DNA of 64,000 nt from Haloterrigena sp. H1. GTDB lineage: Archaea > Halobacteriota > Halobacteria > Halobacteriales > Natrialbaceae. The stretch covers positions 62,001 through 126,000 of the forward strand of contig NZ_SMZK01000004.1 in the NCBI RefSeq assembly GCF_005938085.1, read 5' to 3'. Positions 1-64,000 of the stretch are shown in pieces. The notes below the pieces were generated by a model. The model was given only the letters and a program-made list of their open reading frames with translations. It was not told the DNA's origin and did no database searches. The translations under genes were made by a program, and so were the position numbers. How positions within the stretch are numbered: position 1 is the first letter of the stretch; the number at the start of each line of letters is the position of its first letter.

Positions 1-886
1 TCCGTCGCTGACGAATCAGAACTCGGTAATGCTGACGGCCCGTTCTGATCAGTATCAGAGACCGGGTTGTCAAATTGAGCTAACTCACCAGTCGATTCAA
101 CGGGCCATAACTCTTCGCGACCTGGGTTGGTGGGGAGCCGATATGTCTCACCAGACTGGAAAACCAGTGGATCGCCACCGGGTGGTAGAATCAACACGAC
201 ATAACTATCACGCGAATAGTCTGCGTCTGGCAGGTCGACAGCAGGAATGAACGGTCGTTTGATCAGCGTCCAGTCCTGCTCAAAGTCGTCTTTGGAGTCG
301 TATACCTGGGTCTCTCCAGCCTGATAGACGGTATACTGGCCAGTTTCACGATCATGGCTGTAATAAGCTGGAACACTGTCCTTCGAGAGTACTCCGTCAT
401 CAGGGACGCGAGCAAACTCTGTGTTCCCATCAGAAAGGACGTGCTCACCGTTGTCGCGCGTCCAGACGGTCTGATTTGTCTCGGTCGTCCGTGGTCGAAC
501 CGCAGTGACACCGCCGTGAGCCGTCGCACCACCGCCGAAGGTCACAACCTCGTCGCAATTATAGAACTGTTCAGTGCCGTCCGTTCGCTCTCGGAACGGC
601 GGCGAGAGGATATTCTCGACTCGTGACGCAACCTGTGTCTCAGACTCCCCAGGCCGGACAACGAAGATCGGAATGCGATTCCCCTCGTGAGCGCGTTTGA
701 GATTCTGCAGAACCTTCGCTGGTCGATCTGGCGTCGTTGTCTCAGCCTCGATGTTAAACACAACATCGTGGTCTGGGTGCGTCGCAACGGCGTCAGGTTG
801 CTCGCTCCCATCCTGCTCGAGGATCTCGACACTGAACCCGCGTTCAGTGAGTGATACCTCAGCATCCAAAAGCACTGCATCATGGC
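1..886 (-). pseudogene. 3' part of a VirD4/TraD-like coupling protein gene, cut off by an IS630 insertion
   Basis: Read on the minus strand, this stretch is open in one frame from the IS junction to the window edge, starting at HDAVLLDAEVSLTERG. It continues the coupling-protein gene that ends early at 2063. Removing the IS together with one copy of its TA target joins the two parts in frame (GGTS then HDAVLL). The first 90 residues contain a VVFNIEAETTT segment resembling the acidic core of a nuclease-fold domain, but I do not assign activity. There is no start codon of its own at the junction, so it is probably not translated. The true 3' end lies outside the window. Confidence 0.75.
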
Positions 887-2087
887 TAGTGTACTGTCAG
901 CCGTGAGTTGAAAGGCTCATATTGTCGTGGATAGTAGGTTGGTGGCAATGACCCAGTCGACGTATCCAATCGAGTTGACCGAAGAAGAGCGAGATACACT
1001 GAACAGCATTACATCGCACGGCGTCCACCGGGCGCAGAAGATTACTCGCGCACGTATCCTCCTCCAAGCCGACGACGGTAAGAGTGACTCGGCGATCGCC
1101 GAGTCACTCGGCTGTAGCCCGAGTACTCCGTGGCGAACACGGAAGAAGTTCCACGAACGTGACCGGCTCGAAGCCATCGAACGCAAGGATCCTGACCGCA
1201 CCTACGAACGCAAACTCGACGGTGAGGACGAAGCTCACCTTATCGCCCTCGCGACCAGCGAACCGCCCGAAGGCTACTCCCAGTGGTCGCTCCGGCTTCT
1301 TGCCGACGAACTCGTTGTCCTCGAGGAGATCGACCACGAGTCGATCTCCCACGAGACCATTCGTCAAGTCCTCAAAAAAACGAACTCCAGCCTCACCGAT
1401 CCAAACAGTGGGTGATTCCGCCGGGTCAAGACTCCGAGTTCGTCTATCACATGGAGGACATCCTCTCGCTCTACCGCGAACCATACGATCCAGACCGACC
1501 TCTCGTCTGTTTCGACGAGCACCCGACACAGTTGATCAAGCACGTCAAGCAACCGCGCCCGGCAGAGCCGGGCACGGTTGCCCGTGAGGATTACCACTAC
1601 GAGCGCAACGGCACCAAGAACCTGTTTCTGGCCTCCGAACCGCTCGCCGGCTGGCGAGCGGTAAGGGTCAAAGACCGACGAACCACCGAAGACTGGGTGC
1701 ATTTCATCCAGCATCTCGTGGATCAGCACTACCCGGATGCGGACTGCATCCGGGTGGTGCTGGACAATCTCAACACGCACAACCCAGCTGCCTTCTACGA
1801 ATATTTCGAACCGGCTGAAGCACGTCGGTTACTCGACAAGCTCGAATTCCACTTCACGCCAGTCCATGGCAGTTGGCTCAACATGGCGGAAATCGAGTTC
1901 AATACGCTGCAACAGCAGTGTCTCGACCGACGTATTCCCGATGCGGCGACACTCCGTCAGGAGGTCGCCGCATGGAAAAAGGAACGAAACAGCGGTGAAA
2001 CGGATATTGACTGGCGATTTACGACCGACGATGCTCGCATCAAATTGAAACGCCTATATCCTTCAATTGACGCCTGACAGAGCACTA
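887..2087 (+). mobile_element. IS630-family insertion sequence
   Basis: A 1.2-kb element lies between two copies of CTAG (886-889 and 2085-2088), which fits the TA target duplication of the IS630/Tc1 superfamily. The ends are imperfect inverted repeats: GTGTACTGTCAGCCGTGAGT on the left, and GTGCTCTGTCAGGCGTCAAT on the right when read inward. It interrupts the coupling-protein gene, and the interrupted frame is restored exactly when the element and one TA are removed. The insertion therefore looks recent and clean. Confidence 0.85.
948..2077 (+). CDS. IS630-family transposase in two overlapping frames
   Basis: DDE transposase encoded in two frames. The first runs from the ATG at 948 to about 1415 and carries a helix-turn-helix region (SAIAESLGCSPSTPWRTRKKF). 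The second runs from the overlap to 2077 and carries the catalytic domain, with acidic residues in RPLVCFDE, VVLDNLNTH and GSWLNMAEIEFN. The frames meet at seven A residues (1374-1380). A -1 shift there gives VLKKNELQPHRSKQWVIP, which is the expected IS630 sequence across the junction. This suggests programmed slippage, although a simple inactivating indel cannot be excluded. GTG at 927 is an alternative start. Confidence 0.82.
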
Positions 2088-3964
2088 GTTCCTCCAGCCG
2101 AGCCAACAGTGCCCGTCTTGGGCTGGACAAACTCTTCACCCTTGTCTGTGAGGCGCACGACAATCTCGCCGTTCTGTAGATCGACCTCGATCAACCGCGA
2201 GGCATCACGCACGTCCGGCAGGTCTTCATCTGCATAGTCAATCTCGAGCTCGGTCTTCTCGAGGCGAGCCACGAGTTCCTCGTCAACAGCTGTTACATCA
2301 GCCCAGCCGTTTGCCTCTCGCACACCCTCTCGAATTTGGACAGTGCGAAGGGCTTCTGCCATGGTCTCATCCAGTATCTTCGTCGGATTGGCTGCCTCAT
2401 TGGCGTCGCTGTAGAGGAGATTCTGGAGGATCTCCGCGTCCGTTAGCGGCTCAGTTCCGTAGCGCTCGAGGCTCTGTTCGATGATATCATCGACAGTCTC
2501 AGTCGACCGAAGCGGTGGATACGGTGGGAACGAGTTGATGAGGACCGGCTCAGAGTAGCGCCCACCGTCGAGCGGGAGTTTCGTCCAGGCCTTGTACTGA
2601 TCAGTCGAGATCAAATCCTCCGCCGTGTAGCCCTGGAACCGCTTCATCAGCAGTTGGGCATCGTCGACATCATTGACCGAGAAGGCAAGGAGGTTATCAC
2701 AGTTGTTCTGCATCGCTTTCAGCGTATCCTCATCAAACTGCGAGGGGTACTGCGAGGCAAGCGTGACGGAGAGACGCATCGACCGAGCACGGGCTAGCAT
2801 CGATTCGATATCGAGATTGTCACTAGCGATGTCGTCGAATTCGTCACACACGACAAAATAGGGGTCTGGATCAGTATCGTGTTCATACGACCGGTGCTGA
2901 ACGGCACTCCAGAGATTGCGCATCACGCCGAGCGTGACCATCTTCTTGATGTCCGTGTTCTCGACGGGCGTTCGAACGATGACGATTCGGTCGTCTTCAA
3001 TGATGTCTCGGAAGTCAATCGTACTCTCACGATGGGCGATGATCCGACGGATCACCGAATTCTCGACCCACGACTTGATCCGCTTCAGTAGTGGCCGAAC
3101 CGTCTCCTCTTCCATCTTCGCAATTTCGAGGCAGAACTCCCTGATGTAGGGGTCCTCGACATCGAGCGCGAAGTCTTCGCGCCGCTCGGCGTTGAGCAAC
3201 GTGAAGTACATATCGATGATCGAGAACGGCTTCTCAGATTTCATCATCGCCCGAGCCATCGACTCGGTGATAGCCTCCATGTTGATGCCCCAGTAATCGG
3301 AAGTGTCGAAGACCGCTTTCAGGTTCTCGACCCGATTTTCGATCTCGTTCTCGAGTTCTTCGGTCGTCTCACACTCGGGCACCTCGAGGAAGTTCATCCC
3401 GATCGTCTTCTCATGAATGGTCGAACCAGGCTCGATCCAGACCACGTCCTCGAGTCGGTTTTCGGGGAGTTTCCGCAGGAGTTCACGAGAGTCGCGGCCT
3501 TTCGGATCGAAGTAGGTGAAGCCGTGGCCAGCGTACGCCCACTGGACCATCATATTCAGCAGTTCCGTGGTTTTCCCGTAGCCAGTGGTGCCCGTAATCC
3601 AGATATGGCGGAAAAGGGAGTCAAAGCGGAGCGGCACTTCACGGAAGCCCCGCTGTGGGTCCTTGTCGTAGCCGACCCAGAGTGGTGCAGACGGTGTATC
3701 AACACCTGCCTCGAACATCTCGCGAACAAACGGCCCTGCGACAGTTCCCTCCTGGACCGTTTCAGTGATAGCCTGCTTTCCACCAACAGAGTTCGTCTTC
3801 TGTTCATCAATATCGTACGTCTCACCGAGTCGGGACTGGGGAACAGGTGGTGAATCAGGCGGCGAGTCACCGTCATCAGTAGCTTGTGTTGCTGGCTCTG
3901 TCTCCGTGTCGTCCGCTGCTGCTTCTTTGCTGCGGCTGCGGCCAAAGAATCGATCAAACACCAT
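2063..3964 (-). CDS. VirD4/TraD-like conjugative coupling ATPase, truncated at its C terminus by an IS
   Basis: Type IV coupling proteins bring DNA to the conjugation channel and pump it using ATP. Walker A is visible in WITGTTGYGKTTELLNMM and Walker B in YFVVCDEFDDIAS, followed by SVTLASQYPSQF, typical of TraD/VirD4/HerA-type ATPases. The N terminus is a low-complexity acidic segment, and no clear membrane helix is seen. The start at 3964 was chosen because the ATG overlaps the stop of the upstream gene (ATGGTGTTTGA). The reading frame also extends to 4102. The last residues (ALSGVN) are read from the IS630 end, so the protein has lost about 300 C-terminal residues. It is the last gene of the transfer operon seen here. 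Confidence 0.85.
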   Translation of the reverse strand: MVFDRFFGRSRSKEAAADDTETEPATQATDDGDSPPDSPPVPQSRLGETYDIDEQKTNSVGGKQAITETVQEGTVAGPFVREMFEAGVDTPSAPLWVGYDKDPQRGFREVPLRFDSLFRHIWITGTTGYGKTTELLNMMVQWAYAGHGFTYFDPKGRDSRELLRKLPENRLEDVVWIEPGSTIHEKTIGMNFLEVPECETTEELENEIENRVENLKAVFDTSDYWGINMEAITESMARAMMKSEKPFSIIDMYFTLLNAERREDFALDVEDPYIREFCLEIAKMEEETVRPLLKRIKSWVENSVIRRIIAHRESTIDFRDIIEDDRIVIVRTPVENTDIKKMVTLGVMRNLWSAVQHRSYEHDTDPDPYFVVCDEFDDIASDNLDIESMLARARSMRLSVTLASQYPSQFDEDTLKAMQNNCDNLLAFSVNDVDDAQLLMKRFQGYTAEDLISTDQYKAWTKLPLDGGRYSEPVLINSFPPYPPLRSTETVDDIIEQSLERYGTEPLTDAEILQNLLYSDANEAANPTKILDETMAEALRTVQIREGVREANGWADVTAVDEELVARLEKTELEIDYADEDLPDVRDASRLIEVDLQNGEIVVRLTDKGEEFVQPKTGTVGSAGGTSALSGVN

Positions 3965-5102
3965 TGTGTCCTCCAGAAGAACCGTTGTGTTCGGTAGAAG
4001 CGCTGCTATCGGTGGACTGTTCGTATTTCCCGAGATCGGCAGGGGCTCGGTCACCACGTCGAGTATATCGCCAGTCGATATTTGGCGTCTCAATCTCTGC
4101 ATTGGGGATGTGTGCGACGCCGGCGAGTTCGTCGACGGTCATAATCATGTGCCGATCGATCCACTCGCGGTCACGCATTCGCTCGACGAATTGTCGAAGC
4201 CGTGTGGCACGTTTCCGCTCTCGGCGATGCCAGACAGGCTTGTCGTCGAGGCCCTGCTCAGTAATCGCATTGTAGTACTTCCTGAACATCCCCGCGACGC
4301 CACGAGCACGGGCCTCGGCTTCGGCCTGTTCGCTCGAGGCGGCGAGAACTCGAATGTTCACGTGGAACGCCTGTTGGCCACGCTGCTGTTCGATGGTTTT
4401 CGCGGCCTGTTTGTCTTTCTCGCTCGGCGGTCGCGTACGAGGATTAAGCCAGCCGACGGACGTCCCTTGCCGAAGTGCATGAGCGAGCTCGTCGACGCTA
4501 TTGTGCTTGAACTGGTCACCGTCAGTCCACGACTGTTTCGCAGGTCGGAAGACGACCTGCGTAACGACTGTACTCTCGTCAAGCGACAGCATCTCGCTCG
4601 TAATTTCGCCGTAAGGATCTGTCTCGAATCCCTCGCTGTTGTGATGGCGAATCGGATAGTAGGGGATCTTCTCCATCTCGAGCCACGCACCAGCAACGTA
4701 CTCGTCAGCGTCGATGACGGGGAACGCGTAGCCCTCCTCAACGGGGAAGACCTCGCTGTTGGCGTAGTTGTTTCCGACACGGCGGCGGAACTTGTCGGCA
4801 GCCGCCTCGGTGGCAGCGTGCATGTAGAACTTGATCTTCCCTTCGTCGAACCAGACCTCGAAGGTGTGATGATCACTCGTATTCTTCCCACGGAAGTTCG
4901 TCGTCACATCGTGGACTGACTGGAGGACTCCAGCCCCGTCCGCGATACCGTTGTTCTCTTTGTAGGGACGAATTCGCAGTAGTGTCCCTGGTGTGTCCGC
5001 TTGCCGTTGGACAAACGAGTTGTGCTCTCCGAAGTCGAGTTGCGTCGCCTCGTACTGTGGCGACGAACCCAGGATTGTCTTGATTGGGTTGGCTCTAGTC
5101 AT
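3954..5102 (-). CDS. conjugation-operon protein of unknown function
   Basis: A soluble 382-aa protein encoded between the VirB4-like and VirD4-like ATPases. I do not recognise a catalytic motif. It begins MTRANPIKTILGSSPQYEA and has a mixed alpha/beta region (TFEVWFDEGKIKFYMHA) and a charged helical C-terminal half. The ATG at 5102 overlaps the TAG of the upstream VirB4-like gene (ATGACTAG), and its own stop overlaps the next gene. This indicates translational coupling and a shared role in transfer. A structural or adaptor role for one of the ATPases is inference. The longer open frame to 5276 overlaps the VirB4-like gene and was rejected. Confidence 0.75.
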   Translation of the reverse strand: MTRANPIKTILGSSPQYEATQLDFGEHNSFVQRQADTPGTLLRIRPYKENNGIADGAGVLQSVHDVTTNFRGKNTSDHHTFEVWFDEGKIKFYMHAATEAAADKFRRRVGNNYANSEVFPVEEGYAFPVIDADEYVAGAWLEMEKIPYYPIRHHNSEGFETDPYGEITSEMLSLDESTVVTQVVFRPAKQSWTDGDQFKHNSVDELAHALRQGTSVGWLNPRTRPPSEKDKQAAKTIEQQRGQQAFHVNIRVLAASSEQAEAEARARGVAGMFRKYYNAITEQGLDDKPVWHRRERKRATRLRQFVERMRDREWIDRHMIMTVDELAGVAHIPNAEIETPNIDWRYTRRGDRAPADLGKYEQSTDSSASTEHNGSSGGHNGV

Positions 5103-8100
5103 GATCTTGCGTGTCAGACACCGTTTCAGTCGTATCTTGTTCAGTAGCTGATTCTCCACCATCTGGCCGGACAGGCGACTTCTTACCATCCGTCTCAATC
5201 TCGAGGGTATGCTCGACGACCGCATCGAGGACCTCCTCTTTCGTGAGATTATCCTCGAGAAGTCGACTGGCGGCATCTGCAGTGAGATTCAGACGGGTTG
5301 CAAGCGCGTTGCGCTGAGCTTCGTTCTCGACGAACTCCTCGAAGGCGAGCAACTCTGCTGGCTCGTCGCGAATCGCCTGCTCGATGAAGGCCTGGTCCTC
5401 GGGCTCGTAGTCGATGACCCGTTTCTCGAAGTCGTCAGCGACGATATGCAACGGATACGTCCCGTGTTCTTCGACGCGAACGAGTGCCTGACTGTAGCCG
5501 AGATCTTCGTTCCCAGCGTCAGCACCCCTGATGTACCGCCGCTGCTCTTCGGTGAGGCCGATCTTGTCCGCTGTCCGATCATCCAGTTCGGGGAGCTTGT
5601 GGAGGACCTTGATCGGGCACATACCGATGATCTTCTCCGCCTGCTCAGTTTCGTAGAACTCCTGGGCCGTCTGAGAGAGTAACACCATCCGAAGCCCCGC
5701 ATGGCGTTGGTGACGGAATGCCGTCTCGAGGAAATCGAGATTCGCTTGGTCCTCGAAGAGGTAGTGGGCTTCGTCAATGGCGAGTTCGACGTTTCGCTGG
5801 GTGTTTTTCGCTTGCTGGTAGATCGTCGACAGCAACAGTTGCATCAGGAACGTCTGGCGATCAATTCCCGATGCACTGCCTTCGATCTGACCGAGGTCGA
5901 TATAGACGACTTTGCTGTCGCCCTCGAGGATATCAATCTCGGAGTGATGTGAGAGATTCTCGTAAGAGCCGCCCTCGCGGAATGGCTGGAACGCAATCGC
6001 GAGTTCGTCCGCATACTGTGCAGCACGCTCGCGCGCCGAATCCGATTCTGCGATATTGTGCTCGTCCGGGTTCTCAGCGATATCACAGAGGATGCGATGA
6101 ACGTCCTGCATCGTCGGTGAATTCGCCGATGTGTGCGTCGAAACGTCGTCCTCGACGATTCCTGCTTGCCGGTAGGCTTCGTCGATGACATACGAGAGGA
6201 CGCCCGTCTCGGTTCCGAGTTCGATATCGCGAGCGTCGAGGAAGTTCTCGAGGACAGCGTAGACCTCGTCTTTCTTCGCCGATAACGGCAAGATCCCGTC
6301 ACCGGAATCAAGGACATGCTGGGGCGTCTCGCGGATCTCGAGTGGATTCAGCTTCGTGTCGCCACCGACAGTGATCGTCTTCGCGTTCAGCGCGTCTGCG
6401 ATCCCGCGGAAGCCACCAACTGGATCGACGAGAACGAGCATCGTGTCGTTGCGGCGTTTCATCATCCGAAGGTGGCACATGATGTCACCGAAGGTCTTCC
6501 CAGCGCCCGGCATCCCGACGACGAGTTCACTGTGGCCCGTCTCAAGTTCCCACGGGTTGAGCCGAATGGGAGAGCCGTTGTGGCCGTGATAGCCGTACTC
6601 GATACCCTCGTCCATCATCAAGTAGTTCGATGAGAACGGGAACATCGCGCCGATGGCTTGGTTCGTCAGCGTCGACATGCGGTCACGGCCAAGTTCGTTC
6701 GCGCCAAGGGGCGACACCGTTGCGAGTCCGCGTTCCTGCCAGCGATTCGCAACCTTGAGCGTACAATTCGCCGGCGCATCCTTGATGATCGAGCGGAGAC
6801 GCGTCGTCTGATTATCGAGTTCCTGTTGACTATCAGCGGCGAGGCGAATGAACACGCCACCGCGATAGAACGACGCTTTGTTCGCACGGACGAGCGACCG
6901 CATGTACTTCGCCTGATCGATGTCTTCCTGGAGGTCCTCGGATTTGAGGCTGTTCGAGTCGTGCTGGTTGATCTTCAAATCCGAGATCCAGTCTGCCATC
7001 ATATCCTGAGCTGACTGGCTGTCGAACGGATCGAGATGGATGCTGATGTCAGTCTGCAACTCCGTGTCGAGTAACAGTCGCTCGAGGAGGCCATCCGGGG
7101 GCTCCTCGGGGAACTGTTCGATCCAGAACGTGCGAACGTACGTCTCGTCATTGATCACAGCGTAGGTCGTCTCCCAATCGACTGTCGACGGCGCGACCAC
7201 CGACTGGTGCATCGTCGACGTGTCTGGTAACCGATCATCAGTTCCGGTTGACGAGTCGTCGACAGCATCCTCGTCGATAGTGTCCTCCGCCCGATCGCTC
7301 GAGGCCGTGCCTGACGGGCTATCACTGTCGTGCTCAGCCATCGCATCGAGGACATCATTGGGATCCGGTGTTGCTGGGACACCGTCGCTGATCCCGTGCG
7401 AGACGACCGGGAACGTGCCGAGGGCGTTCGTGATATTGCCGTACTCTTCGGGATGGCACGTCCAGTACTCCTTCGTGATCCGAGCGAGATCGTAGGCATC
7501 GACGGGGCTGACCGAACACCGATAGAGCGACGACCCACCACGACGGAGTTGTGTCAGTCGTGACTCGAGATGTTCTTCTTTGAATTGCTCTCGCTCGGCG
7601 TCGGTCAGATCGTCAGTCTGGAATCGCCCGAAGAACCGTCCAATACCAGGAAGGTCTGCAAGATAGGCGAGGACACTGTCATCTGCTGCGTCGAAGTGTT
7701 CAACATCCTTGTCGTTCACCGCAGTGATGAGGTAGTACTCTCGAATTGTGGTCCTCTCAGAGTCGATTTCGCCGTTGTCAGTCGTATTCGCCCCAACGTA
7801 CTCCTCGAGCAGCCGTTTCAACACGGGACGTGAACGAACGTCGGCGTCAGCGAGTCGATCCTGGTGTGCACGGATGGTCTCGTCGTCATCGACCTCGCGG
7901 CTAGTGACGTAGATCTTCACCGGAAAGTCGACAGTCGAGTTAGCGAACTCCGAGAGCGACTGAACAGCCTTCGCCCACGCATCGTCGTCCTCGAGGGCCA
8001 TGTTCGCGGGCTCGACTTTCATCGCCCCAACGAGTGCGCCATCCGTTCGTTCGATCGCGTGTGGGTACACTCGCTGGAGGCGAGTCAGATACCGGACCTC

Positions 8101-8424
8101 GCTATTGTCTTCACCGCCGTGCGTGTACTCCTTGTTCTTAATCGCCCAGCTAAGACGAGCAGCGAGCCATTCAGTCAGCCACAGATATCGGGGCTTGACC
8201 TTGTGGAGCAAGAACAGCAGCGTCACGAGCATGAGCCCGAGTCCCAGTATCGGAATTGTCAGTGCTGCCGGGACGAACGTCGCTAAAACGACTGTGACGA
8301 ACGCCACTGCGAGAAACAGCATGAGTTCGCCGATCGTGTAGCCCCGGAAGAAGGCCGTTGTGCCACCCAAGGACTGGTGGATCTTTCGCGCGTTGTATTC
8401 GTAGTCTTCAGTGTTGGTACTCAT
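5095..8424 (-). CDS. VirB4/TraC-like type IV secretion ATPase with N-terminal membrane segments
   Basis: A protein of about 1110 aa. Residues 25-85 hold two hydrophobic helices (GELMLFLAVAFVTVVLATFV and a second one), like a PrgI/VirB3 module fused to VirB4. The second half is a RecA-like ATPase: Walker A in LVVGMPGAGKTFGDIM, Walker B in VELAIDEAHYLFED, then MVLLSQTAQEF. VirB4 proteins energise assembly and substrate transfer of the channel at the membrane. An acidic, serine-rich linker lies near residues 370-410. The ATG at 8424 follows GGTGGTGA, a good ribosome-binding site, 5 nt after the upstream stop. A GTG at 8436 is the alternative. Confidence 0.9.
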   Translation of the reverse strand: MSTNTEDYEYNARKIHQSLGGTTAFFRGYTIGELMLFLAVAFVTVVLATFVPAALTIPILGLGLMLVTLLFLLHKVKPRYLWLTEWLAARLSWAIKNKEYTHGGEDNSEVRYLTRLQRVYPHAIERTDGALVGAMKVEPANMALEDDDAWAKAVQSLSEFANSTVDFPVKIYVTSREVDDDETIRAHQDRLADADVRSRPVLKRLLEEYVGANTTDNGEIDSERTTIREYYLITAVNDKDVEHFDAADDSVLAYLADLPGIGRFFGRFQTDDLTDAEREQFKEEHLESRLTQLRRGGSSLYRCSVSPVDAYDLARITKEYWTCHPEEYGNITNALGTFPVVSHGISDGVPATPDPNDVLDAMAEHDSDSPSGTASSDRAEDTIDEDAVDDSSTGTDDRLPDTSTMHQSVVAPSTVDWETTYAVINDETYVRTFWIEQFPEEPPDGLLERLLLDTELQTDISIHLDPFDSQSAQDMMADWISDLKINQHDSNSLKSEDLQEDIDQAKYMRSLVRANKASFYRGGVFIRLAADSQQELDNQTTRLRSIIKDAPANCTLKVANRWQERGLATVSPLGANELGRDRMSTLTNQAIGAMFPFSSNYLMMDEGIEYGYHGHNGSPIRLNPWELETGHSELVVGMPGAGKTFGDIMCHLRMMKRRNDTMLVLVDPVGGFRGIADALNAKTITVGGDTKLNPLEIRETPQHVLDSGDGILPLSAKKDEVYAVLENFLDARDIELGTETGVLSYVIDEAYRQAGIVEDDVSTHTSANSPTMQDVHRILCDIAENPDEHNIAESDSARERAAQYADELAIAFQPFREGGSYENLSHHSEIDILEGDSKVVYIDLGQIEGSASGIDRQTFLMQLLLSTIYQQAKNTQRNVELAIDEAHYLFEDQANLDFLETAFRHQRHAGLRMVLLSQTAQEFYETEQAEKIIGMCPIKVLHKLPELDDRTADKIGLTEEQRRYIRGADAGNEDLGYSQALVRVEEHGTYPLHIVADDFEKRVIDYEPEDQAFIEQAIRDEPAELLAFEEFVENEAQRNALATRLNLTADAASRLLEDNLTKEEVLDAVVEHTLEIETDGKKSPVRPDGGESATEQDTTETVSDTQDHD

Positions 8425-8429
8425 CGAAT

Positions 8430-9635
8430 TCACCACCTCGAGACCTTCTCTTTCGTGTTTTTGAGCCCACGCTTCGCTCGAGTCGACGCCTTCTGTGTAG
8501 CTTTGCGAGTATCATCAGCTGCCTTATCGCGCATCCGCCCTGTCTTCGACTTCCGCAAGTTGTTGTAGCGGCCGGCGTGGTCCTTCGTTGAGCGAGCCGA
8601 CGAGCCAAGCTTGTACGCTTTCGAATCACCGCTCTCGAGTGTCGTCTGGCCGCTTTTCGTGACGGCACCAATTTGGTTCTCTGCGTATCCACGGTGGACG
8701 TTTCGGGCACCACGGACCGCCTTTCCAGAGGTCCGCTTTGCCTTTGCAGCGCCAGCTTTGGCCGCTGCAGGATTCGTCGTAGATGCTCCTTTCTGTGCGA
8801 TCGTCCGTATTGCAGGGCTACTCCAGTAGACCGTCATGACCATCGCGATAATCGCTGCAGGGATCAGTGCAAGTCCAACGAACACGGAGTAAATCCCTTC
8901 AAACGTAGTGTTCAGGTCAATTGCCCAGCCAATTCGAAATAAGACCGCTGCTGGAAGCCCCGCAAGAACCAGCCCTGGATAGATCCCAGCGACACGACGT
9001 GCCATGTTAGATGCTGGTGTGAATGGCCAGATCTCAAGCGCCCAGAGGACACCCAATAATGGCATAACTGGTGTCAGGACAAGGATCCCAATTTCTCGAA
9101 AAGCAACGATAAATCCAGCTACGACGAGTGCCACATTGGATAATACGACCATCGCAAGAATGGCGAAGATACCTCCCAGAGCTCCTTTGATAAGTCCCTC
9201 AAAATTTGCTGTCATATCGTCAATTGGGGCAATTGTCATTCCAACCGCGTCGATAAATTGTAATGGCATAGAGACTAGAGGGAACCAGACGAACGTCGCC
9301 ATAAATATGAGTCCTAACCGCCGTAAAAGGCGTTTCCGCCGGTACTCGCTGATCGAACCTGCCCGAAGCCCGATAAATGCGAGGGCAACAATTAGAACCA
9401 TAATAGTCAGGGGCATCACATACTTCAGATAAACATCTTGATATATGCTAGTCCAAGGCTCGTTATCTGGTGTTCCAATAACAATATATCCCGAATCAGA
9501 TGTCGGGGCTGGAACACCAACGATCGGTGATAAGATACCCTCATAAATGGTGTTCATGAGTCCAAGGAGCATCTCTGTCATATCCTCGACGACATCCTCG
9601 ATTGCTCCCTTGACCTCTTCTCTTAGCCATGCCAT
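8430..9635 (-). CDS. VirB6/TrbL-like polytopic membrane protein
   Basis: A 401-aa protein with an amphipathic N terminus (MAWLREEVKGAIEDVVEDM) and six to eight hydrophobic segments between residues 70 and 290, for example PLTIMVLIVALAFIGLRAG and GIFAILAMVVLSNVALVVAG. The C-terminal 110 residues are strongly basic and rich in Lys, Arg and Ala (KAKRTSGKAVRGARNVHRGY), which is unusual for a halophile and could contact DNA or the cytoplasmic ATPases. Size, topology and position between a lipoprotein gene and the VirB4-like gene suggest the inner channel component (VirB6 role). That assignment rests on architecture, not on a recognised motif. Confidence 0.72.
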   Translation of the reverse strand: MAWLREEVKGAIEDVVEDMTEMLLGLMNTIYEGILSPIVGVPAPTSDSGYIVIGTPDNEPWTSIYQDVYLKYVMPLTIMVLIVALAFIGLRAGSISEYRRKRLLRRLGLIFMATFVWFPLVSMPLQFIDAVGMTIAPIDDMTANFEGLIKGALGGIFAILAMVVLSNVALVVAGFIVAFREIGILVLTPVMPLLGVLWALEIWPFTPASNMARRVAGIYPGLVLAGLPAAVLFRIGWAIDLNTTFEGIYSVFVGLALIPAAIIAMVMTVYWSSPAIRTIAQKGASTTNPAAAKAGAAKAKRTSGKAVRGARNVHRGYAENQIGAVTKSGQTTLESGDSKAYKLGSSARSTKDHAGRYNNLRKSKTGRMRDKAADDTRKATQKASTRAKRGLKNTKEKVSRW

Positions 9636-10510
9636 CAGAGATCACCATTCTCCGACAAGGAATCGGCTGAACTATTATCGAGAATAGTGAGATCGCACGA
9701 CCTCTCTGTACCACCATATCTAATCTGTTGTGAATACGAGGGATTATCGCCAACTTGGACGATAGCAGTCACAGTTAGTGATTCAGTCCCAAGTTCTCCA
9801 CAATCAACGGAGCTATGTGGACTCTCGGTTCGATAAATTCTCCCACCGGAATATACGGTGGTAGTCTCACCGGGCGGCAAGCGCGTTTCGTGATAGTATG
9901 ATTTCGTCTCAGTCGAAAGGAGGTGGTTAATCGGTGCTCCTGTCCATTGGAGCTCAGTAAGCAGCGACGGGATATTCCCCTTATTCTCAATTAAGACGGC
10001 TGCATTTTTGTCCCAGACAGGCGAATTCTTGTCCCACTCCATGTCGGGATTCTCCGCTGCCCACAGCACATCCGTAATCGTACACTCTGCCTCGAGCGTG
10101 ATTGTCGTCGTGTCGACCTGCTCGTCTCCATCGAGAGCAATCAGTTCATAGTCCCCAGTGGGGACACTGTCCTCGTAGCGACCGAGAATTTCGAACGATA
10201 TCGTGGTCTCACCGCTTGCGAGACGCTGTTGATCGAACAACTCGCCGTTGGGGTCAATGAGGTTGATGAACTCTACTGACGCATCATCGGCAACTTCGAT
10301 CTCGAGATTTGCGTCACCCATCTCGACAGAAGTGAAGACATCGCTCCCTTCTGCACCAATCCCGTTGCCATCCGTACTGTTACTGGTGTTCGATGGGTCT
10401 GTGGATGTACCCGACGTACAGCCAGCAAGAGCGGCTGTACTCACACCAAGGCTAGCAAGGATTGTTCGGCGATCGATACTGTTGTTGTCTGTATTGGTGT
10501 TCTCTGTCAT
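9635..10510 (-). CDS. Tat-exported lipoprotein of the transfer operon
   Basis: A 291-aa protein with a twin-arginine signal and lipobox near the N terminus: DRRTILASLGVSTAALAGCT, where the Cys would be lipidated. The mature part is acidic and predicted beta-rich (SVEFINLIDPNGELFDQQRL), like other haloarchaeal surface lipoproteins with Ig-like folds. Start and stop overlap the neighbouring genes by a few bases. By analogy it may be an outer-face anchor of the transfer apparatus, as VirB7-like lipoproteins are in bacteria, but there is no sequence evidence for that homology. Confidence 0.75.
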   Translation of the reverse strand: MTENTNTDNNSIDRRTILASLGVSTAALAGCTSGTSTDPSNTSNSTDGNGIGAEGSDVFTSVEMGDANLEIEVADDASVEFINLIDPNGELFDQQRLASGETTISFEILGRYEDSVPTGDYELIALDGDEQVDTTTITLEAECTITDVLWAAENPDMEWDKNSPVWDKNAAVLIENKGNIPSLLTELQWTGAPINHLLSTETKSYYHETRLPPGETTTVYSGGRIYRTESPHSSVDCGELGTESLTVTAIVQVGDNPSYSQQIRYGGTERSCDLTILDNSSADSLSENGDL

Positions 10511-12267
10511 TAATAGTCTCGTAGTCCAAGGACCGCACCGCCAGTCAGGTAGTCAAAGCCGTAGACAGCTAGAGCAGCCGGGAGGAACCAGAGCAGCGTC
10601 ACGAGGAACAACTGGACAAGCTTCTGGAATTCGGGATAGTTCGGAGGTACTGTCGTCCGATCCTCTGCTGCTGAGTACAGCTGATCGGCATGCCACCAGT
10701 CTGCTGGAACATACTGGCCAGTGATGAGCGAAGATGGCTGCTTCTCAAGTTCGAAGACGGCCATTCCACTCGCGTTCAGCGCAGCCGATTGATTGCCGAT
10801 GTCGACTTTCCCAGTTGTAACTGGATCGCCGGTTGTCGTCTCCGTGACGGTTGCTTGAACGAGCGTCCCCGACGAGTTCGTCTCGAGAACCGTCAACTCG
10901 AGAGTGGTGTCACGAACGGTTCCGTTGTCCGTAACCGAAATCGTCTCCGACTGGCCTCGAACGATCCCGTGAACGGTCACGTCGTCGAAGGTTGCTGCTG
11001 GAAGGGTCTCTGATCGGACGGCGATCGATGTCGCATTCGTATAGTTGCCAACCGTCGGAATGGCAATCTCACCGGGAAGAGACGGGCCAGCGCGTTCGCT
11101 CCCCCACGCCTCTTCGATCACTAACGGCGGCTCGGCATCCTCTGTTGCCTTGCTCGGCATATCCGGCTGTTTCTGCGTGGGGATCGCGTGGAGTTGCGCC
11201 GGACGAACAGACGAGTTCGTCCGAGTCGTCTCTGTTTCCGTCCGAGAGACCATCGTCTGCCAGCCGTCGACTCCCGCGGAATAGAACCGCCAGTTTCCAC
11301 GAAGGCGCGCGTCACTGTCAACATCGATTGCTGACCACCGAGTCCCCGGATGAATAACAGCGCCGGTGTGAGTTGGATCGTTCTCGAACGTAACGCGCTT
11401 GCCGCCTCTGTCGTTGATCTGCGTGACAACTGCGTGGCGTGAATCTGTCGCTGTTACTCGGTCAGTTGGATAGTCGACCTCTGTCTCCCATGACCCTTCA
11501 CAGGATCCGATCGAGCTATTGTAGTCAGTACACGTCCGGATTTCATGGCGAAGACGAGCAGTAATTGTGGCCTCGACAGTCAGATTCTGCGCTCCCGACA
11601 ATCCCCGATACTCGAGCGTGGAGCGATGGCCACGATTGACGTCGAGTACCCAACTGTCTGTCTGCAGGACAACCGTGTCAATAGCACTCTCAGCAATCGA
11701 CCAGTGATGGCGAACCGAGCCGCTCGTGTCATCGTCTGGGACACGGACTCGGTAATCGGCTATCGTGAGGACCTCGCCGTCTGGCGTGATGTATCGCGTC
11801 GACGTGTTCCCCGAGTGCAGCACCGTCGACGGCTGGACTGCCGCGATACTCGCGTGTGCATCCCGAATGTAGAGCCCATCCTCAAGGTGTGCCCCTTCAG
11901 GATGGACAGAAGTTTTCTCACCGCCAGGGTCGAAATCCTGGAGGTCACCACTGTTCCACCTCTCGACATCTTCGATCGGTTTCTCGAACGGGACATCCGT
12001 CGACCCTGCAAGCCGGGCCGAAAACTCCTGTTCAGAGGGTATTGTGTCCTCGAATTCATCGCTCGAGCGGTTTTGCTGATCAAGGTCTTCTGACCACAAT
12101 AGCGGGAACCGTGTCTCGTTCACGCCGTAATCTGGCCCATCAGCAGGAATCGCTGTGTTCGAACTCGAATTCGACTCGGCAACAGCGACACCGGCAGCTG
12201 GGAACACAGCGCCTCCGCTTGCAACGAGAAGCGTGAGGGCGGCGGCGATTACACGTGACGCAGTCAT
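10510..12267 (-). CDS. large secreted, membrane-anchored protein of the transfer operon
   Basis: A 585-aa protein with a Sec-type signal (VIAAALTLLVASGGAVFPAA) and one C-terminal hydrophobic helix (LVQLFLVTLLWFLPAALAVY) before a short tail. Between them is a long acidic, Thr/Ser-rich extracellular region with beta-sandwich-like stretches (TSIAVRSETLPAATFDDVTV). The topology is that of a surface protein held by a C-terminal helix. A role as adhesin or channel scaffold in mating is inference from the operon. The stop overlaps the next gene's ATG. I recognise no named domain. Confidence 0.72.
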   Translation of the reverse strand: MTASRVIAAALTLLVASGGAVFPAAGVAVAESNSSSNTAIPADGPDYGVNETRFPLLWSEDLDQQNRSSDEFEDTIPSEQEFSARLAGSTDVPFEKPIEDVERWNSGDLQDFDPGGEKTSVHPEGAHLEDGLYIRDAHASIAAVQPSTVLHSGNTSTRYITPDGEVLTIADYRVRVPDDDTSGSVRHHWSIAESAIDTVVLQTDSWVLDVNRGHRSTLEYRGLSGAQNLTVEATITARLRHEIRTCTDYNSSIGSCEGSWETEVDYPTDRVTATDSRHAVVTQINDRGGKRVTFENDPTHTGAVIHPGTRWSAIDVDSDARLRGNWRFYSAGVDGWQTMVSRTETETTRTNSSVRPAQLHAIPTQKQPDMPSKATEDAEPPLVIEEAWGSERAGPSLPGEIAIPTVGNYTNATSIAVRSETLPAATFDDVTVHGIVRGQSETISVTDNGTVRDTTLELTVLETNSSGTLVQATVTETTTGDPVTTGKVDIGNQSAALNASGMAVFELEKQPSSLITGQYVPADWWHADQLYSAAEDRTTVPPNYPEFQKLVQLFLVTLLWFLPAALAVYGFDYLTGGAVLGLRDY

Positions 12268-12297
12268 TAGGATTCAATCAACCGAAATCTCTGGTGA

Positions 12298-12753
12298 TCA
12301 AAAAGGTTTGACACAGTCTGAGAAGCCGAATCCCATCTGACTGCCAATCTTGTCGATCAGTTCAGGCGAGATCAGCGCGAGGACGATGATCCCAAACCCG
12401 ATACCCGACATCACGAGCTGCTCTTTGGCCTGATTCTTCTTTTCTGGATTCCCACCAGCGCGCATGTACGAGAGGCCAGCTCGACCGACGTAGAATCCCG
12501 TTGCAGGAAGACCGAGACCAGCAACAGCGCCGAAGACGATGCCAATACCAGTCTCGACACCGGTTCCACAGTAGACGTCACCCACACTCGACTGGGCAGC
12601 TACCGATCCGGAAGCAAGGGCAATGAAGGTCAGCCACACAGCAAGTGAGGTTGCTGCCGGCGCGACTCGTCTGCACGCCTCTCGGAACTTGGTCGGCAAA
12701 TCGGAGTATTCAGATGATGGTTCTGATGAATTACGTGAGGAGTTGATACTCAT
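12298..12753 (-). CDS. VirB2/TrbC-like pilin-type membrane protein
   Basis: A 151-aa protein with a signal-like hydrophobic helix ending in SGSVAAQ (residues 32-53), then two hydrophobic helices (IGIVFGAVAGLGLPATGFYV and VMSGIGFGIIVLALI) separated by a short basic loop (RAGGNPEKKNQAKEQ). This layout of cleaved leader, two helices and small cytoplasmic loop is that of VirB2/TrbC pilins, which form the conjugative pilus. Two Cys residues (DVYCGTG, FSDCVKPF) could form a disulfide outside. It lies at the start of the transfer operon, where pilin genes often lie. Confidence 0.72.
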   Translation of the reverse strand: MSINSSRNSSEPSSEYSDLPTKFREACRRVAPAATSLAVWLTFIALASGSVAAQSSVGDVYCGTGVETGIGIVFGAVAGLGLPATGFYVGRAGLSYMRAGGNPEKKNQAKEQLVMSGIGFGIIVLALISPELIDKIGSQMGFGFSDCVKPF

Positions 12754-12992
12754 TAGTGGAGTAATCTGTAGGAATGTTCGAACAGCACTTCGAGAGCCAC
12801 ACGATCAAGATCCGCTTCAGATTGCTCACCCAGCTTATCGCGAGGGATACGAGAACGAGTCTCGTCGAACGGCGACTTCTCGATCAGTACGCCTTGGAAA
12901 CTGATAGGCACATGTGGCCCGGGTTGTGAGAGGGCTGATACTTCGTCAGTCAATTTGACTGAGCCACTCATAATGTTGGAATTACACATCAT
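12753..12992 (-). CDS. small protein at the head of the transfer operon
   Basis: A 79-aa soluble protein (or 72 aa from the internal ATG at MSGSVKLTDEV). It ends EHSYRLLH, and its TAA overlaps the ATG of the pilin gene (TAATG), so the two are translationally coupled. I see no motif and no membrane segment. It is the first gene of the operon. An AT-rich stretch with TATA-like sequences at about 13030-13060 lies upstream and probably holds the operon promoter. Confidence 0.55.
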   Translation of the reverse strand: MMCNSNIMSGSVKLTDEVSALSQPGPHVPISFQGVLIEKSPFDETRSRIPRDKLGEQSEADLDRVALEVLFEHSYRLLH

Positions 12993-13535
12993 TTATCACA
13001 TTTGGGCTCTAAGTTCATAGAATACCCATTGTATATACTGTATAAAAGTTTTTTCTAGAGACTATTAACAGGAATTAGTATCCCCAGTGAAATTCATAGA
13101 TATTTATAGATCTGATTCAATTAACTTATAGAAGTTGATGAACATCATGATATGAATTCTCGTGTCTCGTTCTCTCATATGATAGAGACTGTTCCTCTTG
13201 TACCATCCGACGGCTATCATCCCGAACCCATCCGGACGGACTGAGAACTACTCACTCTCGAGTTCATAGAAAGGCCAGCATGAGACTCTCGAAGGCTGGA
13301 TGGCACTCGAAAGCCAGAGATCGGAGACGAAACCAGTTGTGGATCTTGTGGAACGGGCCGATCTCGGCGAGCGCGGACAAGTGTTCCCCCTGACTTGTGA
13401 TCGAGGAAGGGTCAACGGTACAGGGGTGTAGGTTGACCCGCCTTGTCCACGCTACCCGAAAGTCGGTCCTACAGGAATATCAACCTGTTTCCCAACTGTG
13501 CAAGAGTGACGAGCTACTTTCCCTTGGGGCGATAT
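12993..13535. other. intergenic region with the probable transfer-operon promoter; no gene seen
   Basis: No open frame with coding character. The part next to the transfer operon (13000-13150) is AT-rich, with TATATA and TATAAAA-like stretches suited to an archaeal promoter reading leftward. The part from 13200 to 13535 is GC-richer, and no product can be recognised in it. It was contiguous with the sequence after 15202 before the IS at 13544 inserted. Confidence 0.5.
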
Positions 13536-13608
13536 GAAATAGAGGCTCTGTTGAAATCCTATTCTTCAGATATATTTTCGCCTGAAACAGCCGGTCGATG
13601 AAAACTGC

Positions 13609-13920
13609 TTACTGAGCGAGATCTGGTTGTATCAGTATTGTCAATGAATCTGCATCGCGGCCAACTGGTTCAACTCGGAATCCATGAGCGTCGACGATGT
13701 ACCGAATATCACTCGGCACAAGGTCAATGTCCCCAGCATCGTATATCTGTGGAAGAAATCGACGCCAACCAGAGGGTTTCTCACGGCAGTCCTCTTGATT
13801 AAGTGGAACTACTCCACTAGCCTCCTTATCGTAACCCTCGTCCCGGGCAATCGTACTATATCCGCGTTCGTGGAGCGAATTAAGTAGATCTCGGAAGCCA
13901 TCGGCCATCGTCTCACCCAA
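13609..13920 (-). CDS. small passenger protein inside the IS, function unknown
   Basis: A 103-aa acidic protein (MGETMADGFRDLLNSLHERG to ILIQPDLAQ), divergent from the transposase and lying between the left IS end and the internal copy of the end sequence. I do not recognise a family. It is soluble, with helical N and mixed C portions. Because it lies within the inverted repeats and inside the target duplication, it travels with the element. It could be an accessory or a captured host gene. The start could also be the ATG at 13908. Confidence 0.5.
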   Translation of the reverse strand: MGETMADGFRDLLNSLHERGYSTIARDEGYDKEASGVVPLNQEDCREKPSGWRRFLPQIYDAGDIDLVPSDIRYIVDAHGFRVEPVGRDADSLTILIQPDLAQ

Positions 13921-14034
13921 GGATCACTAAAAGAATAAGTGCTTCCATGGCCGGTATCCGCGTTACCCCTGTACTGAGCGATCCGTGAGTCCCCTGTACT
14001 GACCGCGACTGGGTGAGAATATATCACTTGCTGA

Positions 14035-14050
14035 GGATTTCAACAGAACC
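14035..14050. repeat. internal copy of the IS terminal repeat
   Basis: GGATTTCAACAGAACC matches the right end of the surrounding IS (GGATTTCAACAGAGCC) at 15 of 16 positions and has the same orientation. Together with the left end at 13544 it bounds a 507-bp unit holding the passenger ORF, so this part alone could act as a non-autonomous element. There is no matching 8-bp target duplication for the 507-bp unit. Confidence 0.7.
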
Positions 14051-14084
14051 AAAGATTTATATATTCGTCCTGTAATTCCACGAG

Positions 14085-14906
14085 ATGAAGGCCCTCACGA
14101 AGTCGCAGATTCTCCGTTTTACTGAGAAGGCGATTCATCTGGCACGCCGAGTCGTCTCTCGATACTCCTCAAAATTCTCTAAACACCGCTATACACTCCC
14201 GCAGCACGTTGTTCTGCTGTGTCTCAAAGTTCGGAAAAACACGACCTACCGTGGGCTGCTCGACGAGTTAATCGAGATGCCACGCATTCGTCGCGCCCTC
14301 GGATTAGCTGAACTTCCTACGCCATCAACGCTCTGTAAGGCGTTTAATCGGCTGGATATGGCCGTATGGCGTGTCTTGTTGACTCTTTCAGCGACACTAC
14401 TTCCGACAAGCGGAGTTGTTGGAGTTGATGCGTCAGGGTTCGACCGGAGTCACGCTTCAAAACACTACACGAAACGAGCTGAACTCACAATTCAGCAGCT
14501 CAAAGTGACACTGGTGGTCGATACGAAGGAGAACGCAATCCTCGATCTACACGTGACGACGACACGAAAACACGATAGCCAGATTGCGCCATCGTTGATC
14601 AAACGCAACCCCGAGGCTATTGACATCCTGCTCGGTGACAAAGGCTACGACGATCAGAAAATCAGGCATCTTGCCCGTCAACACGAGATTCGTCCACTGA
14701 TCAAGCATCGTGAGTTCACATCGCTCCACAAGGCATGGAACGCACGCTTAGATGCGGATCTTTACGGCCAGCGGAGTCAGTCCGAGACTGTCAACTCTAC
14801 GCTCAAGCGAAAGTATGGTGCGTTCGTCCGATCACGGCGATGGTGGAAACAGTTCCGTGAACTCACTATCGCCTGTCTCATTCATAATGTAGACCGGTCG
14901 CTCTGA
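14085..14906 (+). CDS. IS5-type DDE transposase
   Basis: A 273-aa cut-and-paste transposase. It shows a helical DNA-binding N terminus (KYTLPQHVVLLCLKVRKN-like region), the first catalytic Asp in GVVGVDASGFDR, the second in ILLGDKGYDDQ, and the C-terminal signature ETVNSTLKRKYGAFVRSRRW with the catalytic Glu. The motifs are shared with the 271-aa transposases at 34749, 35821, 39088 and 48746, but overall similarity is low, so this is a separate subgroup. It appears intact and is read inward from the left end of its IS. Confidence 0.85.
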   Translation: MKALTKSQILRFTEKAIHLARRVVSRYSSKFSKHRYTLPQHVVLLCLKVRKNTTYRGLLDELIEMPRIRRALGLAELPTPSTLCKAFNRLDMAVWRVLLTLSATLLPTSGVVGVDASGFDRSHASKHYTKRAELTIQQLKVTLVVDTKENAILDLHVTTTRKHDSQIAPSLIKRNPEAIDILLGDKGYDDQKIRHLARQHEIRPLIKHREFTSLHKAWNARLDADLYGQRSQSETVNSTLKRKYGAFVRSRRWWKQFRELTIACLIHNVDRSL

Positions 14907-15202
14907 GCAGTCTATACAGGGCGAGTAGATACTGTTCACCCAAGAGGCGTTCCTGGGCTGATAGCGCCTGCAATGAATACATCAGCAACGAATAGTAGGA
15001 ATGCAAACCACAGTTGAAACTTATGTTCAGACGAGGTGGCAGAAGCGTGGACATAGGCTGCTAAGCTGACAACCATACTAATGGATTCCATTCCGTCGAT
15101 ATAAATCTCGTTATACCGTTGTTCAGTTCGCAGTCGCCATTGACCGGCTGTTTCAGACGAGAATGTGTCTGAATGATAGGATTTCAACAGAGCCGAAATA
15201 GA

Positions 15203-15781
15203 CAATGCTTCTCCTGCTGTCTGCTGGTCTGCTTACCCACTCTCAAGGACATCGACAATCCCGACGGACTCGGCATCATGCGTGAGGAGAGGATCGACGG
15301 CCAGCTGCTAAGCGTGTTCGACGACTCGTGTGGAGACGAGTATTCGACACGGTCCGTGTGTCTGAGATGTGCCTCTGACTGAGCGTGAGGGCGGTTTCCC
15401 CCTGACGCTCCCCACGCCCAAGTCACCGTTTTGATTGAATTCATATCAGACTTTCTTAATTCTCACAATATTACCCAGTGATTCATGGCGTTCTATTGAA
15501 CAGGATCTCACCATGTCGATCCCACGACGATCCTCTCCTGTGAAAGAGCGATCGTGCAGACCATAACTGACCGGTCATGATCACACCCGTTGTGAGTAGA
15601 TCCGAAGCCGAATCCCCAGAACGAGCGTTAGAGGAACAAACACAGTCTCTGAAAGGGAGGATCTTCTCTTACACCTGCAGCTATTGGTAGCGACGACGTC
15701 GTCGGACCACGACGACGACCAGATCCGTTCGGTGTGCTCGTTAGAGAGATGCTCCCTCTCGGGATGAAGCCAACCGCTTTC
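15203..15781. other. intergenic region, no supported gene
   Basis: This stretch resumes the sequence interrupted by the IS. Short frames exist, but none shows haloarchaeal coding character or a recognisable motif. A run around 15660-15720 (CGACGACGTCGTCGGACC) is partly palindromic. I see no RNA gene. Confidence 0.4.
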
Positions 15782-16681
15782 TCACACCTCTGCCCTGTCG
15801 TTCTGGGTCACAACGGGTGTGACGCCACCAGTGACCCGTCCATTCGAGTCGAGTAACTCGAGGTGGTGATAACGAGACTCAAACAGCCCCTCGGCAGTCT
15901 CGAGATCCATCGCAATGATCTCTTTTGGTGTCTGTTTCGCAGAGACACGTCGTTCAGTGACATCGACGTCCGAACTTCCGATCGCGATCATCTCGTTCCA
16001 CACGCGCTTGAGTGTCTGCGCGTGGGGTCGCTTTCCGAGGATTGCAGTGAGCGCATCCCGGACATCGTCTCGCGTCCAGAAAATGCCGCTCCCGTTCGTG
16101 CGCTTCGTTGCGAACTCGTCCCAGCGCTTCATCACAAGGAGTGCCCGGAATCGGTTCTTCCGCGGCGTCCCCTGGTCGACGAGGTGTTTTTTGACGCGGT
16201 GCTGGCGGCAGTTCGCAAGGAAGTCCAATGGACTGCTCGAGGGCTCGAGGCCACCAGGCAGTTCCTCTGGATCCTCGCGATCGAACGCAGTCTCACCAGT
16301 CTTGGCAATCGACTTGGCCTGCTCTGCGTTCGCATTTGCAGTCTTCGCGATTTCCTTTGCATGGTCAGCCGTCTCGTCGGTTTCGGCAACCGACTCGGAG
16401 ATCTCGTTGAGTTGACTGGCGATCTCTTTGCGGTTGCGATCGGCGCGATTCTGTCCCTGTTGGAGTTCGTCGACACGCTCTTCGAGGCAATCGATTGTCT
16501 GCAACAGTTCTTGGATAATGGCCCACATCTCTGCGCGACTCGGGAGTTCATCATCACCGTCGTTGGCCGTCTGATCTGTGCTAATGAACTTCTCGACGAT
16601 GTCAAAGCCAAGAGTTGCGGCAACGTCGTGATCAGTGGGCGTTTCTGCGTCAACTGCGTCCGGATCTTTTCCAATTGTCAT
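15782..16681 (-). CDS. coiled-coil, probably DNA-binding plasmid protein
   Basis: A 299-aa protein. Residues 50-125 form a long heptad-like helix (LQTIDCLEERVDELQQGQNR and onward), continuing with Ala-rich repeats (AKEIAKTANANAEQAKSIAK). The C-terminal third is globular and contains a winged-helix-like stretch (FWTRDDVRDALTAILGKRPH then QTLKRVWNEM). The layout of coiled coil plus wHTH-like domain suggests a DNA-binding or structural plasmid protein. I cannot name a family. A TATA box lies about 135 nt upstream. Confidence 0.7.
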   Translation of the reverse strand: MTIGKDPDAVDAETPTDHDVAATLGFDIVEKFISTDQTANDGDDELPSRAEMWAIIQELLQTIDCLEERVDELQQGQNRADRNRKEIASQLNEISESVAETDETADHAKEIAKTANANAEQAKSIAKTGETAFDREDPEELPGGLEPSSSPLDFLANCRQHRVKKHLVDQGTPRKNRFRALLVMKRWDEFATKRTNGSGIFWTRDDVRDALTAILGKRPHAQTLKRVWNEMIAIGSSDVDVTERRVSAKQTPKEIIAMDLETAEGLFESRYHHLELLDSNGRVTGGVTPVVTQNDRAEV

Positions 16682-16810
16682 GGAGGGTCGTTATGGTCGT
16701 GGTCGTGTGCTGCTGGTTGTCGGTCGAATCGCGATGCTGCTGGGGAGAGAGACGACTCTCGAAGGAGACGAGACACCGTGCTGGACAGGGCCACGGCTCC
16801 TCGAGAGGCA

Positions 16811-16823
16811 AACTTTTATATCG
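16811..16823 (-). promoter_or_regulatory. TATA box for the coiled-coil protein gene
   Basis: On the minus strand the sequence ATCGATATAAAAGTTTGC gives a good archaeal TATA box. The gene starts at 16681, so a leader of about 100 nt is implied. This is unlike the leaderless arrangement seen for other genes here. No second start closer to the box was found in frame. Confidence 0.5.
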
Positions 16824-17191
16824 ATCCGGGTCGCAGGAACAGGTAGTCATCCTGGGGGCGAATTGACGCCCCCGTTTCCTGCAACCCACTCCGATGAGCG
16901 GTGGGTATATTCTCCTATCTTCTTGCCTCACTGATAGTCATGGATATCACTTAAAACTAGGAGTCCTCACTAGCGCCTCTTCCTCAGTATCGAGCTACGG
17001 TAATCGCAAGCAGGCCCACGTATCAACCGTGATGAAATCAGTTCTAGATCGTCGTCAGCGTGCATCGAGAGTCTATGACTGTCACTGAGAACGATGGACG
17101 AGTACTAACTGAGACTGTCCGAGGCGTCTGGGTCCGTCTCCGGGGCGATACTGCTATGTGGCCCGCGTAGTCAATCTATCGTATACAGAAG
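16824..17191. other. intergenic region, no supported gene
   Basis: Sequence between two divergently placed genes. A run of alternating AT-rich and GC-rich sequence holds only short frames without coding character. No repeat or RNA gene recognised. Confidence 0.4.
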
Positions 17192-17746
17192 ATGTCGACA
17201 GCTGAACAGGGAGTGGGTCGTGAGGCTAGATATACGCTGCTCACGGTATTCCTCGTCGGACTCCGACGCCGGAATCTAGGCGCGGTCGTCAATGCCGTCG
17301 TTGCGGCGATCGGCACATACCTTCCCACGGTCGTCACGCGTGCGTATGGTGTTAAACTCCGACCGTGGCAGCGAGCCTATGTGAACACTGCAATGGTTAC
17401 TCATGCTGTCGGCATGCTCGGTCCCTATGACGACGTCTGGTGGTGGGATCACCTTACACACGCGCATTCCTCGTCGGTTCTGGCCGGAATCGTCTATGTA
17501 GCCAGCCGCCGGAAGGGTCGCGATCCTGGCCCACGAGTCGTTGCCGCCGTTATTAGTTTCGGGCTTGTCTGGGAAACCATCGAGTATGCCATTCACGCAA
17601 CGGCGAAACGCCTTGAACTCGAGCCGATACTCGTCACGTACGGCCGAAAAGACACGTTCTTCGACATTGTCTTTGATCTGGTCGGCGCATTATTCGTGCT
17701 TGCGTTCGGTGACCGTGTTCTCGGCGAACTCGCAGCCAACGAATAG
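17192..17746 (+). CDS. membrane protein resembling the DUF2238/YjdF family
   Basis: A 184-aa protein with four to five hydrophobic segments. It carries WWWDHLTHAHSSSVLAG, GLVWETIEYAIHA and FFDIVFDLVGALFVLAFG. The combination of a DH..TH motif, a W-E-x-x-E motif and a D-x-x-x-D motif in successive helices is what I know from the DUF2238 (YjdF-like) family. The conserved His, Glu and Asp facing each other inside the membrane could bind metal, but the function of the family is not established. It stands alone, with no operon partner. Confidence 0.68.
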   Translation: MSTAEQGVGREARYTLLTVFLVGLRRRNLGAVVNAVVAAIGTYLPTVVTRAYGVKLRPWQRAYVNTAMVTHAVGMLGPYDDVWWWDHLTHAHSSSVLAGIVYVASRRKGRDPGPRVVAAVISFGLVWETIEYAIHATAKRLELEPILVTYGRKDTFFDIVFDLVGALFVLAFGDRVLGELAANE

Positions 17747-17806
17747 CTGGTCTGGAAGCAGTCAACTGTTCCGTAGCAGTGGTATATCTCTTCCTCAGCC
17801 TCTGTG

Positions 17807-18778
17807 TCAGTGGATACCCATCGCGTCGATCTGTTCTTGATATCGATTTCGAATGGTCACTTCAGTCACCTGCGCAACCTCAGCAACTTCTTTTTGCGTC
17901 TTCTTTTCGTTACAGAGGAGTGATGCCGCATAAATGGCTGCTGCTGCAAATCCCGTTGGCGACTTCCCTGAAAGCAGACCCTGCCCAGCAGACTCATCGA
18001 TAATTTCGATCGCCTTCATCTTCACTTCTTCACTCACCTCGAGATTAGAACAAAACCGCGGGACGTACTCTTTGGGGTCGGCTGGTTTCATCTCGAGGGA
18101 GAGTTCCTTGGCGATATAGCGATATGTGCGCCCGATTTCTTTCTTCCCCACGCGAGAGACCTCAGTCACTTCTTCAAGACTCCGTGGAATCCCCTCTTGG
18201 CGACAGCCAGCGTAGAGACAGCTCGTGGCGACGCCCTCGATAGACCGTCCACGAATCAAGTCATTGCTGAGCGCTTGTCGATAGATCACTGAGGCGACCT
18301 CCCGGACAGAACGGGGGACACCGAGTGCCGATGCCATGCGATCGATTTCCGAAAGCGCAAACTGGAGGTTTCGTTCACCTGCATCCTTGGTTCGAATCCG
18401 TTCTTGCCACTTGCGCAGTCGATGCAACTGATTCCGCTTCTTTGAGGAGATCGATCTTCCGTGTGCGTCCTTGTTTTTCCAATCAATCTGGGTGGTCAAC
18501 CCTTTGTCGTGCATCGTCTGGGTTGTAGGTGCACCAACCCGGCTTTTGTTCTGCCGTTCGGCATGATTGAACGCGCGCCATTCTGGCCCGTGGTCGATAT
18601 TTTGCTCTTCGATAACGAGGCCACATTCCTCACAAATGATTTCGTTACTGTCGTTGCTAGCAACGAGAGCGCCTGAATCGCATTCAGGACACGTCTGCTC
18701 TTCACTCTCATTTTCATGTTCGTCGGCTTCCGTTACCGACATCTGGTCGCGTTCGCGCTGCTGCGTTGGCCGCACCAT
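17807..18778 (-). CDS. tfb: transcription initiation factor IIB (TFB) paralogue
   Basis: A 323-aa protein. An N-terminal zinc ribbon ([10 protein letters not shown] ... [10 protein letters not shown]) is followed by the B-finger/linker region ([20 protein letters not shown]) and two cyclin-like repeats; the second ends in a helix-turn-helix ([21 protein letters not shown]). TFB recruits RNA polymerase to TBP-bound promoters. Haloarchaea carry several TFB genes that direct different promoter sets, and plasmid-borne copies are common. All four zinc Cys are present, so it should be functional. The ATG at 18778 was chosen because it gives the usual length. Confidence 0.95.
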
Positions 18779-18789
18779 GAATAGACATT

Positions 18790-19172
18790 CTGACTACACG
18801 TATTGAAGTCCAATAATGATTTTGACCCATACTGAGACTCATTCAACTAACCATCCGTCTCAGTCAACTCGCCCTGACATCAAGAAGTGGAATCGAACGA
18901 GGAGTCGTAAGATCGGTAGACGACCCGAAGAAACCCTGTTGCTTGCAAGTGAGAGAGCCACCGTTACTGGAGCGATTGATCGACGACGCCCAAAAAGACA
19001 GCAACAACGACCGAGACTCCAAGAGAGGCCCGCTACCGCTACACAGCTGAGGGGTGAGGCTTAGCTAAAGACAGATGCATCGGGCCTTCGCTCCCTACGA
19101 TCACGCTCACAACGCCCGTATTGACGACAATCGGTAGTTCCCATCGAATCAGAGGTTAGTTAGGATTGATGA
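18790..19172. other. intergenic region, no supported gene
   Basis: Upstream region of the TFB gene, followed by the MITE-like repeat. An 82-codon frame at 18816-19064 is Arg-rich and has low coding character, so I do not call it. No RNA gene recognised. Confidence 0.4.
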
Positions 19173-19473
19173 GAGCCTGTCATAGAATCGGTCACAGGCC
19201 CACTCGACTCCGTAGTGTACGATCAGTACAGCAACCTCTTTTACCGGGAGCATCGGCTGGCGTCGCAGACGCCAGCCTCAACCCCCGGTAAAACCCGTTG
19301 TTGCCAAAAGGCCGCCGGAGCGAGGTGAAACCCCGCGACGGCGGTGAACCGCTCGCGAAGCGAGCGGATGCTAATCGCTACCCGCAGCGGTAAGCTCGCA
19401 CATCTACTCGTCTGATGATTCCACTAAAAAGAATTTGAAACAAATTGCCTGCGAGTCTTTTTATGACAGGCTC
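19173..19473. repeat. 301-bp MITE-like element with 12-bp inverted ends
   Basis: The ends are GAGCCTGTCATA (19173-19184) and its exact complement (19462-19473). Inside are two strong hairpins, GGCTGGCGTC/GACGCCAGCC near 19256 and CCGCTCGC/GCGAGCGG near 19351, and no open frame. It looks like a non-autonomous element or the remains of an IS. I see no clear target duplication. Its right end overlaps the stop codon of the RDD gene (AAATGAGCC). Confidence 0.6.
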
Positions 19474-19936
19474 ATTTGCGACAAACAACTATTGTATCAG
19501 CCGCGAGATCACCAATTCGTTGTCCTTTTTCTGTTCGATGAATAACATAGATTCCAAGCAGATACAGCATAGGAATATAATCCACGGGAAGTAGGAGATT
19601 TCTGACCAAGGATGTCCACAATGTACTAGTGGACCCATCTATTTGACGGACAGTGATTCCACGGGCTGCTTTACCGAATGTCTGACCGTAATAGGCTTCC
19701 ATTCCAGTTTTGTAGGCAAGGAAGAGTGGAATATACAAAACCCCAGAAAAAAATAGGAAGCCAGTTGTTGTGGTTGGGTCTGTAATAATAGTCGTTCCGA
19801 TGACCGCAATGGCCACGAGAATACTCAAGGCCACAAGATGGTCAATGAAAAGTGCCTGAAAACGAGATCCAGTCACGGATGGGATCCGTTTCATGTCAGG
19901 AGCTGGGTGTCTATCCATCACATGATAAAATAGCAC
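19472..19936 (-). CDS. RDD-family membrane protein
   Basis: A 154-aa protein. It has the family pattern of an Arg and two Asp positions in the first helix (SRFQALFIDHLVALSILVAI), a central G-x-x-x-x-x-I motif (TFGKAARGITVRQIDGS) and a closing GDLAADTIVV. It has three or four membrane helices. RDD proteins are small membrane proteins, and some are reported to act in ion exchange; the role here is unknown. The stop codon overlaps the end of the MITE-like element. It lies in a low-GC block with the two genes upstream. Confidence 0.8.
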   Translation of the reverse strand: MLFYHVMDRHPAPDMKRIPSVTGSRFQALFIDHLVALSILVAIAVIGTTIITDPTTTTGFLFFSGVLYIPLFLAYKTGMEAYYGQTFGKAARGITVRQIDGSTSTLWTSLVRNLLLPVDYIPMLYLLGIYVIHRTEKGQRIGDLAADTIVVCRK

Positions 19937-19942
19937 CAGTGA

Positions 19943-20587
19943 TTATATTTTTTCTGCTTCACCATTCCATTCAAGTTTTATAGAATCCCACTTTGCGTAA
20001 CCATTGAATGAAGATGGTTCATCACTCACGTTTGCACCAGATGCAAACGGTGTGGGCGCTGATGGAACAGTTCGATTTGCAGCAAATGTGTTAATTGCTA
20101 CTCCGACTCGATACTCGTTGTACTGCTCGAGTTCTCCAGATACACTTGCTTCAAACGAAACTTCGTCAACATCAGAAAAGTGTGCAAAATCAGCGTTTTT
20201 ACTCTTTATAGTGTACCGGTCAATTTCTTCATTAGTGGTAGCATTGGCGAGGAAAAGATCTATATCATAGCTTGCAGAGGCAGAACCATATGCGGCGATA
20301 CGGCTACGGAAATCACCGCTAATTGTAAACTCGGCATATCGCTTGTATGTTTCATCTAACGACCCGCTTGGGACTATAATTTCACTTATTTTAGCATTTC
20401 CTCTCGAATGAATAGGGAAAGCAGTCGGTTTCGTGAATGCAAACGCATGTGCCTTGTTGCTTGATGTATCGTAAGTCGCACCCGCATTCGTGAGAAGGGG
20501 CGCACTTTCTTCTTTTGACGTCCAACCAGTATCTGCACTATAGAATGTTTTTCCACTACCAAAGATAGATACTTCAGAAGTTGTCAT
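19943..20587 (-). CDS. hypothetical protein, partner of the next upstream gene
   Basis: A 214-aa protein starting MTTSEVSIFGSGKTFYS; the open frame runs further up to 20662 but overlaps the neighbour. It is predicted beta-rich (RSRIAAYGSASASYDIDLFL, VSFEASVSGELEQYNEYRVG) and rather neutral for a haloarchaeal protein, in line with the low GC of 19500-21100. No family recognised. The jelly-roll-like pattern would fit an extracellular protein, but no signal peptide is present. The ATG lies 2 nt after the upstream stop. Confidence 0.6.
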   Translation of the reverse strand: MTTSEVSIFGSGKTFYSADTGWTSKEESAPLLTNAGATYDTSSNKAHAFAFTKPTAFPIHSRGNAKISEIIVPSGSLDETYKRYAEFTISGDFRSRIAAYGSASASYDIDLFLANATTNEEIDRYTIKSKNADFAHFSDVDEVSFEASVSGELEQYNEYRVGVAINTFAANRTVPSAPTPFASGANVSDEPSSFNGYAKWDSIKLEWNGEAEKI

Positions 20588-20588
20588 C

Positions 20589-21053
20589 TTACTTGTCACC
20601 CCCAGAGCGGCTCTTAGAGGATTTTTCAGCACCTTTCCCCTTATCGTCCATAATTTCTTCAAGGTTCGACAGATATTCTTGTTTGCTTTGTTTTTTCAAA
20701 TCGTTAATAACTGATTGGTTTTCTTCGTGGGAATCTTTAAGCTCGTCCTCATTAAGAGTGAATGTCTCGCCATCCATTTCAACATTGTAGTCTGGTTGAT
20801 TGCTTTCAACGCGAATAGTTTCAGATGCCCCTTTGAAAGATAGATCGTATGATTTTGTATTACCCTCTAACGGATTAGGGAACTGAACGCTAACTGGGCG
20901 TCCACGCCGATCAAACATTTCCTTCGTTTTCTGTCCCAGAGCCTTTGCACCCTTATGCCGGTCATTCTCATTCGGCGAACTTGATGAATCATCACTCGCA
21001 CTGCCCACCTCAGCAAGAAGCGGGATTGTTGCACCAATTCCTACTACCTGCAT
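20589..21053 (-). CDS. hypothetical protein, probably exported, with a frameshifted Tat signal
   Basis: A 154-aa frame starting MQVVGIGATIPLLAEVGSAS, a hydrophobic stretch that looks like the core of a signal peptide. Directly upstream in the same frame the codons read TRRKSI, a twin-arginine motif, but a TAA precedes them. One extra base in the A6 run (T6 on the plus strand, 21074-21079) would join an ATG at 21085 to give MGKKITRRKSIMQVVGIG, a full Tat signal. The gene is therefore either a recent frameshift, a slippage case or a sequencing error. The mature part is charged and of unknown function. Confidence 0.55.
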   Translation of the reverse strand: MQVVGIGATIPLLAEVGSASDDSSSSPNENDRHKGAKALGQKTKEMFDRRGRPVSVQFPNPLEGNTKSYDLSFKGASETIRVESNQPDYNVEMDGETFTLNEDELKDSHEENQSVINDLKKQSKQEYLSNLEEIMDDKGKGAEKSSKSRSGGDK

Positions 21054-21089
21054 TATTGATTTTCTCCGGGTTATTTTTTACCCATATAA

Positions 21090-21668
21090 CAGCAATCATT
21101 CTATTAGTATAAAAAGTTAACTATTGTATTACTATTTAATAGTGATAATCAATCTAGTCTATATACAGCTTGTGTAATAAGTCGTCCCAACAAAAGGCTG
21201 CGTTAAATCACTAGACGGAGTTAGGGAGGGTCAGTAAATCGAAGGAGTTGAAGCGGGAAATTTAGTTATCCGTGACACAAATCTCCCGTCTCACTGGGCA
21301 TTACGTCTCGCTTGCACAAAGAGTTGGTCGTGTCCCAGACTCGTCTAGAGTCGTAACTGACTCCTGTGGAAACAGGGTCATCTCTGGTACCTACCCCGAA
21401 GTGACCCATGCACGCCACAATTGACGCGCAGTTCACAGTTAGTCTCGACCAAGACAAAACGCTACCGATTGCCACTCTTGCTGAATCTCGGTAATCAGGT
21501 GTTCGGAATGTGCATCAGGAACTGGAAAGTGCGTGTTGATACCACATCTACTGGGCGAGAAATAATGGCGGGTGCAGTTCAGTTCAGTCATTGAAAACCA
21601 CCCGTTATATATTCTGTCATTCCATTATCGAAAATATGGGGGTTGCGTAGAGATACCTCTCACGAGTC
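21090..21668. other. intergenic region between the RDD cluster and the IS4-type transposase
   Basis: The first 80 bases are very AT-rich and probably carry the promoter for the leftward cluster. The rest has only short frames. The IS4-type element must end somewhere here, but I could not find convincing inverted repeats. Confidence 0.4.
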
Positions 21669-21692
21669 GGCGTTCCGCCCCGGCGGAACGCC
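21669..21692. terminator. perfect palindrome at the stop codon of the IS4-type transposase
   Basis: GGCGTTCCGCC-CC-GGCGGAACGCC forms an 11-bp perfect stem touching the TAG stop codon of the transposase. It could end transcription or shield the 3' end. Similar stop-codon hairpins occur in the ISH3 and IS5-type genes of this window. Confidence 0.5.
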
Positions 21693-23311
21693 TACGTTAC
21701 TGGCACGTCCTTGCGGACGATATTCAGGAACGTCCGCGCAGGCACGCGTGGTTTGAGCCGCTGTTCGATGTCGAGATTGACCTGTATCAGCAGATCAACG
21801 AGCAGCCACATGTCGTACAGAATCACGGCAAAGCCGAAGTAGAACACGCGGACAGCGGTGTTCCGGGAGGTCGTCCACGTAAGGAAATCCTTGATCGACT
21901 TGTAGCTGTTCTCTATTCCCCATCTACGGGCGTACCGCCGCATCACGCGGCGGGTACGCCCACGAGTCTTCTTCGTCGCGTCACTCACTGACAGATTCGT
22001 CACGAACGTCACCGTTGCATCTTCCTTTCGGTTAGAGGGTACCCCGACAAGCGTCGGGGTGACCGTCATTGTATCGCCTGCCACCCTCTTTTCCATCTCA
22101 TGATTCTGCTTCACGGCGACATCATGGTCCATGTTATGCACGAATCGGTCAACCCGATCGTCCGATGATTTCCGCATGAGATAGGAGAAGCCGGCATCTT
22201 CCACTGCATGTATTACGCCGATGCCGTCGAAGGCAGCATCGGCATACACCGTCCCGATCGAGACGTGCTCGCTCGCTATCTCAAGTAACTGCTTAACGAG
22301 TTCACAGCGAGGGATGTAGCCGAGCAGCGGCCGCATCCCGAGCGTGAACTTCACTTCGTCGCCGACGATCGAGATCGTCGCCATCTTGTAGCACCACGAG
22401 TAGGATTTGTTCGATGGTGCGCCCATACTCATCTGGAACTCGTCGCGGTCACCGTAGTATGCGATGTAGGTAATGTCGATCGCCACGTCGACGTGGCGAT
22501 CTATCGAGTAGTACCGCTTGGCGACGTCCACCATCTCTGCAACCGCCCCATTGACCATCGAGGCGATCTCCATCGCCTCGAGTTGCTTGATGTAGTGGAG
22601 ATGCGTGTCACCGTCAGGACCGCCGCTCTCGCGGGTGGTTTCCTCATTGAAGAGTCGGCTACCTTGGTTAGCTGCTGTATTCGTCAACCCGAGGTAGCTC
22701 TGAAGTTCGAGAAACGCGGTATCGTCATACCGCGTTCCCTCGTCCGGTCGATCGAGATCCATCGCGGGAAAGATGTACTCACAGAGCACCTGCGTCACTT
22801 TCTTCGCCTTGCTGTCGATGTAGCGCTGCTCCGAGCGGCTGGAGACGTCACTCTTGTCTTCAGGTTTGAGCGCACGCATTCCGAGGGGGTTGCCCAATTC
22901 GTGGGCAACCCCGAGGATACGCTCAGCAGACATCTGGATGAACGTCTTGAGCTGGTTGGGAAATCGGTCACGCCATGCACGACCGAGCGTGGTCCGCCCC
23001 GGCGCGGTACTGTCCTGATCGAACTGGCTGGGATCGAAGCCGAGCGTGCGGGCACGCTCGGCGTCGGCGAGGTACTCGTGAAGTTCCTTGGTCGTCAAGC
23101 CAGCGAGTTCCTTACAGTAGAACGCTCGTACCATCGGTTCATAGTCGTAGCGAGCATTCCACTCGTGTTCGCTAGCGTTGTAGACTGCGACCTCACTGAA
23201 GTCAAACGCACGGACAACCGTCAGAAGGTCTGTGTCTTCGTGGATCAATTCCGCGGTCTGGCGTTCGAGCCGTCTGATAGCCGGCTCAAACTCGGATGTC
23301 TTCTGTGACAT
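21692..23311 (-). CDS. IS4-type DDE transposase
   Basis: A 539-aa transposase. Catalytic region: Asp in DVAIDITYIAYYGDRDEF, Asp in GTVYADAAFDGIGVIHAVED, and the Y-(2)-R-(3)-E-(6)-K type signature RRWGIENSYKSIKDFL with the catalytic Glu. The N-terminal 250 residues are helical and probably bind the ends. The length and the large beta insertion between the acidic residues fit IS4-like elements. The gene appears full length. Its coding sequence contains many long palindromes (for example 22481-22502, 22718-22736, 23038-23061). Element ends were not resolved. Confidence 0.8.
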   Translation of the reverse strand: MSQKTSEFEPAIRRLERQTAELIHEDTDLLTVVRAFDFSEVAVYNASEHEWNARYDYEPMVRAFYCKELAGLTTKELHEYLADAERARTLGFDPSQFDQDSTAPGRTTLGRAWRDRFPNQLKTFIQMSAERILGVAHELGNPLGMRALKPEDKSDVSSRSEQRYIDSKAKKVTQVLCEYIFPAMDLDRPDEGTRYDDTAFLELQSYLGLTNTAANQGSRLFNEETTRESGGPDGDTHLHYIKQLEAMEIASMVNGAVAEMVDVAKRYYSIDRHVDVAIDITYIAYYGDRDEFQMSMGAPSNKSYSWCYKMATISIVGDEVKFTLGMRPLLGYIPRCELVKQLLEIASEHVSIGTVYADAAFDGIGVIHAVEDAGFSYLMRKSSDDRVDRFVHNMDHDVAVKQNHEMEKRVAGDTMTVTPTLVGVPSNRKEDATVTFVTNLSVSDATKKTRGRTRRVMRRYARRWGIENSYKSIKDFLTWTTSRNTAVRVFYFGFAVILYDMWLLVDLLIQVNLDIEQRLKPRVPARTFLNIVRKDVPVT

Positions 23312-23337
23312 CCTCTCGGACTCATCGGTCAGCCGAG

Positions 23338-23706
23338 TTAGCCGCTTGTCTCATGCACACAATCTGTCGTTCCGAACTCCTGACTATCTGCCGTTTCCAT
23401 CGCGCTGGAACGTCTACACGAACCGCTGTGACAACCGCAGGAGAACACGAGTTTACTCACCACCACGTCAAAGAGACTGTTGCTACCGATGGCGGCCCAA
23501 CCTATTTCCGTCCGCTCTAGGTCGTCGAGGCGACCGACAAGATCGGCGCTGCCATGCACGTCTCGACACAGCCGTGCGTAGGTCGCCAGTCGTGAGCGTT
23601 TCGTCTCGACAGTGCTGTCCGCGAGGTTGCGGCGGCGCGACAGTGTTCGGATGTACGACTCGAGTTCGTTCTCACTCACGAACGTCATCAATCGAATCGG
23701 AGACAT
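23338..23706 (-). CDS. small protein overlapping the integrase, possibly truncated
   Basis: A 122-aa frame whose first 65 residues (FVSENELESYIRTLSRRRNL, then STVETKRSRLATYARLC) resemble the helical core-binding (SAM-like) domain of tyrosine recombinases. The rest (SCGCHSGSCRRSSAMETADS) looks non-coding. It overlaps the 3' end of the integrase by 35 nt. It may be a remnant of a second recombinase cut by the neighbouring IS, or an accessory protein. Starts at MSPIRL or MTFVSE are equally possible. Confidence 0.4.
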   Translation of the reverse strand: MSPIRLMTFVSENELESYIRTLSRRRNLADSTVETKRSRLATYARLCRDVHGSADLVGRLDDLERTEIGWAAIGSNSLFDVVVSKLVFSCGCHSGSCRRSSAMETADSQEFGTTDCVHETSG

Positions 23707-24814
23707 CCTTTATCTTGACATCGGCGTAGGCCTCGTGGGTGGTCTCGATCGAGTTGTGTCGTAACGCTTCTTGAGCTTTTTCGGACATCCCGCTGGTATA
23801 GAGGTCGCGTCCAAGTGCCCGGCGAGCGCCGTGCAGCGTCAGATAGTCGTACTCGCCGTCCGGATCGATCCCGGCTTCGTCGGTGAGCCGTTTCAGCAGT
23901 CGGCGAACGCCCTCTTTCGAGATCGACGGCGGCGGAACCTCGTGCTCGCGATGTAGACGGTCAAGCACCTCGGTCTTACCGGCATCACCCCTCTCCTCGA
24001 GCGCCCGAGAGACTGCCTTCTCGCCGAGTGCATCCTCGAGCGTACGCTTTTTCGAGCCGTAGTGACCGGTCGGAAAGACGGGCCACGCCTCGGTCATCGG
24101 CTCTTGCACCCGGTACCATCGCTTGAGGACATCGTGGACACTCGCAGGAAACGGGGCCTGTTCGTACTCACGGGACTTGCCGTAGACTTCGATCAGCCGT
24201 TCGTCGAAATCGACGTCCTTCCACTGGAGGCCGTTTCGTTTATCGTCTTTCGGATCAGCGAACAACTCAGCACCACGCGCCCCCGTGCCATCGAGCATGA
24301 CGACAATCGCCCGGTCACGGAAGGCCGTCTCCGCGTCAGTCCGGATGGTTTCTTCCAAGGCCATGTCCACGCGCTTGGTGGCGTACTCGAGCAACATCTC
24401 GCGGTCTTCTTGAGACCAATACTGGCGCTTGCGTTTCCCGTCGTCCTCTGGCAGCGGGTCCATCGCGGTGTTCGTATTCGCCGGGTTCGACTCGAGATGT
24501 TGTTCTCGCACCGACCACGAGAGAAAGGCCCGGACGTACGCGAAGTAGTTGTGAGCGGTTGAAGCCGCCAGGTTCTCGTCGATTACGACGCGGTCGTAGA
24601 GGTGTTCGCTGTAACTGCGGACATCATGGGGTGTGAGCTCGTCGACGAACTCGAGATCACGCTCGTCTCGACAGTGGTCAGCGAACTCACGCAGTGGTGA
24701 GCGCATGGTCGTCTTCGACCCGTCGGCATTGATCTTATAGCGCAGGTAGCTCTCGATGGCTTCGTGGACGGTCGTCCCCCCGGAGGAAGCCCGTGATTCC
24801 GTTGATCCAGACAT
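23672..24814 (-). CDS. tyrosine recombinase (XerC/D-like integrase)
   Basis: A 380-aa site-specific recombinase. The core-binding domain spans residues 15-115 (AIESYLRYKINADGSKTTMR). The catalytic domain has Arg in GTGARGAELFAD, Lys in VYGKSREYEQAPF, the H-x-x-R box in LTLHGARRALGRDLY, and the nucleophile region LRHNSIETTHEAYADV, with Tyr in EAYAD. All catalytic positions are present. It probably integrates or resolves the replicon. No tRNA or att core was found next to it, so the attachment site is not defined. The promoter probably lies at 24830-24860. Confidence 0.88.
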   Translation of the reverse strand: MSGSTESRASSGGTTVHEAIESYLRYKINADGSKTTMRSPLREFADHCRDERDLEFVDELTPHDVRSYSEHLYDRVVIDENLAASTAHNYFAYVRAFLSWSVREQHLESNPANTNTAMDPLPEDDGKRKRQYWSQEDREMLLEYATKRVDMALEETIRTDAETAFRDRAIVVMLDGTGARGAELFADPKDDKRNGLQWKDVDFDERLIEVYGKSREYEQAPFPASVHDVLKRWYRVQEPMTEAWPVFPTGHYGSKKRTLEDALGEKAVSRALEERGDAGKTEVLDRLHREHEVPPPSISKEGVRRLLKRLTDEAGIDPDGEYDYLTLHGARRALGRDLYTSGMSEKAQEALRHNSIETTHEAYADVKIKDVSDSIDDVRE

Positions 24815-25084
24815 TCGTATGTGGGGTACAGTGTCGACCCTTGTAAAGTCCCTTGGTTAAACTGGGCTTTGACCAAGTGAATGTGAAAACCCTCTAGCGG
24901 TTGATTTCGACAGTCTCGAGTGCTCGAGCGTGCAAAATCACATCTCATAAACCAAATACAGCTGTATAGATTTTTTTCTCGGCGGCTACCCACAGTTTCG
25001 GCCCTCAGTTTCTCGCGCACGCGCTCGAGCACGAGATCTGAGCAGAATCAGATTCCGTACCTAATTCTCACGCCAAAATGATTT

Positions 25085-25969
25085 TTAAAGATGGCCATAC
25101 CCCTTGCGTTCGAGTTCTGCTTCCAGTTCGACATGCATCGCTTCGACAGTCTCCTCGTCGAAATGCTGTCCCGTCACTGCACCAGAGATCTCCGCGATTT
25201 CAGCGTGCCACTCACGCACTGCATCCGCAAGGGCTGCTAGAAGTTCTTCCTCGGTCTTGTCTACTCCATCAACTTCCTCAACGATCTGCCATCCCGGCTG
25301 AAAGTTTTCGATGACGTACCCCGTGTCCTCAAACTGAATTGCAAACCGCTCGCAGACTGCCCCAAACCCAGTTTCGAGACTGAGTAGTGGAATGATGTGG
25401 ACGACACGATCGCGCTCTTCCAGCTCACGAAGATCCGCAACAGGGACAGCGGTTTCGGGGAGCACTGAATAGAGTGGTTCAGGAAGGGGAGGATCGCTCT
25501 CACCGGTTTCCGGCGGATCGTACTGGTCATTGATTGGATCGCCTTTCTCTTTCACGATGTCCGGCTCTTTGTCACTCGGCTCGTCGCTGAGGACCTCTTT
25601 CAAAATGGCGTAGAACCGCCATTCATCGCCGTAGTCATACAGATAGCATATGCGATCGTACTGTTCGAGCCCGAGTTGGCGGGTCATCTCGCCGATCGTC
25701 ACGTCCCCAGCGTTCTCGATCCGCTCGGTACGCAACAGTGGGTCGCCACTGAGTGACTCCTCGTATTCCTGCGGACACTGGTATTTGACAGCACTGTTCC
25801 AGTAGTCCTCATCCTCTCCAACGAACCAGAGATGGCCCTGATCAAGTCCGACTGCGGGGTTGATCGCCGACTGCAACTCGGTGATCGTTCTGTCTGCACC
25901 GACGACGATATCCCGCCACAGCGATGTAGGATCCGGATCGAATTTGATGCGAAAGCGGTAGGCAGTCAT
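25085..25969 (-). CDS. plasmid pRiA4b ORF-3-like protein
   Basis: A 294-aa protein. The N-terminal 130 residues match the pRiA4b ORF-3/IS1096 TnpR-like family: FRIKFDPDPTSLWRDIVVGA, TITELQSAINPAVG, WFVGEDEDYW, and RICYLYDYGDEWRF with the conserved YxYDfGDxW box. The family is common on plasmids and beside mobile elements, and its function is not established. The C-terminal half (residues 165-294) is specific to this protein and helical, ending LEAELERKGYGHL. It lies alone between the integrase and a gene of unknown function. Confidence 0.75.
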   Translation of the reverse strand: MTAYRFRIKFDPDPTSLWRDIVVGADRTITELQSAINPAVGLDQGHLWFVGEDEDYWNSAVKYQCPQEYEESLSGDPLLRTERIENAGDVTIGEMTRQLGLEQYDRICYLYDYGDEWRFYAILKEVLSDEPSDKEPDIVKEKGDPINDQYDPPETGESDPPLPEPLYSVLPETAVPVADLRELEERDRVVHIIPLLSLETGFGAVCERFAIQFEDTGYVIENFQPGWQIVEEVDGVDKTEEELLAALADAVREWHAEIAEISGAVTGQHFDEETVEAMHVELEAELERKGYGHL

Positions 25970-26191
25970 CCTTGGAACTCTGTTCCTGTGTGGAAACTGG
26001 TGAGATCATCGATATGCTGTTCTAGGTCTTCGATTTCGTCACGGATCGTGTGCCAACTGGCAGTGGAAGACATATGACGTAGTTGCACAGTATCTGGACT
26101 AAACCTTGCTCACGGAGCCATCGGTACAGATACTATTGGGTAGTGATCTGTGAATAGGCATTCTGATGGATGGCCTCTGTCAAATACAGAT

Positions 26192-26551
26192 ATGGCTGAA
26201 ACATATACACTCTGTGTTCAGATCGAGTCACACGAGTACTATGGCGAGTTCTATCTCGTAGGCGAGGGATATGGAACCCCAGCAGAGGTGCTGGACAACA
26301 TCGCTGCCGATCATCTCTTGCGAATCTCGAACGCGTCGCGTATCGAAGAATACCTGCTTGATGTGCTGAAACAAGGAGAGAACGCAAGTGAGGGCGAATA
26401 TAACGCGACAGACGCTGACATCGAATGCTGGATTCACGTCGACGTCTCCTACCAGAGATACGCCTTCGGTGTAGACGATAGAGTTGTCGAGTTTACCGGG
26501 GAACCGACCAAAAGCGAAATCGCCTCGACTGTCACGCAACTCCAGTCATAG
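26192..26551 (+). CDS. hypothetical protein
   Basis: A 119-aa acidic protein starting MAETYTLCVQIESHEYYGEF. It is predicted alpha/beta with no recognised motif. Aromatic residues are frequent (YYGEFYLVGEGYG, CWIHVDVSYQRYAF). The ATG at 26192 is preferred to the one at 26150 because the earlier codons lack coding character. It converges with the next gene, with 13 bp between them. Confidence 0.5.
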   Translation: MAETYTLCVQIESHEYYGEFYLVGEGYGTPAEVLDNIAADHLLRISNASRIEEYLLDVLKQGENASEGEYNATDADIECWIHVDVSYQRYAFGVDDRVVEFTGEPTKSEIASTVTQLQS

Positions 26552-26564
26552 ACCGATCAATCGC

Positions 26565-27473
26565 TCACGGATCGAAGTGGTAAATGTAAGGGAGGTTAGC
26601 CTTCCCAGCGGGCATAATCTCTTCCAGTAGCTCGCGAACTTCGGATTCGGTGGGAGCACTCGTGACGATCCGGTCGTCGTAGATCGCTACATAGGCCTCG
26701 TTAAGTTCTAGCTCGCGCAGTTCGCGACCCAAGCTTCGGGCACGGGCTTTCCCCATCTCCTGATGGTAAATCCGCTCTAGTTCGTCGTTTTTCTCTCGCA
26801 ACTGCTTGATCTCCGACGCATATCGCTCTCGGTTGCGCTTGTTCTTCATGTAGAAGCGCAACTCTTCGGTGTCTGTCTTTTTGTCTTCCTCAGGTGCTGG
26901 AAGCGAGTCTATTACGCCGAAGCGATGTTTGGCATCCTCGTACTCGTCGTCGATGTCCGCACTGAGCGAGCCCCCGAAGAGGATGTTCTTGATTCCGATC
27001 CAGCCATCGCAGACGATTTGGTCCTCGAACGGCAGCAGAACGACACTCGAAACCGGCACCGGAAGTTCAGATTCATCCCATAGGTCGGCAAACGGAAGCC
27101 GAGCCGGGCGGACTGCATATGCTTTCGGTGGTTCTGTCCAATCGAGGAAGATCGCGTCGTTCTCTCGATAGCGAACGACAACGAACTCTCCGGCGACGAA
27201 GTCAGTCCATGCTTCGACCTGTTCGAGATCAGCCTCCGATAGATCGGCAGGGTTCTCTTCAATAAAGTCCTCTATCAGGTCCGTCGTTTCCTCGTTATAC
27301 AGCGTGTTTCGGAGCGGGAGAAGCTCGTCAGTGTAGTACTGTTCCAGATCAGCGACCGTTTCGATTTCTTCGATAACATCGAATTGGCCGTTGACGTATA
27401 CCAACAGATGTGCGTAGAGATCCAGAAACCGTTGCTCGCTGTCTTCAGACAGCCGTCTGTCGGCTTCATTCAT
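26565..27473 (-). CDS. hypothetical protein with a coiled-coil segment
   Basis: A 302-aa acidic protein. It has a helical N-terminal half, a beta-rich centre (FVVVRYRENDAIFLDWTEPP, PVPVSSVVLLPFEDQIVCDG) and a charged coiled coil near residues 205-250 (KNKRNRERYASEIKQLREKN). The C terminus (ELNEAYVAIYDDRIVTSAPT, then EVRELLEEIMPAG) looks like the small alpha/beta domain found in proteins with a 'hand-like' reading of YxAIxDdrIv. I know no function. It may be part of the accessory cluster with the pRiA4b-like gene. Confidence 0.55.
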   Translation of the reverse strand: MNEADRRLSEDSEQRFLDLYAHLLVYVNGQFDVIEEIETVADLEQYYTDELLPLRNTLYNEETTDLIEDFIEENPADLSEADLEQVEAWTDFVAGEFVVVRYRENDAIFLDWTEPPKAYAVRPARLPFADLWDESELPVPVSSVVLLPFEDQIVCDGWIGIKNILFGGSLSADIDDEYEDAKHRFGVIDSLPAPEEDKKTDTEELRFYMKNKRNRERYASEIKQLREKNDELERIYHQEMGKARARSLGRELRELELNEAYVAIYDDRIVTSAPTESEVRELLEEIMPAGKANLPYIYHFDP

Positions 27474-27532
27474 TAGTAATAGACGTGTTCACGGTCACAC
27501 TAATCAGGCGTTTCGAACTTCAAGCAAGCCCG

Positions 27533-28039
27533 TCATCGATATTCCGAGATCGTACGATACGGGACATAGTACCCAATTTCATCGATCCATGTCGACAGCC
27601 ACTCGTCAGCAGTCGTTTCATCGATCTTCCCAGCATCGATTGCAGCCAACAGAACCCCAACCGACCCGACAACGGTTACGCCCTGTTCTTTTGCAAACGA
27701 TCGGGCATCCCCGTCGTCGGTTAGCAGTCGGCCGTCGTGTGCGTCAGCGAGGGCGAACGCCTGTGCTTCACCGGGATCAAGATGACTACTGACGACTGCT
27801 TCTCTGTTTGCGACTGTGTCCGAAATCGTCGCGACTGGAATCTGGTCGTCGAGTGTATCGAGTGCTGGCTGGAGATATGGATGATCATCAACGCCGTTTT
27901 CGAGTTCCTCGCGAACGACTGGAACCCCACAGATTCCAGAGAGTCCTGCAACAACCCACAGCTGGTCGATATAAGCAAAATTCGAGAGGACAGTCGTGTT
28001 CAGGACGCTCGGGTTCGCTGGAATATCGTCACCTGTCAT
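27533..28039 (-). CDS. PIN-domain toxin (DUF3368-like)
   Basis: A 168-aa putative ribonuclease toxin. The PIN features are an early Asn/Thr-Ser pair in LNTTVLSNFAYIDQ, GVPVVREELENG, the acidic site in HLDPGEAQAFALADA and the Asp pair in GRLLTDDGDARSFA. PIN toxins cleave RNA and are neutralised by the upstream-encoded partner. Its start overlaps the antitoxin stop by 4 nt, the usual order for this type of pair. The first acidic position is occupied by Asn (LNTTVLSN), as in DUF3368 proteins, which is a small departure from the classical PIN DxD start. Confidence 0.82.
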   Translation of the reverse strand: MTGDDIPANPSVLNTTVLSNFAYIDQLWVVAGLSGICGVPVVREELENGVDDHPYLQPALDTLDDQIPVATISDTVANREAVVSSHLDPGEAQAFALADAHDGRLLTDDGDARSFAKEQGVTVVGSVGVLLAAIDAGKIDETTADEWLSTWIDEIGYYVPYRTISEYR

Positions 28040-28404
28040 TTCGCACGTGACTCTTCGTCGTCCGAGTCCTCATCACCGAATTCGAGCTCGCTCGCTGCCT
28101 CGACCTCGTAGGCTGCGTCGTCTTCGTCAACGAGCCCGAGGCGGAGTTCGACGCCATGCTCGCGGAGGATATCACGCATTGTCCAGCGGTCGACATCAGC
28201 GAGTCTCGCAGCATCACCGAGCGTGATCCGCTCGCGTTCGTAGAGAGCGACCGCAGCTGCAATACGCTCGTTTTCATGGTCCTCGAAATATTCACGCACG
28301 AACTCTCGCAGCGCATCGCTCTTGCCACCAAATACACCAGCCTCGACAGCACCCTCAATGAGGAGGTCGAGGTCGTCTGGATACGACCCGGTTATTCGTG
28401 GCAT
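28036..28404 (-). CDS. UPF0175-like antitoxin
   Basis: A 122-aa protein with a ribbon-helix-helix-like N terminus (PDDLDLLIEGAVEAGVFGGKSDALREFVREY) and a central helix-turn-helix (RERITLGDAARLADVDRWTMRDIL) of the type seen in UPF0175 antitoxins. The tail is very acidic. It would bind the promoter and the PIN toxin, stabilising the replicon by post-segregational killing. A TATA box (CATAAATAGT, minus strand, 28431-28440) lies about 31 nt before the ATG, so the mRNA is probably leaderless. Confidence 0.82.
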   Translation of the reverse strand: MPRITGSYPDDLDLLIEGAVEAGVFGGKSDALREFVREYFEDHENERIAAAVALYERERITLGDAARLADVDRWTMRDILREHGVELRLGLVDEDDAAYEVEAASELEFGDEDSDDEESRAK

Positions 28405-28430
28405 CGTTCTATTTCAGACTACGCCTTCAT

Positions 28431-28440
28431 ACTATTTATG
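28431..28440 (-). promoter_or_regulatory. TATA box of the antitoxin-toxin operon
   Basis: CATAAATAGT on the minus strand is centred about 31 nt upstream of the antitoxin ATG at 28404. This is the spacing expected for a leaderless archaeal transcript. No operator palindrome was obvious around it. Confidence 0.5.
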
Positions 28441-28603
28441 AACTGCGCCAGAATGCTGTATGCATTGAGAGGGACGGTACCAACTTCTGCCGTTCCTGCC
28501 GCTCACTCAATAGGATAGTGGCGACAACGTGTGCCAATCATCTACTGTAGAGAGACCGACGACCGGCCGTCGAAAGGCAAGATCGGCACGGACGGTGAGC
28601 GCC

Positions 28604-28990
28604 CATGACGAGTGACACCAACGAGACGACCGTCGACGAGACTGAACCCGACTTTCGTGCTGCCCCGTGACGACCCATCCCGTCAGAACTCGAGTAGGCC
28701 AAAGAGACCGCTCGCGACGATCCGACATTCGAGGAGTTTGTTCACCTGTTGAGTGTGACTCCCGAGGCGCTCATCAAAATACTGTATGACGATCTAGAGT
28801 GGTGTGAGATCGAAGAGATGGCCTCACACATCCCGTCGACTACGTCACCAACGCCTTGGTTATCGCCCGTCGCGCCGGGTGGGAACTCGACAGTGTGACC
28901 TCCGAACGTGAGCGCCTCAAATTCGTCCCGTGGGGTGAGGCCGATGGGCGACGAAACGCTGATCTGACAACTATCGCTTCAAGAACACTG
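28604..28990 (+). pseudogene. decayed gene of unknown function upstream of parA
   Basis: The plus strand reads MTSDTNETTVDETEPDFRAA, then an in-frame stop, PSELE, a second stop, then a good haloarchaeal stretch (AKETARDDPTFEEFVHLLSV). A shift of frame near 28830 leads into VDYVTNALVIARRAGWELDS. With at least two stops and one frameshift it is a remnant. No family recognised. The open frame of parA can be extended upstream into it, which is an artefact. Confidence 0.5.
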
Positions 28991-29000
28991 TCACGAAATC

Positions 29001-29040
29001 ATTTATATGCGATGCAAACGTTTGCGCAAACGGTTACGCA
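29001..29040 (+). promoter_or_regulatory. parA promoter and probable operator
   Basis: A TATA box (ATTTATATGC) is followed by a perfect 14-bp palindrome CGTTTGCGCAAACG (29019-29032) and the related GGTTACGCAAA, directly before the parA ATG at 29042. The palindrome contains the same CGTTTGCGC unit that is repeated after the operon (30356-30388). This suggests that the partition protein binds both places. Confidence 0.6.
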
Positions 29041-29041
29041 A

Positions 29042-29902
29042 ATGTCTACGACAACGAAACGCGCCGCCACGTTCCTCGACAAAGGCGGTACCGGGAAGAC
29101 GACCTCTGCGGCCCATCTCGGCGTTGCACTCGCCGAAGCCGGCGAAGACGTGTTGCTGATCGACCTTGCTGGAAAACAGGGCGACCTCGCGAAACACTTC
29201 GGCGTGTGGGAAGAGGTGCAAGAGCAGATCGATGAGGATGACGACTGGCCGAACATTTCGACGGTTTTCGCCGAGGAGTGGGATCAGATCGCTACGAAAC
29301 TCGGTGACGCGGCCGTCGAGAGCCTGATTATCGAGACCGACGAGGGCGTCGATCTGATTCCAGCCCATCCAGGGCTCGACTCGCTTGACGCCGACCTCGG
29401 GAACATCGACGATGCCCGCGAGCGATACTCAAGACTCGAACAGTTCCTCGATGAGTACATCGACGATCGCTACGACACCGTGATTATCGACCTACCGGGG
29501 TTGACGAACAACGTCTCGTACAACGGCCTGTGGGCAACCAAACACGTCATTGCGCCCGTCGAAATGGGGCCGTTTGAGAGCGAACAGGCGGCAGCACTCC
29601 GAAATGACCTCGAGAAGATTCACGATCGCTTCAACGTCTCCGTCGAACTGGCGATGGTCTTGCCGAACAAGGTCGACCGCCGGACTAACCTCGCGAATGA
29701 ATACCTGGAAGCCTTCGACGAAGACTATGCCGACGCGATCGCGCCCGCACACGTCCCCGTCAGCCAGGACATTCGCAACGCCGCCGACGACGGCCAGACG
29801 GTCTTCGCACTCGAGGAACCGTCCACGACTGCCGAACGCGCACGCGAGGCATTCCTCGAGAACGCAACCGCACTCCAGCGTCGCCTGGATGGTTCAGCAT
29901 GA
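29042..29902 (+). CDS. parA: ParA-type partition ATPase
   Basis: A 286-aa Walker-type ATPase for DNA segregation. The deviant Walker A is FLDKGGTGKTTSAAHLG. Walker A' lies in DVLLIDLAGKQGDLAKHFG, and Walker B in YDTVIIDLPGLTNNV. ParA proteins form ATP-dependent patterns on the nucleoid that pull apart plasmids carrying centromere-bound adaptor. The start at MSTTTKRAATF was chosen because the upstream extension reads through a decayed gene and the promoter. The next gene overlaps by 4 nt (ATGA). Confidence 0.92.
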   Translation: MSTTTKRAATFLDKGGTGKTTSAAHLGVALAEAGEDVLLIDLAGKQGDLAKHFGVWEEVQEQIDEDDDWPNISTVFAEEWDQIATKLGDAAVESLIIETDEGVDLIPAHPGLDSLDADLGNIDDARERYSRLEQFLDEYIDDRYDTVIIDLPGLTNNVSYNGLWATKHVIAPVEMGPFESEQAAALRNDLEKIHDRFNVSVELAMVLPNKVDRRTNLANEYLEAFDEDYADAIAPAHVPVSQDIRNAADDGQTVFALEEPSTTAERAREAFLENATALQRRLDGSA

Positions 29903-30291
29903 CCGACGATGCTGAACTCGAGGAACTCAAAGCGGCGACCCAACGCGGCGACCGCAACGATGAAGTCGACACTGAGGGGCCGACGACGTTCACCGACGAG
30001 ATCGTTGATGCGCTCGAGGCGATCGAACAGGGCGAGTTGGGGAAAACGATCGCTGTCCGTGACCAACCAATCGCCGCGTTACTGGCGACGCTCGATGCCG
30101 ACGGGAACGAAGACAGAATGCAGTCGGTCGGACAGGCACTCGAGGACGAACTCGGACGCGAGCACTCCGAGGTGTTCGACCGAAGTGAAATCGTCCGGCT
30201 TGCCCTCCGAGTCGGGCTCCAGGCTGCCGCCGAGGAGACGATGGTTGACTTGAACGACGCTGTTGGTGAACACGCCCGACAGAACCTGTAA
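29899..30291 (+). CDS. probable centromere-binding partner of ParA
   Basis: A 130-aa acidic protein coupled to parA. Its C-terminal half (EVFDRSEIVRLALRVGLQAA) looks like a ribbon-helix-helix or similar small DNA-binding dimer. The N-terminal half (TFTDEIVDALEAIEQGELGK) would be the ParA-contacting part. No ParB/Spo0J signature is present. The ParB-like role is inferred from position, size and the iterons on both sides of the operon. Confidence 0.65.
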   Translation: MTDDAELEELKAATQRGDRNDEVDTEGPTTFTDEIVDALEAIEQGELGKTIAVRDQPIAALLATLDADGNEDRMQSVGQALEDELGREHSEVFDRSEIVRLALRVGLQAAAEETMVDLNDAVGEHARQNL

Positions 30292-30295
30292 CGCT

Positions 30296-30388
30296 CGTTT
30301 TCGGTATCGCACACGTTCACGTTATCGTTCGCGTTTTCGCCTCCGCATTCGTGTGCGTTTGCGCTTACGTTTGCGCTTACGTTTTCGC
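30296..30388 (+). repeat. iteron array after the partition operon, probable centromere (parS)
   Basis: A 93-bp stretch built on a roughly 6-bp rhythm of CGTTNN/CGNNTT. Its right part is two perfect 12-bp repeats CGTTTGCGCTTA (30356-30367 and 30368-30379) followed by CGTTTTCGC. The CGTTTGCGC core also forms the palindrome in the parA promoter. A shared recognition unit on both sides of a parA operon is typical of plasmid centromeres that double as operators. Confidence 0.62.
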
Positions 30389-30512
30389 ATATGTTATAGA
30401 TATCGTTTGCATGGGAGTCAGCCAGCAGAGAGAATGTACATGCAGCCGCCTCGAGAGAATTGGTACGTAAACACGACCGTCCCAGATCGCACTAGGAATC
30501 GGGCAAGTCATA

Positions 30513-30815
30513 GTCAAAACCGACTACGACAAACTCGGGGAATACTCGGTATCCGCTGTTAGAAGGAAGTTCGGGAGATACACTGCTGATAGTGATCAGA
30601 CCGGTGTGTCGGAAATCGATATGCGGGGCGGCCAGAACAAAATTCCTCGAGAGAAACTAACCACTGCACTGTACGAGTTGGCTGACGAAGTCGGAGGATC
30701 ACCCACTAGAGAACAAATGATCGAGTGTATCAGATACTCGGAGAGAGCATCTCGATGCGAGTTTGGAAGGTGAAACAAGGTGCTACTGGAGTTAGGATCT
30801 GAACCGCCACGTTGA
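30513..30815 (+). pseudogene. remnant of a protein with homing-endonuclease-associated repeats
   Basis: One plus-strand frame reads DYDKLGEYSVSAVRRKFGRY and later ELADEVGGSPTREQMIEC, then YSERASRCEFGR, a stop, NKVLLELGSEPPR. This fits two copies of the homing-endonuclease-associated repeat (PTxxxY..YSxxTxxRRFGsWnxALexaG). The stop TGA at 30771 stands where the repeat has its conserved Trp, so TGG to TGA may be the inactivating change. No nuclease domain is visible in the remnant. Confidence 0.5.
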
Positions 30816-30871
30816 CGAGCTGACACTCGCCGCGAATTGGCCAGATTCATTCGTGGGATATCTCAAAGCCA

Positions 30872-31398
30872 CTCCCTCCCCCCGTCATCGATGTGTAAAA
30901 CTGTGCAGAAGGAGTGGGGGTAAGAACGAGAAAGCTTCTAAAAGCATCAATACCCCCAGAAACTCGCCGGAGACAGGCTCAAGATCCAGAATTGCGTTTG
31001 AATAACAAATGCCTAATATATAGGAAAGTTTTATGTGTGATACACGACAACCAGATCCGTAGTAGAACTAAGAACAAGAGTTAGGAAGAATACACTTCGA
31101 CTAACCGAACATCGACAACATCTATTGTAGTTCTTGTTCCATTCGCTTTCAGTGTCGTTTTCAGGACTCTTGTGGTCTCTTTCTCCCATCGAGCCATCAT
31201 CATCTCCAGATAGAAACCCCACCTTCCCGTGATTTACACATCGATGACGGGGGGAGGGGGTCACGAATTCTCCTATTGAACGGTTTCTCTCGCATATCTC
31301 CTGACCCCTCAGTCTGATCGACGATCCATGTCTCCACTCCTCTCGAGTACCTTACCTCCTAGCAGGTCGGGTTTACACATCGAACACGGGGGGAGGGG
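30872..31398. other. replication origin, part next to the 3' end of orc1/cdc6
   Basis: Three origin recognition boxes: CTCCCTCCCCCCGTCATCGA + TGTGTAAA at 30872-30899 (pointing right) and its inverted copies at 31233-31260 and 31372-31398 (pointing left). The first and second form an almost perfect inverted pair with 333 bp between them, and that spacer contains an AT-rich stretch (30990-31040, with TAATATATAGG and AGTTTTATG) suited to unwinding. Together with four boxes on the other side of the gene this makes a typical haloarchaeal Orc1-dependent origin. Confidence 0.82.
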
Positions 31399-31431
31399 CA
31401 CACAAAACAGTCTCTAAATGCCTAATTTGTT

Positions 31432-32892
31432 CTACTGCTTGTGGAACTCATCCAGTTGTGCGTTGACGATTGTCTGGAGGAGATTCTTTTGCTCAACGAT
31501 CCCCTCTAACCGCGTGTCGTCGACGATCCGGTTCATTATCGCTTTCGGATCTCCCGTGAAAGTAAATTCCATGTACATTCCTCCTCCTCGTCCTCGACTC
31601 TTTCGCGATGTTGAAATCAATCCATAGGTAGAGAGCTCCTTGACGTATTTGACGTACGTCTCTCGCGTCATCTGGTCTGCATCGAGCTCATCAGTGACCC
31701 ACTGATAGACTTTGAACCCGACCGGGCTTGGGACAGAACTCCCTGTTTGTTTCGAGTAGCAGACGACAGCTGCGGTCGCGTACAGCGAGATTTTCTTTTG
31801 CGTGGTAAGCCCCTCTACGAGTTTCAGTGAGCGATCTTTGTCGATCTCCTCTTGGGACTCACGAACGTGGTCCTCTGTGACTATCTCGTTTCCACGCTCA
31901 TCCGCAAGGTCGCCAGCACCTCGGAAGAGGTCGATAGCCTTTCGTGCGTCACCGTGGCTTTGCGCTGCGAACGCCGCTACAAGCGGAATCACGTCATCCT
32001 CGAGGGCGTCTTGTCGGAAGGCGTCACGACGATTTTCGAGGATTTCACGCAACTGGTTCGCATCGTAATCAGGAAAGTAAATATCTCGTGGGTTGAACGA
32101 ACTCTCGGCCCGTCCGTCGATGTCCTCCATGAACTTCGGGTCATTTGTTAACGCTGCGACCGAGACACGTCCTTCAATTTCGTTCGTATTACTCGCGCGC
32201 GACAGCTGATACAGTAGCTTCGAATAGGCGGGTTCTTCGTTTGCTCGGCGGCCGACAAGCAGGTCGATCTCGTCGAGGATAAAGATGACTGAGTCGTAGT
32301 ATTCGTTGATGAGTTCGTACAGCCGTCTATACTTGCGCTTCGTGGAGACACCCGTTTCAGGAACGCCGATGTCGACATCGACATCTTTCGCGACGGTCTG
32401 GACGAGTTCATAGACCGCTTGGTCCAGAGTATTAATCGGCTGGCAGTTTATATCGACGACTCCGAACCGTTCTCCCTTCGACTTACAGAGTTCGATTATC
32501 TGTTGTGTGACTGCTCCGATGATGAGTGATTTCCCCGTCCCGGCGGGCCCGTACAGTAGCATGTTCGGAGGGCGATTTCCTTGGAGGGTCGGTTTCAGAA
32601 ACGAAACGACCGATTCGAGCTGATCGTCACGACCAACTATCCGTTCTTCGTCGATTATCGTGTCTGGCTCAACGAGATCTCGATTGACGAAAACCGATGA
32701 TTCCCCCTCATCGTCGAGCATTTCCCGAATTGATCGCTGGGTACTATCTTTAGTAGATGTGTCATTCCTTTCGGATGCAATCTCATCTGTGGACTCCCCA
32801 CCAGACGTGTTTGTTTGCCCACCGCCATCTTCTGACCGAGTTCCACCATCGAGAGTAGATTGATTCGCACCATCCTGATTACTACCGACCAT
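31432..32892 (-). CDS. orc1/cdc6: Orc1/Cdc6 replication initiator
   Basis: A protein of about 486 aa. After an acidic, Ser/Thr-rich N terminus, the AAA+ core has Walker A in LLYGPAGTGKSLIIGAVTQQ, Walker B in VIFILDEIDLLVG and sensor 1 in VSVAALTNDPKFME, with sensor 2 further on (SHGDARKAIDLFRGA). The C-terminal winged helix covers the last 120 residues. The protein binds the boxes on both sides of its gene and starts replication. The start at MVGSNQDG was chosen because a TATA-like TTTTTAG lies about 27 nt upstream; the frame also extends to 32934. This is the only initiator gene in the window. Confidence 0.92.
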   Translation of the reverse strand: MVGSNQDGANQSTLDGGTRSEDGGGQTNTSGGESTDEIASERNDTSTKDSTQRSIREMLDDEGESSVFVNRDLVEPDTIIDEERIVGRDDQLESVVSFLKPTLQGNRPPNMLLYGPAGTGKSLIIGAVTQQIIELCKSKGERFGVVDINCQPINTLDQAVYELVQTVAKDVDVDIGVPETGVSTKRKYRRLYELINEYYDSVIFILDEIDLLVGRRANEEPAYSKLLYQLSRASNTNEIEGRVSVAALTNDPKFMEDIDGRAESSFNPRDIYFPDYDANQLREILENRRDAFRQDALEDDVIPLVAAFAAQSHGDARKAIDLFRGAGDLADERGNEIVTEDHVRESQEEIDKDRSLKLVEGLTTQKKISLYATAAVVCYSKQTGSSVPSPVGFKVYQWVTDELDADQMTRETYVKYVKELSTYGLISTSRKSRGRGGGMYMEFTFTGDPKAIMNRIVDDTRLEGIVEQKNLLQTIVNAQLDEFHKQ

Positions 32893-33032
32893 ATACTTGC
32901 TGCTCAATCGAGCACTAAAAAGATTCACCTCCATCGATGTTTATCTGGTGGATCTAGAGTGCATAAAGCGAGTATTCGACTGTTCCATGTTTCTGGAGAG
33001 TAGACCTCCACCGAAGTATAGCCGTCCGGAGG

Positions 33033-33203
33033 CTCCCCGTCGTCGATGTGTAAATCGTGCTCCCTCGATTTCCTATGAACCTGTGCGTTATGTTTCTGTC
33101 ACTATGCTCCCCACTCCCCGCCATCGATGTGTAAGCTATGCGTCTGACACCCCGTCTTCGAAGTGTAACTGTCATCTCACACCCCCCGCCATCGATGTGA
33201 AAA
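33033..33203. other. replication origin, part upstream of orc1/cdc6
   Basis: Four boxes in the same orientation: CTCCCCGTCGTCGATGTGTA at 33033-33054, ACTCCCCGCCATCGATGTGT within 33107-33134, ACCCCGTCTTCGAAGTGTAA within 33147-33169 and ACCCCCCGCCATCGATGTGA within 33178-33203. The shared core is C-rich, then ATCGATGTGTAA. They stand 140-310 bp upstream of the initiator start and could also autoregulate it. A weaker copy (CCTCCATCGATGTTTA) lies at about 32930-32946. Confidence 0.8.
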
Positions 33204-33379
33204 CCGGTTCCTTCTGGCATTCTCTGTGATGCTTCTTACTGGTTTTTGATTCGTACACGGGGAGCTAAGCCTGACTTCCAAGCTTACTACTCGAAAGCGG
33301 GACAGAGATTTAACATTCTTCTCAAACTACAAGTCAGGTCTGACGGGTCCTTTATATCGTGATTGTCTGGTATTCTGAG

Positions 33380-33650
33380 GTTCGATCACTGAACGCCGGC
33401 TACCCTGCGCTGGGCGCGACGACGACCAGTTCGTCACCTTCGTCAACGAGGTCCTGATCGATCTTGAGGAGCGGTACGGAGTGGCCACACTGAGCGATGA
33501 CCGCGTCCAAGAGCTGACGAACCGATACTACCGGGGATTCGAAATCCGTCAGGAACTCGACGAACTAGCGAATGACCTCATCCTCGAAGTCACGGAGATC
33601 AGGGATCGAATTACGTATCTTAAGAGTTCAGCCCGATATCATCGCTCGAG
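33380..33650 (+). pseudogene. coding remnant of unknown family
   Basis: The plus strand reads DDDQFVTFVNEVLIDLEERY and on through RVQELTNRYYRGFEIRQELD, ending in LEVTEIRDRITYLKSS. The composition is that of a real haloarchaeal protein, but there is no proper start and the frame runs into the opposing gene. It looks like an internal fragment. Confidence 0.4.
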
Positions 33651-33839
33651 AACCTCAGTATCGGGGTGTTTCCCAGCTGGACCGGCAACTGCCTTCGCAC
33701 GCTCGAGTTCACGGATCTCTTGTTGAGCCTGCCGTTCGAGCAGTTCGGCTTGCCGACACCGTTCACGAGCAATGTCGTCGACAACGTCCTCGTCATCGAT
33801 CGTGAACCGCTTACCACGGTGATCGATCTGCTCGAGCAT
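33639..33839 (-). CDS. small charged protein, second gene of a two-gene unit
   Basis: A 66-aa, highly charged helical protein (IARERCRQAELLERQAQQEI). Its ATG overlaps the TGA of the zinc-finger gene upstream (TGATG), so both are probably made from one transcript. No family recognised. Such small pairs are common on haloarchaeal plasmids and viruses. Confidence 0.5.
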   Translation of the reverse strand: MLEQIDHRGKRFTIDDEDVVDDIARERCRQAELLERQAQQEIRELERAKAVAGPAGKHPDTEVLER

Positions 33840-34003
33840 CAGTACCGATCCTCGGCTTCGTCCACTGCAGCATCTCGAGCGTCCGCTTGGAGGTGCTCGT
33901 AGCGGACCTCACAGCTGTCCGAACAGAACCGACCAGCATATCCTGCCCGATCGCGAGCAGGTTCTGAACACGTCGGCATCCGACACTCATTGCGGTCAGT
34001 CAT
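33839..34003 (-). CDS. 54-aa zinc-finger-like protein
   Basis: MTDRNECRMPTCSEPARDRA followed by GYAGRFCSDSCEVRYEHLQA. The four Cys (C-x4-C and C-x3-C) form a treble-clef or ribbon-type metal site, as in many small haloarchaeal CxxC proteins thought to regulate genes or bind nucleic acid. The tail is acidic. The stop overlaps the next start. The gene is short but has good codon use, and all four ligands are present. Confidence 0.6.
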   Translation of the reverse strand: MTDRNECRMPTCSEPARDRAGYAGRFCSDSCEVRYEHLQADARDAAVDEAEDRY

Positions 34004-34076
34004 CTGCCGATCCCTCGGTTCAGGAGCTGAGGTGTTTCAGTGGCTGTCGATGTGATTGCTGTCTCTCGTTGTCTCA

Positions 34077-34505
34077 TGGGTTGCTACGGTGGACTCCCTT
34101 CGAGCCCCCGTACCCCTTCTGGGGGATACAAACCGTCTCGAGTAACGAGGTCGATCGACGGTTAGTGGCTGAACGTGCCATCTGGCGCAGGGACAAGTCC
34201 CGTCCGGATCTCGAGGTCGACACGGCGAAGATGCTTGCAGCCATTGTTTGGCTGGCGCTGCTCGAAATTGACCTCGTAGAGCGGACCCAGTTTTGCAAAG
34301 CCGACGTCCAGCCTTTCGTTCAGTGCACGGCGTGTTCGTGGGTCGTTGATCGAGTAGTCTCCTGCCTCGAGTGCAGTCTCCGGCTGAAAATCATCACAGT
34401 GGCCGGTGAACCCGTCGCGGCGGTTGCGTTCTTGGACGCACTTCCTGCAACAACTTCTCCAAGAGAAAATAGAGTTCGCCAATCCTGGCTGGGCTGTAGG
34501 TTGAG
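34077..34505 (-). pseudogene. decayed SWIM zinc-finger gene
   Basis: Closely related to the intact gene at 41060-41620, including the hairpin-rich sequence after the stop. Here the segment coding for the C-x-C half of the SWIM motif (TCTCLD) is deleted. The protein reads NFEQRQPNNGCKHLRRVDLE without the first two metal ligands. The N-terminal part is also lost close to the IS at 34539. It cannot form a zinc site and is taken as inactive. Confidence 0.65.
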
Positions 34506-34538
34506 CCGTTTAATTCTGTGCCTGTGCTGTGAGTAAGT

Positions 34539-35656
34539 TGCCTTGTTGAACGCAAGACAGCGTCGGGTGGGGTTGCTGATCTACAATTTCACGGCGTTAG
34601 AGACGACTTTTCGACCTCAGAAGATGCAGTAGCTGTCACTCACAGCGATTGCTGATGAGTCAAAACTATGGTACCTTGCTCCGTTGTTCCGGTGACGACG
34701 GCGATGCTTCTCCCGGATACGTCCGGAGAAGGGGAGCAGGCGGCGAGCCTAACTCGCCGCCTGCGTCAGGTTATGCACGATGCACTTGCGAGTCAGCTCC
34801 CGGAACTGGCCGTGCCAGCTCCGGGAGCGCAGCTTCTCGCCGTCGTCTTCCTTCAACTGCGAGAAGCCTGTCTCACTCATCCAGCGCTGGTTGTAGTCAT
34901 CGTTCATTCGGGCGTTGTGGGCCTTCTGCAACGGTGTCTGCTCCCTGTGCTTGATCAACGGTCGCGTTGACTCGGAGCGACACTCCTCACGGAGGTCGCT
35001 CCACGAGTAGTTCGCGTCAGCAGACAACACACGCAGGTCTTCCGCATTCCGGCGGAAGACCTGCATCCCGATGTGGCCGTCCCAGGCCTTCTGCGTCGTA
35101 AAATGAACGTCCTTGATCGCCAGTGAGTTCACGTCGATCAAGATCGTTGTCTTCATCGACTGGAATGAGTAGTTCGCTCGGTCGCGGTAGTGGTAGCTGG
35201 TTTGATCGCGCTGGAAGCCACTTGCATCAATCGCAGCTTCACCACTCCAGCCCGCCTGCTCCGCGCTTCGGCGGAGCAGGCGGCGGAGTTCACGCATCCG
35301 ATACTCGTCTTCCCACCGGCAGAACGAACTGTAGTGCGGTGCCTCGTCGAGATCGAATACAGCAAGAACACCTGGCATCTCGTTGAGGTAGTCTTCAGTT
35401 TCACGGAGGCTCTTCTCCAGTTCGACGCGGAACAGAATTAACGCGATCTGTGTCCACTTGGCGTACCCGTCCGCGCCGTCCGGCGCGGCGGGTACGTCCG
35501 GATTGTCAACGTGCTGTTTGGCAAGGTCTCGACACATTCGCGCTAGCCGTCTGAGCGATGCCATATCGCCAGACGGCGTCCATTTCCCAGTTAATCTGAC
35601 GGAAGATAACCGTGAGAGCGTCTGAGGCTGTCGTCATTCGGCGGCAAAACAAGGCA
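34539..35656 (-). mobile_element. IS5-type element, complete copy 1 (tandem pair, left member)
   Basis: 1118 bp, the same length as the copy at 48654-49771 and with an identical transposase. The left end TGCCTTGTTGAACGCAAGAC and the right end (inward TGCCTTGTTTTGCCGCC) share TGCCTTGTT. The sequence before it is GAGTAAGT (34531-34538), but the matching GAGTAAGT stands after copy 2 at 36729-36736, so one target duplication encloses the pair. At 35656/35657 its end joins directly to copy 2. Confidence 0.85.
34749..35564 (-). CDS. IS5-type DDE transposase, copy 1
   Basis: 271 aa. The catalytic residues are Asp in EAAIDASGFQRDQ, Asp in VLSADANYSWSDL and Glu in RWMSETGFSQLKEDDG, with the typical following HGQFRELTRKCIVHN. 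The N-terminal 100 residues form the end-binding part (LRRLARMCRDLAKQHVDNPD). The protein is identical to that at 48746-49561. The stop codon lies in the loop of a 12-bp hairpin. The coding sequence contains several more long palindromes. Confidence 0.9.
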   Translation of the reverse strand: MASLRRLARMCRDLAKQHVDNPDVPAAPDGADGYAKWTQIALILFRVELEKSLRETEDYLNEMPGVLAVFDLDEAPHYSSFCRWEDEYRMRELRRLLRRSAEQAGWSGEAAIDASGFQRDQTSYHYRDRANYSFQSMKTTILIDVNSLAIKDVHFTTQKAWDGHIGMQVFRRNAEDLRVLSADANYSWSDLREECRSESTRPLIKHREQTPLQKAHNARMNDDYNQRWMSETGFSQLKEDDGEKLRSRSWHGQFRELTRKCIVHNLTQAAS

Positions 35657-36728
35657 ATTTTACGGCGTTAGAGACGACTTTTCGACCTCAGAAGATGCAG
35701 TAGCTGTCAGTCACAGCGATTGCTGATGAGTCAAAACTATGGTACCTTGCTCCGTTGTTCCGGTGACGACGGCGATGCCTCTCCCGGATACGTCCGGAAA
35801 AGGGGAGCAGGCGGCGAGCCCTAACTCGCCGCCTGCGTTAGGTTATGCACGATGCACTTGCGAGTTAGCTCCCGGAACTGGCCGTGCCAGCTCCGGGAGC
35901 GGAGCTTCTCGCCGTCGTCTTGCTTCAACTGCGAGAAGCCGGTTTCACTCATCCAGCGCTGGTTGTAGTCCTCGTTCATCCGGGCGTTGTGAGCCTTCTG
36001 TAACGGTGTCTGTTCCCTGTGCTTGATCAACGGTCGAGTTGAGTTGGAGCGACACTCCTCGCGGAGGTCGCTCCACGAGTAGTTTGCGTCAGCAGACAAC
36101 ACACGCAGGTCTTCCGCGTTCCGGCGGAAGACCTGCATCCCAATGTGACCATCCCACGCCTTCTGCGTCGTAAAATGAACGTCCTTGATTGCTAGCGAGT
36201 TTACGTCGATCAAGATCGTCGTCTTCAGCGACCGATACGAGAAGCCTGCCCGGTCACGGTAATGATGGCTGGTTTGATCGCGCTGGAAGCCACTCGCGTC
36301 AATCGCGGCTTCGCCACTCCAGCCCGCCTGCTCCGCGCTTCGGCGGAGCAGGCGGCGGAGTTCACGCATTCGATACTGTTGTTCCCATCGGGACAGCGAA
36401 CTGTAGTGCGGTGCCTCGTCGAGATCAAATACAGCAAGAACAGCTGGCATCTCGTTGAGGTAGTCTTCAGTTTCACGGAGGCTCTTCTCCAGTTCTACGC
36501 GGAACAGAATCAACGCGATCTGTGTCCACTTGGCGTACCCGTCCGCGCCGTCCGGCGCGGCGGGTACGTCCGGATCGTCAACGTGCTGTTTGGCAAGGTC
36601 TCGACACATTCGCGCTAGCCGTCTGAGCGATGCCATATCGCCAGACGGCGTCCATTTCCCGGTTAATCTGACGGAAGATAACCGTGAGAGCGTCTGAGAC
36701 TGTCGTCATTCGGCGGCAAAACAAGGCA
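35657..36728 (-). mobile_element. IS5-type element, copy 2, lacking its 3' end
   Basis: 1072 bp: the last 46 bp, including the inverted repeat next to copy 1, are missing, and the sequence starts at ATTTTACGGCGTTAG. The other end (AACAAGGCA) is intact and is followed by GAGTAAGT, the partner of the repeat before copy 1. It is clearly diverged from copy 1, so the pair is not a fresh duplication. Confidence 0.8.
35821..36636 (-). CDS. IS5-type DDE transposase, copy 2
   Basis: 271 aa, differing from copy 1 at about fifteen positions (for example SHHYRDRAGFSYRSLKTTI in place of SYHYRDRANYSFQSMKTTI). All catalytic residues are kept (DASGFQRD, SADANYSW, SETGFSQL). The element has lost one end, so the protein could only act in trans on other copies or on composite ends. 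Confidence 0.88.
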   Translation of the reverse strand: MASLRRLARMCRDLAKQHVDDPDVPAAPDGADGYAKWTQIALILFRVELEKSLRETEDYLNEMPAVLAVFDLDEAPHYSSLSRWEQQYRMRELRRLLRRSAEQAGWSGEAAIDASGFQRDQTSHHYRDRAGFSYRSLKTTILIDVNSLAIKDVHFTTQKAWDGHIGMQVFRRNAEDLRVLSADANYSWSDLREECRSNSTRPLIKHREQTPLQKAHNARMNEDYNQRWMSETGFSQLKQDDGEKLRSRSWHGQFRELTRKCIVHNLTQAAS

Positions 36729-36761
36729 GAGTAAGTCCTCTACCGAAAAAGCAGGTCGAGT

Positions 36762-36784
36762 GCCTCGGGGCTTGACCCCGAGGC
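36762..36784. repeat. GC-rich hairpin, possible leftover end of an IS200/IS605-type element
   Basis: GCCTCGGGG-CTTGA-CCCCGAGGC, a 9-bp perfect stem, followed by GGTTCAC. Such a hairpin followed by TTCAC reminds me of right ends of haloarchaeal IS200/IS605 elements, but no tnpB or tnpA sequence is present. It could equally be a terminator for the leftward gene array. Confidence 0.3.
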
Positions 36785-36913
36785 GGTTCACTACTTAGGA
36801 CGTTCGTTGAATCCGCCACAGTCTGACCGCTTTCCTACGGTGTCGGCCTGACTGATGACTGCTTCGGTGGCGTCGTCGAGACCTGCCTTCGTGAGCTGAC
36901 GGTCTCTCTGTTA

Positions 36914-37684
36914 TCATCCCTCGACGGGATAATACTCGTCGTCGTTCAGCGCATCGGGGATCGCCTCGTGGTCGACAGTGATGGCCATACCCTTACAGCG
37001 GGCGAGTGCGAGCATCGCCGTCGCGTCGAGAGCGACAGCTTTCTGGACTGGATCGGCGTCACGGGCGCTGGCGACATGGTCACGGTGGAACTCGAGCAGC
37101 CCTTCGATGCCGGCCAAGACATCTGATTTGGAATCAGCGAGAAGTCCTCGAACGAATCGGATATAGGCGTCATAGCGTGCCCTGTCCCAGTCGCTCCCAT
37201 GCTCGGCTACATTCTGTTCGAGCGTCTCGAGATGCTGTTCGGCGGTGTCGTTATCGAGAACGATCGAGCTTAGCGACCGCGCGAGGTCAATTCGGTGGGC
37301 GAACTCACGCTTGTCGAGTTCGTCTACGAACGGCTCTGTAGTCCGGGCGTATACCGTTTCGGTGGTGTCTTCGACGTTCTGGCGGGCTAGCAGGGCGGCG
37401 AACAGCCCATCGACGTAGTCGCTCCACGGCCCTGGTGATGCTGGGCTTCGTGGTTCCTCTTCGTACTTCGAGTCCCATTTGCTGTTTGCATAGATCGGCC
37501 ACTCTTCGGTTAGCGCCCGAAACCAGTCGCTGGCACCATCGACATCGCCCAGCGCAAGCAGGCCGACGGCGACCGCCTGTGCCCGATTGGGTCGGGTGAC
37601 GACGGCAGCTTCGATGCCGTCTTTGCCGTCCAACAGGCGGTTACGTTCCGTCGACACCAGGTCGGCTACTGCATGTCGTATCAT
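36914..37684 (-). CDS. tandem-array protein 1, possibly Imm49-like immunity protein
   Basis: 256 aa, all helical by pattern, acidic. The N-terminal domain (ADLVSTERNRLLDGKDGIEA, VAVGLLALGDVDGASDWFRA) is followed by repeats of paired helices and the conserved end GMAITVDHEAIPDALNDDEY. The layout resembles immunity-49-type proteins known from toxin/immunity loci. I hold this family name with moderate confidence only. Two paralogues follow upstream in tandem, and the short sequence before each gene (CATGTCGTATCATTGTGG) is also duplicated. No toxin gene is recognised beside it. Confidence 0.6.
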   Translation of the reverse strand: MIRHAVADLVSTERNRLLDGKDGIEAAVVTRPNRAQAVAVGLLALGDVDGASDWFRALTEEWPIYANSKWDSKYEEEPRSPASPGPWSDYVDGLFAALLARQNVEDTTETVYARTTEPFVDELDKREFAHRIDLARSLSSIVLDNDTAEQHLETLEQNVAEHGSDWDRARYDAYIRFVRGLLADSKSDVLAGIEGLLEFHRDHVASARDADPVQKAVALDATAMLALARCKGMAITVDHEAIPDALNDDEYYPVEG

Positions 37685-37724
37685 TGTGGTTGGAGTCGGC
37701 TTCGGAACCTCGTGACACCTCTCG

Positions 37725-38501
37725 TTATCTTTCGTTCCCTACTGGATAGTATTCGTCGTCGTTCAGCGCGTCCGGAATGGCGTCGTGGTCAACGGTGATG
37801 GCCATTCCCTCCCGGTGGGCCAGTGCCAGCATCGCCGTTGCATCCAGTGCGACTGCGTTGTCGACCGCGTCCACACCGCTTCCACCAACAAGATGCGTCT
37901 GATGGAACGTCAGAAGGGCGTCGATGCCGGCCGAGACCTTCGGCTCCGACCTCGTCTGGAGTCCGCGAAGTGTTTGTGCGTAGGCGTGGTACCTGTCGTG
38001 GTCCCAGTCGTTTCCGCGTTCGTCGACGCGCTGTTCGAGAGTGTCGACGAAATCCGATAGCGATGGATCGGCCACGATGTAACCGCTGAGTGACCGCACG
38101 AGGTCAACCCGGAACGCCAGGTCTCGATTCTCCAGTTCGTCGACAAACTCCTCGGTCGCCCGCTTGTGGACTGTATCGGCGACATCTTCGACTTCCCCTC
38201 GTCCCAGTAGCGCACAGTAGATGACGTTGACGTAGTCTTCCCAGGGCCCCCGCTGGGCCGACTGTCTGGGTTCCTTCTCGTACTGTGCGTCCCAACTGTT
38301 GCCTGCGTAGATGAGCAACTCCGCTGTCAGTGCTCGAAACCAGGCTTTGGCCTCGTCGACATCGCCCAGCGCAAGCAGGCCGACGGCGACCGTCTGTGCC
38401 CGATTGGGTCGGGTAACGACGGCAGCTTCGATACCGTCTTTGCCGTCCAACAGGCAGTTACGTTCCGTCGACACTAGGTCGGCTACTGCATGTCGTATCA
38501 T
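37725..38501 (-). CDS. tandem-array protein 2, possibly Imm49-like immunity protein
   Basis: 258 aa, paralogue of the gene at 36914: the first 65 residues are nearly identical (MIRHAVADLVSTERN onward), while the middle has diverged (VNVIYCALLGRGEVEDVADT). The pattern of an almost constant N terminus and C terminus (GMAITVDHDAIPDALNDDEY) with a variable middle would fit immunity proteins that follow different toxins. It is separated from its neighbours by about 40 bp of duplicated leader. Confidence 0.6.
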   Translation of the reverse strand: MIRHAVADLVSTERNCLLDGKDGIEAAVVTRPNRAQTVAVGLLALGDVDEAKAWFRALTAELLIYAGNSWDAQYEKEPRQSAQRGPWEDYVNVIYCALLGRGEVEDVADTVHKRATEEFVDELENRDLAFRVDLVRSLSGYIVADPSLSDFVDTLEQRVDERGNDWDHDRYHAYAQTLRGLQTRSEPKVSAGIDALLTFHQTHLVGGSGVDAVDNAVALDATAMLALAHREGMAITVDHDAIPDALNDDEYYPVGNER

Positions 38502-38541
38502 TGTGGTTGGAGTCGGCTTCGGAATCTCGTGATACCCCTCG

Positions 38542-38995
38542 TTATCGTTCGTTCCCTACTGGATAGTATTCGTCGTCGTTCAGCGCGTCGGGTATGAGTT
38601 CGTCCTCGATAGTGATGGCCATGCCCTCGCGGCGCGCGAGTGCGAGCATCGCTGTCGCGTCGAGGGCGACGGCTTTCTGGACGGCGTCGGCGTCTCGGGC
38701 GCTGGCCACGTGGTCCCGATGGAACTCGAGAAGTCCGTCAATGCCGGCTTCGACCTCGGAGACATCGGTACCGTTGAGTCCTCGGAGGACCCTGACGTAG
38801 GGTAGATACCGCGCGACAGCCCACGGTTTGTCCTGCTCTTTCACGGCATTTTCGAGCGCCGTCGCGTGTTCCTCGACCGTTCCGGTGTCGAGGAGATAAC
38901 TGCTCAGAGCGCGGGCCAGATCGATGCGGTGGGCCAGAGACCGGTTTTCGAGGTCGTCAATGAATGCTGCCGTAGCACGCTCGTTGGCTTCTTCT
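38542..38995 (-). pseudogene. 3' part of tandem-array protein 3, split by an IS
   Basis: The C-terminal 150 residues of a third paralogue (NERATAAFIDDLENRSLAHR to DALNDDEYYPVGNER). The longer open frame here, to 39492, is a chimera that reads into the IS on its opposite strand. The N-terminal part is at 40127-40451. Removing the IS and one CTTCTTCT restores VAEEANERAT in frame. Confidence 0.8.
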
Positions 38996-40126
38996 TGCTC
39001 TGTTGCAGCGTCGAATAGCACCAGTTTCAGCCTTGTTCTCGGCTGATTTCCGTGAGGCTTGTGGGGAATTGGACGCCGTCTTGCGATATGAGGTCGAAAC
39101 GACCGATCATACGGCAGTGTAAGAATCTTGCCAAACAGCACGTGGATAACCCTGACGAACCCGCTGCGCCGGACGGCGCCAGCGGGTTCGCCGAGTGGAC
39201 TCAGATCGCGTTTATCCTCTTGCATGCGGAACTCGACAAAGATTTCCGAGAGACTGAAGCATGGTTCAATGACTCCAGAGCCATCCGTGAAGAGCTTAAC
39301 ATCGACAAATCGCCGGATCACACCACGCTCTGTCGATGGGAGCAACAGGTCGACATGCGTGAACTCCGCAGCCTGCTCCGCCGCAGTGCGGAGCAGGCTG
39401 GCTGGTCGGGAACAGCAGCAATCGACGCCAGTGGCTTCCAGCGAGATCAAACCAGCTATCATTACCGGAATCGTGCTGGCTTCTCGTTTCACAAGCTGAA
39501 GACAACGATTTTGGTCGATACAGAGTCACTGGCGATCAAAGACGTTCATTTCACGACGAAGCGCAAGTGGGACGGACACATCGGCTTGCAGGTCTATCGG
39601 CGCAACGCCGAAGACCTGCAAGAGTTCCTTGCAGATGCGAACTATTCGTGGTCAGATCTCAGAGAGGAGTGTCGCGCTGGCGCGACACGACCGCTAATCA
39701 AACACAGAGAGCACAATGCGCTGAAGAAAGCGCATAACGCTCGGATGGACGAAGATCTGTACCATCAGCGGACACTGAGTGAGACTGCGTTCTCACTGCT
39801 GAAGGATGACGGTGAGAAGTTACGCTCTCGGAGCTGGCACGGCCAGTTCCGAGAGCTCACGCGCAAGTGTATCGTGCATAACCTATCGCAGGCGGCGAGT
39901 TAGGGCTCGCCGCCTGCTCTCTTTCTCTGGACGTATCCGCCAGAGACATCGCCGTCATCCACGTACGGGTTCTCACAAAGTGACCTAATTCTGATGGTTG
40001 CAGAATCAACGAACTGTACTCCTCCCACATCATCCAGATCTCAAAACCATCAGTACAGGAGTTCTAACGCCATCTGCCTGAATATCAAAATTTCAATACT
40101 GCCGCCGTCTTGCGTTCAACAGAGCA
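38996..40126 (+). mobile_element. IS5-type element, diverged member, inside tandem-array gene 3
   Basis: 1131 bp with ends TGCTCTGTTG and its complement, flanked by an exact 8-bp duplication CTTCTTCT (38988-38995 and 40127-40134). It carries a transposase related to, but clearly different from, the 34.5/35.6/48.6-kb copies. The insertion splits a paralogue of the immunity-like array. Confidence 0.88.
39088..39903 (+). CDS. IS5-type DDE transposase, diverged copy
   Basis: 271 aa from the ATG at 39088 (an upstream ATG at 39052 extends it by 12). Catalytic sites: DASGFQRDQ, LADANYSWSDL, RTLSETAFSLLKDDG. It shares length and motifs with the other three copies but differs through the N-terminal half (FILLHAELDKDFRETEAWFN). 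It appears intact. Its coding palindromes match those of the other copies in place, with paired base changes in the stems. Confidence 0.88.
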   Translation: MRSKRPIIRQCKNLAKQHVDNPDEPAAPDGASGFAEWTQIAFILLHAELDKDFRETEAWFNDSRAIREELNIDKSPDHTTLCRWEQQVDMRELRSLLRRSAEQAGWSGTAAIDASGFQRDQTSYHYRNRAGFSFHKLKTTILVDTESLAIKDVHFTTKRKWDGHIGLQVYRRNAEDLQEFLADANYSWSDLREECRAGATRPLIKHREHNALKKAHNARMDEDLYHQRTLSETAFSLLKDDGEKLRSRSWHGQFRELTRKCIVHNLSQAAS

Positions 40127-40451
40127 CTTCTTCTGCAACTTCTTCTACGGCTGATTGTCCCAAAACCGCACTATAAATCCCATCGATACACTCATTCCAG
40201 GGGCCCATCTGGGCGGATTGTCTTGGTTCTTTTTTATAGGATCCGTTCCAACGGACATCGATAGTGTGAATCCACTCATCGGTGAGTGCATCGAACCATT
40301 CTTTCGATTGACCGACATCATCCATCGCCAATAGGCCGATAGCGACAGTCTTCCCTTTGGTTGGACAAGTGATTATAGCTTGTTTAATACCGTCTTTTCC
40401 GTCGAGCAATTTTCCTCGCTCTTCATTGACGAAAGTTTGAACATCTGCCAT
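40127..40451 (-). pseudogene. 5' part of tandem-array protein 3, split by an IS
   Basis: N-terminal 105 residues (MADVQTFVNEERGKLLDGKD to SAVLGQSAVEEVAEE), homologous to the two complete paralogues at 36914 and 37725. It runs into the IS right end, where it would gain VLC and stop. Its start lacks the MIRHAVADL leader of the others, so it is the most diverged member. Confidence 0.75.
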
Positions 40452-40455
40452 TATC

Positions 40456-40701
40456 TCAGCTTATCCCGCGGAATACGTTTCCTATTTTCACCACTTCGAC
40501 ACGGTCAAGCGTCGGTTCCTGCGCGTCGACCTGCCGAAGACTCGTCGATACCAGTTCTCCAGTTTGCTTTCCATCCTGATATGATATTAACTCTTTTTCA
40601 GTATTCTCGACATTGGCACGTTCGAATTCGATGTCTCCATTAGCTCGCTGATTAATATCGATCGCATCTGGTCCATCTTCACCGGCCAAGCGACGGCGCA
40701 A
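40456..40701 (-). CDS. C-terminal fragment or small protein upstream of the immunity-like array
   Basis: An 81-aa frame (IDINQRANGDIEFERANVEN to VEVVKIGNVFRGIS) ending 5 bp before the start of array gene 3. Upstream, the frame continues without ATG to a stop near 40790. It may be the end of a toxin gene whose 5' part is lost, which would fit an immunity gene following it, but no toxin motif is visible. Confidence 0.35.
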   Translation of the reverse strand: MRRRLAGEDGPDAIDINQRANGDIEFERANVENTEKELISYQDGKQTGELVSTSLRQVDAQEPTLDRVEVVKIGNVFRGIS

Positions 40702-41059
40702 CTCGAGTGTGGACCGATTGTGTCGACGTCCGACCGCGTCCAGATTGTCGCAATCGCGTCCAGTCGGTCTCCGACTTCTTTGTCACTGTGTGATGCGAAC
40801 CACTCTTCACGTAGCTCACATGCTGACACGACTGTCTCACAGAATTCAGCGTCGACGCCGAGTACAATGTGAACTCCTCGAATCTGTTGCATCTTGAGAA
40901 CCATCTGGTGATCTCATGCTTCAGGAACGGTCTTGTCTCACTATCTATCGACATGATTGCTGTGTTTCTTCTCATGGGTTGCTGCGGTGGACTCCCTTCG
41001 AGTCCCCGCACCCCTTTCGGGGGGTACAAACCGTCTCGCGTGACGAGATCACTCGACAG

Positions 41060-41620
41060 TCAGCGGCTGAACGTTCCATCCGGCGCAGGGACAAGTCCAG
41101 TACGGATCTCGAGGTCGACACGCCGAAGATGCTTGCAGCCGTCGTCTGGCTGGCGCTGCTCGAAATCAAGGCAGGTACACGTCGCTGCCTCGATATCGAC
41201 CTCGTAGGTAGCACCACTCTCACTCTCGACCTCGTAGACCGGGCCCACTGTCGCAAAGCGGACGTCCAACTTCTCGTTCAGTGCACGGCGAGTTCGTGGG
41301 TCATCGATCGAGTAGCCACCTGCCTCGAGGGCAGTCGCCGGCTGGGGGTTGTCGCAGGGGGTGGTGAACTCATCGCGATGGTTGCGTTCTTGGCTACACT
41401 TTCTGCAGTGCCAGTAGCGTGTGCGATACTCGTAGCCATCAGTGAGGTCCATTTCGTACGGAGTTGGCTCCGTGCCTGGTAGCCACTCGTCGATCGCGAC
41501 GAGTTTGTGTCCGTTTAGTCGGGCAACATCACCAGGATAGCTACGATCACGGTCGCTCGTGTACTCGTTTGTCGATCGATCTCGATGCGAGTCTCTCTGG
41601 GGTAGCCGGTTTGTACTCAT
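41060..41620 (-). CDS. SWIM zinc-finger protein
   Basis: 186 aa. The SWIM motif (C-x-C-x-n-C-x-H) is seen in ATCTCLDFEQRQPDDGCKHL near residues 140-165. A second possible metal site lies in WHCRKCSQERNH with a later Cys (TTPCDNPQ). SWIM domains bind DNA or proteins and occur next to transposases and in recombination complexes. The ATG at 41620 lies 10 nt from a 22-bp palindrome that could be its operator. Two hairpins follow the stop codon. A decayed copy lies at 34077-34505. Confidence 0.75.
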   Translation of the reverse strand: MSTNRLPQRDSHRDRSTNEYTSDRDRSYPGDVARLNGHKLVAIDEWLPGTEPTPYEMDLTDGYEYRTRYWHCRKCSQERNHRDEFTTPCDNPQPATALEAGGYSIDDPRTRRALNEKLDVRFATVGPVYEVESESGATYEVDIEAATCTCLDFEQRQPDDGCKHLRRVDLEIRTGLVPAPDGTFSR

Positions 41621-41629
41621 TCGTGGCCT

Positions 41630-41651
41630 CGAGGCACACGAGTGTGCGCCT
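41630..41651. promoter_or_regulatory. imperfect 22-bp palindrome upstream of the SWIM gene, probable operator
   Basis: GAGGCACACGAGTGTGCGCC + TC is a near-perfect palindrome placed 10 nt before the ATG, in the zone where a leaderless archaeal promoter would be contacted. The same palindrome and ATGAGTACA start recur at 51695-51729 in front of the mcrC remnant. Duplication of a whole promoter unit suggests a shared regulator. Confidence 0.5.
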
Positions 41652-41689
41652 CACCCTCTCAGGCGCAGAAAAACCGAATACGATCCGCT

Positions 41690-41812
41690 ATTGGGTTCCG
41701 TCGGCAGCCTCGAGCAACTGTTTCACTTCGTGGCTGAGCCAGACCTTCATATCGTCACGGTTCTCGTGCTGTTTGAGATTGATGGCGTCCGTGATGCCCG
41801 CATGTCGGACAA
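41690..41812 (-). pseudogene. fragment of a tyrosine recombinase
   Basis: The minus strand reads ITDAINLKQHENRDDMKVWL, then SHEVKQLLEAADGTQ, then a stop. This is the linker and start of the catalytic domain in haloarchaeal Xer-type integrases (KVWLxxEEVxxLLDAADG). The rest is missing. From here to 42303 I see no gene. Confidence 0.45.
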
Positions 41813-42303
41813 AAACCGACAGCAATCTATAGTAGCTACTGAAAGTCAGTGCACACCTGATCGCACGACAGCTGTGCGACCAGTGTGTAAATCGTTTCAG
41901 TTGTTACTATAGTTATTAGTGGTGCTCGAAGGAGAAATCAGGCCGATCCTGTCCGAGACCACCCGAGTTCTCGGACAACTACTACTGCTCAGTACAGAGG
42001 AAGACGTTACTGGAGCAGGTATTACTCATATAACATCTATCAGAAGCAGTTTGCTGGATACAGAGAATCCATGAAAATCCCGCAGATAAGGGCCTAGGCC
42101 GTGAACGAGGTACTAGGGACTGGCTGAGACCGAAACTCATGCGGTGCGATAAGCACGTTATCAGAGAATGGTCCGAGCCCGTGATAAGACGCGGAATCTT
42201 GTGCCAGAGAGCACGTATAGGAGGATCTCTCGTTCACGCCACAGTCCCAACGGAGGCGTCCTATGTACCTCGGAATAGACACTCACACACGATACTCGCA
42301 AGT

Positions 42304-43743
42304 TCGGTACTTCCCGAACGTCGCTTCGTGAACTGTGCTGAGCCATGGACGAACGGAGTGAATGCCAGTGTGGTAACTGAGTGAACAGGAAGTAGAATCC
42401 ACGTGTGAAGAGAAGTGAAGTAAGAAAGCTGAGATACGCTGTTCTAGGCGAATGCTGTTGCTCACCAAGAGCTTGTCCAAGGCCGCGGGCTGGCGTCAGC
42501 CCGCGGCCGGCGCGTATGCTTCTGGCACACCTGTTCCGTTCATCTCGATCTCCCAACTCCGCTCTAGCTCTTCCTCTAATGCATGTCTGATCCAGTCAGA
42601 GAAGGTCTTGAACGTGAATTCCTCGGGCAGGTCGCGCCCGCCCCGCTGGGGGCGGGCGACGACCGCCCATCGAAGCACAAGCCAGGGGTTCTCCAACAGG
42701 AATCCAACCAAGACGAACGCGAAGCGGATAATTGGGTCTTGTGTCGTCGTTACCACTCGTGCTTGGCGAAATACACGGTAGCTCGTTTCGATCGCTGACC
42801 GTTTCCGATAGAGTCGTTCGACTTGTTTCGGCGTGCGATCGGCCAGATCGCACGCCACATAGCCTCGAACGACCTCGCCGCTTTTCCCGCGATCTCCGGC
42901 GTGATATGACACAGCGACCGCGAGCGGGAATTCCAGTTCCCGCTCGCGGCCTTTGTACATCCGATAGGTTGTCATGTACGAGCAGTGCGTATCCAGCTTC
43001 TTCCTCATGCGCTTGCCCTTCTTTTGGACGGGAACGACAGTCGAAGCAATCTCCCGTGAGCGGCGCAGAATACGTTCATTGTAGAAGCCACGATCTGCCA
43101 AGAGAAGCTCTCTCTCGAAGGGATAGGCCTCGACGCGGTCGAGGACGCGCTCGACCGCGTCGGCCTCTTTCTCATCGCTACGGACGTACGTCATCGCCAA
43201 CGTCACTGGCTTTCCGTTCGAGACGAGATACGCCGTGCAGTACCGGTGGCACGTCGTTGTTCCGTCTTTCGCGTGCATGCGGCAGAGTTCACCTTCTTTA
43301 TCGGCGTACGTTCCGTGGTAGGGGTTATCGACGAAGTCAATGGAGACGATCCTCAACCGATCAGGGTCAAGGATCGTCATCGCTAACTCCCAGAGAAAGC
43401 GGTTAGCAACCCGCTCAAGCCACTCTCGGTTGAGCGTATGGAGCCAGTCCATGACAGTATCATCATAGGCAGCGTTGTCGTTGTCCTTGCACGTCTCCCA
43501 GACGGACGTCTGATTGACTGCTGCAAGAATGACAACAGCCCAGATATCGCCGGGATCGGGGGGCGAGCCCTCAATCCCTGGCAAGGGGAGCTGGCAGATG
43601 ACGTCCTCCGCTAAATCTTTCACGTCCGAATCCGAAAGAACACCGTCTGGCTGAGGGATACTGAACACATTCACTCAACCAGACATCTTCCTCATGAGAC
43701 CAACGCTTTAGCTCCAGCTCTTACACCAGTCGGGAAGTACCGA
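42304..43743 (-). mobile_element. ISH3-family insertion sequence
   Basis: About 1440 bp. Ends: TCGGTACTTCCCGA at 42304 and the complement of the same at 43730-43743. Length and gene size fit ISH3-type elements. No convincing 5-bp target duplication was found (CAAGT and GATTC flank it), so the neighbouring DNA may have been rearranged. It lies directly downstream of cassette 1. Confidence 0.72.
42496..43674 (-). CDS. ISH3-family transposase
   Basis: 392 aa. DDE residues: Asp in IVSIDFVDNPYHGTYADKEG, Asp in LLLADRGFYNERIL and Glu in RSAIETSYRVFRQARVVTTT. The DRGFY and IETSYR boxes are characteristic of ISH3. The gene ends inside a perfect palindrome (GGCCGCGGGCTG/CAGCCCGCGGCC, 42481-42508) that overlaps the stop codon. 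The reading frame is full length. Confidence 0.88.
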   Translation of the reverse strand: MNVFSIPQPDGVLSDSDVKDLAEDVICQLPLPGIEGSPPDPGDIWAVVILAAVNQTSVWETCKDNDNAAYDDTVMDWLHTLNREWLERVANRFLWELAMTILDPDRLRIVSIDFVDNPYHGTYADKEGELCRMHAKDGTTTCHRYCTAYLVSNGKPVTLAMTYVRSDEKEADAVERVLDRVEAYPFERELLLADRGFYNERILRRSREIASTVVPVQKKGKRMRKKLDTHCSYMTTYRMYKGRERELEFPLAVAVSYHAGDRGKSGEVVRGYVACDLADRTPKQVERLYRKRSAIETSYRVFRQARVVTTTQDPIIRFAFVLVGFLLENPWLVLRWAVVARPQRGGRDLPEEFTFKTFSDWIRHALEEELERSWEIEMNGTGVPEAYAPAAG

Positions 43744-43802
43744 GATTCGGCTCTTCAACGAGCAACTGAAGAATATTACCGTCGGAAGCGTTCGATAGAG
43801 AT

Positions 43803-44609
43803 TCAGTCGTCGGTCGAATGTTTTGCTTCAACCTCCTCTCTAATATCCCGTATCGTATCCGCCAATTCGTCCTTCGTTTGGCCTTCGTACGGGAATACGG
43901 AGCCCGACTTTCTGAATCGCTTGATGGTTTCATCTACCACTTTTGTATCTGCCAAGCCTCCCTCTTCGTCATCTTTTTCGTCATCATCCGGTTCGTCGTA
44001 GAGTACTTCTAACAACGCTCTCACTGCGGGTTTGTACCGTGCCATAGGTGTGTCGAAAACCAACAACGAGAACCGACGTTTGCTAAGAGCACGCCGAGTT
44101 GGCTCGTAATCGATACTCCCATCGGATTTCTCAACACACGTTAGTTCTGCGATCCACCAGGCGCGTTCGAAAGTACTAGCTTTACCGTCTAGCGCTCTAG
44201 CTTGTGTCCAGAATTTCTCCTTCATCGCAGAGACGCTGTTGAACGCCCATCGGTGGTGAACGAACCACGGGTAGTAGAGCATCGAAAATGCGCTCCAAAG
44301 GCCCGAATCAGCTGCGTCTGACCGACTGATGTCCACGTTACGGTGAACGGCGATTGCTGTCTCTGGATCTGAATCTCCTGTTTGAGGTGTAGTTTCCGAC
44401 TTAATCTCTCTGAGTTGATTGTCCAAGGTACCCAAGTCAGCCGTCAGATCAGTTTCAACGACCTGGTCTTGAACCTCCGAGTCTGGAATGCTGTCGTAAT
44501 CTCCTTTGAGGAACTCATCGTACTTGCTCAACAAGCTCTGTGCACCATTACGGAGGCGGACGAGTTCCTGCCCGTCCGTCAACTCGGCGTCTGGATTCCA
44601 ACCCGTCAT
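43803..44609 (-). CDS. cassette 1, gene C (possibly DUF6339)
   Basis: 268 aa, soluble and helical. Shared with the two other C proteins are DSGLWSAFSMLYYPWFVHHR, AMKEKFWTQARALDG, a WWIAEL block and a FDTPMARYKPAVRALLEV block. The pattern recalls DUF6339; I am not certain of that name. It has an acidic insert (YDEPDDDEKDDEEGG) and lacks the SNALHRL variant of the other two. The start overlaps the stop of gene B by 4 nt. Function unknown; it always travels with A and B here. Confidence 0.7.
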   Translation of the reverse strand: MTGWNPDAELTDGQELVRLRNGAQSLLSKYDEFLKGDYDSIPDSEVQDQVVETDLTADLGTLDNQLREIKSETTPQTGDSDPETAIAVHRNVDISRSDAADSGLWSAFSMLYYPWFVHHRWAFNSVSAMKEKFWTQARALDGKASTFERAWWIAELTCVEKSDGSIDYEPTRRALSKRRFSLLVFDTPMARYKPAVRALLEVLYDEPDDDEKDDEEGGLADTKVVDETIKRFRKSGSVFPYEGQTKDELADTIRDIREEVEAKHSTDD

Positions 44610-45676
44610 CGGTCTCCGATCCTCCTTGCGTGATTGTCGAGCTGTTGAGCGGGATCTAGTAGTCCCTGAATTGCCTGTTCGATCCGTTCTGTTGCTGTCA
44701 TTGGACTTTCTTCTAATTCCTCTTTTAGAAACTTTGCAGCCTTTCTCGGAGACACGTCTCGGTCCGCGTAAAGATGATCAGTCAACATCTCAAATACAGC
44801 CGGTTGCCACTCTGGGGTCCACTCCGCCGCATCGGGGTCGTACTCGTGAGCGGCAACTTCCGTCATTCGTGCCCAGACAGACGACATCACTTGATCCCAG
44901 ATGAGTTCGGCAGTGAGATCGTCGTACCTACCTTCGCCATTCCAGACTATATCTACGACTTGATCGTGGTCTTCATTGAAGTAGAGGACGGGGTTGTTCG
45001 GATCTCGTTTCAGATCGAGGTAGTACATACGATCGGCAGGTGGGAAGACCGTATCCTCGTCCTCGTTCTCCTCTTCGAACGAGGTGCGTTCCACTTGTAG
45101 CACGTCGTCGCTACCGGCCTCTTCGTCTTCGACGGTAATCCGACACCGGCGGCCATCGGACAAGAGAGCGCCGGGTTCTGTGGCGTAGTCGTGGGTTCTA
45201 CCTAATCCGAGTGATCGTTCTTCTTCTTCGGTGAGTCGATCGGACCGCAAGAGGTAGGGATTGAGATCGACACGACGGGCGATGGTCTCCGAAGAGATGG
45301 TCAACGTGTCGCTGACCGTTCCGGCGCTGATTCCGTCGCCCAGCACCGTCCCTGCTCTAGTGTAGGTGTCTACGCAGTGCCCTGCTACGACGACTTTCGC
45401 AGGATGACTAGCGGACGCACCCTCTGCAGTACTTTCGTCTGCTTCTGGAAGCACTTCCTCAAGGAGATCGGCAGGAACCTCTACGGAAAGGCTAAACTCG
45501 ATCGTAGACCACCCGCTGTATTCGGTGAGGTCTAAATTCGAATCGTCGTCTGCCTTGACTGTCTCGTCGCCATCGACGGAGAAGTCCTTGATACGGAGCT
45601 CGAGTTCCCCCAGATTACATCGATGCGGGAACGTATCGTACTTCAGCGATCGGTTGAGCCTGAGTGTGCGGCTCAT
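44606..45676 (-). CDS. cassette 1, gene B (unknown)
   Basis: 356 aa. The N-terminal half is beta-rich (STIEFSLSVEVPADLLEEVL). The C-terminal half has the block conserved in all three B proteins: MYYLDLKRDPNNPVLYFNED, followed by a helical region with WDQVMSSVWARM. No enzyme motif is seen. Because it sits between the GHKL ATPase and gene C with 2-4 nt spacing, it is probably a subunit of the same complex. It starts MSRTLRLNRSLKYD, and the other B proteins start with a similar R..SLPfsY motif. Confidence 0.7.
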   Translation of the reverse strand: MSRTLRLNRSLKYDTFPHRCNLGELELRIKDFSVDGDETVKADDDSNLDLTEYSGWSTIEFSLSVEVPADLLEEVLPEADESTAEGASASHPAKVVVAGHCVDTYTRAGTVLGDGISAGTVSDTLTISSETIARRVDLNPYLLRSDRLTEEEERSLGLGRTHDYATEPGALLSDGRRCRITVEDEEAGSDDVLQVERTSFEEENEDEDTVFPPADRMYYLDLKRDPNNPVLYFNEDHDQVVDIVWNGEGRYDDLTAELIWDQVMSSVWARMTEVAAHEYDPDAAEWTPEWQPAVFEMLTDHLYADRDVSPRKAAKFLKEELEESPMTATERIEQAIQGLLDPAQQLDNHARRIGDR

Positions 45677-45678
45677 AG

Positions 45679-47688
45679 TTACTCACCCACCTCGACAGAC
45701 CCATCGACGAGTTTGAGCCGGGTCTTCGTCAACTCTCCTAATCGCGCTTCGACTCCGTCGAGTTGGGCTTCGATTTCAACCGTCGCGGATCTGACGTCAC
45801 CGACGGCCTGTATGTGACTCTTCTCGCCGTCCTCACTCGTCTCAGCTACCTTGATCTGCCCACTCCCATCTGCCACCTCTGCGTCGACGTCTTCTACGAT
45901 CACTGTATCTGCCTCCTTGTCGTCTTCAAACAGAGCGACTAGTTCGAACGTAGCTTTCCACTGCTCTATCGAACCATCGCTTATCGCCTTGCGGTCGGAG
46001 TTTGGACCGACAGAACCGGTGAATAGCCACTCGTTATCCGTGGGTGTGTCAGATATTTTCCACTCGAACAGTCGTGGGACACTGGGGGTTCTGGGTTCTT
46101 TAGGACCGTTGTCGGTCCGCAAGTCCGAACGGGTCCGGGGTAGAATATCTCGTTCGGGGCGGGTCATGGATCCGGACCGATCCGACTGACTGTACAGGAG
46201 CGTTGAGAGAGCATTTCGAAGCGTCTTCGTGGTGAGTGCCTCTGCTGACCCTACACAGCCACTCTCGTATTTGGCTTTGAGTTCGTCGTTCTTTTTCCCG
46301 TACCAACGGTCGTGCATGGGTGGTTCGGCCATCGCGAGGAAATCGTCGATAGCCTCGTCGGATGACGAATGAGGCTCTCCTGGGGGTGTGCGTGCTTTCC
46401 CTGCGGCTAACAGTGCGTGATACTTCCCAGAGTGCCCGATATGGTGGCCCGGCTTGTACTTCACCACCATTCCTGGGCCCCTGAACATGGCAATCTCCCC
46501 AATTCGTTCAGAAGGGGCCCCATCTGTATCACTCGGGTTGGCTTTTCGTGCTGCTACCGTGACGTGTCCATCAGTTGGAGTGGGATACTCTTCGTCCTCT
46601 TCGCACTCATCCTCCTTTTTACTCTCAATTTTGTACTCTTGATCGGTCTTCGCAACAGTCCCCGGCCCATTGAAAGAGTCGGGTGCATCCTGAATCCGAT
46701 CGAAGCACTCGACGAACGGCGAAACGAGGTCGTTGTCTCGTATCGTCTCTTTGGTCAGTCTCGTACCTTCACCGCACATATCGATCTCCACTTGGAGGTT
46801 ACCCCCGCGGATAGCCGGCCAAAAGTACTCTGCCGTCGCCTGCGTGAATTCGTCACACAATTCGGTCGGCGATGGTTGATCGTCCATCGCTGGATCGGAC
46901 GGGTCACGGAAGCCTGGGATCATGATCGTTGTTCCGTTCGCGTCGGGACGTGCCATCCCCAGATCCTCCGCGAGCTCTTCGGCACAACCGTTCCAAATCG
47001 ACTCGGGCCGCTTTAGTTCGTCACGTTGGAATCCCGATTCGGAGCCAAACCAGCCGTCGTTCGCGTAACACTCTCCCTCTGACAGCTCGTGAGTCGGGAT
47101 GAAACACCGACCGACGAGTCGAGGCGAGGTCTGACCTGGCCGTTCCTCTGCCAGCGTCGAATTGAACAGCACCGTCTGGAACCCAGACGCGACCCAGAGC
47201 AACGTACTCCCGAGACCGTGTCGACCGCCGGTACTTCCGCCCTTGTTACTCGCACCGGGGTCACGGATCAATGCCGCATAATCCGAGTCCTGATCCTCTT
47301 CGTTCCCTTGAATCCCTTTAGCGTTCTTCTCCTCAATCGTGAGTGTCCGAAAGGTTCCGCCGTTATCCAAATACTCCACGTAGTCGGTGAGGCCGTGTCC
47401 ATCCTGATCATCCCCACCTGCTTTGACGTGGTCGTATAGATCGTTCCACTGTATGGCCTCGTCGAAAGCCGTTCTATCGTCGAACTCACGTAGGCGAAAC
47501 GTTACCTCTACCGGTTCACTCGGGTCGTCACGTGCATCTACCGAGTTTTGGAGGATCTCACGAACGAACGTCTCCAAATCACGACTGAACGTCTTCTTTT
47601 GAATCAGCCCTTGCTTCCGCGTGCGTCCACACGGAACGTCTTCGAACCACCACACGGGACTAGAATCCGTATCGCTACCTGTAGACAC
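45679..47688 (-). CDS. cassette 1, gene A: GHKL-type ATPase
   Basis: About 669 aa. ATP-binding motifs: the N-box in TFVREILQNSVDAR (Glu and Asn conserved), a motif-II-like segment in TLTIEEKNAKGIQG and the Gly-rich lid in TGGRHGLGSTLLWV. This is the HSP90/MutL/MORC-type fold, which dimerises on ATP binding and clamps DNA or a client. The motif-II Asp of the two other copies is Glu here, so ATP use may differ. The GTG at 47688 was chosen because a TATA box (TCTATATT) lies about 28 nt upstream; the open frame begins with TTG at 47712. The long C-terminal part has no known domain. Confidence 0.8.
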   Translation of the reverse strand: MSTGSDTDSSPVWWFEDVPCGRTRKQGLIQKKTFSRDLETFVREILQNSVDARDDPSEPVEVTFRLREFDDRTAFDEAIQWNDLYDHVKAGGDDQDGHGLTDYVEYLDNGGTFRTLTIEEKNAKGIQGNEEDQDSDYAALIRDPGASNKGGSTGGRHGLGSTLLWVASGFQTVLFNSTLAEERPGQTSPRLVGRCFIPTHELSEGECYANDGWFGSESGFQRDELKRPESIWNGCAEELAEDLGMARPDANGTTIMIPGFRDPSDPAMDDQPSPTELCDEFTQATAEYFWPAIRGGNLQVEIDMCGEGTRLTKETIRDNDLVSPFVECFDRIQDAPDSFNGPGTVAKTDQEYKIESKKEDECEEDEEYPTPTDGHVTVAARKANPSDTDGAPSERIGEIAMFRGPGMVVKYKPGHHIGHSGKYHALLAAGKARTPPGEPHSSSDEAIDDFLAMAEPPMHDRWYGKKNDELKAKYESGCVGSAEALTTKTLRNALSTLLYSQSDRSGSMTRPERDILPRTRSDLRTDNGPKEPRTPSVPRLFEWKISDTPTDNEWLFTGSVGPNSDRKAISDGSIEQWKATFELVALFEDDKEADTVIVEDVDAEVADGSGQIKVAETSEDGEKSHIQAVGDVRSATVEIEAQLDGVEARLGELTKTRLKLVDGSVEVGE

Positions 47689-47838
47689 TACAGGATATGA
47701 CCATTGATACAATATAGAATTTCGGGTTAGTTGGTAGTATGAATATCCATTCAGAAATGTGGCATCTTCATACGAGTCGGCGATTCTTATCGAGAAACCA
47801 CCACCAACTGTGCAGCAATGTTGTAGTAACCTTCGTTT

Positions 47839-48534
47839 TCAGAAATCGTCTAACGTGCGTTGGTTATCCTCAACGAGTCCGAGCTCTCTGTACTCGGGCC
47901 AGTAGTCAGCCTTCCACTCGGCATGGGACCGACGATTCCACAGCTCTGCCGGCCTCTCGAAGAGTGACAATACACGATCGATTTGCTGTTCTGTCTCGTC
48001 GTAGTCGAAGTTGACTTCGTGTGTGAACCAGTCGACTGCCTCGCCATCCTCGCGGCGCTTTACGTGTACCACGGGATCCTCAACGGAGACGTCGGGGACG
48101 TGAGAGAGCATCCAGCTATAGATCCGCAACTGGAGGGCGGCTGGAGGGAGTTGGTGCGTTTCCCAAAACTCTCTGTCGTCCCAATTCGTCGTTTTCAGGT
48201 CTTCGACTCGGACAGAATCGCCCTTAAGGACGACCTCGTCGGGTGCCCCCTGTATCTGATAGTCGCCATGGTTGATCGCCGTGACCCGCTCGACACGCAT
48301 TTTCTCGAGAATCTGTCGTCCCGTATCTTCGGCCTTCGGCGTCACCAGCAACCCGAACGAGCTGCCGTGTAATTCCTCACCTGCTTCTAACGCTGGCGAC
48401 TCCTTCGCTTTCGACTCGACTCGCGGATCGTTGATCTCTTTCAGGTGTTCGATATAGGCGTCGACGGGGTCCCATTCGAACTCGGCGAGCGTCGATACTT
48501 TGATCGGTTCGACGTCGGCCACCTCGCTGCCCAT
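47839..48534 (-). CDS. PD-(D/E)XK nuclease of the RecB/Cas4 type
   Basis: 231 aa. The catalytic core is visible as Asp in YQIQGAPDEVVLKGD and the E-D-x-K-like block in SVRVEDLKTTNW, followed by a Gln/Tyr motif region (ALQLRIYSWMLSHVPD) as in RecB-family nucleases, where QL..Y follows. A His further upstream (AINHGDYQI) is also typical. Cys residues for an Fe-S cluster as in Cas4 are absent. It lies upstream of cassette 1 on the same strand with about 150 bp between, so it may be its effector nuclease. Confidence 0.72.
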   Translation of the reverse strand: MGSEVADVEPIKVSTLAEFEWDPVDAYIEHLKEINDPRVESKAKESPALEAGEELHGSSFGLLVTPKAEDTGRQILEKMRVERVTAINHGDYQIQGAPDEVVLKGDSVRVEDLKTTNWDDREFWETHQLPPAALQLRIYSWMLSHVPDVSVEDPVVHVKRREDGEAVDWFTHEVNFDYDETEQQIDRVLSLFERPAELWNRRSHAEWKADYWPEYRELGLVEDNQRTLDDF

Positions 48535-48745
48535 ACCGATTCTGTTCGAGCTAAGACGAGAAAAAGGCTGTTCGGTGAGACATTATGCCTATGACACAGG
48601 TCCGTTTTCTCCGCGGGATCGATTCTGACAGTGGTGTGTCGTTGGTAGGAGGATGCCTTGTTTTGCCGCCGAATGACGACAGCCTCAGACGCTCTCACGG
48701 TTATCTTCCGTCAGATTAACTGGGAAATGGACGCCGTCTGGCGAT

Positions 48746-49561
48746 ATGGCATCGCTCAGACGGCTAGCGCGAATGTGTCGAGACCTTGCCAAACAGCACG
48801 TTGACAATCCGGACGTACCCGCCGCGCCGGACGGCGCGGACGGGTACGCCAAGTGGACACAGATCGCGTTAATTCTGTTCCGCGTCGAACTGGAGAAGAG
48901 CCTCCGTGAAACTGAAGACTACCTCAACGAGATGCCAGGTGTTCTTGCTGTATTCGATCTCGACGAGGCACCGCACTACAGTTCGTTCTGCCGGTGGGAA
49001 GACGAGTATCGGATGCGTGAACTCCGCCGCCTGCTCCGCCGAAGCGCGGAGCAGGCGGGCTGGAGTGGTGAAGCTGCGATTGATGCAAGTGGCTTCCAGC
49101 GCGATCAAACCAGCTACCACTACCGCGACCGAGCGAACTACTCATTCCAGTCGATGAAGACAACGATCTTGATCGACGTGAACTCACTGGCGATCAAGGA
49201 CGTTCATTTTACGACGCAGAAGGCCTGGGACGGCCACATCGGGATGCAGGTCTTCCGCCGGAATGCGGAAGACCTGCGTGTGTTGTCTGCTGACGCGAAC
49301 TACTCGTGGAGCGACCTCCGTGAGGAGTGTCGCTCCGAGTCAACGCGACCGTTGATCAAGCACAGGGAGCAGACACCGTTGCAGAAGGCCCACAACGCCC
49401 GAATGAACGATGACTACAACCAGCGCTGGATGAGTGAGACAGGCTTCTCGCAGTTGAAGGAAGACGACGGCGAGAAGCTGCGCTCCCGGAGCTGGCACGG
49501 CCAGTTCCGGGAGCTGACTCGCAAGTGCATCGTGCATAACCTGACGCAGGCGGCGAGTTAG
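48746..49561 (+). CDS. IS5-type DDE transposase, identical to copy 1
   Basis: 271 aa, identical in sequence to the protein encoded at 34749-35564. The catalytic Asp, Asp and Glu are all present (DASGFQRD, SADANYSW, SETGFSQL). Six perfect or near-perfect palindromes lie in the gene (48815-48847, 49027-49058, 49247-49276, 49329-49349, 49482-49513 and, around the stop, 49546-49574). Confidence 0.92.
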   Translation: MASLRRLARMCRDLAKQHVDNPDVPAAPDGADGYAKWTQIALILFRVELEKSLRETEDYLNEMPGVLAVFDLDEAPHYSSFCRWEDEYRMRELRRLLRRSAEQAGWSGEAAIDASGFQRDQTSYHYRDRANYSFQSMKTTILIDVNSLAIKDVHFTTQKAWDGHIGMQVFRRNAEDLRVLSADANYSWSDLREECRSESTRPLIKHREQTPLQKAHNARMNDDYNQRWMSETGFSQLKEDDGEKLRSRSWHGQFRELTRKCIVHNLTQAAS

Positions 49562-49603
49562 GCTCGCCGCCTGCTCCCCTTCTCCGGACGTATCCGGGAG
49601 AAG
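49546..49603. terminator. double hairpin at the end of the IS5-type transposase gene
   Basis: GCAGGCGGCGAG/CTCGCCGCCTGC forms a 12-bp stem whose loop holds the TAG stop. A second hairpin, CTTCTCC/GGGAGAAG (49579-49603), follows at once. Both are kept in the other copies of the IS. They may end transcription or protect the mRNA. Confidence 0.5.
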
Positions 49604-49874
49604 CATCGCCGTCGTCACCGGAACAACGGAGCAAGGTACCATAGTTTTGACTCATCAGCAATCGCTGTGAGTGACAGCTACTGCATCTTCTGAGGTCGAA
49701 AAGTCGTCTCTAACGCCGTGAAATTGTAGATCAGCAACCCCACCCGACGCTGTCTTGCGTTCAACAAGGCATAGGAGGAAGGAGATGAACCACCCATCGA
49801 CCCAGCCAACAGGTTGCAACGGTCGTCGAAGAACCCGAGACGACGGAATATAATCGCCGTGTGATTAGACGTGT

Positions 49875-50531
49875 TCAGAACGACCGTCGCGTGCCGAGAT
49901 ACTGTGGATTGAACTCGTCTCCGATATCGCGGTAATAGATAGCCAAGTTCGCCTCGAGGTCGGTCACGAGGTAGTGATCAATCACCTCCCGGAGCGTTTC
50001 AGCCCGTTCTTCGTCACCGCTGGTGACGGCCTCGAGATACGCAGGACCGAGTTCTTCGCCGAAACGTTCGTTGGTCACTGAATGGCCGTTCCACTTTGTC
50101 ACAGGTTCGTCGAAAACATAGGCAGCCAGACACTCCTCGAGTGAAGGCCACTTCTCGCCAGTTCGATCACAGACGGCTTTCCGGTCGGCGAGCAGATTGA
50201 TGTGCGGGTCGAGTGCAGCCTGGGAGACGGCGTTCTCGGCACCCAGTCGGTACAGTCGGTCGGTGAGGAACTCGAGATCGAAATCGCGTCCGTTGTAAGA
50301 AACCAGGGCATCGGCCCCACAATCGCTGACGTAATCGAGTGCGCGGGTGATCACATCTGCTTCGTCGTCGCCAGTTCGATGGAACGGTTCGTACGACAGG
50401 TCGCCACCGTCTCTATCGTGGACGGCGACACCGACCGAGACTGTCTCGCCTTCGGCTGCTTTCCAGTGGGTGGTCTCGATGTCTAGCGTGGTAATCTGGT
50501 CGTATCCGAAGCCGTCGCGATCGTATTGCAT
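49875..50531 (-). CDS. RNase H-like 3'-5' exonuclease (YprB/DEDD type)
   Basis: 218 aa. Motifs: Exo I in QITTLDIETTHWK (Asp, Glu), Exo II in DALVSYNGRDFDLEFL (Asp) and Exo III in IDHYLVTDLEANLAIYY (Asp). This is the layout of the RNase_H_2/YprB family, which degrades single-stranded nucleic acid ends. It has a good start at MQYDRDGFGYDQ. In the defence-like island it could help in end processing, but such genes also occur elsewhere. It is separate from cassette 2 by the mcrC remnant. Confidence 0.78.
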   Translation of the reverse strand: MQYDRDGFGYDQITTLDIETTHWKAAEGETVSVGVAVHDRDGGDLSYEPFHRTGDDEADVITRALDYVSDCGADALVSYNGRDFDLEFLTDRLYRLGAENAVSQAALDPHINLLADRKAVCDRTGEKWPSLEECLAAYVFDEPVTKWNGHSVTNERFGEELGPAYLEAVTSGDEERAETLREVIDHYLVTDLEANLAIYYRDIGDEFNPQYLGTRRSF

Positions 50532-50696
50532 CCACTACTTATTGGATAAAGAACATATTTAAACTACTGCCACTGGAGTGGAATTAAAAGACACAGTCTC
50601 GACTACCAGAATAGCCCCAACGGCCAACTGATCGGTCTCGAGGCGTTCAGTCGAATCGGGGTCAGGTCACCAATCCTCGATCGAGCCCTCCCCTCG

Positions 50697-51662
50697 TTAC
50701 GGTAGAGCTTCGGACTTCACGAGCGACTGGGGGAGGTTGTCTCGAATCGTCGCTTCGACAGTCTGTACGAACTGATCGTAGCTCGCCTCCTCTCCCGGTT
50801 CGATTTCGATCGACCATAGCTCTCCTCTACCTGCGTCCGTTCCGCTCCCCGTCGCGTACGTGTAAGTATCCGTCATCTCCCCAGCTACGTCTGGGTAAAC
50901 TAACACCCCTGGGGTGCCGTATTTGGCTTGGTAGGCAGCAATCTGGTAGAAGTTGTCCCGACTCGGCTCCGTGCCCGTCTTCCACTTCGTGTCACCAACC
51001 AAGACGACGTCCTCCTCTCGATTTTGTATCCAGAAGTCCGGATACATGGAGAGGTGTCCGATTCCCGATTCTGACTGAGAGAGATGGCCGATCGAATCGT
51101 TCCGAACGTCGTAGTACTCCGTATCGACGACTGCCTTCACCGCCCGATACACGACTCTCTCGAACGTGCTCTCCATGTCGATCAGCAATGACTGGATGCG
51201 TCGATTGCGTCCACCGAGATCAGCCACGAACGCCTGCTCGAAGATCAATTTCGCGAGCCGAAGAGCGTTATCGTAGTACTCGTTCAGGCGGGTCAGTGAG
51301 ACACTCTCGATATCGCGGAGTGACATCCGCTCGTACGAGACGTACTGTTGTAGTCGTCCGTAGTACCGATTCACGTCACTCCGGACCGAACTGCTGGTGA
51401 CGAGTGGACGCAGTCTGTGGAGCCCGTCTAGCAGAATTTTGTTAAGACGCGTTTCGGTGGAGAGTTCGTCGTACCTACACTCGAATCTCTTCGGGGTTAC
51501 GCCTTGCCGTTGGAGTTGTTGCTGGAGATCAAGCTGCCCTCGGAGGTGCGTCTCCGACGATTCTTCTACGAGATATTCCCAGTTCAGGCCTCGTTTCAGA
51601 ATCATATCGACCTGTTGTAATCGTTCTCCGTCGTACTGTAATTCACCGGGACAACGACACAA
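50697..51662 (-). CDS. mcrC: McrC-like nuclease subunit, 5'-truncated, without McrB
   Basis: 321 codons. Family features: LRGQLDLQQQLQRQ, FECRYDELSTETRLNKILLD (the classical YDELSxDTxLNRIL block) and the PD-(D/E)XK centre MYPDFWIQNREEDVVLVGDT followed by KWK. McrC supplies the cleavage activity of McrBC, which cuts DNA with modified cytosine. The N-terminal domain, about 90 residues in other McrC proteins, is missing: the frame opens at a poor TTG, and the sequence upstream is a copy of the SWIM-gene promoter region. No McrB GTPase is present in the window. It lies 158 bp downstream of cassette 2 on the same strand. Confidence 0.75.
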   Translation of the reverse strand: MCRCPGELQYDGERLQQVDMILKRGLNWEYLVEESSETHLRGQLDLQQQLQRQGVTPKRFECRYDELSTETRLNKILLDGLHRLRPLVTSSSVRSDVNRYYGRLQQYVSYERMSLRDIESVSLTRLNEYYDNALRLAKLIFEQAFVADLGGRNRRIQSLLIDMESTFERVVYRAVKAVVDTEYYDVRNDSIGHLSQSESGIGHLSMYPDFWIQNREEDVVLVGDTKWKTGTEPSRDNFYQIAAYQAKYGTPGVLVYPDVAGEMTDTYTYATGSGTDAGRGELWSIEIEPGEEASYDQFVQTVEATIRDNLPQSLVKSEALP

Positions 51663-51694
51663 CCGTATTCTACTTGCCTTTCACATTCTGTACT

Positions 51695-51729
51695 CATTCG
51701 TGGTCTTGAGGCACACGAGTGTGCGCCTC
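51695..51729. repeat. second copy of the SWIM-gene promoter palindrome
   Basis: ATGAGTACA (minus strand, from 51697) and GAGGCACACGAGTGTGCGCC + TC at 51708-51729 repeat the start and operator region at 41618-41651. The frame begun by this ATG is not that of mcrC. The segment marks a recombination joint that cut the 5' end of mcrC, or donated a promoter to it. Confidence 0.6.
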
Positions 51730-51819
51730 GGCCCACTTTGGCGCAGAAAAACTGAGTCCTTGTTCGAACAACACCGTCAGTAGATTGAGCGGAAGAAGAT
51801 CTCGGTTGTTGTCTGGTTC

Positions 51820-52515
51820 TTACTCGTGTGCTTCGGTTATCAGTCGCTGAATCAACTCTCGAGCCTCCCGTTCTGAGAGACCTTCAAGCTGGACATTGGT
51901 CAACGCATGGTTGAATCGGCGTGTCACCTCCTCAATAACCTGGGACCGTTCATCGGCAAGCTCATCACACATTGCGATAACCGCGGGACGATATCGCGCG
52001 AACCATCGGTCAAACACTTTATTGACCATCGTCTGATTTGCGAACACCGCGTCCGTAATCTCGTATTCGTCATCGCGAGCAGTTAACTCCGCGATCCACC
52101 ACAAGCGGTGAAGAGCGTTCGAATAGAGGTCAGATCCGGCACCGAGGAACTTCTCCCGCATCGCCTCTTCTGATCGATATTCCCACCGATGACGAACGAG
52201 ATCGGGGTAGCGGACGATAGCCAGCCAATGCCACAAGCCCGGGTCGCCCGCTGTTCGGCGCGTGATGTGGAGATTGCGATGAATTTCTTCGGCGAGCGCC
52301 CCGTCAATCGCCGTATCGTACTCGGAGTACTCTTCAAGTACTGAATCGACGACCTCGTCAACGCGGCCGAGATTCGCTTTCGGCTCGCCTGGCATCGGCT
52401 CGATATACTCCGCTACGTCGTCAGCATTGAGCGTTGTCTCCCCTTTGAGGAAGGACTGACCAACCAAGCGCCGCCCCTCTTCGGTCAACCGATGAAGTGT
52501 TTCTGACTCACTCAT
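51820..52515 (-). CDS. cassette 2, gene C (possibly DUF6339)
   Basis: 231 aa, helical. It shares with the other C proteins HRNLHITRRTAGDPGLWHWL, then VRYPDLVRHRWEYRSEEAMR, SNALHRLWWIAELTARDD and FDRWFARYRPAVIAM. It is closer to the cassette 3 protein than to that of cassette 1. The ATG follows the stop of gene B by one base. The conserved Arg, His and Trp positions suggest a binding surface, but no catalytic triad is evident. Confidence 0.7.
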   Translation of the reverse strand: MSESETLHRLTEEGRRLVGQSFLKGETTLNADDVAEYIEPMPGEPKANLGRVDEVVDSVLEEYSEYDTAIDGALAEEIHRNLHITRRTAGDPGLWHWLAIVRYPDLVRHRWEYRSEEAMREKFLGAGSDLYSNALHRLWWIAELTARDDEYEITDAVFANQTMVNKVFDRWFARYRPAVIAMCDELADERSQVIEEVTRRFNHALTNVQLEGLSEREARELIQRLITEAHE

Positions 52516-52516
52516 T

Positions 52517-53551
52517 CTAAATCTGGAGGCCTTCCTCCATGAGGTTAATCAACTGGTCGCGCGGATTGATGAACTCCTGAAGTTCACCGTCAAGCCGCTG
52601 CATCATGTACGGTAATGTCTCCGAACTCTCGAGATCTTCTCGCAGTCTGTGTGTCGCTTCTTCTAAATCATCGATATCGTACATGTTACGTGCGAATGTC
52701 TTCAATACCGTCTGTTGCCACTCGTACTCAACGTCTCCATCGCTATCGATGGCAGCTCCGGCTCGAATTAGGAGTTGCATCCAGACACCGTAACTGACCT
52801 GGTCAAGGATGACGTCTCGCATTCGCGCTTCTGCTCCGACCGATCCGCGGCTCTGCAGGACTTCTGTGATTCGGGGGTGATCGGCGTTGATCCAGAGCTT
52901 CGGACGCTTCTCGTTCCTGAAGTCAAGGTAATAGAGTTTGTCGCCATCCGGTAAGTGTGTCGTCTGCGAGAAATTTACGCGTTCCCCGTCGATCGCTGGT
53001 GGTTCTTCGTCTTCCGGCCGGTCGACAACAATGCTGTAGATCGTACCGCTTGCGACACGGAAGTTCTTCCGTGCCGCGTACTTGCCGTCGCCATCTCGTC
53101 TGGTGGTGCGAACGAGATACGGGCGGAGCTCTACCGTCCCGCGGACCTTCTCTTTCCGAATTGGTATCTCAACGTCGTACGTTCCTGGCGTGGTTGGCGC
53201 GTCGGAGACGACAACGCGATCACGGTAGATAGTTTCGTGACACCGGATTGTGACGTAGAGTTTCGCCGGTGGGCAATCTCGTTCCTCATCAGGAAACACC
53301 GCATCAACAGTCTCTTCTGAGATGTAGAGTTGGCCCTCGAGTGCCACCGTCTGCCAGTCAGCTACCGCATCGTCTGCCGGCGGCGGAAGTTCGCCAGCAA
53401 GATCGATCTCGGTCTGCCCTGGTTTCAGGTCTAGCGGAGCTGGATCTTGGTCGTCGATCGAGTACGTCTCCAACGAGAACTGTACGCCTTTCTCACGATA
53501 GCTGAATGGAAGCGAGGTACTGCGGTAGCGTTGTGAACGGGTCATGGTCAT
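52517..53551 (-). CDS. cassette 2, gene B (unknown)
   Basis: 344 aa. It starts MTMTRSQRYRSTSLPFSYRE. The first 200 residues are beta-rich with a repeated V-E-L/R-P-Y-L-V-R motif (TVELRPYLVRTTRRDGDG). The conserved block LYYLDFRNEKRPKLWINADH is followed by the helical part MRDVILDQVSYGVWMQLLIR. In all three B proteins this block is followed about 40 residues later by an Arg/Asp-rich D-V..D-x-V segment and a W. Its start overlaps the stop of gene A. No function can be given from sequence alone. Confidence 0.7.
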   Translation of the reverse strand: MTMTRSQRYRSTSLPFSYREKGVQFSLETYSIDDQDPAPLDLKPGQTEIDLAGELPPPADDAVADWQTVALEGQLYISEETVDAVFPDEERDCPPAKLYVTIRCHETIYRDRVVVSDAPTTPGTYDVEIPIRKEKVRGTVELRPYLVRTTRRDGDGKYAARKNFRVASGTIYSIVVDRPEDEEPPAIDGERVNFSQTTHLPDGDKLYYLDFRNEKRPKLWINADHPRITEVLQSRGSVGAEARMRDVILDQVSYGVWMQLLIRAGAAIDSDGDVEYEWQQTVLKTFARNMYDIDDLEEATHRLREDLESSETLPYMMQRLDGELQEFINPRDQLINLMEEGLQI

Positions 53552-55446
53552 TTCTCCGCGGGCGTCTCGAGCTCCGCCCGGATCTCGAGTTGTGTTTCGC
53601 CGACATCACCACTTAGCAAGTCTCCATCGCCAGTTGAATGCGATCGCCCCTCGAACGTGGCATTGGTGACGTGCTCGTTGGCGTTTATGCGCACTATCCC
53701 GTCTTCGAAGGCTGTCGTCACACCGTCGACATCGACGTCCAACTCCTCAACCGGCACGACGTCGTACCTGGAACCATCTTCCCCGATTCCCGTAAGTGAG
53801 AGCTCGGCCGACCAGCCGTCGAACTCCTCGGCAAGAACCGAGATCCGTCCGGAGAACGACCACCGATCGCCGGTGAATCGCGATGAGCTATCGATCTCGA
53901 ACACTGGTTCCGCTGAGGACGCCGTCGATCGTGGCACGCCGTCACCATGAATCGGGAAGCGGTTCAAGACGTTATCGGAGAGCGTGTCCGTGCTCGTACT
54001 CTTCGCGATCAGATGGCGGAGGCCGTCTCGGACCGTCCCGAACATGTCGTCAAGGGCGGTTCGGAATCCTCGTTGGTACTGCTTGCGGAGGTTCTCCGTC
54101 GACTCCCACTCGTCGTGCTCGGGTGGCTCGGCAAACCGGAGGAATCGATCGATTTCCAGATCCCCTTCCGTGAGATTGTGTTCGAGGCGTGCTTCCCCGG
54201 TTGCGAGCACGCCATGGAAGTTCCGGTCGGAGTACGCGACTCGACTTTGGTCGTAGTACTTCACGACCATTCCGGCCCCACGGAAGAGCGCGATGGTGTT
54301 GAGGTACGTGTCGTCGTCGGCTGGTGATGCCAGTCGGGTCGCCAGGCGCACCGATCCGTCCGGTGTTTCCGTCCCGTCAGCACGTGGGGGCAACCGTACC
54401 GGGATATCGAGTCCAGCGACATCTCCGGGGTCGTCAAGCGATTCGGAGTCCGTGAACCGTTGGGCGTAACACTCGACAAACGGTCGAATCGCCGGGACAC
54501 TGTTCACATCGGCTTTGAGGGTCTCCTCGGCGGTTTCGACAGTAACTTTCAGGTCACCACGGTAGATGGCCGGCCAGAAGTACTTCACCGAGGCCTCGAC
54601 GAATTCTTGGGCGAGCTCGTCAATGTCGGGGCGGTCGTCCCGTGTCGGATCTCGGAATTCAACGACCATGGCGCTTGTTCCGCTGGTCGCAGGGCGATCA
54701 ACGTGCAGTCGGTCGGCAAGTCGGGCTGCTTCATCACCCCAGAGCGATTCCGGCCGTGGTCCATCCTCCGTCTCGGTCGGGTGACAGAGCCATCCGGCTC
54801 CCTGATAAGTTGTATTATCACCCCGGACTTCGTGAGTAGGGAGCTTTGACCGGGCGATGAGTCGTGGCGACTCGTCTGCCTGCGTGCCGTGGTCGAGATA
54901 CGAATTAAATATGACTGTTGATGTTCCTGAGAACGTCCAGAGAACGGATTTCCCGAGTCCGTATGAACCGCCTGCGGTATCCTCCTGTTTGCTACTATAA
55001 AGTTCGTCGCGAACGAGCGCGGCGTAGTTCGAATCCTCCTCCCATGCCCCGGAGAGACCAGTCGTGTTCCGATCTTCGACGACCAGCAACCGAAGTTCTG
55101 CTTCCGGGTTGTGCATGCGCTCGAGCACGCGATCGTATCCACGTCCCTGGTCTGAGTGTGCGATCGACTCTAGCCGGTGGTTGAGATCGTCGCCCCAGCC
55201 AAGCGCGTCCAGAAATTCGTCTTTCTCGTCGCCGGTGAGTGTAATGAACCGGAACGTCACCTCGACTGGATCGCCATTTGAGAGACCCTGGTCGTTCGCG
55301 TTCTGTAGCACCTCCCGAACGAATGCTTCTGCGTCATGGTCAACTGCGTGTTTTGTCGGGTCGTCTCCGTACCGTGGTGCTCCTGGTCCACCGCTGAAGA
55401 AGTACCACTCAGCTGCGTCAAATAGTTGATCTCGCCTCTGATCCAT
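53548..55446 (-). CDS. cassette 2, gene A: GHKL-type ATPase
   Basis: 632 aa. N-box AFVREVLQNANDQGLSNGD, motif II LRLLVVEDRNTTGLSGAWEE with the expected Asp, lid AGGSYGLGKSVLWTFSG. Residues 150-330 look like the second (transducer-like) domain, and the C-terminal 200 are beta-rich and of unknown fold. It is 30-40 per cent similar by eye to the cassette 3 protein and less to cassette 1. It is divergent from the cytosine methyltransferase gene, with 215 bp between, where both promoters must lie. Confidence 0.82.
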   Translation of the reverse strand: MDQRRDQLFDAAEWYFFSGGPGAPRYGDDPTKHAVDHDAEAFVREVLQNANDQGLSNGDPVEVTFRFITLTGDEKDEFLDALGWGDDLNHRLESIAHSDQGRGYDRVLERMHNPEAELRLLVVEDRNTTGLSGAWEEDSNYAALVRDELYSSKQEDTAGGSYGLGKSVLWTFSGTSTVIFNSYLDHGTQADESPRLIARSKLPTHEVRGDNTTYQGAGWLCHPTETEDGPRPESLWGDEAARLADRLHVDRPATSGTSAMVVEFRDPTRDDRPDIDELAQEFVEASVKYFWPAIYRGDLKVTVETAEETLKADVNSVPAIRPFVECYAQRFTDSESLDDPGDVAGLDIPVRLPPRADGTETPDGSVRLATRLASPADDDTYLNTIALFRGAGMVVKYYDQSRVAYSDRNFHGVLATGEARLEHNLTEGDLEIDRFLRFAEPPEHDEWESTENLRKQYQRGFRTALDDMFGTVRDGLRHLIAKSTSTDTLSDNVLNRFPIHGDGVPRSTASSAEPVFEIDSSSRFTGDRWSFSGRISVLAEEFDGWSAELSLTGIGEDGSRYDVVPVEELDVDVDGVTTAFEDGIVRINANEHVTNATFEGRSHSTGDGDLLSGDVGETQLEIRAELETPAEK

Positions 55447-55630
55447 ATCAAAAACCGGTATATTTGTACAACATTAAGTGCACCTAATCAGTATTACTAT
55501 TACGAGCTTTGTACGCTCACAATCACCATGATGGGAGGGTTATATTGATTTTCTCATTCCCATCTCTATTCAGATAGTTGTCCGCTTCCGGGGCCGCTGT
55601 GGCTGACTGGTTGTCGTCTCGTCTGCGAAT

Positions 55631-55640
55631 ACTTATATGA
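55631..55640 (+). promoter_or_regulatory. TATA box of the cytosine methyltransferase gene
   Basis: ACTTATATGA is centred about 27 nt upstream of the ATG at 55662, as expected for a leaderless haloarchaeal transcript. The intergenic space to the divergent cassette 2 is AT-rich (55450-55560) and probably carries the opposite promoter as well. Confidence 0.6.
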
Positions 55641-55661
55641 CGTTGCGAATGAGGAAGGCAT

Positions 55662-56774
55662 ATGAAAATCACGGCGGTCGATCTTTTCTGCGGCGCTGGG
55701 GGCCTTAGTTACGGCCTTCAGGAAGCTGGCATCTCGGTTGTTAAAGGTGTTGATCGCGACCCAGACTGCAAGCATGCGTACAAACAGAATATTGAGGGGG
55801 ATTACGTCCACACTGATGTCTTGCCGCTCTCACAGGATCCCGAGCGTGTCGCCCGTATGTTTCCCTGGGACTCCGACTTAGACGTGCTCGCTGCCTGTGC
55901 CCCTTGTCAGCCGTACTCTACGATGAGTCATTCCAAAGGCAAGAGCCACGAAGATCATCAAAAATGGGGACTTCTTAACGATGTCAAGAAGATCGTTGAC
56001 TATGTCGAACCTGATGTCGTTGTCACTGAGAACGTCCTCCAGGTCCGCAAAGATGACGTCTATACAGAGTTTATTGACCATTTAGATAACCTCGGCTACC
56101 ACGTGAATAGCGACGAGAACAAGAAAGTCTACTGCCCCGAATACGATATCCCTCAGAACCGGAAACGCTGGGTTGTCATGGCGTCCAAACGCGGTCCGAT
56201 TGCCCTTCCTGATCCCCCCATCCAGGATCCAGATAACTACCCTACTGTCAAGGAGACCATTGACTATCTTCCGCCACTTGCTGCTGGTGACGTTGATCCC
56301 GATCTTGACATACACAGATCTCGACAACTCTCGGACAAAAACCTTGAGCGAATCCGCCATATGGAACCCGGCGGCGACTGGCACCTCTGGGAAGAGAAAG
56401 ACCTTGACCACCTCCTCGCCGACTGTCACAAGAAGGCGAGCGGCCGCTCATACACTGCACCCTACAGCCGAATGCGGCCCGATGAGCCCGCACCCACGAT
56501 AACAACCCAATTTTACAACTACGGCAGCGGTCGCTTCGGCCACTACGACACCGATCAAGATCGTGCTCTTTCTCTCCTCGAGGGTGCCCTCCTCCAGACG
56601 TTCCCGGAAGACTACGACTTTTATGACAACTGGGATGATGTCGGCGTCAGCAATCTCGGCCGCCTCATCGGCAACGCCGTTCCCCCACGCCTCGGCGAAT
56701 ACATCGGCAAAGGCATTCTTGACCATGTCAACGCCACTGCCACCGCAACTGAAACTACCGTTGCTGACGACTGA
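55662..56774 (+). CDS. DNA (cytosine-5) methyltransferase
   Basis: 370 aa, with all main motifs in order: I (AVDLFCGAGGLSYGL, SAM binding), IV (AACAPCQPYSTMSH, catalytic Cys), VI (VVVTENVLQV), VIII (YDIPQNRKRWVVMAS), then a target-recognition region of about 110 residues, IX and X (GRLIGNAVPPRLGEYI). It transfers a methyl group to C5 of cytosine in a short site that cannot be read from the sequence. With the downstream genes on the same strand it looks like the modification arm of a restriction system. The C-terminal tail is Thr/Ala-rich. Confidence 0.92.
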   Translation: MKITAVDLFCGAGGLSYGLQEAGISVVKGVDRDPDCKHAYKQNIEGDYVHTDVLPLSQDPERVARMFPWDSDLDVLAACAPCQPYSTMSHSKGKSHEDHQKWGLLNDVKKIVDYVEPDVVVTENVLQVRKDDVYTEFIDHLDNLGYHVNSDENKKVYCPEYDIPQNRKRWVVMASKRGPIALPDPPIQDPDNYPTVKETIDYLPPLAAGDVDPDLDIHRSRQLSDKNLERIRHMEPGGDWHLWEEKDLDHLLADCHKKASGRSYTAPYSRMRPDEPAPTITTQFYNYGSGRFGHYDTDQDRALSLLEGALLQTFPEDYDFYDNWDDVGVSNLGRLIGNAVPPRLGEYIGKGILDHVNATATATETTVADD

Positions 56775-56990
56775 CTAATCTTTTGAAGTGATCTCATTCC
56801 CTACCACTACAGTATTTTACTCACCTTTCTCTCAGCCGCCTGGCCACCCACTTTCGGATAGGGACATTTATTCAGCGCCATACCAAACTGGCCCTACAGT
56901 GAATATCTATATCGACCAACTTCCGGTTCACGCTACCGAATCTCCTTCTGTCGGTAGCTCGGTCGCCGAACCGTCTGCGGGTGGTCATCT
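56775..56990 (+). other. spacer between the two methyltransferase-like genes
   Basis: 216 bp without a convincing gene. A short frame (56788-56994) is Pro/Ser-rich with low coding character. An AT-containing stretch at 56805-56830 may hold a promoter for the second gene. Confidence 0.4.
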
Positions 56991-57767
56991 GTGAGTTTTC
57001 CCTTCACCGAGGATCGCGACGAACCCTTGATCCTCCACTGCTTTGCCGACTACGGCACAGAGTGCGAGGTTCTCAACGACTTCGGTACCGTTGTCCGCGT
57101 CGGCATTGATCCTCGAGACACGAACGATAGCGCGCCGATTAAAGCGGATGCCCACATTGAGGAGAAAGACTGGGGCCTTCCGTTCAAAGAGGATGTCACC
57201 TTTGATCTGGGCGTTTTCCACCCCGTCTGCTCAGCGTGGGCAGCAACAACGAGTATCTCTGGCGATCCCGAGGACCACGATAACATGATCCCGAGCGCAC
57301 GCCAGATCGCCGAAAAATATTGCGAGCACCACATTATTGAGAACGTCCCACGCGCCCCGCTCGAAGATCCGGTCGTGCTGAACGGCCGGATGTTTGGCCT
57401 CCCGATCGAGTACGAACGCGGCTTCGAAACGTCGTTCGACGTACCTCACCCGCCTCGTGAACGCCTCCTCCTCACGAGTGATGGCCCGTCCGAGAATGCG
57501 GAGACATCTTCGTTTTTCTTCTCCGAACGATCAAAGGAGTGGTGGGCCGCTGCGAAAAACTACGCCTCTGGTCCTTATCCCAAGGCCCACCTTGCAAAAA
57601 ACGTTATCCCCGCCCCATACATTTACTATCTCCTTCGTGCGTGGATTATGACCTACGAGGACGAAAGCGGCATCTCTGAAGACCGTGTTGATTATTCGAA
57701 CTACGACAAGGAGATGACAAACAAACGCCGCGCCGAGGCGAACCGCCAACTCGGCGAGTTCGAATAG
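56991..57767 (+). CDS. cytosine-methyltransferase-like protein with degenerate motifs
   Basis: 258 aa, starting at GTG. The resemblance to C5-methyltransferases lies in GVFHPVCSAWAATTSIS (motif IV with Cys), IIENVPRAPLEDPVVLNGRM (motif VI ENV and the following P..DPV.L.GxMFgL) and PPRERLLLTSDG (motif VIII-like). Motif I is not recognisable (ILHCFADYGTECEVLNDFGT in place of DLFxGxGG), and the usual PC is VC. It may have lost catalysis and serve as a site-recognition partner, or it may be an unusual active enzyme of the type seen in phages. Its position after the true methyltransferase supports a joint role. Confidence 0.65.
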   Translation: MSFPFTEDRDEPLILHCFADYGTECEVLNDFGTVVRVGIDPRDTNDSAPIKADAHIEEKDWGLPFKEDVTFDLGVFHPVCSAWAATTSISGDPEDHDNMIPSARQIAEKYCEHHIIENVPRAPLEDPVVLNGRMFGLPIEYERGFETSFDVPHPPRERLLLTSDGPSENAETSSFFFSERSKEWWAAAKNYASGPYPKAHLAKNVIPAPYIYYLLRAWIMTYEDESGISEDRVDYSNYDKEMTNKRRAEANRQLGEFE

Positions 57768-57855
57768 CACGCCATCATTCTCGTATCTCTTATGTCGTAC
57801 TTTGTCGAGTCGACACAATCAAATAATCAGATGTCTCGAGTTACCGTATACGCTG

Positions 57856-59388
57856 ATGGGTGGGGACTCGAATCGACTCTATCAAGATAGAGATAGGATT
57901 CGATCGCACGCGGGTGATCCCTTTGCCGGTACACCACTCCCTCGTGCTATCGTGCAAGATGTCGCCGCACAGTACGACGTCCCTGCTTCCCACGCCGCGC
58001 ACATCCTCCGCGATTTCGAGACAACACCAGAGCTCGCTCCGCTCGAAACCCTCGTCACTGGCTTTGACCCAACTCCCGTTGGCGTTGACGAGGGTGGTCA
58101 CCTCTACCTCCGCGCCGATGCCGACCCGTACTGGGATGTGGTCGCCGAGGAACTCGGGCTTACCGCGGTCGGCCGTGATGTGATCGCCACTGCCCACGAC
58201 CGACACGTCAGCAATGCCACGCCTGAATCGCTCACCGATTGTGGTCCCGGCTTTGTCGTTTCCTGTCCCGAGTTTCCCGCTGCCGCGATTGACGACATCC
58301 ACACCCTTCTCGAGCGAATGTCGGTGTCGAGCCGGCGAGCGACCGTGTGGGCACTCGACCATCAAGCCCGTAGTCTGGCGGCGATCGCAAACATTCTCTC
58401 GATTTCCGAGCCCCTCGTGCGGACCGATTTAGCGGCCGTCAACCGAGCAACTCGGCGCGTTGTCGATGCCACGAGAGCACTCGATATCCCACACTGCCAT
58501 CTAACCCATCGCGTTGTGGATCCACTCTCCCCGGACTGGCTGGGGGCTAATTGGTCGCCGTGGCTCTCATTACACGACCGCGACCAGCTCCTTGACGACC
58601 TTCCACACGACCCCGGTGTGTATCGTGTTCGCCACACGGCTATCCCTGGACTCTTGTACATCGGGGAAACGGGAGCAGACGGTGGTATTCGAAGTCGAGT
58701 CGGGCTCGGCCTCGCAGATGGACTTACCGCGCAGAACTGTCCCGATGGCGGGAATCACGACGCGACGACCGGCCTCTGGCAGATCGCAACCGCACTCGAT
58801 GGCAATTTGGAAGTGTCTGTTGCGACCCCACCGATCGCTGCCAACCGACGCCATCGCCGAGCGCTCGAGGCGACACTTATTGCAGTATGCCGACGCGAGA
58901 TCGGGTGGACACCGAGCGTTCAGCTCAACCGGACCCCGCTCGCAGACACACCCTCTCCTGGTGTCGACCCCTGTGCCGTTCTGGAATCCAGCTCGGAAGA
59001 GAACTCGTATCCGGTGCCAAGTTGGGCTGGGTGGCGAGCAGCGACGAACCCGGGCTGGATGGGACTCAAGTGGACGGAACCTCGTCCGCTCGCCGACCGT
59101 GCAATAATCGAGATGCCCGATGCCTGCGCGTTCCGTGTTTGGACACGTCAAGACAATACCCTACGGTGGGAGCGACGCCTCACCTACATCGGAACGACCG
59201 AAACACCGACGAGCCGGTTGTTTTCACTAGAAAGCACCTACGGCTCAGAGATGCTTTTTTCTATTGCGCCACTTCCCGATTTGAGTACGGAGTCGGCCAA
59301 GCGGTCGCGGGAACGTTCCGAGATTCGGTATGACCTTCTCGGTGCTCACTATCTCACGACTGGCCATCCACCGACCGATCAGTTTTGA
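57856..59388 (+). CDS. GIY-YIG domain protein, probable endonuclease of cassette 3
   Basis: 510 aa from the ATG at 57856; TTG at 57802 is the alternative. The N-terminal 230 residues have a helix-turn-helix-like part (ARSLAAIANILSISEPLVRT). GIY-YIG core near residues 265-380: PGVYRVRHTAIPGLLYIGET, Arg in GIRSRVG, Glu in ALEATLIAVCRREIG and Asn in SVQLNRT. The last 110 residues (LTYIGTTETPTSRLFSLEST, then RSEIRYDLLGAHYLTTGHPP) look like a second, decayed GIY-YIG unit. GIY-YIG nucleases act in restriction systems such as Eco29kI. Its place between methyltransferases and the GHKL cassette suggests the cleaving part. Confidence 0.72.
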   Translation: MGGDSNRLYQDRDRIRSHAGDPFAGTPLPRAIVQDVAAQYDVPASHAAHILRDFETTPELAPLETLVTGFDPTPVGVDEGGHLYLRADADPYWDVVAEELGLTAVGRDVIATAHDRHVSNATPESLTDCGPGFVVSCPEFPAAAIDDIHTLLERMSVSSRRATVWALDHQARSLAAIANILSISEPLVRTDLAAVNRATRRVVDATRALDIPHCHLTHRVVDPLSPDWLGANWSPWLSLHDRDQLLDDLPHDPGVYRVRHTAIPGLLYIGETGADGGIRSRVGLGLADGLTAQNCPDGGNHDATTGLWQIATALDGNLEVSVATPPIAANRRHRRALEATLIAVCRREIGWTPSVQLNRTPLADTPSPGVDPCAVLESSSEENSYPVPSWAGWRAATNPGWMGLKWTEPRPLADRAIIEMPDACAFRVWTRQDNTLRWERRLTYIGTTETPTSRLFSLESTYGSEMLFSIAPLPDLSTESAKRSRERSEIRYDLLGAHYLTTGHPPTDQF

Positions 59389-59561
59389 TGCCGGTCTGAC
59401 ACTGCGCCGCTGGCTCGTTACGCCGTCTGCTAATTCCCTATCTATATGAATAACAAATATTTATAATATGGAAGCCTCGACTGTCCCATTATGACTAATA
59501 TCGCATATGTTCATCAGTTTTGGAAGGGGATCGATTCTCCAACACATCGATGGAGGGGTCA

Positions 59562-61451
59562 ATGAGCGGGACGTGGGGATTTACGACATCGCGACCGACT
59601 GACGCTCGGTATGGCGACGATGTCGCAAAATACGCGATGTCGAATGGCGAACAGGGCCTGAAAACGTTCGTTCGGGAGGTCCTCCAGAACTCGAACGACG
59701 CCCGCCTGGATAACGACGATCCTGCACAGGTCACCTTCCGCCTCGAGACTCTCGAAGGCGACGATCTCAAAGCCTATTTGAACGCCCTGGATATCAACAC
59801 CTGGTCCGACCACGCATCTCTTGCCGCTGACACGGAAAGCGGTGAACACATCTCCGAAGCAATGGCGCGAATCGAGGATGAAAAATCGCTCCGCGTCCTC
59901 ACTATCGAAGATCAGAATACCCAGGGGCTCCTCGGTGCCGAGACTGCTGACCAGTCTAACTTCACCGCTCTCGTCCGTGACGTTCTCTTCAGTAGCAAAT
60001 CCGGTGACACATCTGGTGGGAGCTACGGCCTCGGCAAAGCTGTTCTCTGGCTGTATTCCGGGCTCTCGATGGTGCTGTTCAACTCCTCGCTCAGTGAACC
60101 CACTCCTCGAGACGACTCCCCACGGCTTATCGGGCGCACCCGTCTCCCGACTCACAAGTCGAGCGACGGCGACACCGTTTACCAAGGCCACGGCTGGTTC
60201 GGTAACGTTGATGCCGACGAAAGTGGTGCACGCCCCGAATCTCTCTGGGGTGACGAGGCCAGACAGTTCGCTGATGACCTCAAACTCAGCCGCCCAGATA
60301 GTCCCGGAACGAGCATTCAAGTTGTCGACTTCCGCGTTCCCACTGCCGAAGAACGCCTTGCCGATGAAGAACTCGCAGACAAAATCACTGAAAAGGCAAT
60401 TGAGTGGTTCTGGCCAGCGATCTACCGTGGAAATCTTGAGGTCACCGTCGAGACCGACACCGAGACGAAATCGGCGAGTATAGCAGAGTACCCTCGGTAC
60501 ACTCCGTTCACTACATGTCTCAATGACCGCACTGCTGCCACTGACGAACTCACCGAGGCCGGTGATGTCGTTGAGAAACCGATCACACTGACCATTCCCG
60601 CAAAAACGGACGAGAGTGGATCGACCGAGGGAGATCTCGACTTGCTCGTCCGCCGTGCGAACCCGGACGAGAGGTATCAGCGCAACAGCGTTGCGTTCGT
60701 CCGTGGTGCCGGAATGGTTGTCGAATACTACGACCGCGACAAAGTCGTAGTCGGGAACGAAGACTTCCACGCTGTTCTCCTCGGCGGCCGCGCTCGTCCT
60801 TGGGGCACTGGTGATAACCCTTCGGACGTTGACGATGTCGTTGAAGAATTTCTCACCACTGCAGAACCACCTCAGCACGACGAGTGGCGACGGACCGAAT
60901 CCCTCGCTAACACGTACAAGCAAGGGTTTCGAACTGCCGTTGAAGGAATCAAACCGGATGTTACCGACACGCTCCGCGAACTTGTTGCCCCGAACGTCGA
61001 TCGCGGCTCGACCGGTCCCGAAAGACTCGGGAACCGCTTCAAGATCGGGAGCAAACGCCGGAGCGGCTCCACCAGCCGCGAGTCTCCCAGTAGTCAGCGT
61101 GTCACCGGCGACACCGACATCGCCTTTGACGAGACGTACGACCACTGGCAATTCGAAGGTGAAGTCGAACCCTTGAGCGACCGGAACGAAATCCGGCAAG
61201 TAACTGTCTCGCTCGTTCGAATGGCCGAAGAGCGTGCGACTAACGACCGGCTCCCTGTGCGTAATATCTCTTCGGATACGACCGGGGTCTCCATCTCGCT
61301 CCCCGACGAAAACGGCGTGCAGGTCGGTCGCCTTGACCCGCCACCGGGGACGACCTCGCTCACCTTCGAGGGTACGTCTGAAGAAGACATGCGTCGCGTC
61401 GAAACCCGACTCAAAGTATCAGTTGCCGTTGCCGAACGGAGGGATAACTGA
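59562..61451 (+). CDS. cassette 3, gene A: GHKL-type ATPase
   Basis: 629 aa from the ATG at 59562, which follows GGAGGGG at good spacing (59550 and 59520 are alternatives). N-box TFVREVLQNSNDARLDNDDP, motif II LRVLTIEDQNTQGLLGAETA, lid SGGSYGLGKAVLWLYSG. The following WFWPAIYRGNLEVTVETDTE and AFVRGAGMVVEYYDRDKVVV blocks are shared by all three A proteins. Known prokaryotic relatives of this fold (MutL/MORC-like) occur in restriction-modification loci. The stop overlaps the ATG of gene B (TGATG). Confidence 0.84.
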   Translation: MSGTWGFTTSRPTDARYGDDVAKYAMSNGEQGLKTFVREVLQNSNDARLDNDDPAQVTFRLETLEGDDLKAYLNALDINTWSDHASLAADTESGEHISEAMARIEDEKSLRVLTIEDQNTQGLLGAETADQSNFTALVRDVLFSSKSGDTSGGSYGLGKAVLWLYSGLSMVLFNSSLSEPTPRDDSPRLIGRTRLPTHKSSDGDTVYQGHGWFGNVDADESGARPESLWGDEARQFADDLKLSRPDSPGTSIQVVDFRVPTAEERLADEELADKITEKAIEWFWPAIYRGNLEVTVETDTETKSASIAEYPRYTPFTTCLNDRTAATDELTEAGDVVEKPITLTIPAKTDESGSTEGDLDLLVRRANPDERYQRNSVAFVRGAGMVVEYYDRDKVVVGNEDFHAVLLGGRARPWGTGDNPSDVDDVVEEFLTTAEPPQHDEWRRTESLANTYKQGFRTAVEGIKPDVTDTLRELVAPNVDRGSTGPERLGNRFKIGSKRRSGSTSRESPSSQRVTGDTDIAFDETYDHWQFEGEVEPLSDRNEIRQVTVSLVRMAEERATNDRLPVRNISSDTTGVSISLPDENGVQVGRLDPPPGTTSLTFEGTSEEDMRRVETRLKVSVAVAERRDN

Positions 61452-62533
61452 TGGCTGTTCTGGACAACGAACTTGACGACAAATCAGAGGACGAATCAGA
61501 GGACGAATCAGAGGACGAACAACTCCAGACGGGGAGTCTCGTCACCCAGTCTCTCCCGCACAGCTACGCCCGTGATGCCCTTGACTTCACGGTCGAGACG
61601 ATTCAACTGGACGGTGCTGATCTCGGCGACCGTGGCGAGCTCGATGAATCTGCCCGCTACCTTTCGCTCGTCGACGAAGCTGGCTGGACTACCCTCACGC
61701 TCGAAGGGACGATCACGCTCGACATGGAGACGGTTAAAGAGGTCTTCTCGACGACCGAGTGGGATGCCCCATCGGGTCGGCTTGCGCTCGTGAAAACGAA
61801 CCCTCTCGCAATCAGCCGCGACCGAACGATCCTTTCCGACCCACCTGTCGAGCCCGACACTTACTCGTTCAGCATCGACATCCACCGTGACGACCACCGA
61901 GGAACCGTCGTACTCGAACCGCACCTTGTCCGGGCGAGCGAACGCGGCCCCGGGGCGTCGAACTGTGCTTCGAAAGTTGGCTCTCGGCTCGCAAACGGCA
62001 TCTCGTGGACGCTTGAGCTTGACGAACGCACGGACGGCGGCGGACTACTCATGCCGATTATCGAGGATTTCAGTGATACTGACCGTCTTCCCGACGATCA
62101 ACATATTCACCACTTGAGTCTTGACGAGCCGCGTAACCCTCAGCTCTACTTGAACCGCGAACACCCACAGGTTGTGAAAGTTCTCGAAAACAGTGGGTCC
62201 ACAGGCGGTCCACCTCGGCTTCGTGATGTACTCTATGATTATATTGAGCACTCCGTATGGACTCAACTGCTTATACAGACTGCTCGTGATACCGATCCAG
62301 ACACTGGCGAAACCCAATACAGCTGGCAAGATGACGTTCTAGACCTCTTCTTAGATGACCTTTATCCCGATCATGAGGAGGAGGACGCTGCGATCCAGTT
62401 CGCGACCGATGTTCGAAGTATCGAAGACCTTCCCGCGCTCGTCCAGAACGTCGAACACGCTGTCCACCAGCGCTACGACATCCCGTCCGACACAACCAAA
62501 CTGATCGAAGAGGCGATCCAGAATGACAACTAA
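61451..62533 (+). CDS. cassette 3, gene B (unknown), with an acidic tandem repeat
   Basis: 360 aa. Residues 9-24 are a DESE repeat coded by three exact copies of a 12-bp unit (TCAGAGGACGAA, about 61483-61519), which could vary in number by slippage. Then the shared features follow: GWTTLTLEGTITLDMETVKE, the V-L-E-P-H-L-V-R motif, the IHHLSLDEPRNPQLYLNREH block and the helical RDVLYDYIEHSVWTQLLIQT. The last two blocks align with those of the B proteins of cassettes 1 and 2. The last 11 bases overlap gene C. Confidence 0.7.
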   Translation: MAVLDNELDDKSEDESEDESEDEQLQTGSLVTQSLPHSYARDALDFTVETIQLDGADLGDRGELDESARYLSLVDEAGWTTLTLEGTITLDMETVKEVFSTTEWDAPSGRLALVKTNPLAISRDRTILSDPPVEPDTYSFSIDIHRDDHRGTVVLEPHLVRASERGPGASNCASKVGSRLANGISWTLELDERTDGGGLLMPIIEDFSDTDRLPDDQHIHHLSLDEPRNPQLYLNREHPQVVKVLENSGSTGGPPRLRDVLYDYIEHSVWTQLLIQTARDTDPDTGETQYSWQDDVLDLFLDDLYPDHEEEDAAIQFATDVRSIEDLPALVQNVEHAVHQRYDIPSDTTKLIEEAIQNDN

Positions 62534-63311
62534 ACTGTACCACCTCCAGAGCGCTGCTCACCCGCTTGTCGACAACAGGGTTCTGAGCGGAGAGCGGACA
62601 CTCACTGAGGATGATCTCCGTCCTTACCTCACGCCGCTCGGTCGCTCGGTCGACCTTGCGCCTGTTGACGACTGTATTGATGAGATACGCAATGCCGATA
62701 ATATTGATCCCCAGGACAGCGATATTGATGCGGAACTCGCCCCTACCCTTCACCGTACACTCGATCTGACCCGTTATGAGGCCGCGGACGCCGGGCTCTG
62801 GCACTACCTCTGTCTCGTCCGGTTCCCCGAGTTCGTCCACTACCGCTGGGACCACGTTTTTGATCCCGATAGCCCTGGGAACATGGAGGAGAAGTTCTTG
62901 AAAGGTGGGAGTGACATCTACTCAAATGCCCTCCATCGTCTCTGGTGGGCTGCCGAACTCACGTATGAGGATGGCGCTTCTGGTGATCCCGTCGACCGAG
63001 ATTACGAGCGCACCCGGCGCGTCCTCGGCTTCCAGGAACTCGCCAACGACATTCTTGACCACGACTTCGCCCGATACAAACCTGTTACGCACGCCTGCGC
63101 AGACCTCCTCTGTCACGAGGCCCTTGATGCGCTCAAAGACGATGATGTGTATGCAGACCCTCCGTCAAACAGCCATATCGTCAGCCGCACTACGACTCTT
63201 CTCCGCGAAGAGCTTACCGTCCGGCGCGTTGAGGCGATGGATAACGATGATATCGTGGCAACAGTTGAGGATCTCCGTGACTACGTCATGCGCGGCGAAG
63301 ACGAACGGTAG
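62523..63311 (+). CDS. cassette 3, gene C (possibly DUF6339)
   Basis: 262 aa. Conserved blocks: HRTLDLTRYEAADAGLWHYL, VRFPEFVHYRWDHVFDPDSP, NMEEKFLKGGSDIYSNALHR with LWWAAELTYED, and LDHDFARYKPVTHACADL. Its start lies within gene B (ATGACAACTAA), so the two are translationally coupled. It is nearest to the cassette 2 protein. No signal or membrane segment, so it is presumably cytoplasmic together with A and B. Confidence 0.7.
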   Translation: MTTKLYHLQSAAHPLVDNRVLSGERTLTEDDLRPYLTPLGRSVDLAPVDDCIDEIRNADNIDPQDSDIDAELAPTLHRTLDLTRYEAADAGLWHYLCLVRFPEFVHYRWDHVFDPDSPGNMEEKFLKGGSDIYSNALHRLWWAAELTYEDGASGDPVDRDYERTRRVLGFQELANDILDHDFARYKPVTHACADLLCHEALDALKDDDVYADPPSNSHIVSRTTTLLREELTVRRVEAMDNDDIVATVEDLRDYVMRGEDER

Positions 63312-63607
63312 CACGCCCGTATTGTCTCCCGAACCTTTCACGATCTGGTTTGGGTTTGACAGCGTGTTTCGGTATAGACGACAGTGTCTTTCTGACTCAT
63401 TGACGAAGCAGTTTGTCAAATCTGTCTTTTTAACAATCTTGTCCCCTTCAGCGAGACGAATACTCAGAAGCGAACTGGGCCATGAGTGTTCGGCAGGCGA
63501 CGGTCCTGATTCCCTAATGTATTTTTCCGGAAGCCGACGGCGAATTTGAGCTCACAAGCGTTGGTTGTGAACTGGTGGTATCGATAAAAAGGTGCGGGTC
63601 GTTTGTC
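63312..63607 (+). other. spacer between cassette 3 and the glycosylase gene, with promoter
   Basis: 296 bp without a gene. CGATAAAAAGG near 63574-63584 is a good TATA box about 30 nt before a GTG at 63608. A T-rich run (CTGTCTTTTTAAC, about 63422) may end the cassette 3 transcript. Confidence 0.45.
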
Positions 63608-64000
63608 GTGTCTTTCATTGCTTGCAAACCCGTACATCGGAACGTGAGCCAGCAGAAGGTGATTGAGGAATTTCGATTAGGGCTACTCCAATGGGCCGAA
63701 GACAACCTGCGGTCTTTCGCCTGGCGAGAAACATCGGACCCCTACGAAATCCTTGTGGCAGAAATCCTTCTCCAGAAAACCGCTGCTGAGAAAGTCGAAC
63801 CGATCTATAATGAGGTCATAGAAACGTATCCCACGATAACGGCACTAGCAGAAGCGGATCAAAATGAGCTTGCCGAGATAATCTATTCGCTCGGATTTCA
63901 GAATCAGCGAAGCCAAGCACTGATAACGATCGGACAGACTCTTCGCGATACTGGGATTCCCGCTGATGAAGCACAGCTTCGTGATCTTCCTTACGTCGGG
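63608..64000 (+). CDS. HhH-GPD DNA glycosylase (MutY/Mig-like), incomplete at the window edge
   Basis: The first 131 codons of a base-excision glycosylase. Recognisable blocks are FAWRETSDPYEILVAEILLQ with KTAAEKVEP, then FPT-like TYPTITALAEADQNELAEII, YSLGFQNQRSQAL and the start of the hairpin, LRDLPYVG. The W-R-x-T-x-D-P-Y and E-I-L-L-x-(R/K)-T boxes are those of the Mig-type G/T-mismatch glycosylases known from archaeal plasmids, where they repair deaminated 5-methylcytosine beside a methyltransferase gene. The catalytic Asp and any Fe-S cluster lie beyond the edge. GTG at 63644 is an alternative start. Confidence 0.75.
   Translation, partial: MSFIACKPVHRNVSQQKVIEEFRLGLLQWAEDNLRSFAWRETSDPYEILVAEILLQKTAAEKVEPIYNEVIETYPTITALAEADQNELAEIIYSLGFQNQRSQALITIGQTLRDTGIPADEAQLRDLPYVG

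Follow-up and report, generated by a model that had tools for sequence, protein, structure and literature searches.

How might a cytosine-5 (m5C) DNA methyltransferase, a mismatch glycosylase, a GIY-YIG protein and a set of three proteins built around a GHKL-like ATPase (A-B-C) work together, and which of their genes form the conserved unit? The question is raised by a locus at the end of the window, the 64,000-nucleotide stretch of Haloterrigena sp. H1 DNA that we analysed. A preliminary description of this DNA had read the genes from position 55662 onwards as a complete-looking unit: self-DNA is marked by m5C, the mutagenic cost of the mark is repaired, and unmarked DNA is cut by the GIY-YIG protein with the help of a GHKL machine. 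We find a different unit and a more modular picture. Since related gene sets recur in haloarchaea and some bacteria, the locus is probably a little-known relative of restriction-modification immunity.

Layout of the locus

Seven co-directional genes lie on the + strand between 55662 and 64288: M5C, M2, GIY, A3, B3, C3 and a Mig-type glycosylase, so that every gene of the preliminary description is present in the orientation it gave. The glycosylase gene overruns the window end, and the locus ends at 64288 in window numbering, which is contig position 126288. The features are as follows, with the basis of each assignment in brackets.

43803..47712, - strand: cassette 1 (A1-B1-C1), a third paralogous A-B-C set (same kind of locus in other genomes)
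51820..52515, - strand: C2 of cassette 2, DUF6339 family (conserved A2-B2-C2 order, structure model)
52517..53551, - strand: B2 of cassette 2 (conserved A2-B2-C2 order, structure model)
53548..55446, - strand: A2 of cassette 2, GHKL-like ATPase (divergent from M5C)
55662..56774, + strand: M5C, C5-cytosine DNA methyltransferase (PF00145, PADLOC DrmMII, motifs)
56991..57767, + strand: M2, short (258 aa) protein similar to viral-type cytosine methyltransferases (motifs HPVC and ENxP, tblastn)
57856..59388 (listed start TTG 57802), + strand: GIY, GIY-YIG protein (conserved residues, annotated relatives)
59520..61451 (conserved start nearer 59562), + strand: A3 of cassette 3, GHKL-like, putatively paraMORC-type ATPase (motifs, PDC-M33A)
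61451..62533, + strand: B3, predicted Ig-like beta-sandwich with helical tail (modelled on B2)
62523..63311, + strand: C3, DUF6339, predicted all-helical, PDC-M33C (PF19866, PADLOC; helices from the C2 model)
63575 (or about 63644)..64288, of which the window holds the part to 64000, + strand: Mig-type T:G mismatch glycosylase (PF00730, 1kea)

Cassette 2 (51820-55446, - strand) and M5C are divergent, and A2 and M5C have a 215 bp upstream region in common. The reading frames of A3, B3 and C3 overlap one another. The order M2-GIY-A3-B3-C3 is kept in about 10 other genomes and is therefore not a chance arrangement; three genomes (G185, G101 and G013) keep cassette 1 as well, in loci of this type. 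A truncated McrC gene adjoins cassette 2. Comparison of the locus DNA with plasmids gave no near match.

A core and an add-on

Across 322 haloarchaeal genomes, M5C and A occur together in 25, A alone in one and M5C alone in three (Fisher 7e-33, a nominal value because the sampled genomes are related). A2-B2-C2 adjoin M5C and are divergent from it in about 20 of 24 haloarchaeal loci. The haloarchaeal core is thus the pair of M5C and divergent cassette 2, and M2-GIY-A3-B3-C3 is an add-on, present only where this core exists. The unit proposed to begin at 55662 leaves out cassette 2, which lies across the divergent promoter region and is the methyltransferase's constant partner. One locus may hold up to three or four paralogous A-B-C cassettes, and the position of the Mig gene varies.

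Bacterial operons that combine A-B-C with an m5C methyltransferase are found in Opitutia, Pedosphaera and Synechococcus, with no recognisable nuclease adjoining. On a Lactococcus plasmid, A-B-C stands with an AlwI system, and the two neighbouring methyltransferases look adenine-type rather than m5C. The surroundings of the loci include DISARM, GmrSD, AlwI and AbiG genes, with GmrSD adjoining A-B-C in both haloarchaea and Thermoleophilaceae. Our search of viral contigs found no homologues of A.

Methylation and repair

M5C carries the full set of motifs of a C5-cytosine DNA methyltransferase (I DLFCGAGG, IV PCQPYS, VI ENV, VIII QNRKR, X GNAVPP), whose residues are invariant across nine relatives, and by these and its profile matches we assign it to that family: it matches PF00145 in Pfam (E 3e-45) and, over its full length, the PADLOC model DrmMII (PDLC02651, 705 bits). 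M2 has no match in Pfam or PADLOC, and its hhalign comparison with M5C is not significant. By tblastn it resembles haloviral proteins at 30-42%, including those of haloarchaeal pleomorphic viruses, and a mycobacteriophage 'DNA cytosine methyltransferase' (32%, 1e-4); C80, E117 and N118 are invariant. Its matches in the PDB are to protein A repeats and were discarded as spurious.

The glycosylase matches PF00730, and its closest solved structure is Mig (1kea, 2e-41). It keeps Tyr126, Ala50, Leu187 and Glu42 of Mig, the catalytic Asp and the four Fe-S cysteines; by the meaning given to the diagnostic residues in PMC2714593, it is a putative T:G mismatch glycosylase of Mig type. This HhH-GPD protein lacks the C-terminal domain of MutY. 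Mig-like genes adjoin m5C methyltransferases across haloarchaea, whereas bacterial A-B-C loci with an m5C methyltransferase in Deinococcus and Thermoleophilaceae carry Vsr instead, and because Vsr replaces Mig there the repair step gains independent support. These observations support the proposal that m5C marks DNA and that its mutagenic cost is repaired.

The GIY-YIG protein

GIY joins a roughly 240-aa N-terminal domain, found only in this type of locus, to a C-terminal GIY-YIG domain. Conserved starts among relatives suggest that it probably begins at ATG 57856 and not at TTG 57802. Neither the Pfam and PADLOC libraries nor a PDB profile search gave a match, and relatives are annotated as 'GIY-YIG nuclease family'. 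In nine orthologues Y274, Y286, G288, R297/R299 and E356 are invariant and the Asn is kept in eight, which points to an intact GIY-YIG core (Tyr, Tyr, Gly, Arg, Glu, Asn).

Full-length GIY occurs in 11 of 11 genomes with an A3-class A and in none without, plus two further species; it is thus confined to A3 loci (13/13) and lies directly upstream of A3 where the contig is unbroken. It is coupled to M2 in most loci, with a 4 bp gene overlap in three species. The preliminary description had held that homologues always lying away from methyltransferases would count against a restriction role; full-length ones always stand beside A3, near the methyltransferase where the locus is contiguous. Relatives consisting of the C-terminal domain alone are frequent in haloarchaea, and all 12 that were sampled lie apart from A-B-C and from genes of the M5C family. 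Most haloarchaeal A2 and M5C loci lack full-length GIY, with no other nuclease found in common among them, and it is absent from every bacterial A-B-C and m5C methyltransferase locus seen. Cutting by GIY is therefore not supported as a general mechanism, as the several bacterial sets with no recognisable nuclease also argue; for cassette 3 only, cutting of unmarked DNA with GHKL help is plausible.

The A-B-C proteins

A shows an N-box (EVLQNxxDA), a G2 box (GGSYGLGK), an atypical G1 box (EDxNTxGL) and an invariant ExxxH; E45, N49, D52, G160, G163, G165, E440 and H444 are invariant. These are the N, G1 and G2 boxes and S5-domain ExxxH expected of GHKL proteins of the paraMORC2 kind, and A3 matches the PADLOC model PDC-M33A (9e-37). 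No Pfam GHKL match appeared in 15 haloarchaeal and 8 bacterial members, a PDB hmmsearch with A gave nothing significant, and hhalign of A against MutL, TopoVI-B and a HATPase_c_3 protein was not significant; in the MutL comparison the N-box alone came into register. The suggested GHKL/paraMORC assignment of A is drawn from the motifs.

B is predicted to be an Ig-like sandwich with helices and C to be all-helical. The AlphaFold model of B2 (pLDDT 87.5) has an Ig-like beta-sandwich plus helices and finds generic beta-sandwiches only in Foldseek and VIA (Z ~8); B3 matches no Pfam or PADLOC model. C3 matches DUF6339 (PF19866, 9e-21) and PDC-M33C (5e-16), and the helical C2 model (pLDDT 93.7) found no convincing fold match in Foldseek and VIA. 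Neither the B nor the C model matched a nuclease.

How the locus may work

In the reading we favour, to which we give an even chance, the locus is built from modules, depends on m5C and serves defence in the manner of restriction-modification. M5C, possibly together with M2, would methylate its own site in host DNA, and Mig would repair the T:G mismatches left by deamination of the mark. A-B-C would be an ATP-driven machine whose parts jointly inspect DNA for m5C: a paraMORC-type GHKL clamp (A), an Ig-like scaffold (B) and a helical partner protein (C). Cassette 2 and M5C would be the core of the locus and cassette 3 (M2-GIY-A3-B3-C3) its add-on, in which A3 would license GIY through the extra N-terminal domain of GIY, leading to cutting of unmarked DNA. 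The identities of the genes (the fold of A aside), their kept order, their joint occurrence and the intact catalytic residues of M5C, GIY and Mig are observed; a role in defence, sensing of the mark, control of GIY by A and cutting are inferred. The co-occurrence of A and M5C, the tie of GIY to A3 and the invariant catalytic residues support this, as do the bacterial operons (some with Vsr) and neighbouring defence genes, and ExxxH with an m5C/Vsr context fits paraMORC2 in restriction-modification neighbourhoods (PMC2292703). It is weakened by the lack of full-length GIY, or of another common nuclease, in most haloarchaeal A2 and M5C loci, by the lack of significant profile links from A to GHKL and from M2 to M5C, and by the adenine-type-looking partners in Lactococcus.

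The nuclease-poor loci invite the thought that A-B-C does not cut: a MORC-like clamp, gated by m5C, would entrap or compact and silence unmethylated foreign DNA, with GIY an optional effector in cassette 3 only. We consider this unlikely. The operons of Opitutia, Pedosphaera and Synechococcus, the B and C models without a nuclease fold and the GHKL-type motifs of A agree with it, as does C. elegans MORC-1, which is reported to entrap and condense DNA (PMC8277788); against this, the C-terminal part of A could conceal an active site, the fold of C is without a known counterpart, the gene for a nuclease might lie at another place in the genome, and nucleases are what the literature on prokaryotic MORC proteins leads one to expect (PMC2292703). 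That A-B-C with its methyltransferase is throughout a nuclease-free system, entrapping DNA that lacks host m5C, with GIY-like nucleases secondary, seems quite unlikely; if true, prokaryotes would have their own counterpart to silencing by MORC proteins.

GIY might instead be a hitchhiker, a homing or mobile nuclease with no role in A-B-C function, as its common stand-alone relatives and its absence from most A-B-C loci would allow; its confinement to A3 loci, directly upstream of A3 in unbroken contigs, its usual coupling to M2 and its conserved catalytic residues make this improbable. Very improbable, in our judgement, is that M5C is the DrmMII of a DISARM system with A-B-C cassettes as accessories. 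Ten of the 24 haloarchaeal loci have DrmA, DrmB or DrmC next to cassette 2 (DrmE in some), the DrmMII model fits M5C, and one M5C without A-B-C adjoins DrmA/DrmB; however, 14 of the 24 loci and the bacterial operons have no DISARM genes in their surroundings, a different GHKL protein adjoins two further M5C genes without A, and no DrmA was found in the host genome, whereas a control search finds it in Haloferax volcanii and Deinobacterium, so we reject a DISARM system for this genome. We give little credence to a type IV-like scheme, in which A-B-C/GIY would attack invader DNA that bears modifications of other kinds, while the methyltransferase would serve for protection or tagging only: GmrSD and the truncated McrC are suggestive neighbours but not constant partners, and no recognised part of A-B-C looks like a reader of modified bases.

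Beyond the modular defence reading, the locus provides a concrete conserved gene set for PDC-M33, a candidate known only as a library label, and in haloarchaea links this set to a single family of m5C methyltransferases. T:G repair, by Mig or Vsr, has joined A-B-C and m5C sets more than once, and a DrmMII label on a methyltransferase need not mean that DISARM is present. How a GHKL-type machine uses DNA methylation in defence is the question raised by the minimal operons, which have no recognisable nuclease.

Comparison with known systems

The restriction-modification sets linked to paraMORC, especially paraMORC2 (Iyer, Abhiman, Aravind 2008, PMC2292703), likewise have a GHKL-like ATPase with ExxxH near a DNA cytosine methyltransferase, Vsr in bacteria and a sporadic spread. 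The present locus differs in its constant B and C (DUF6339) partners, its multiple paralogous cassettes, Mig in place of Vsr and a GIY-YIG domain fused to an extra domain; the family link is drawn from motifs only. An SFII helicase neighbours about 70% of MORC sets (PMC2292703), whereas the conserved genes here include no helicase, but DrmA, the helicase of DISARM, lies on the flanks of many among the 24 haloarchaeal loci. DISARM class 2, with its core of DrmA, DrmB and DrmC, shares the DrmMII methyltransferase model and is often adjacent in haloarchaea. Mig.Mth of Methanobacterium thermoautotrophicum (1kea), the best solved relative of the glycosylase, likewise occurs beside m5C methyltransferases, but its Arg47 is Lys here, and the partner system here includes A-B-C. 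In VcSduA Shedu (PMC12137116) an N-terminal GHKL ATPase is likewise proposed to control a nuclease in phage defence, yet there the two share one chain, the nuclease is of PD-(D/E)XK type and a methyltransferase is absent, whereas the present locus has separate proteins and GIY-YIG. In PADLOC, A and C match PDC-M33A and PDC-M33C and B matches no model; our literature search found no description of PDC-M33 or DUF6339. The closest known systems are the paraMORC-linked restriction-modification gene sets and the uncharacterised PDC-M33.

Gene content and organization of the locus

The genes present, their order, co-occurrence and catalytic residues are direct observations here. All seven genes that the preliminary description took to be co-directional are read on the + strand, from 55662 to beyond the window's end, next to a second A-B-C set (A, a GHKL-like ATPase; C, a DUF6339 protein):

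51820-55446, -, cassette 2 (A2-B2-C2)
55662-56774, +, M5C, a complete C5-cytosine methyltransferase
56991-57767, +, M2, methyltransferase-like, 258 aa, with HPVC and ENxP motifs
57856-59388, +, GIY, a GIY-YIG protein, its beginning set from a conserved start
59520-63311, +, cassette 3 (A3-B3-C3)
63575-64288, +, Mig-like glycosylase, 237 codons (L013:7575-8288 in the overlapping stretch)

Across 24 haloarchaeal loci the usual order is C2-B2-A2, divergent from M5C (adjoining it in about 20), then (Mig), (an extra cassette or other genes) and M2-GIY-A3-B3-C3, a right-hand module that is often missing. The M5C family is sharply set apart (48-80% identity, next matches 36% and below); among 322 sampled genomes it occurs in 28, A in 26 and both in 25 (Fisher 7e-33, nominal because the genomes are related). 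The sole A-only genome is an assembly in 720 contigs, and two of the three A-less M5C genes lie beside a different kind of GHKL protein and the third beside DISARM genes. At L109:10627-12645, L183 and L184 the M5C family is paired with a HATPase_c_3 protein of 660-690 aa that has matches to 'Type II restriction enzyme' models; two of these genomes are without A-B-C.

In the window's own genome, contig positions 1-24792 repeat 111925-136729 (24.8 kb, 99.86%, 0 mismatches, 31 gaps), the latter copy including window 49925-64000 and the former carrying frameshifted versions of the locus genes. The extra broken copies, near the start of the contig, are probably an assembly duplication.

PADLOC labels M5C as DrmMII, its DISARM methyltransferase model, and DISARM genes (DrmA/B/C, some DrmE) adjoin cassette 2 in 10 of the 24 loci (L075-L076, L081, L087, L201 and others). 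DrmA was not found in the window's genome, so we reject a DISARM system at this locus, and a DrmMII match by itself should not count as evidence of one. Adjoining C2 at 50697-51662 (-) is an McrC-like protein whose match does not begin until model position 70; the proteins scanned nearby included no McrB. It is possibly what is left of a restriction system that depended on m5C, here lying beside an m5C methyltransferase.

Probable repair of the cost of methylation

The best solved relative of the glycosylase is Mig.Mth (1kea), and the alignment shows that it keeps Mig Tyr126, Ala50, Leu187, Glu42 and the catalytic Asp, where E. coli MutY has Ser120, Val45 and Gln182 (residue roles: PMC2714593). 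Four Fe-S cysteines are present; the C-terminal domain of MutY is absent. Of the 32 best Mig-like matches in class-wide haloarchaeal tables, about 26 have an m5C methyltransferase match at a distance of about 5 kb or less, counted by hand with related genomes included. Outside archaea Vsr fills Mig's role: in a Thermoleophilaceae locus A and B are accompanied by an m5C methyltransferase and a gene with a Vsr domain, and on a Deinococcus plasmid a methyltransferase and Vsr adjoin an A relative. The earlier proposal that the glycosylase repairs deaminated m5C thus has good support from context. Across haloarchaea, outside A-B-C loci, Mig-like glycosylases are also neighbours of other m5C methyltransferases or are encoded in a single open frame with them (e.g. 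G100, G040, G038, G051, G055).

Cassette 3 and its putative nuclease

The wording 'second methyltransferase-like protein' is fair for M2 by its recognisable relatives, haloarchaeal pleomorphic virus proteins and mycobacteriophage DNA (cytosine) methyltransferases, but profile searches gave no confirmation. Its relatedness to the pleomorphic virus proteins (His2, HRPV-9) means that M2 may be of viral origin.

Of the 322 genomes, the 11 that have an A3-class A (74% or more) all carry full-length GIY and the rest do not; it also adjoins a more distant A3 in two further species. In three species the M2 and GIY genes share 4 bp, and in most others a gap of 64-88 bp separates them. Proteins related to the C-terminal GIY-YIG half alone are common, and 12 of 12 sampled sit away from A-B-C and the M5C family. 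GIY's N-terminal domain therefore goes with an A3 neighbourhood, a pattern that would fit an adaptor to A3. Where assembly allows, A3-class A is always accompanied by an A2-class A at the same genome's locus.

In A the N box reads EVLQNxxDA, the G2 box reads GGSYGLGK, and ExxxH is invariant, the signature given for paraMORC2 by Iyer et al. (PMC2292703). Because no profile search reached significance, we assign A to GHKL by motif. Downstream of the window, L013:17078-18874 (contig about 135.1-136.9 kb) encodes a 598-aa protein whose motifs resemble those of GHKL proteins and whose end looks zinc-peptidase-like.

We infer defence, sensing, coupling and cutting, and give roughly even chances to a joint reading in which m5C would mark self DNA, Mig would repair the cost of that mark, A-B-C would be an inspector driven by ATP, with GIY as its nuclease in cassette 3. 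GIY keeps its Tyr, Tyr, Gly, Arg and Glu in 9 of 9 orthologues. The main rival, that A-B-C silences DNA without cutting, we hold to be rather unlikely. B2 is predicted as an Ig-like sandwich with a helical tail (pLDDT 87.5) and C2 as helical (pLDDT 93.7); fold searches returned generic sandwiches only for B2 and nothing convincing for C2. These models and searches revealed no nuclease in B or C, and an unmatched fold could still be one.

Comparison with bacterial sets

A-B-C accompanies an m5C methyltransferase in Opitutia, Pedosphaera, Chitinophagaceae/Bacteroidetes (B and C assigned by position) and a Synechococcus plasmid. The Opitutia set has topoisomerase IV subunit A as its upstream neighbour, and the proteins scanned there included nothing nuclease-like. 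On a Lactococcus lactis conjugative plasmid (L198), AbiGI/AbiGII and an AlwI-type restriction system flank a distant A-B-C (DUF6339) set. By sequence, the two methyltransferases neighbouring the AlwI-type system look adenine-type; the m5C link of A-B-C is thus usual, not universal.
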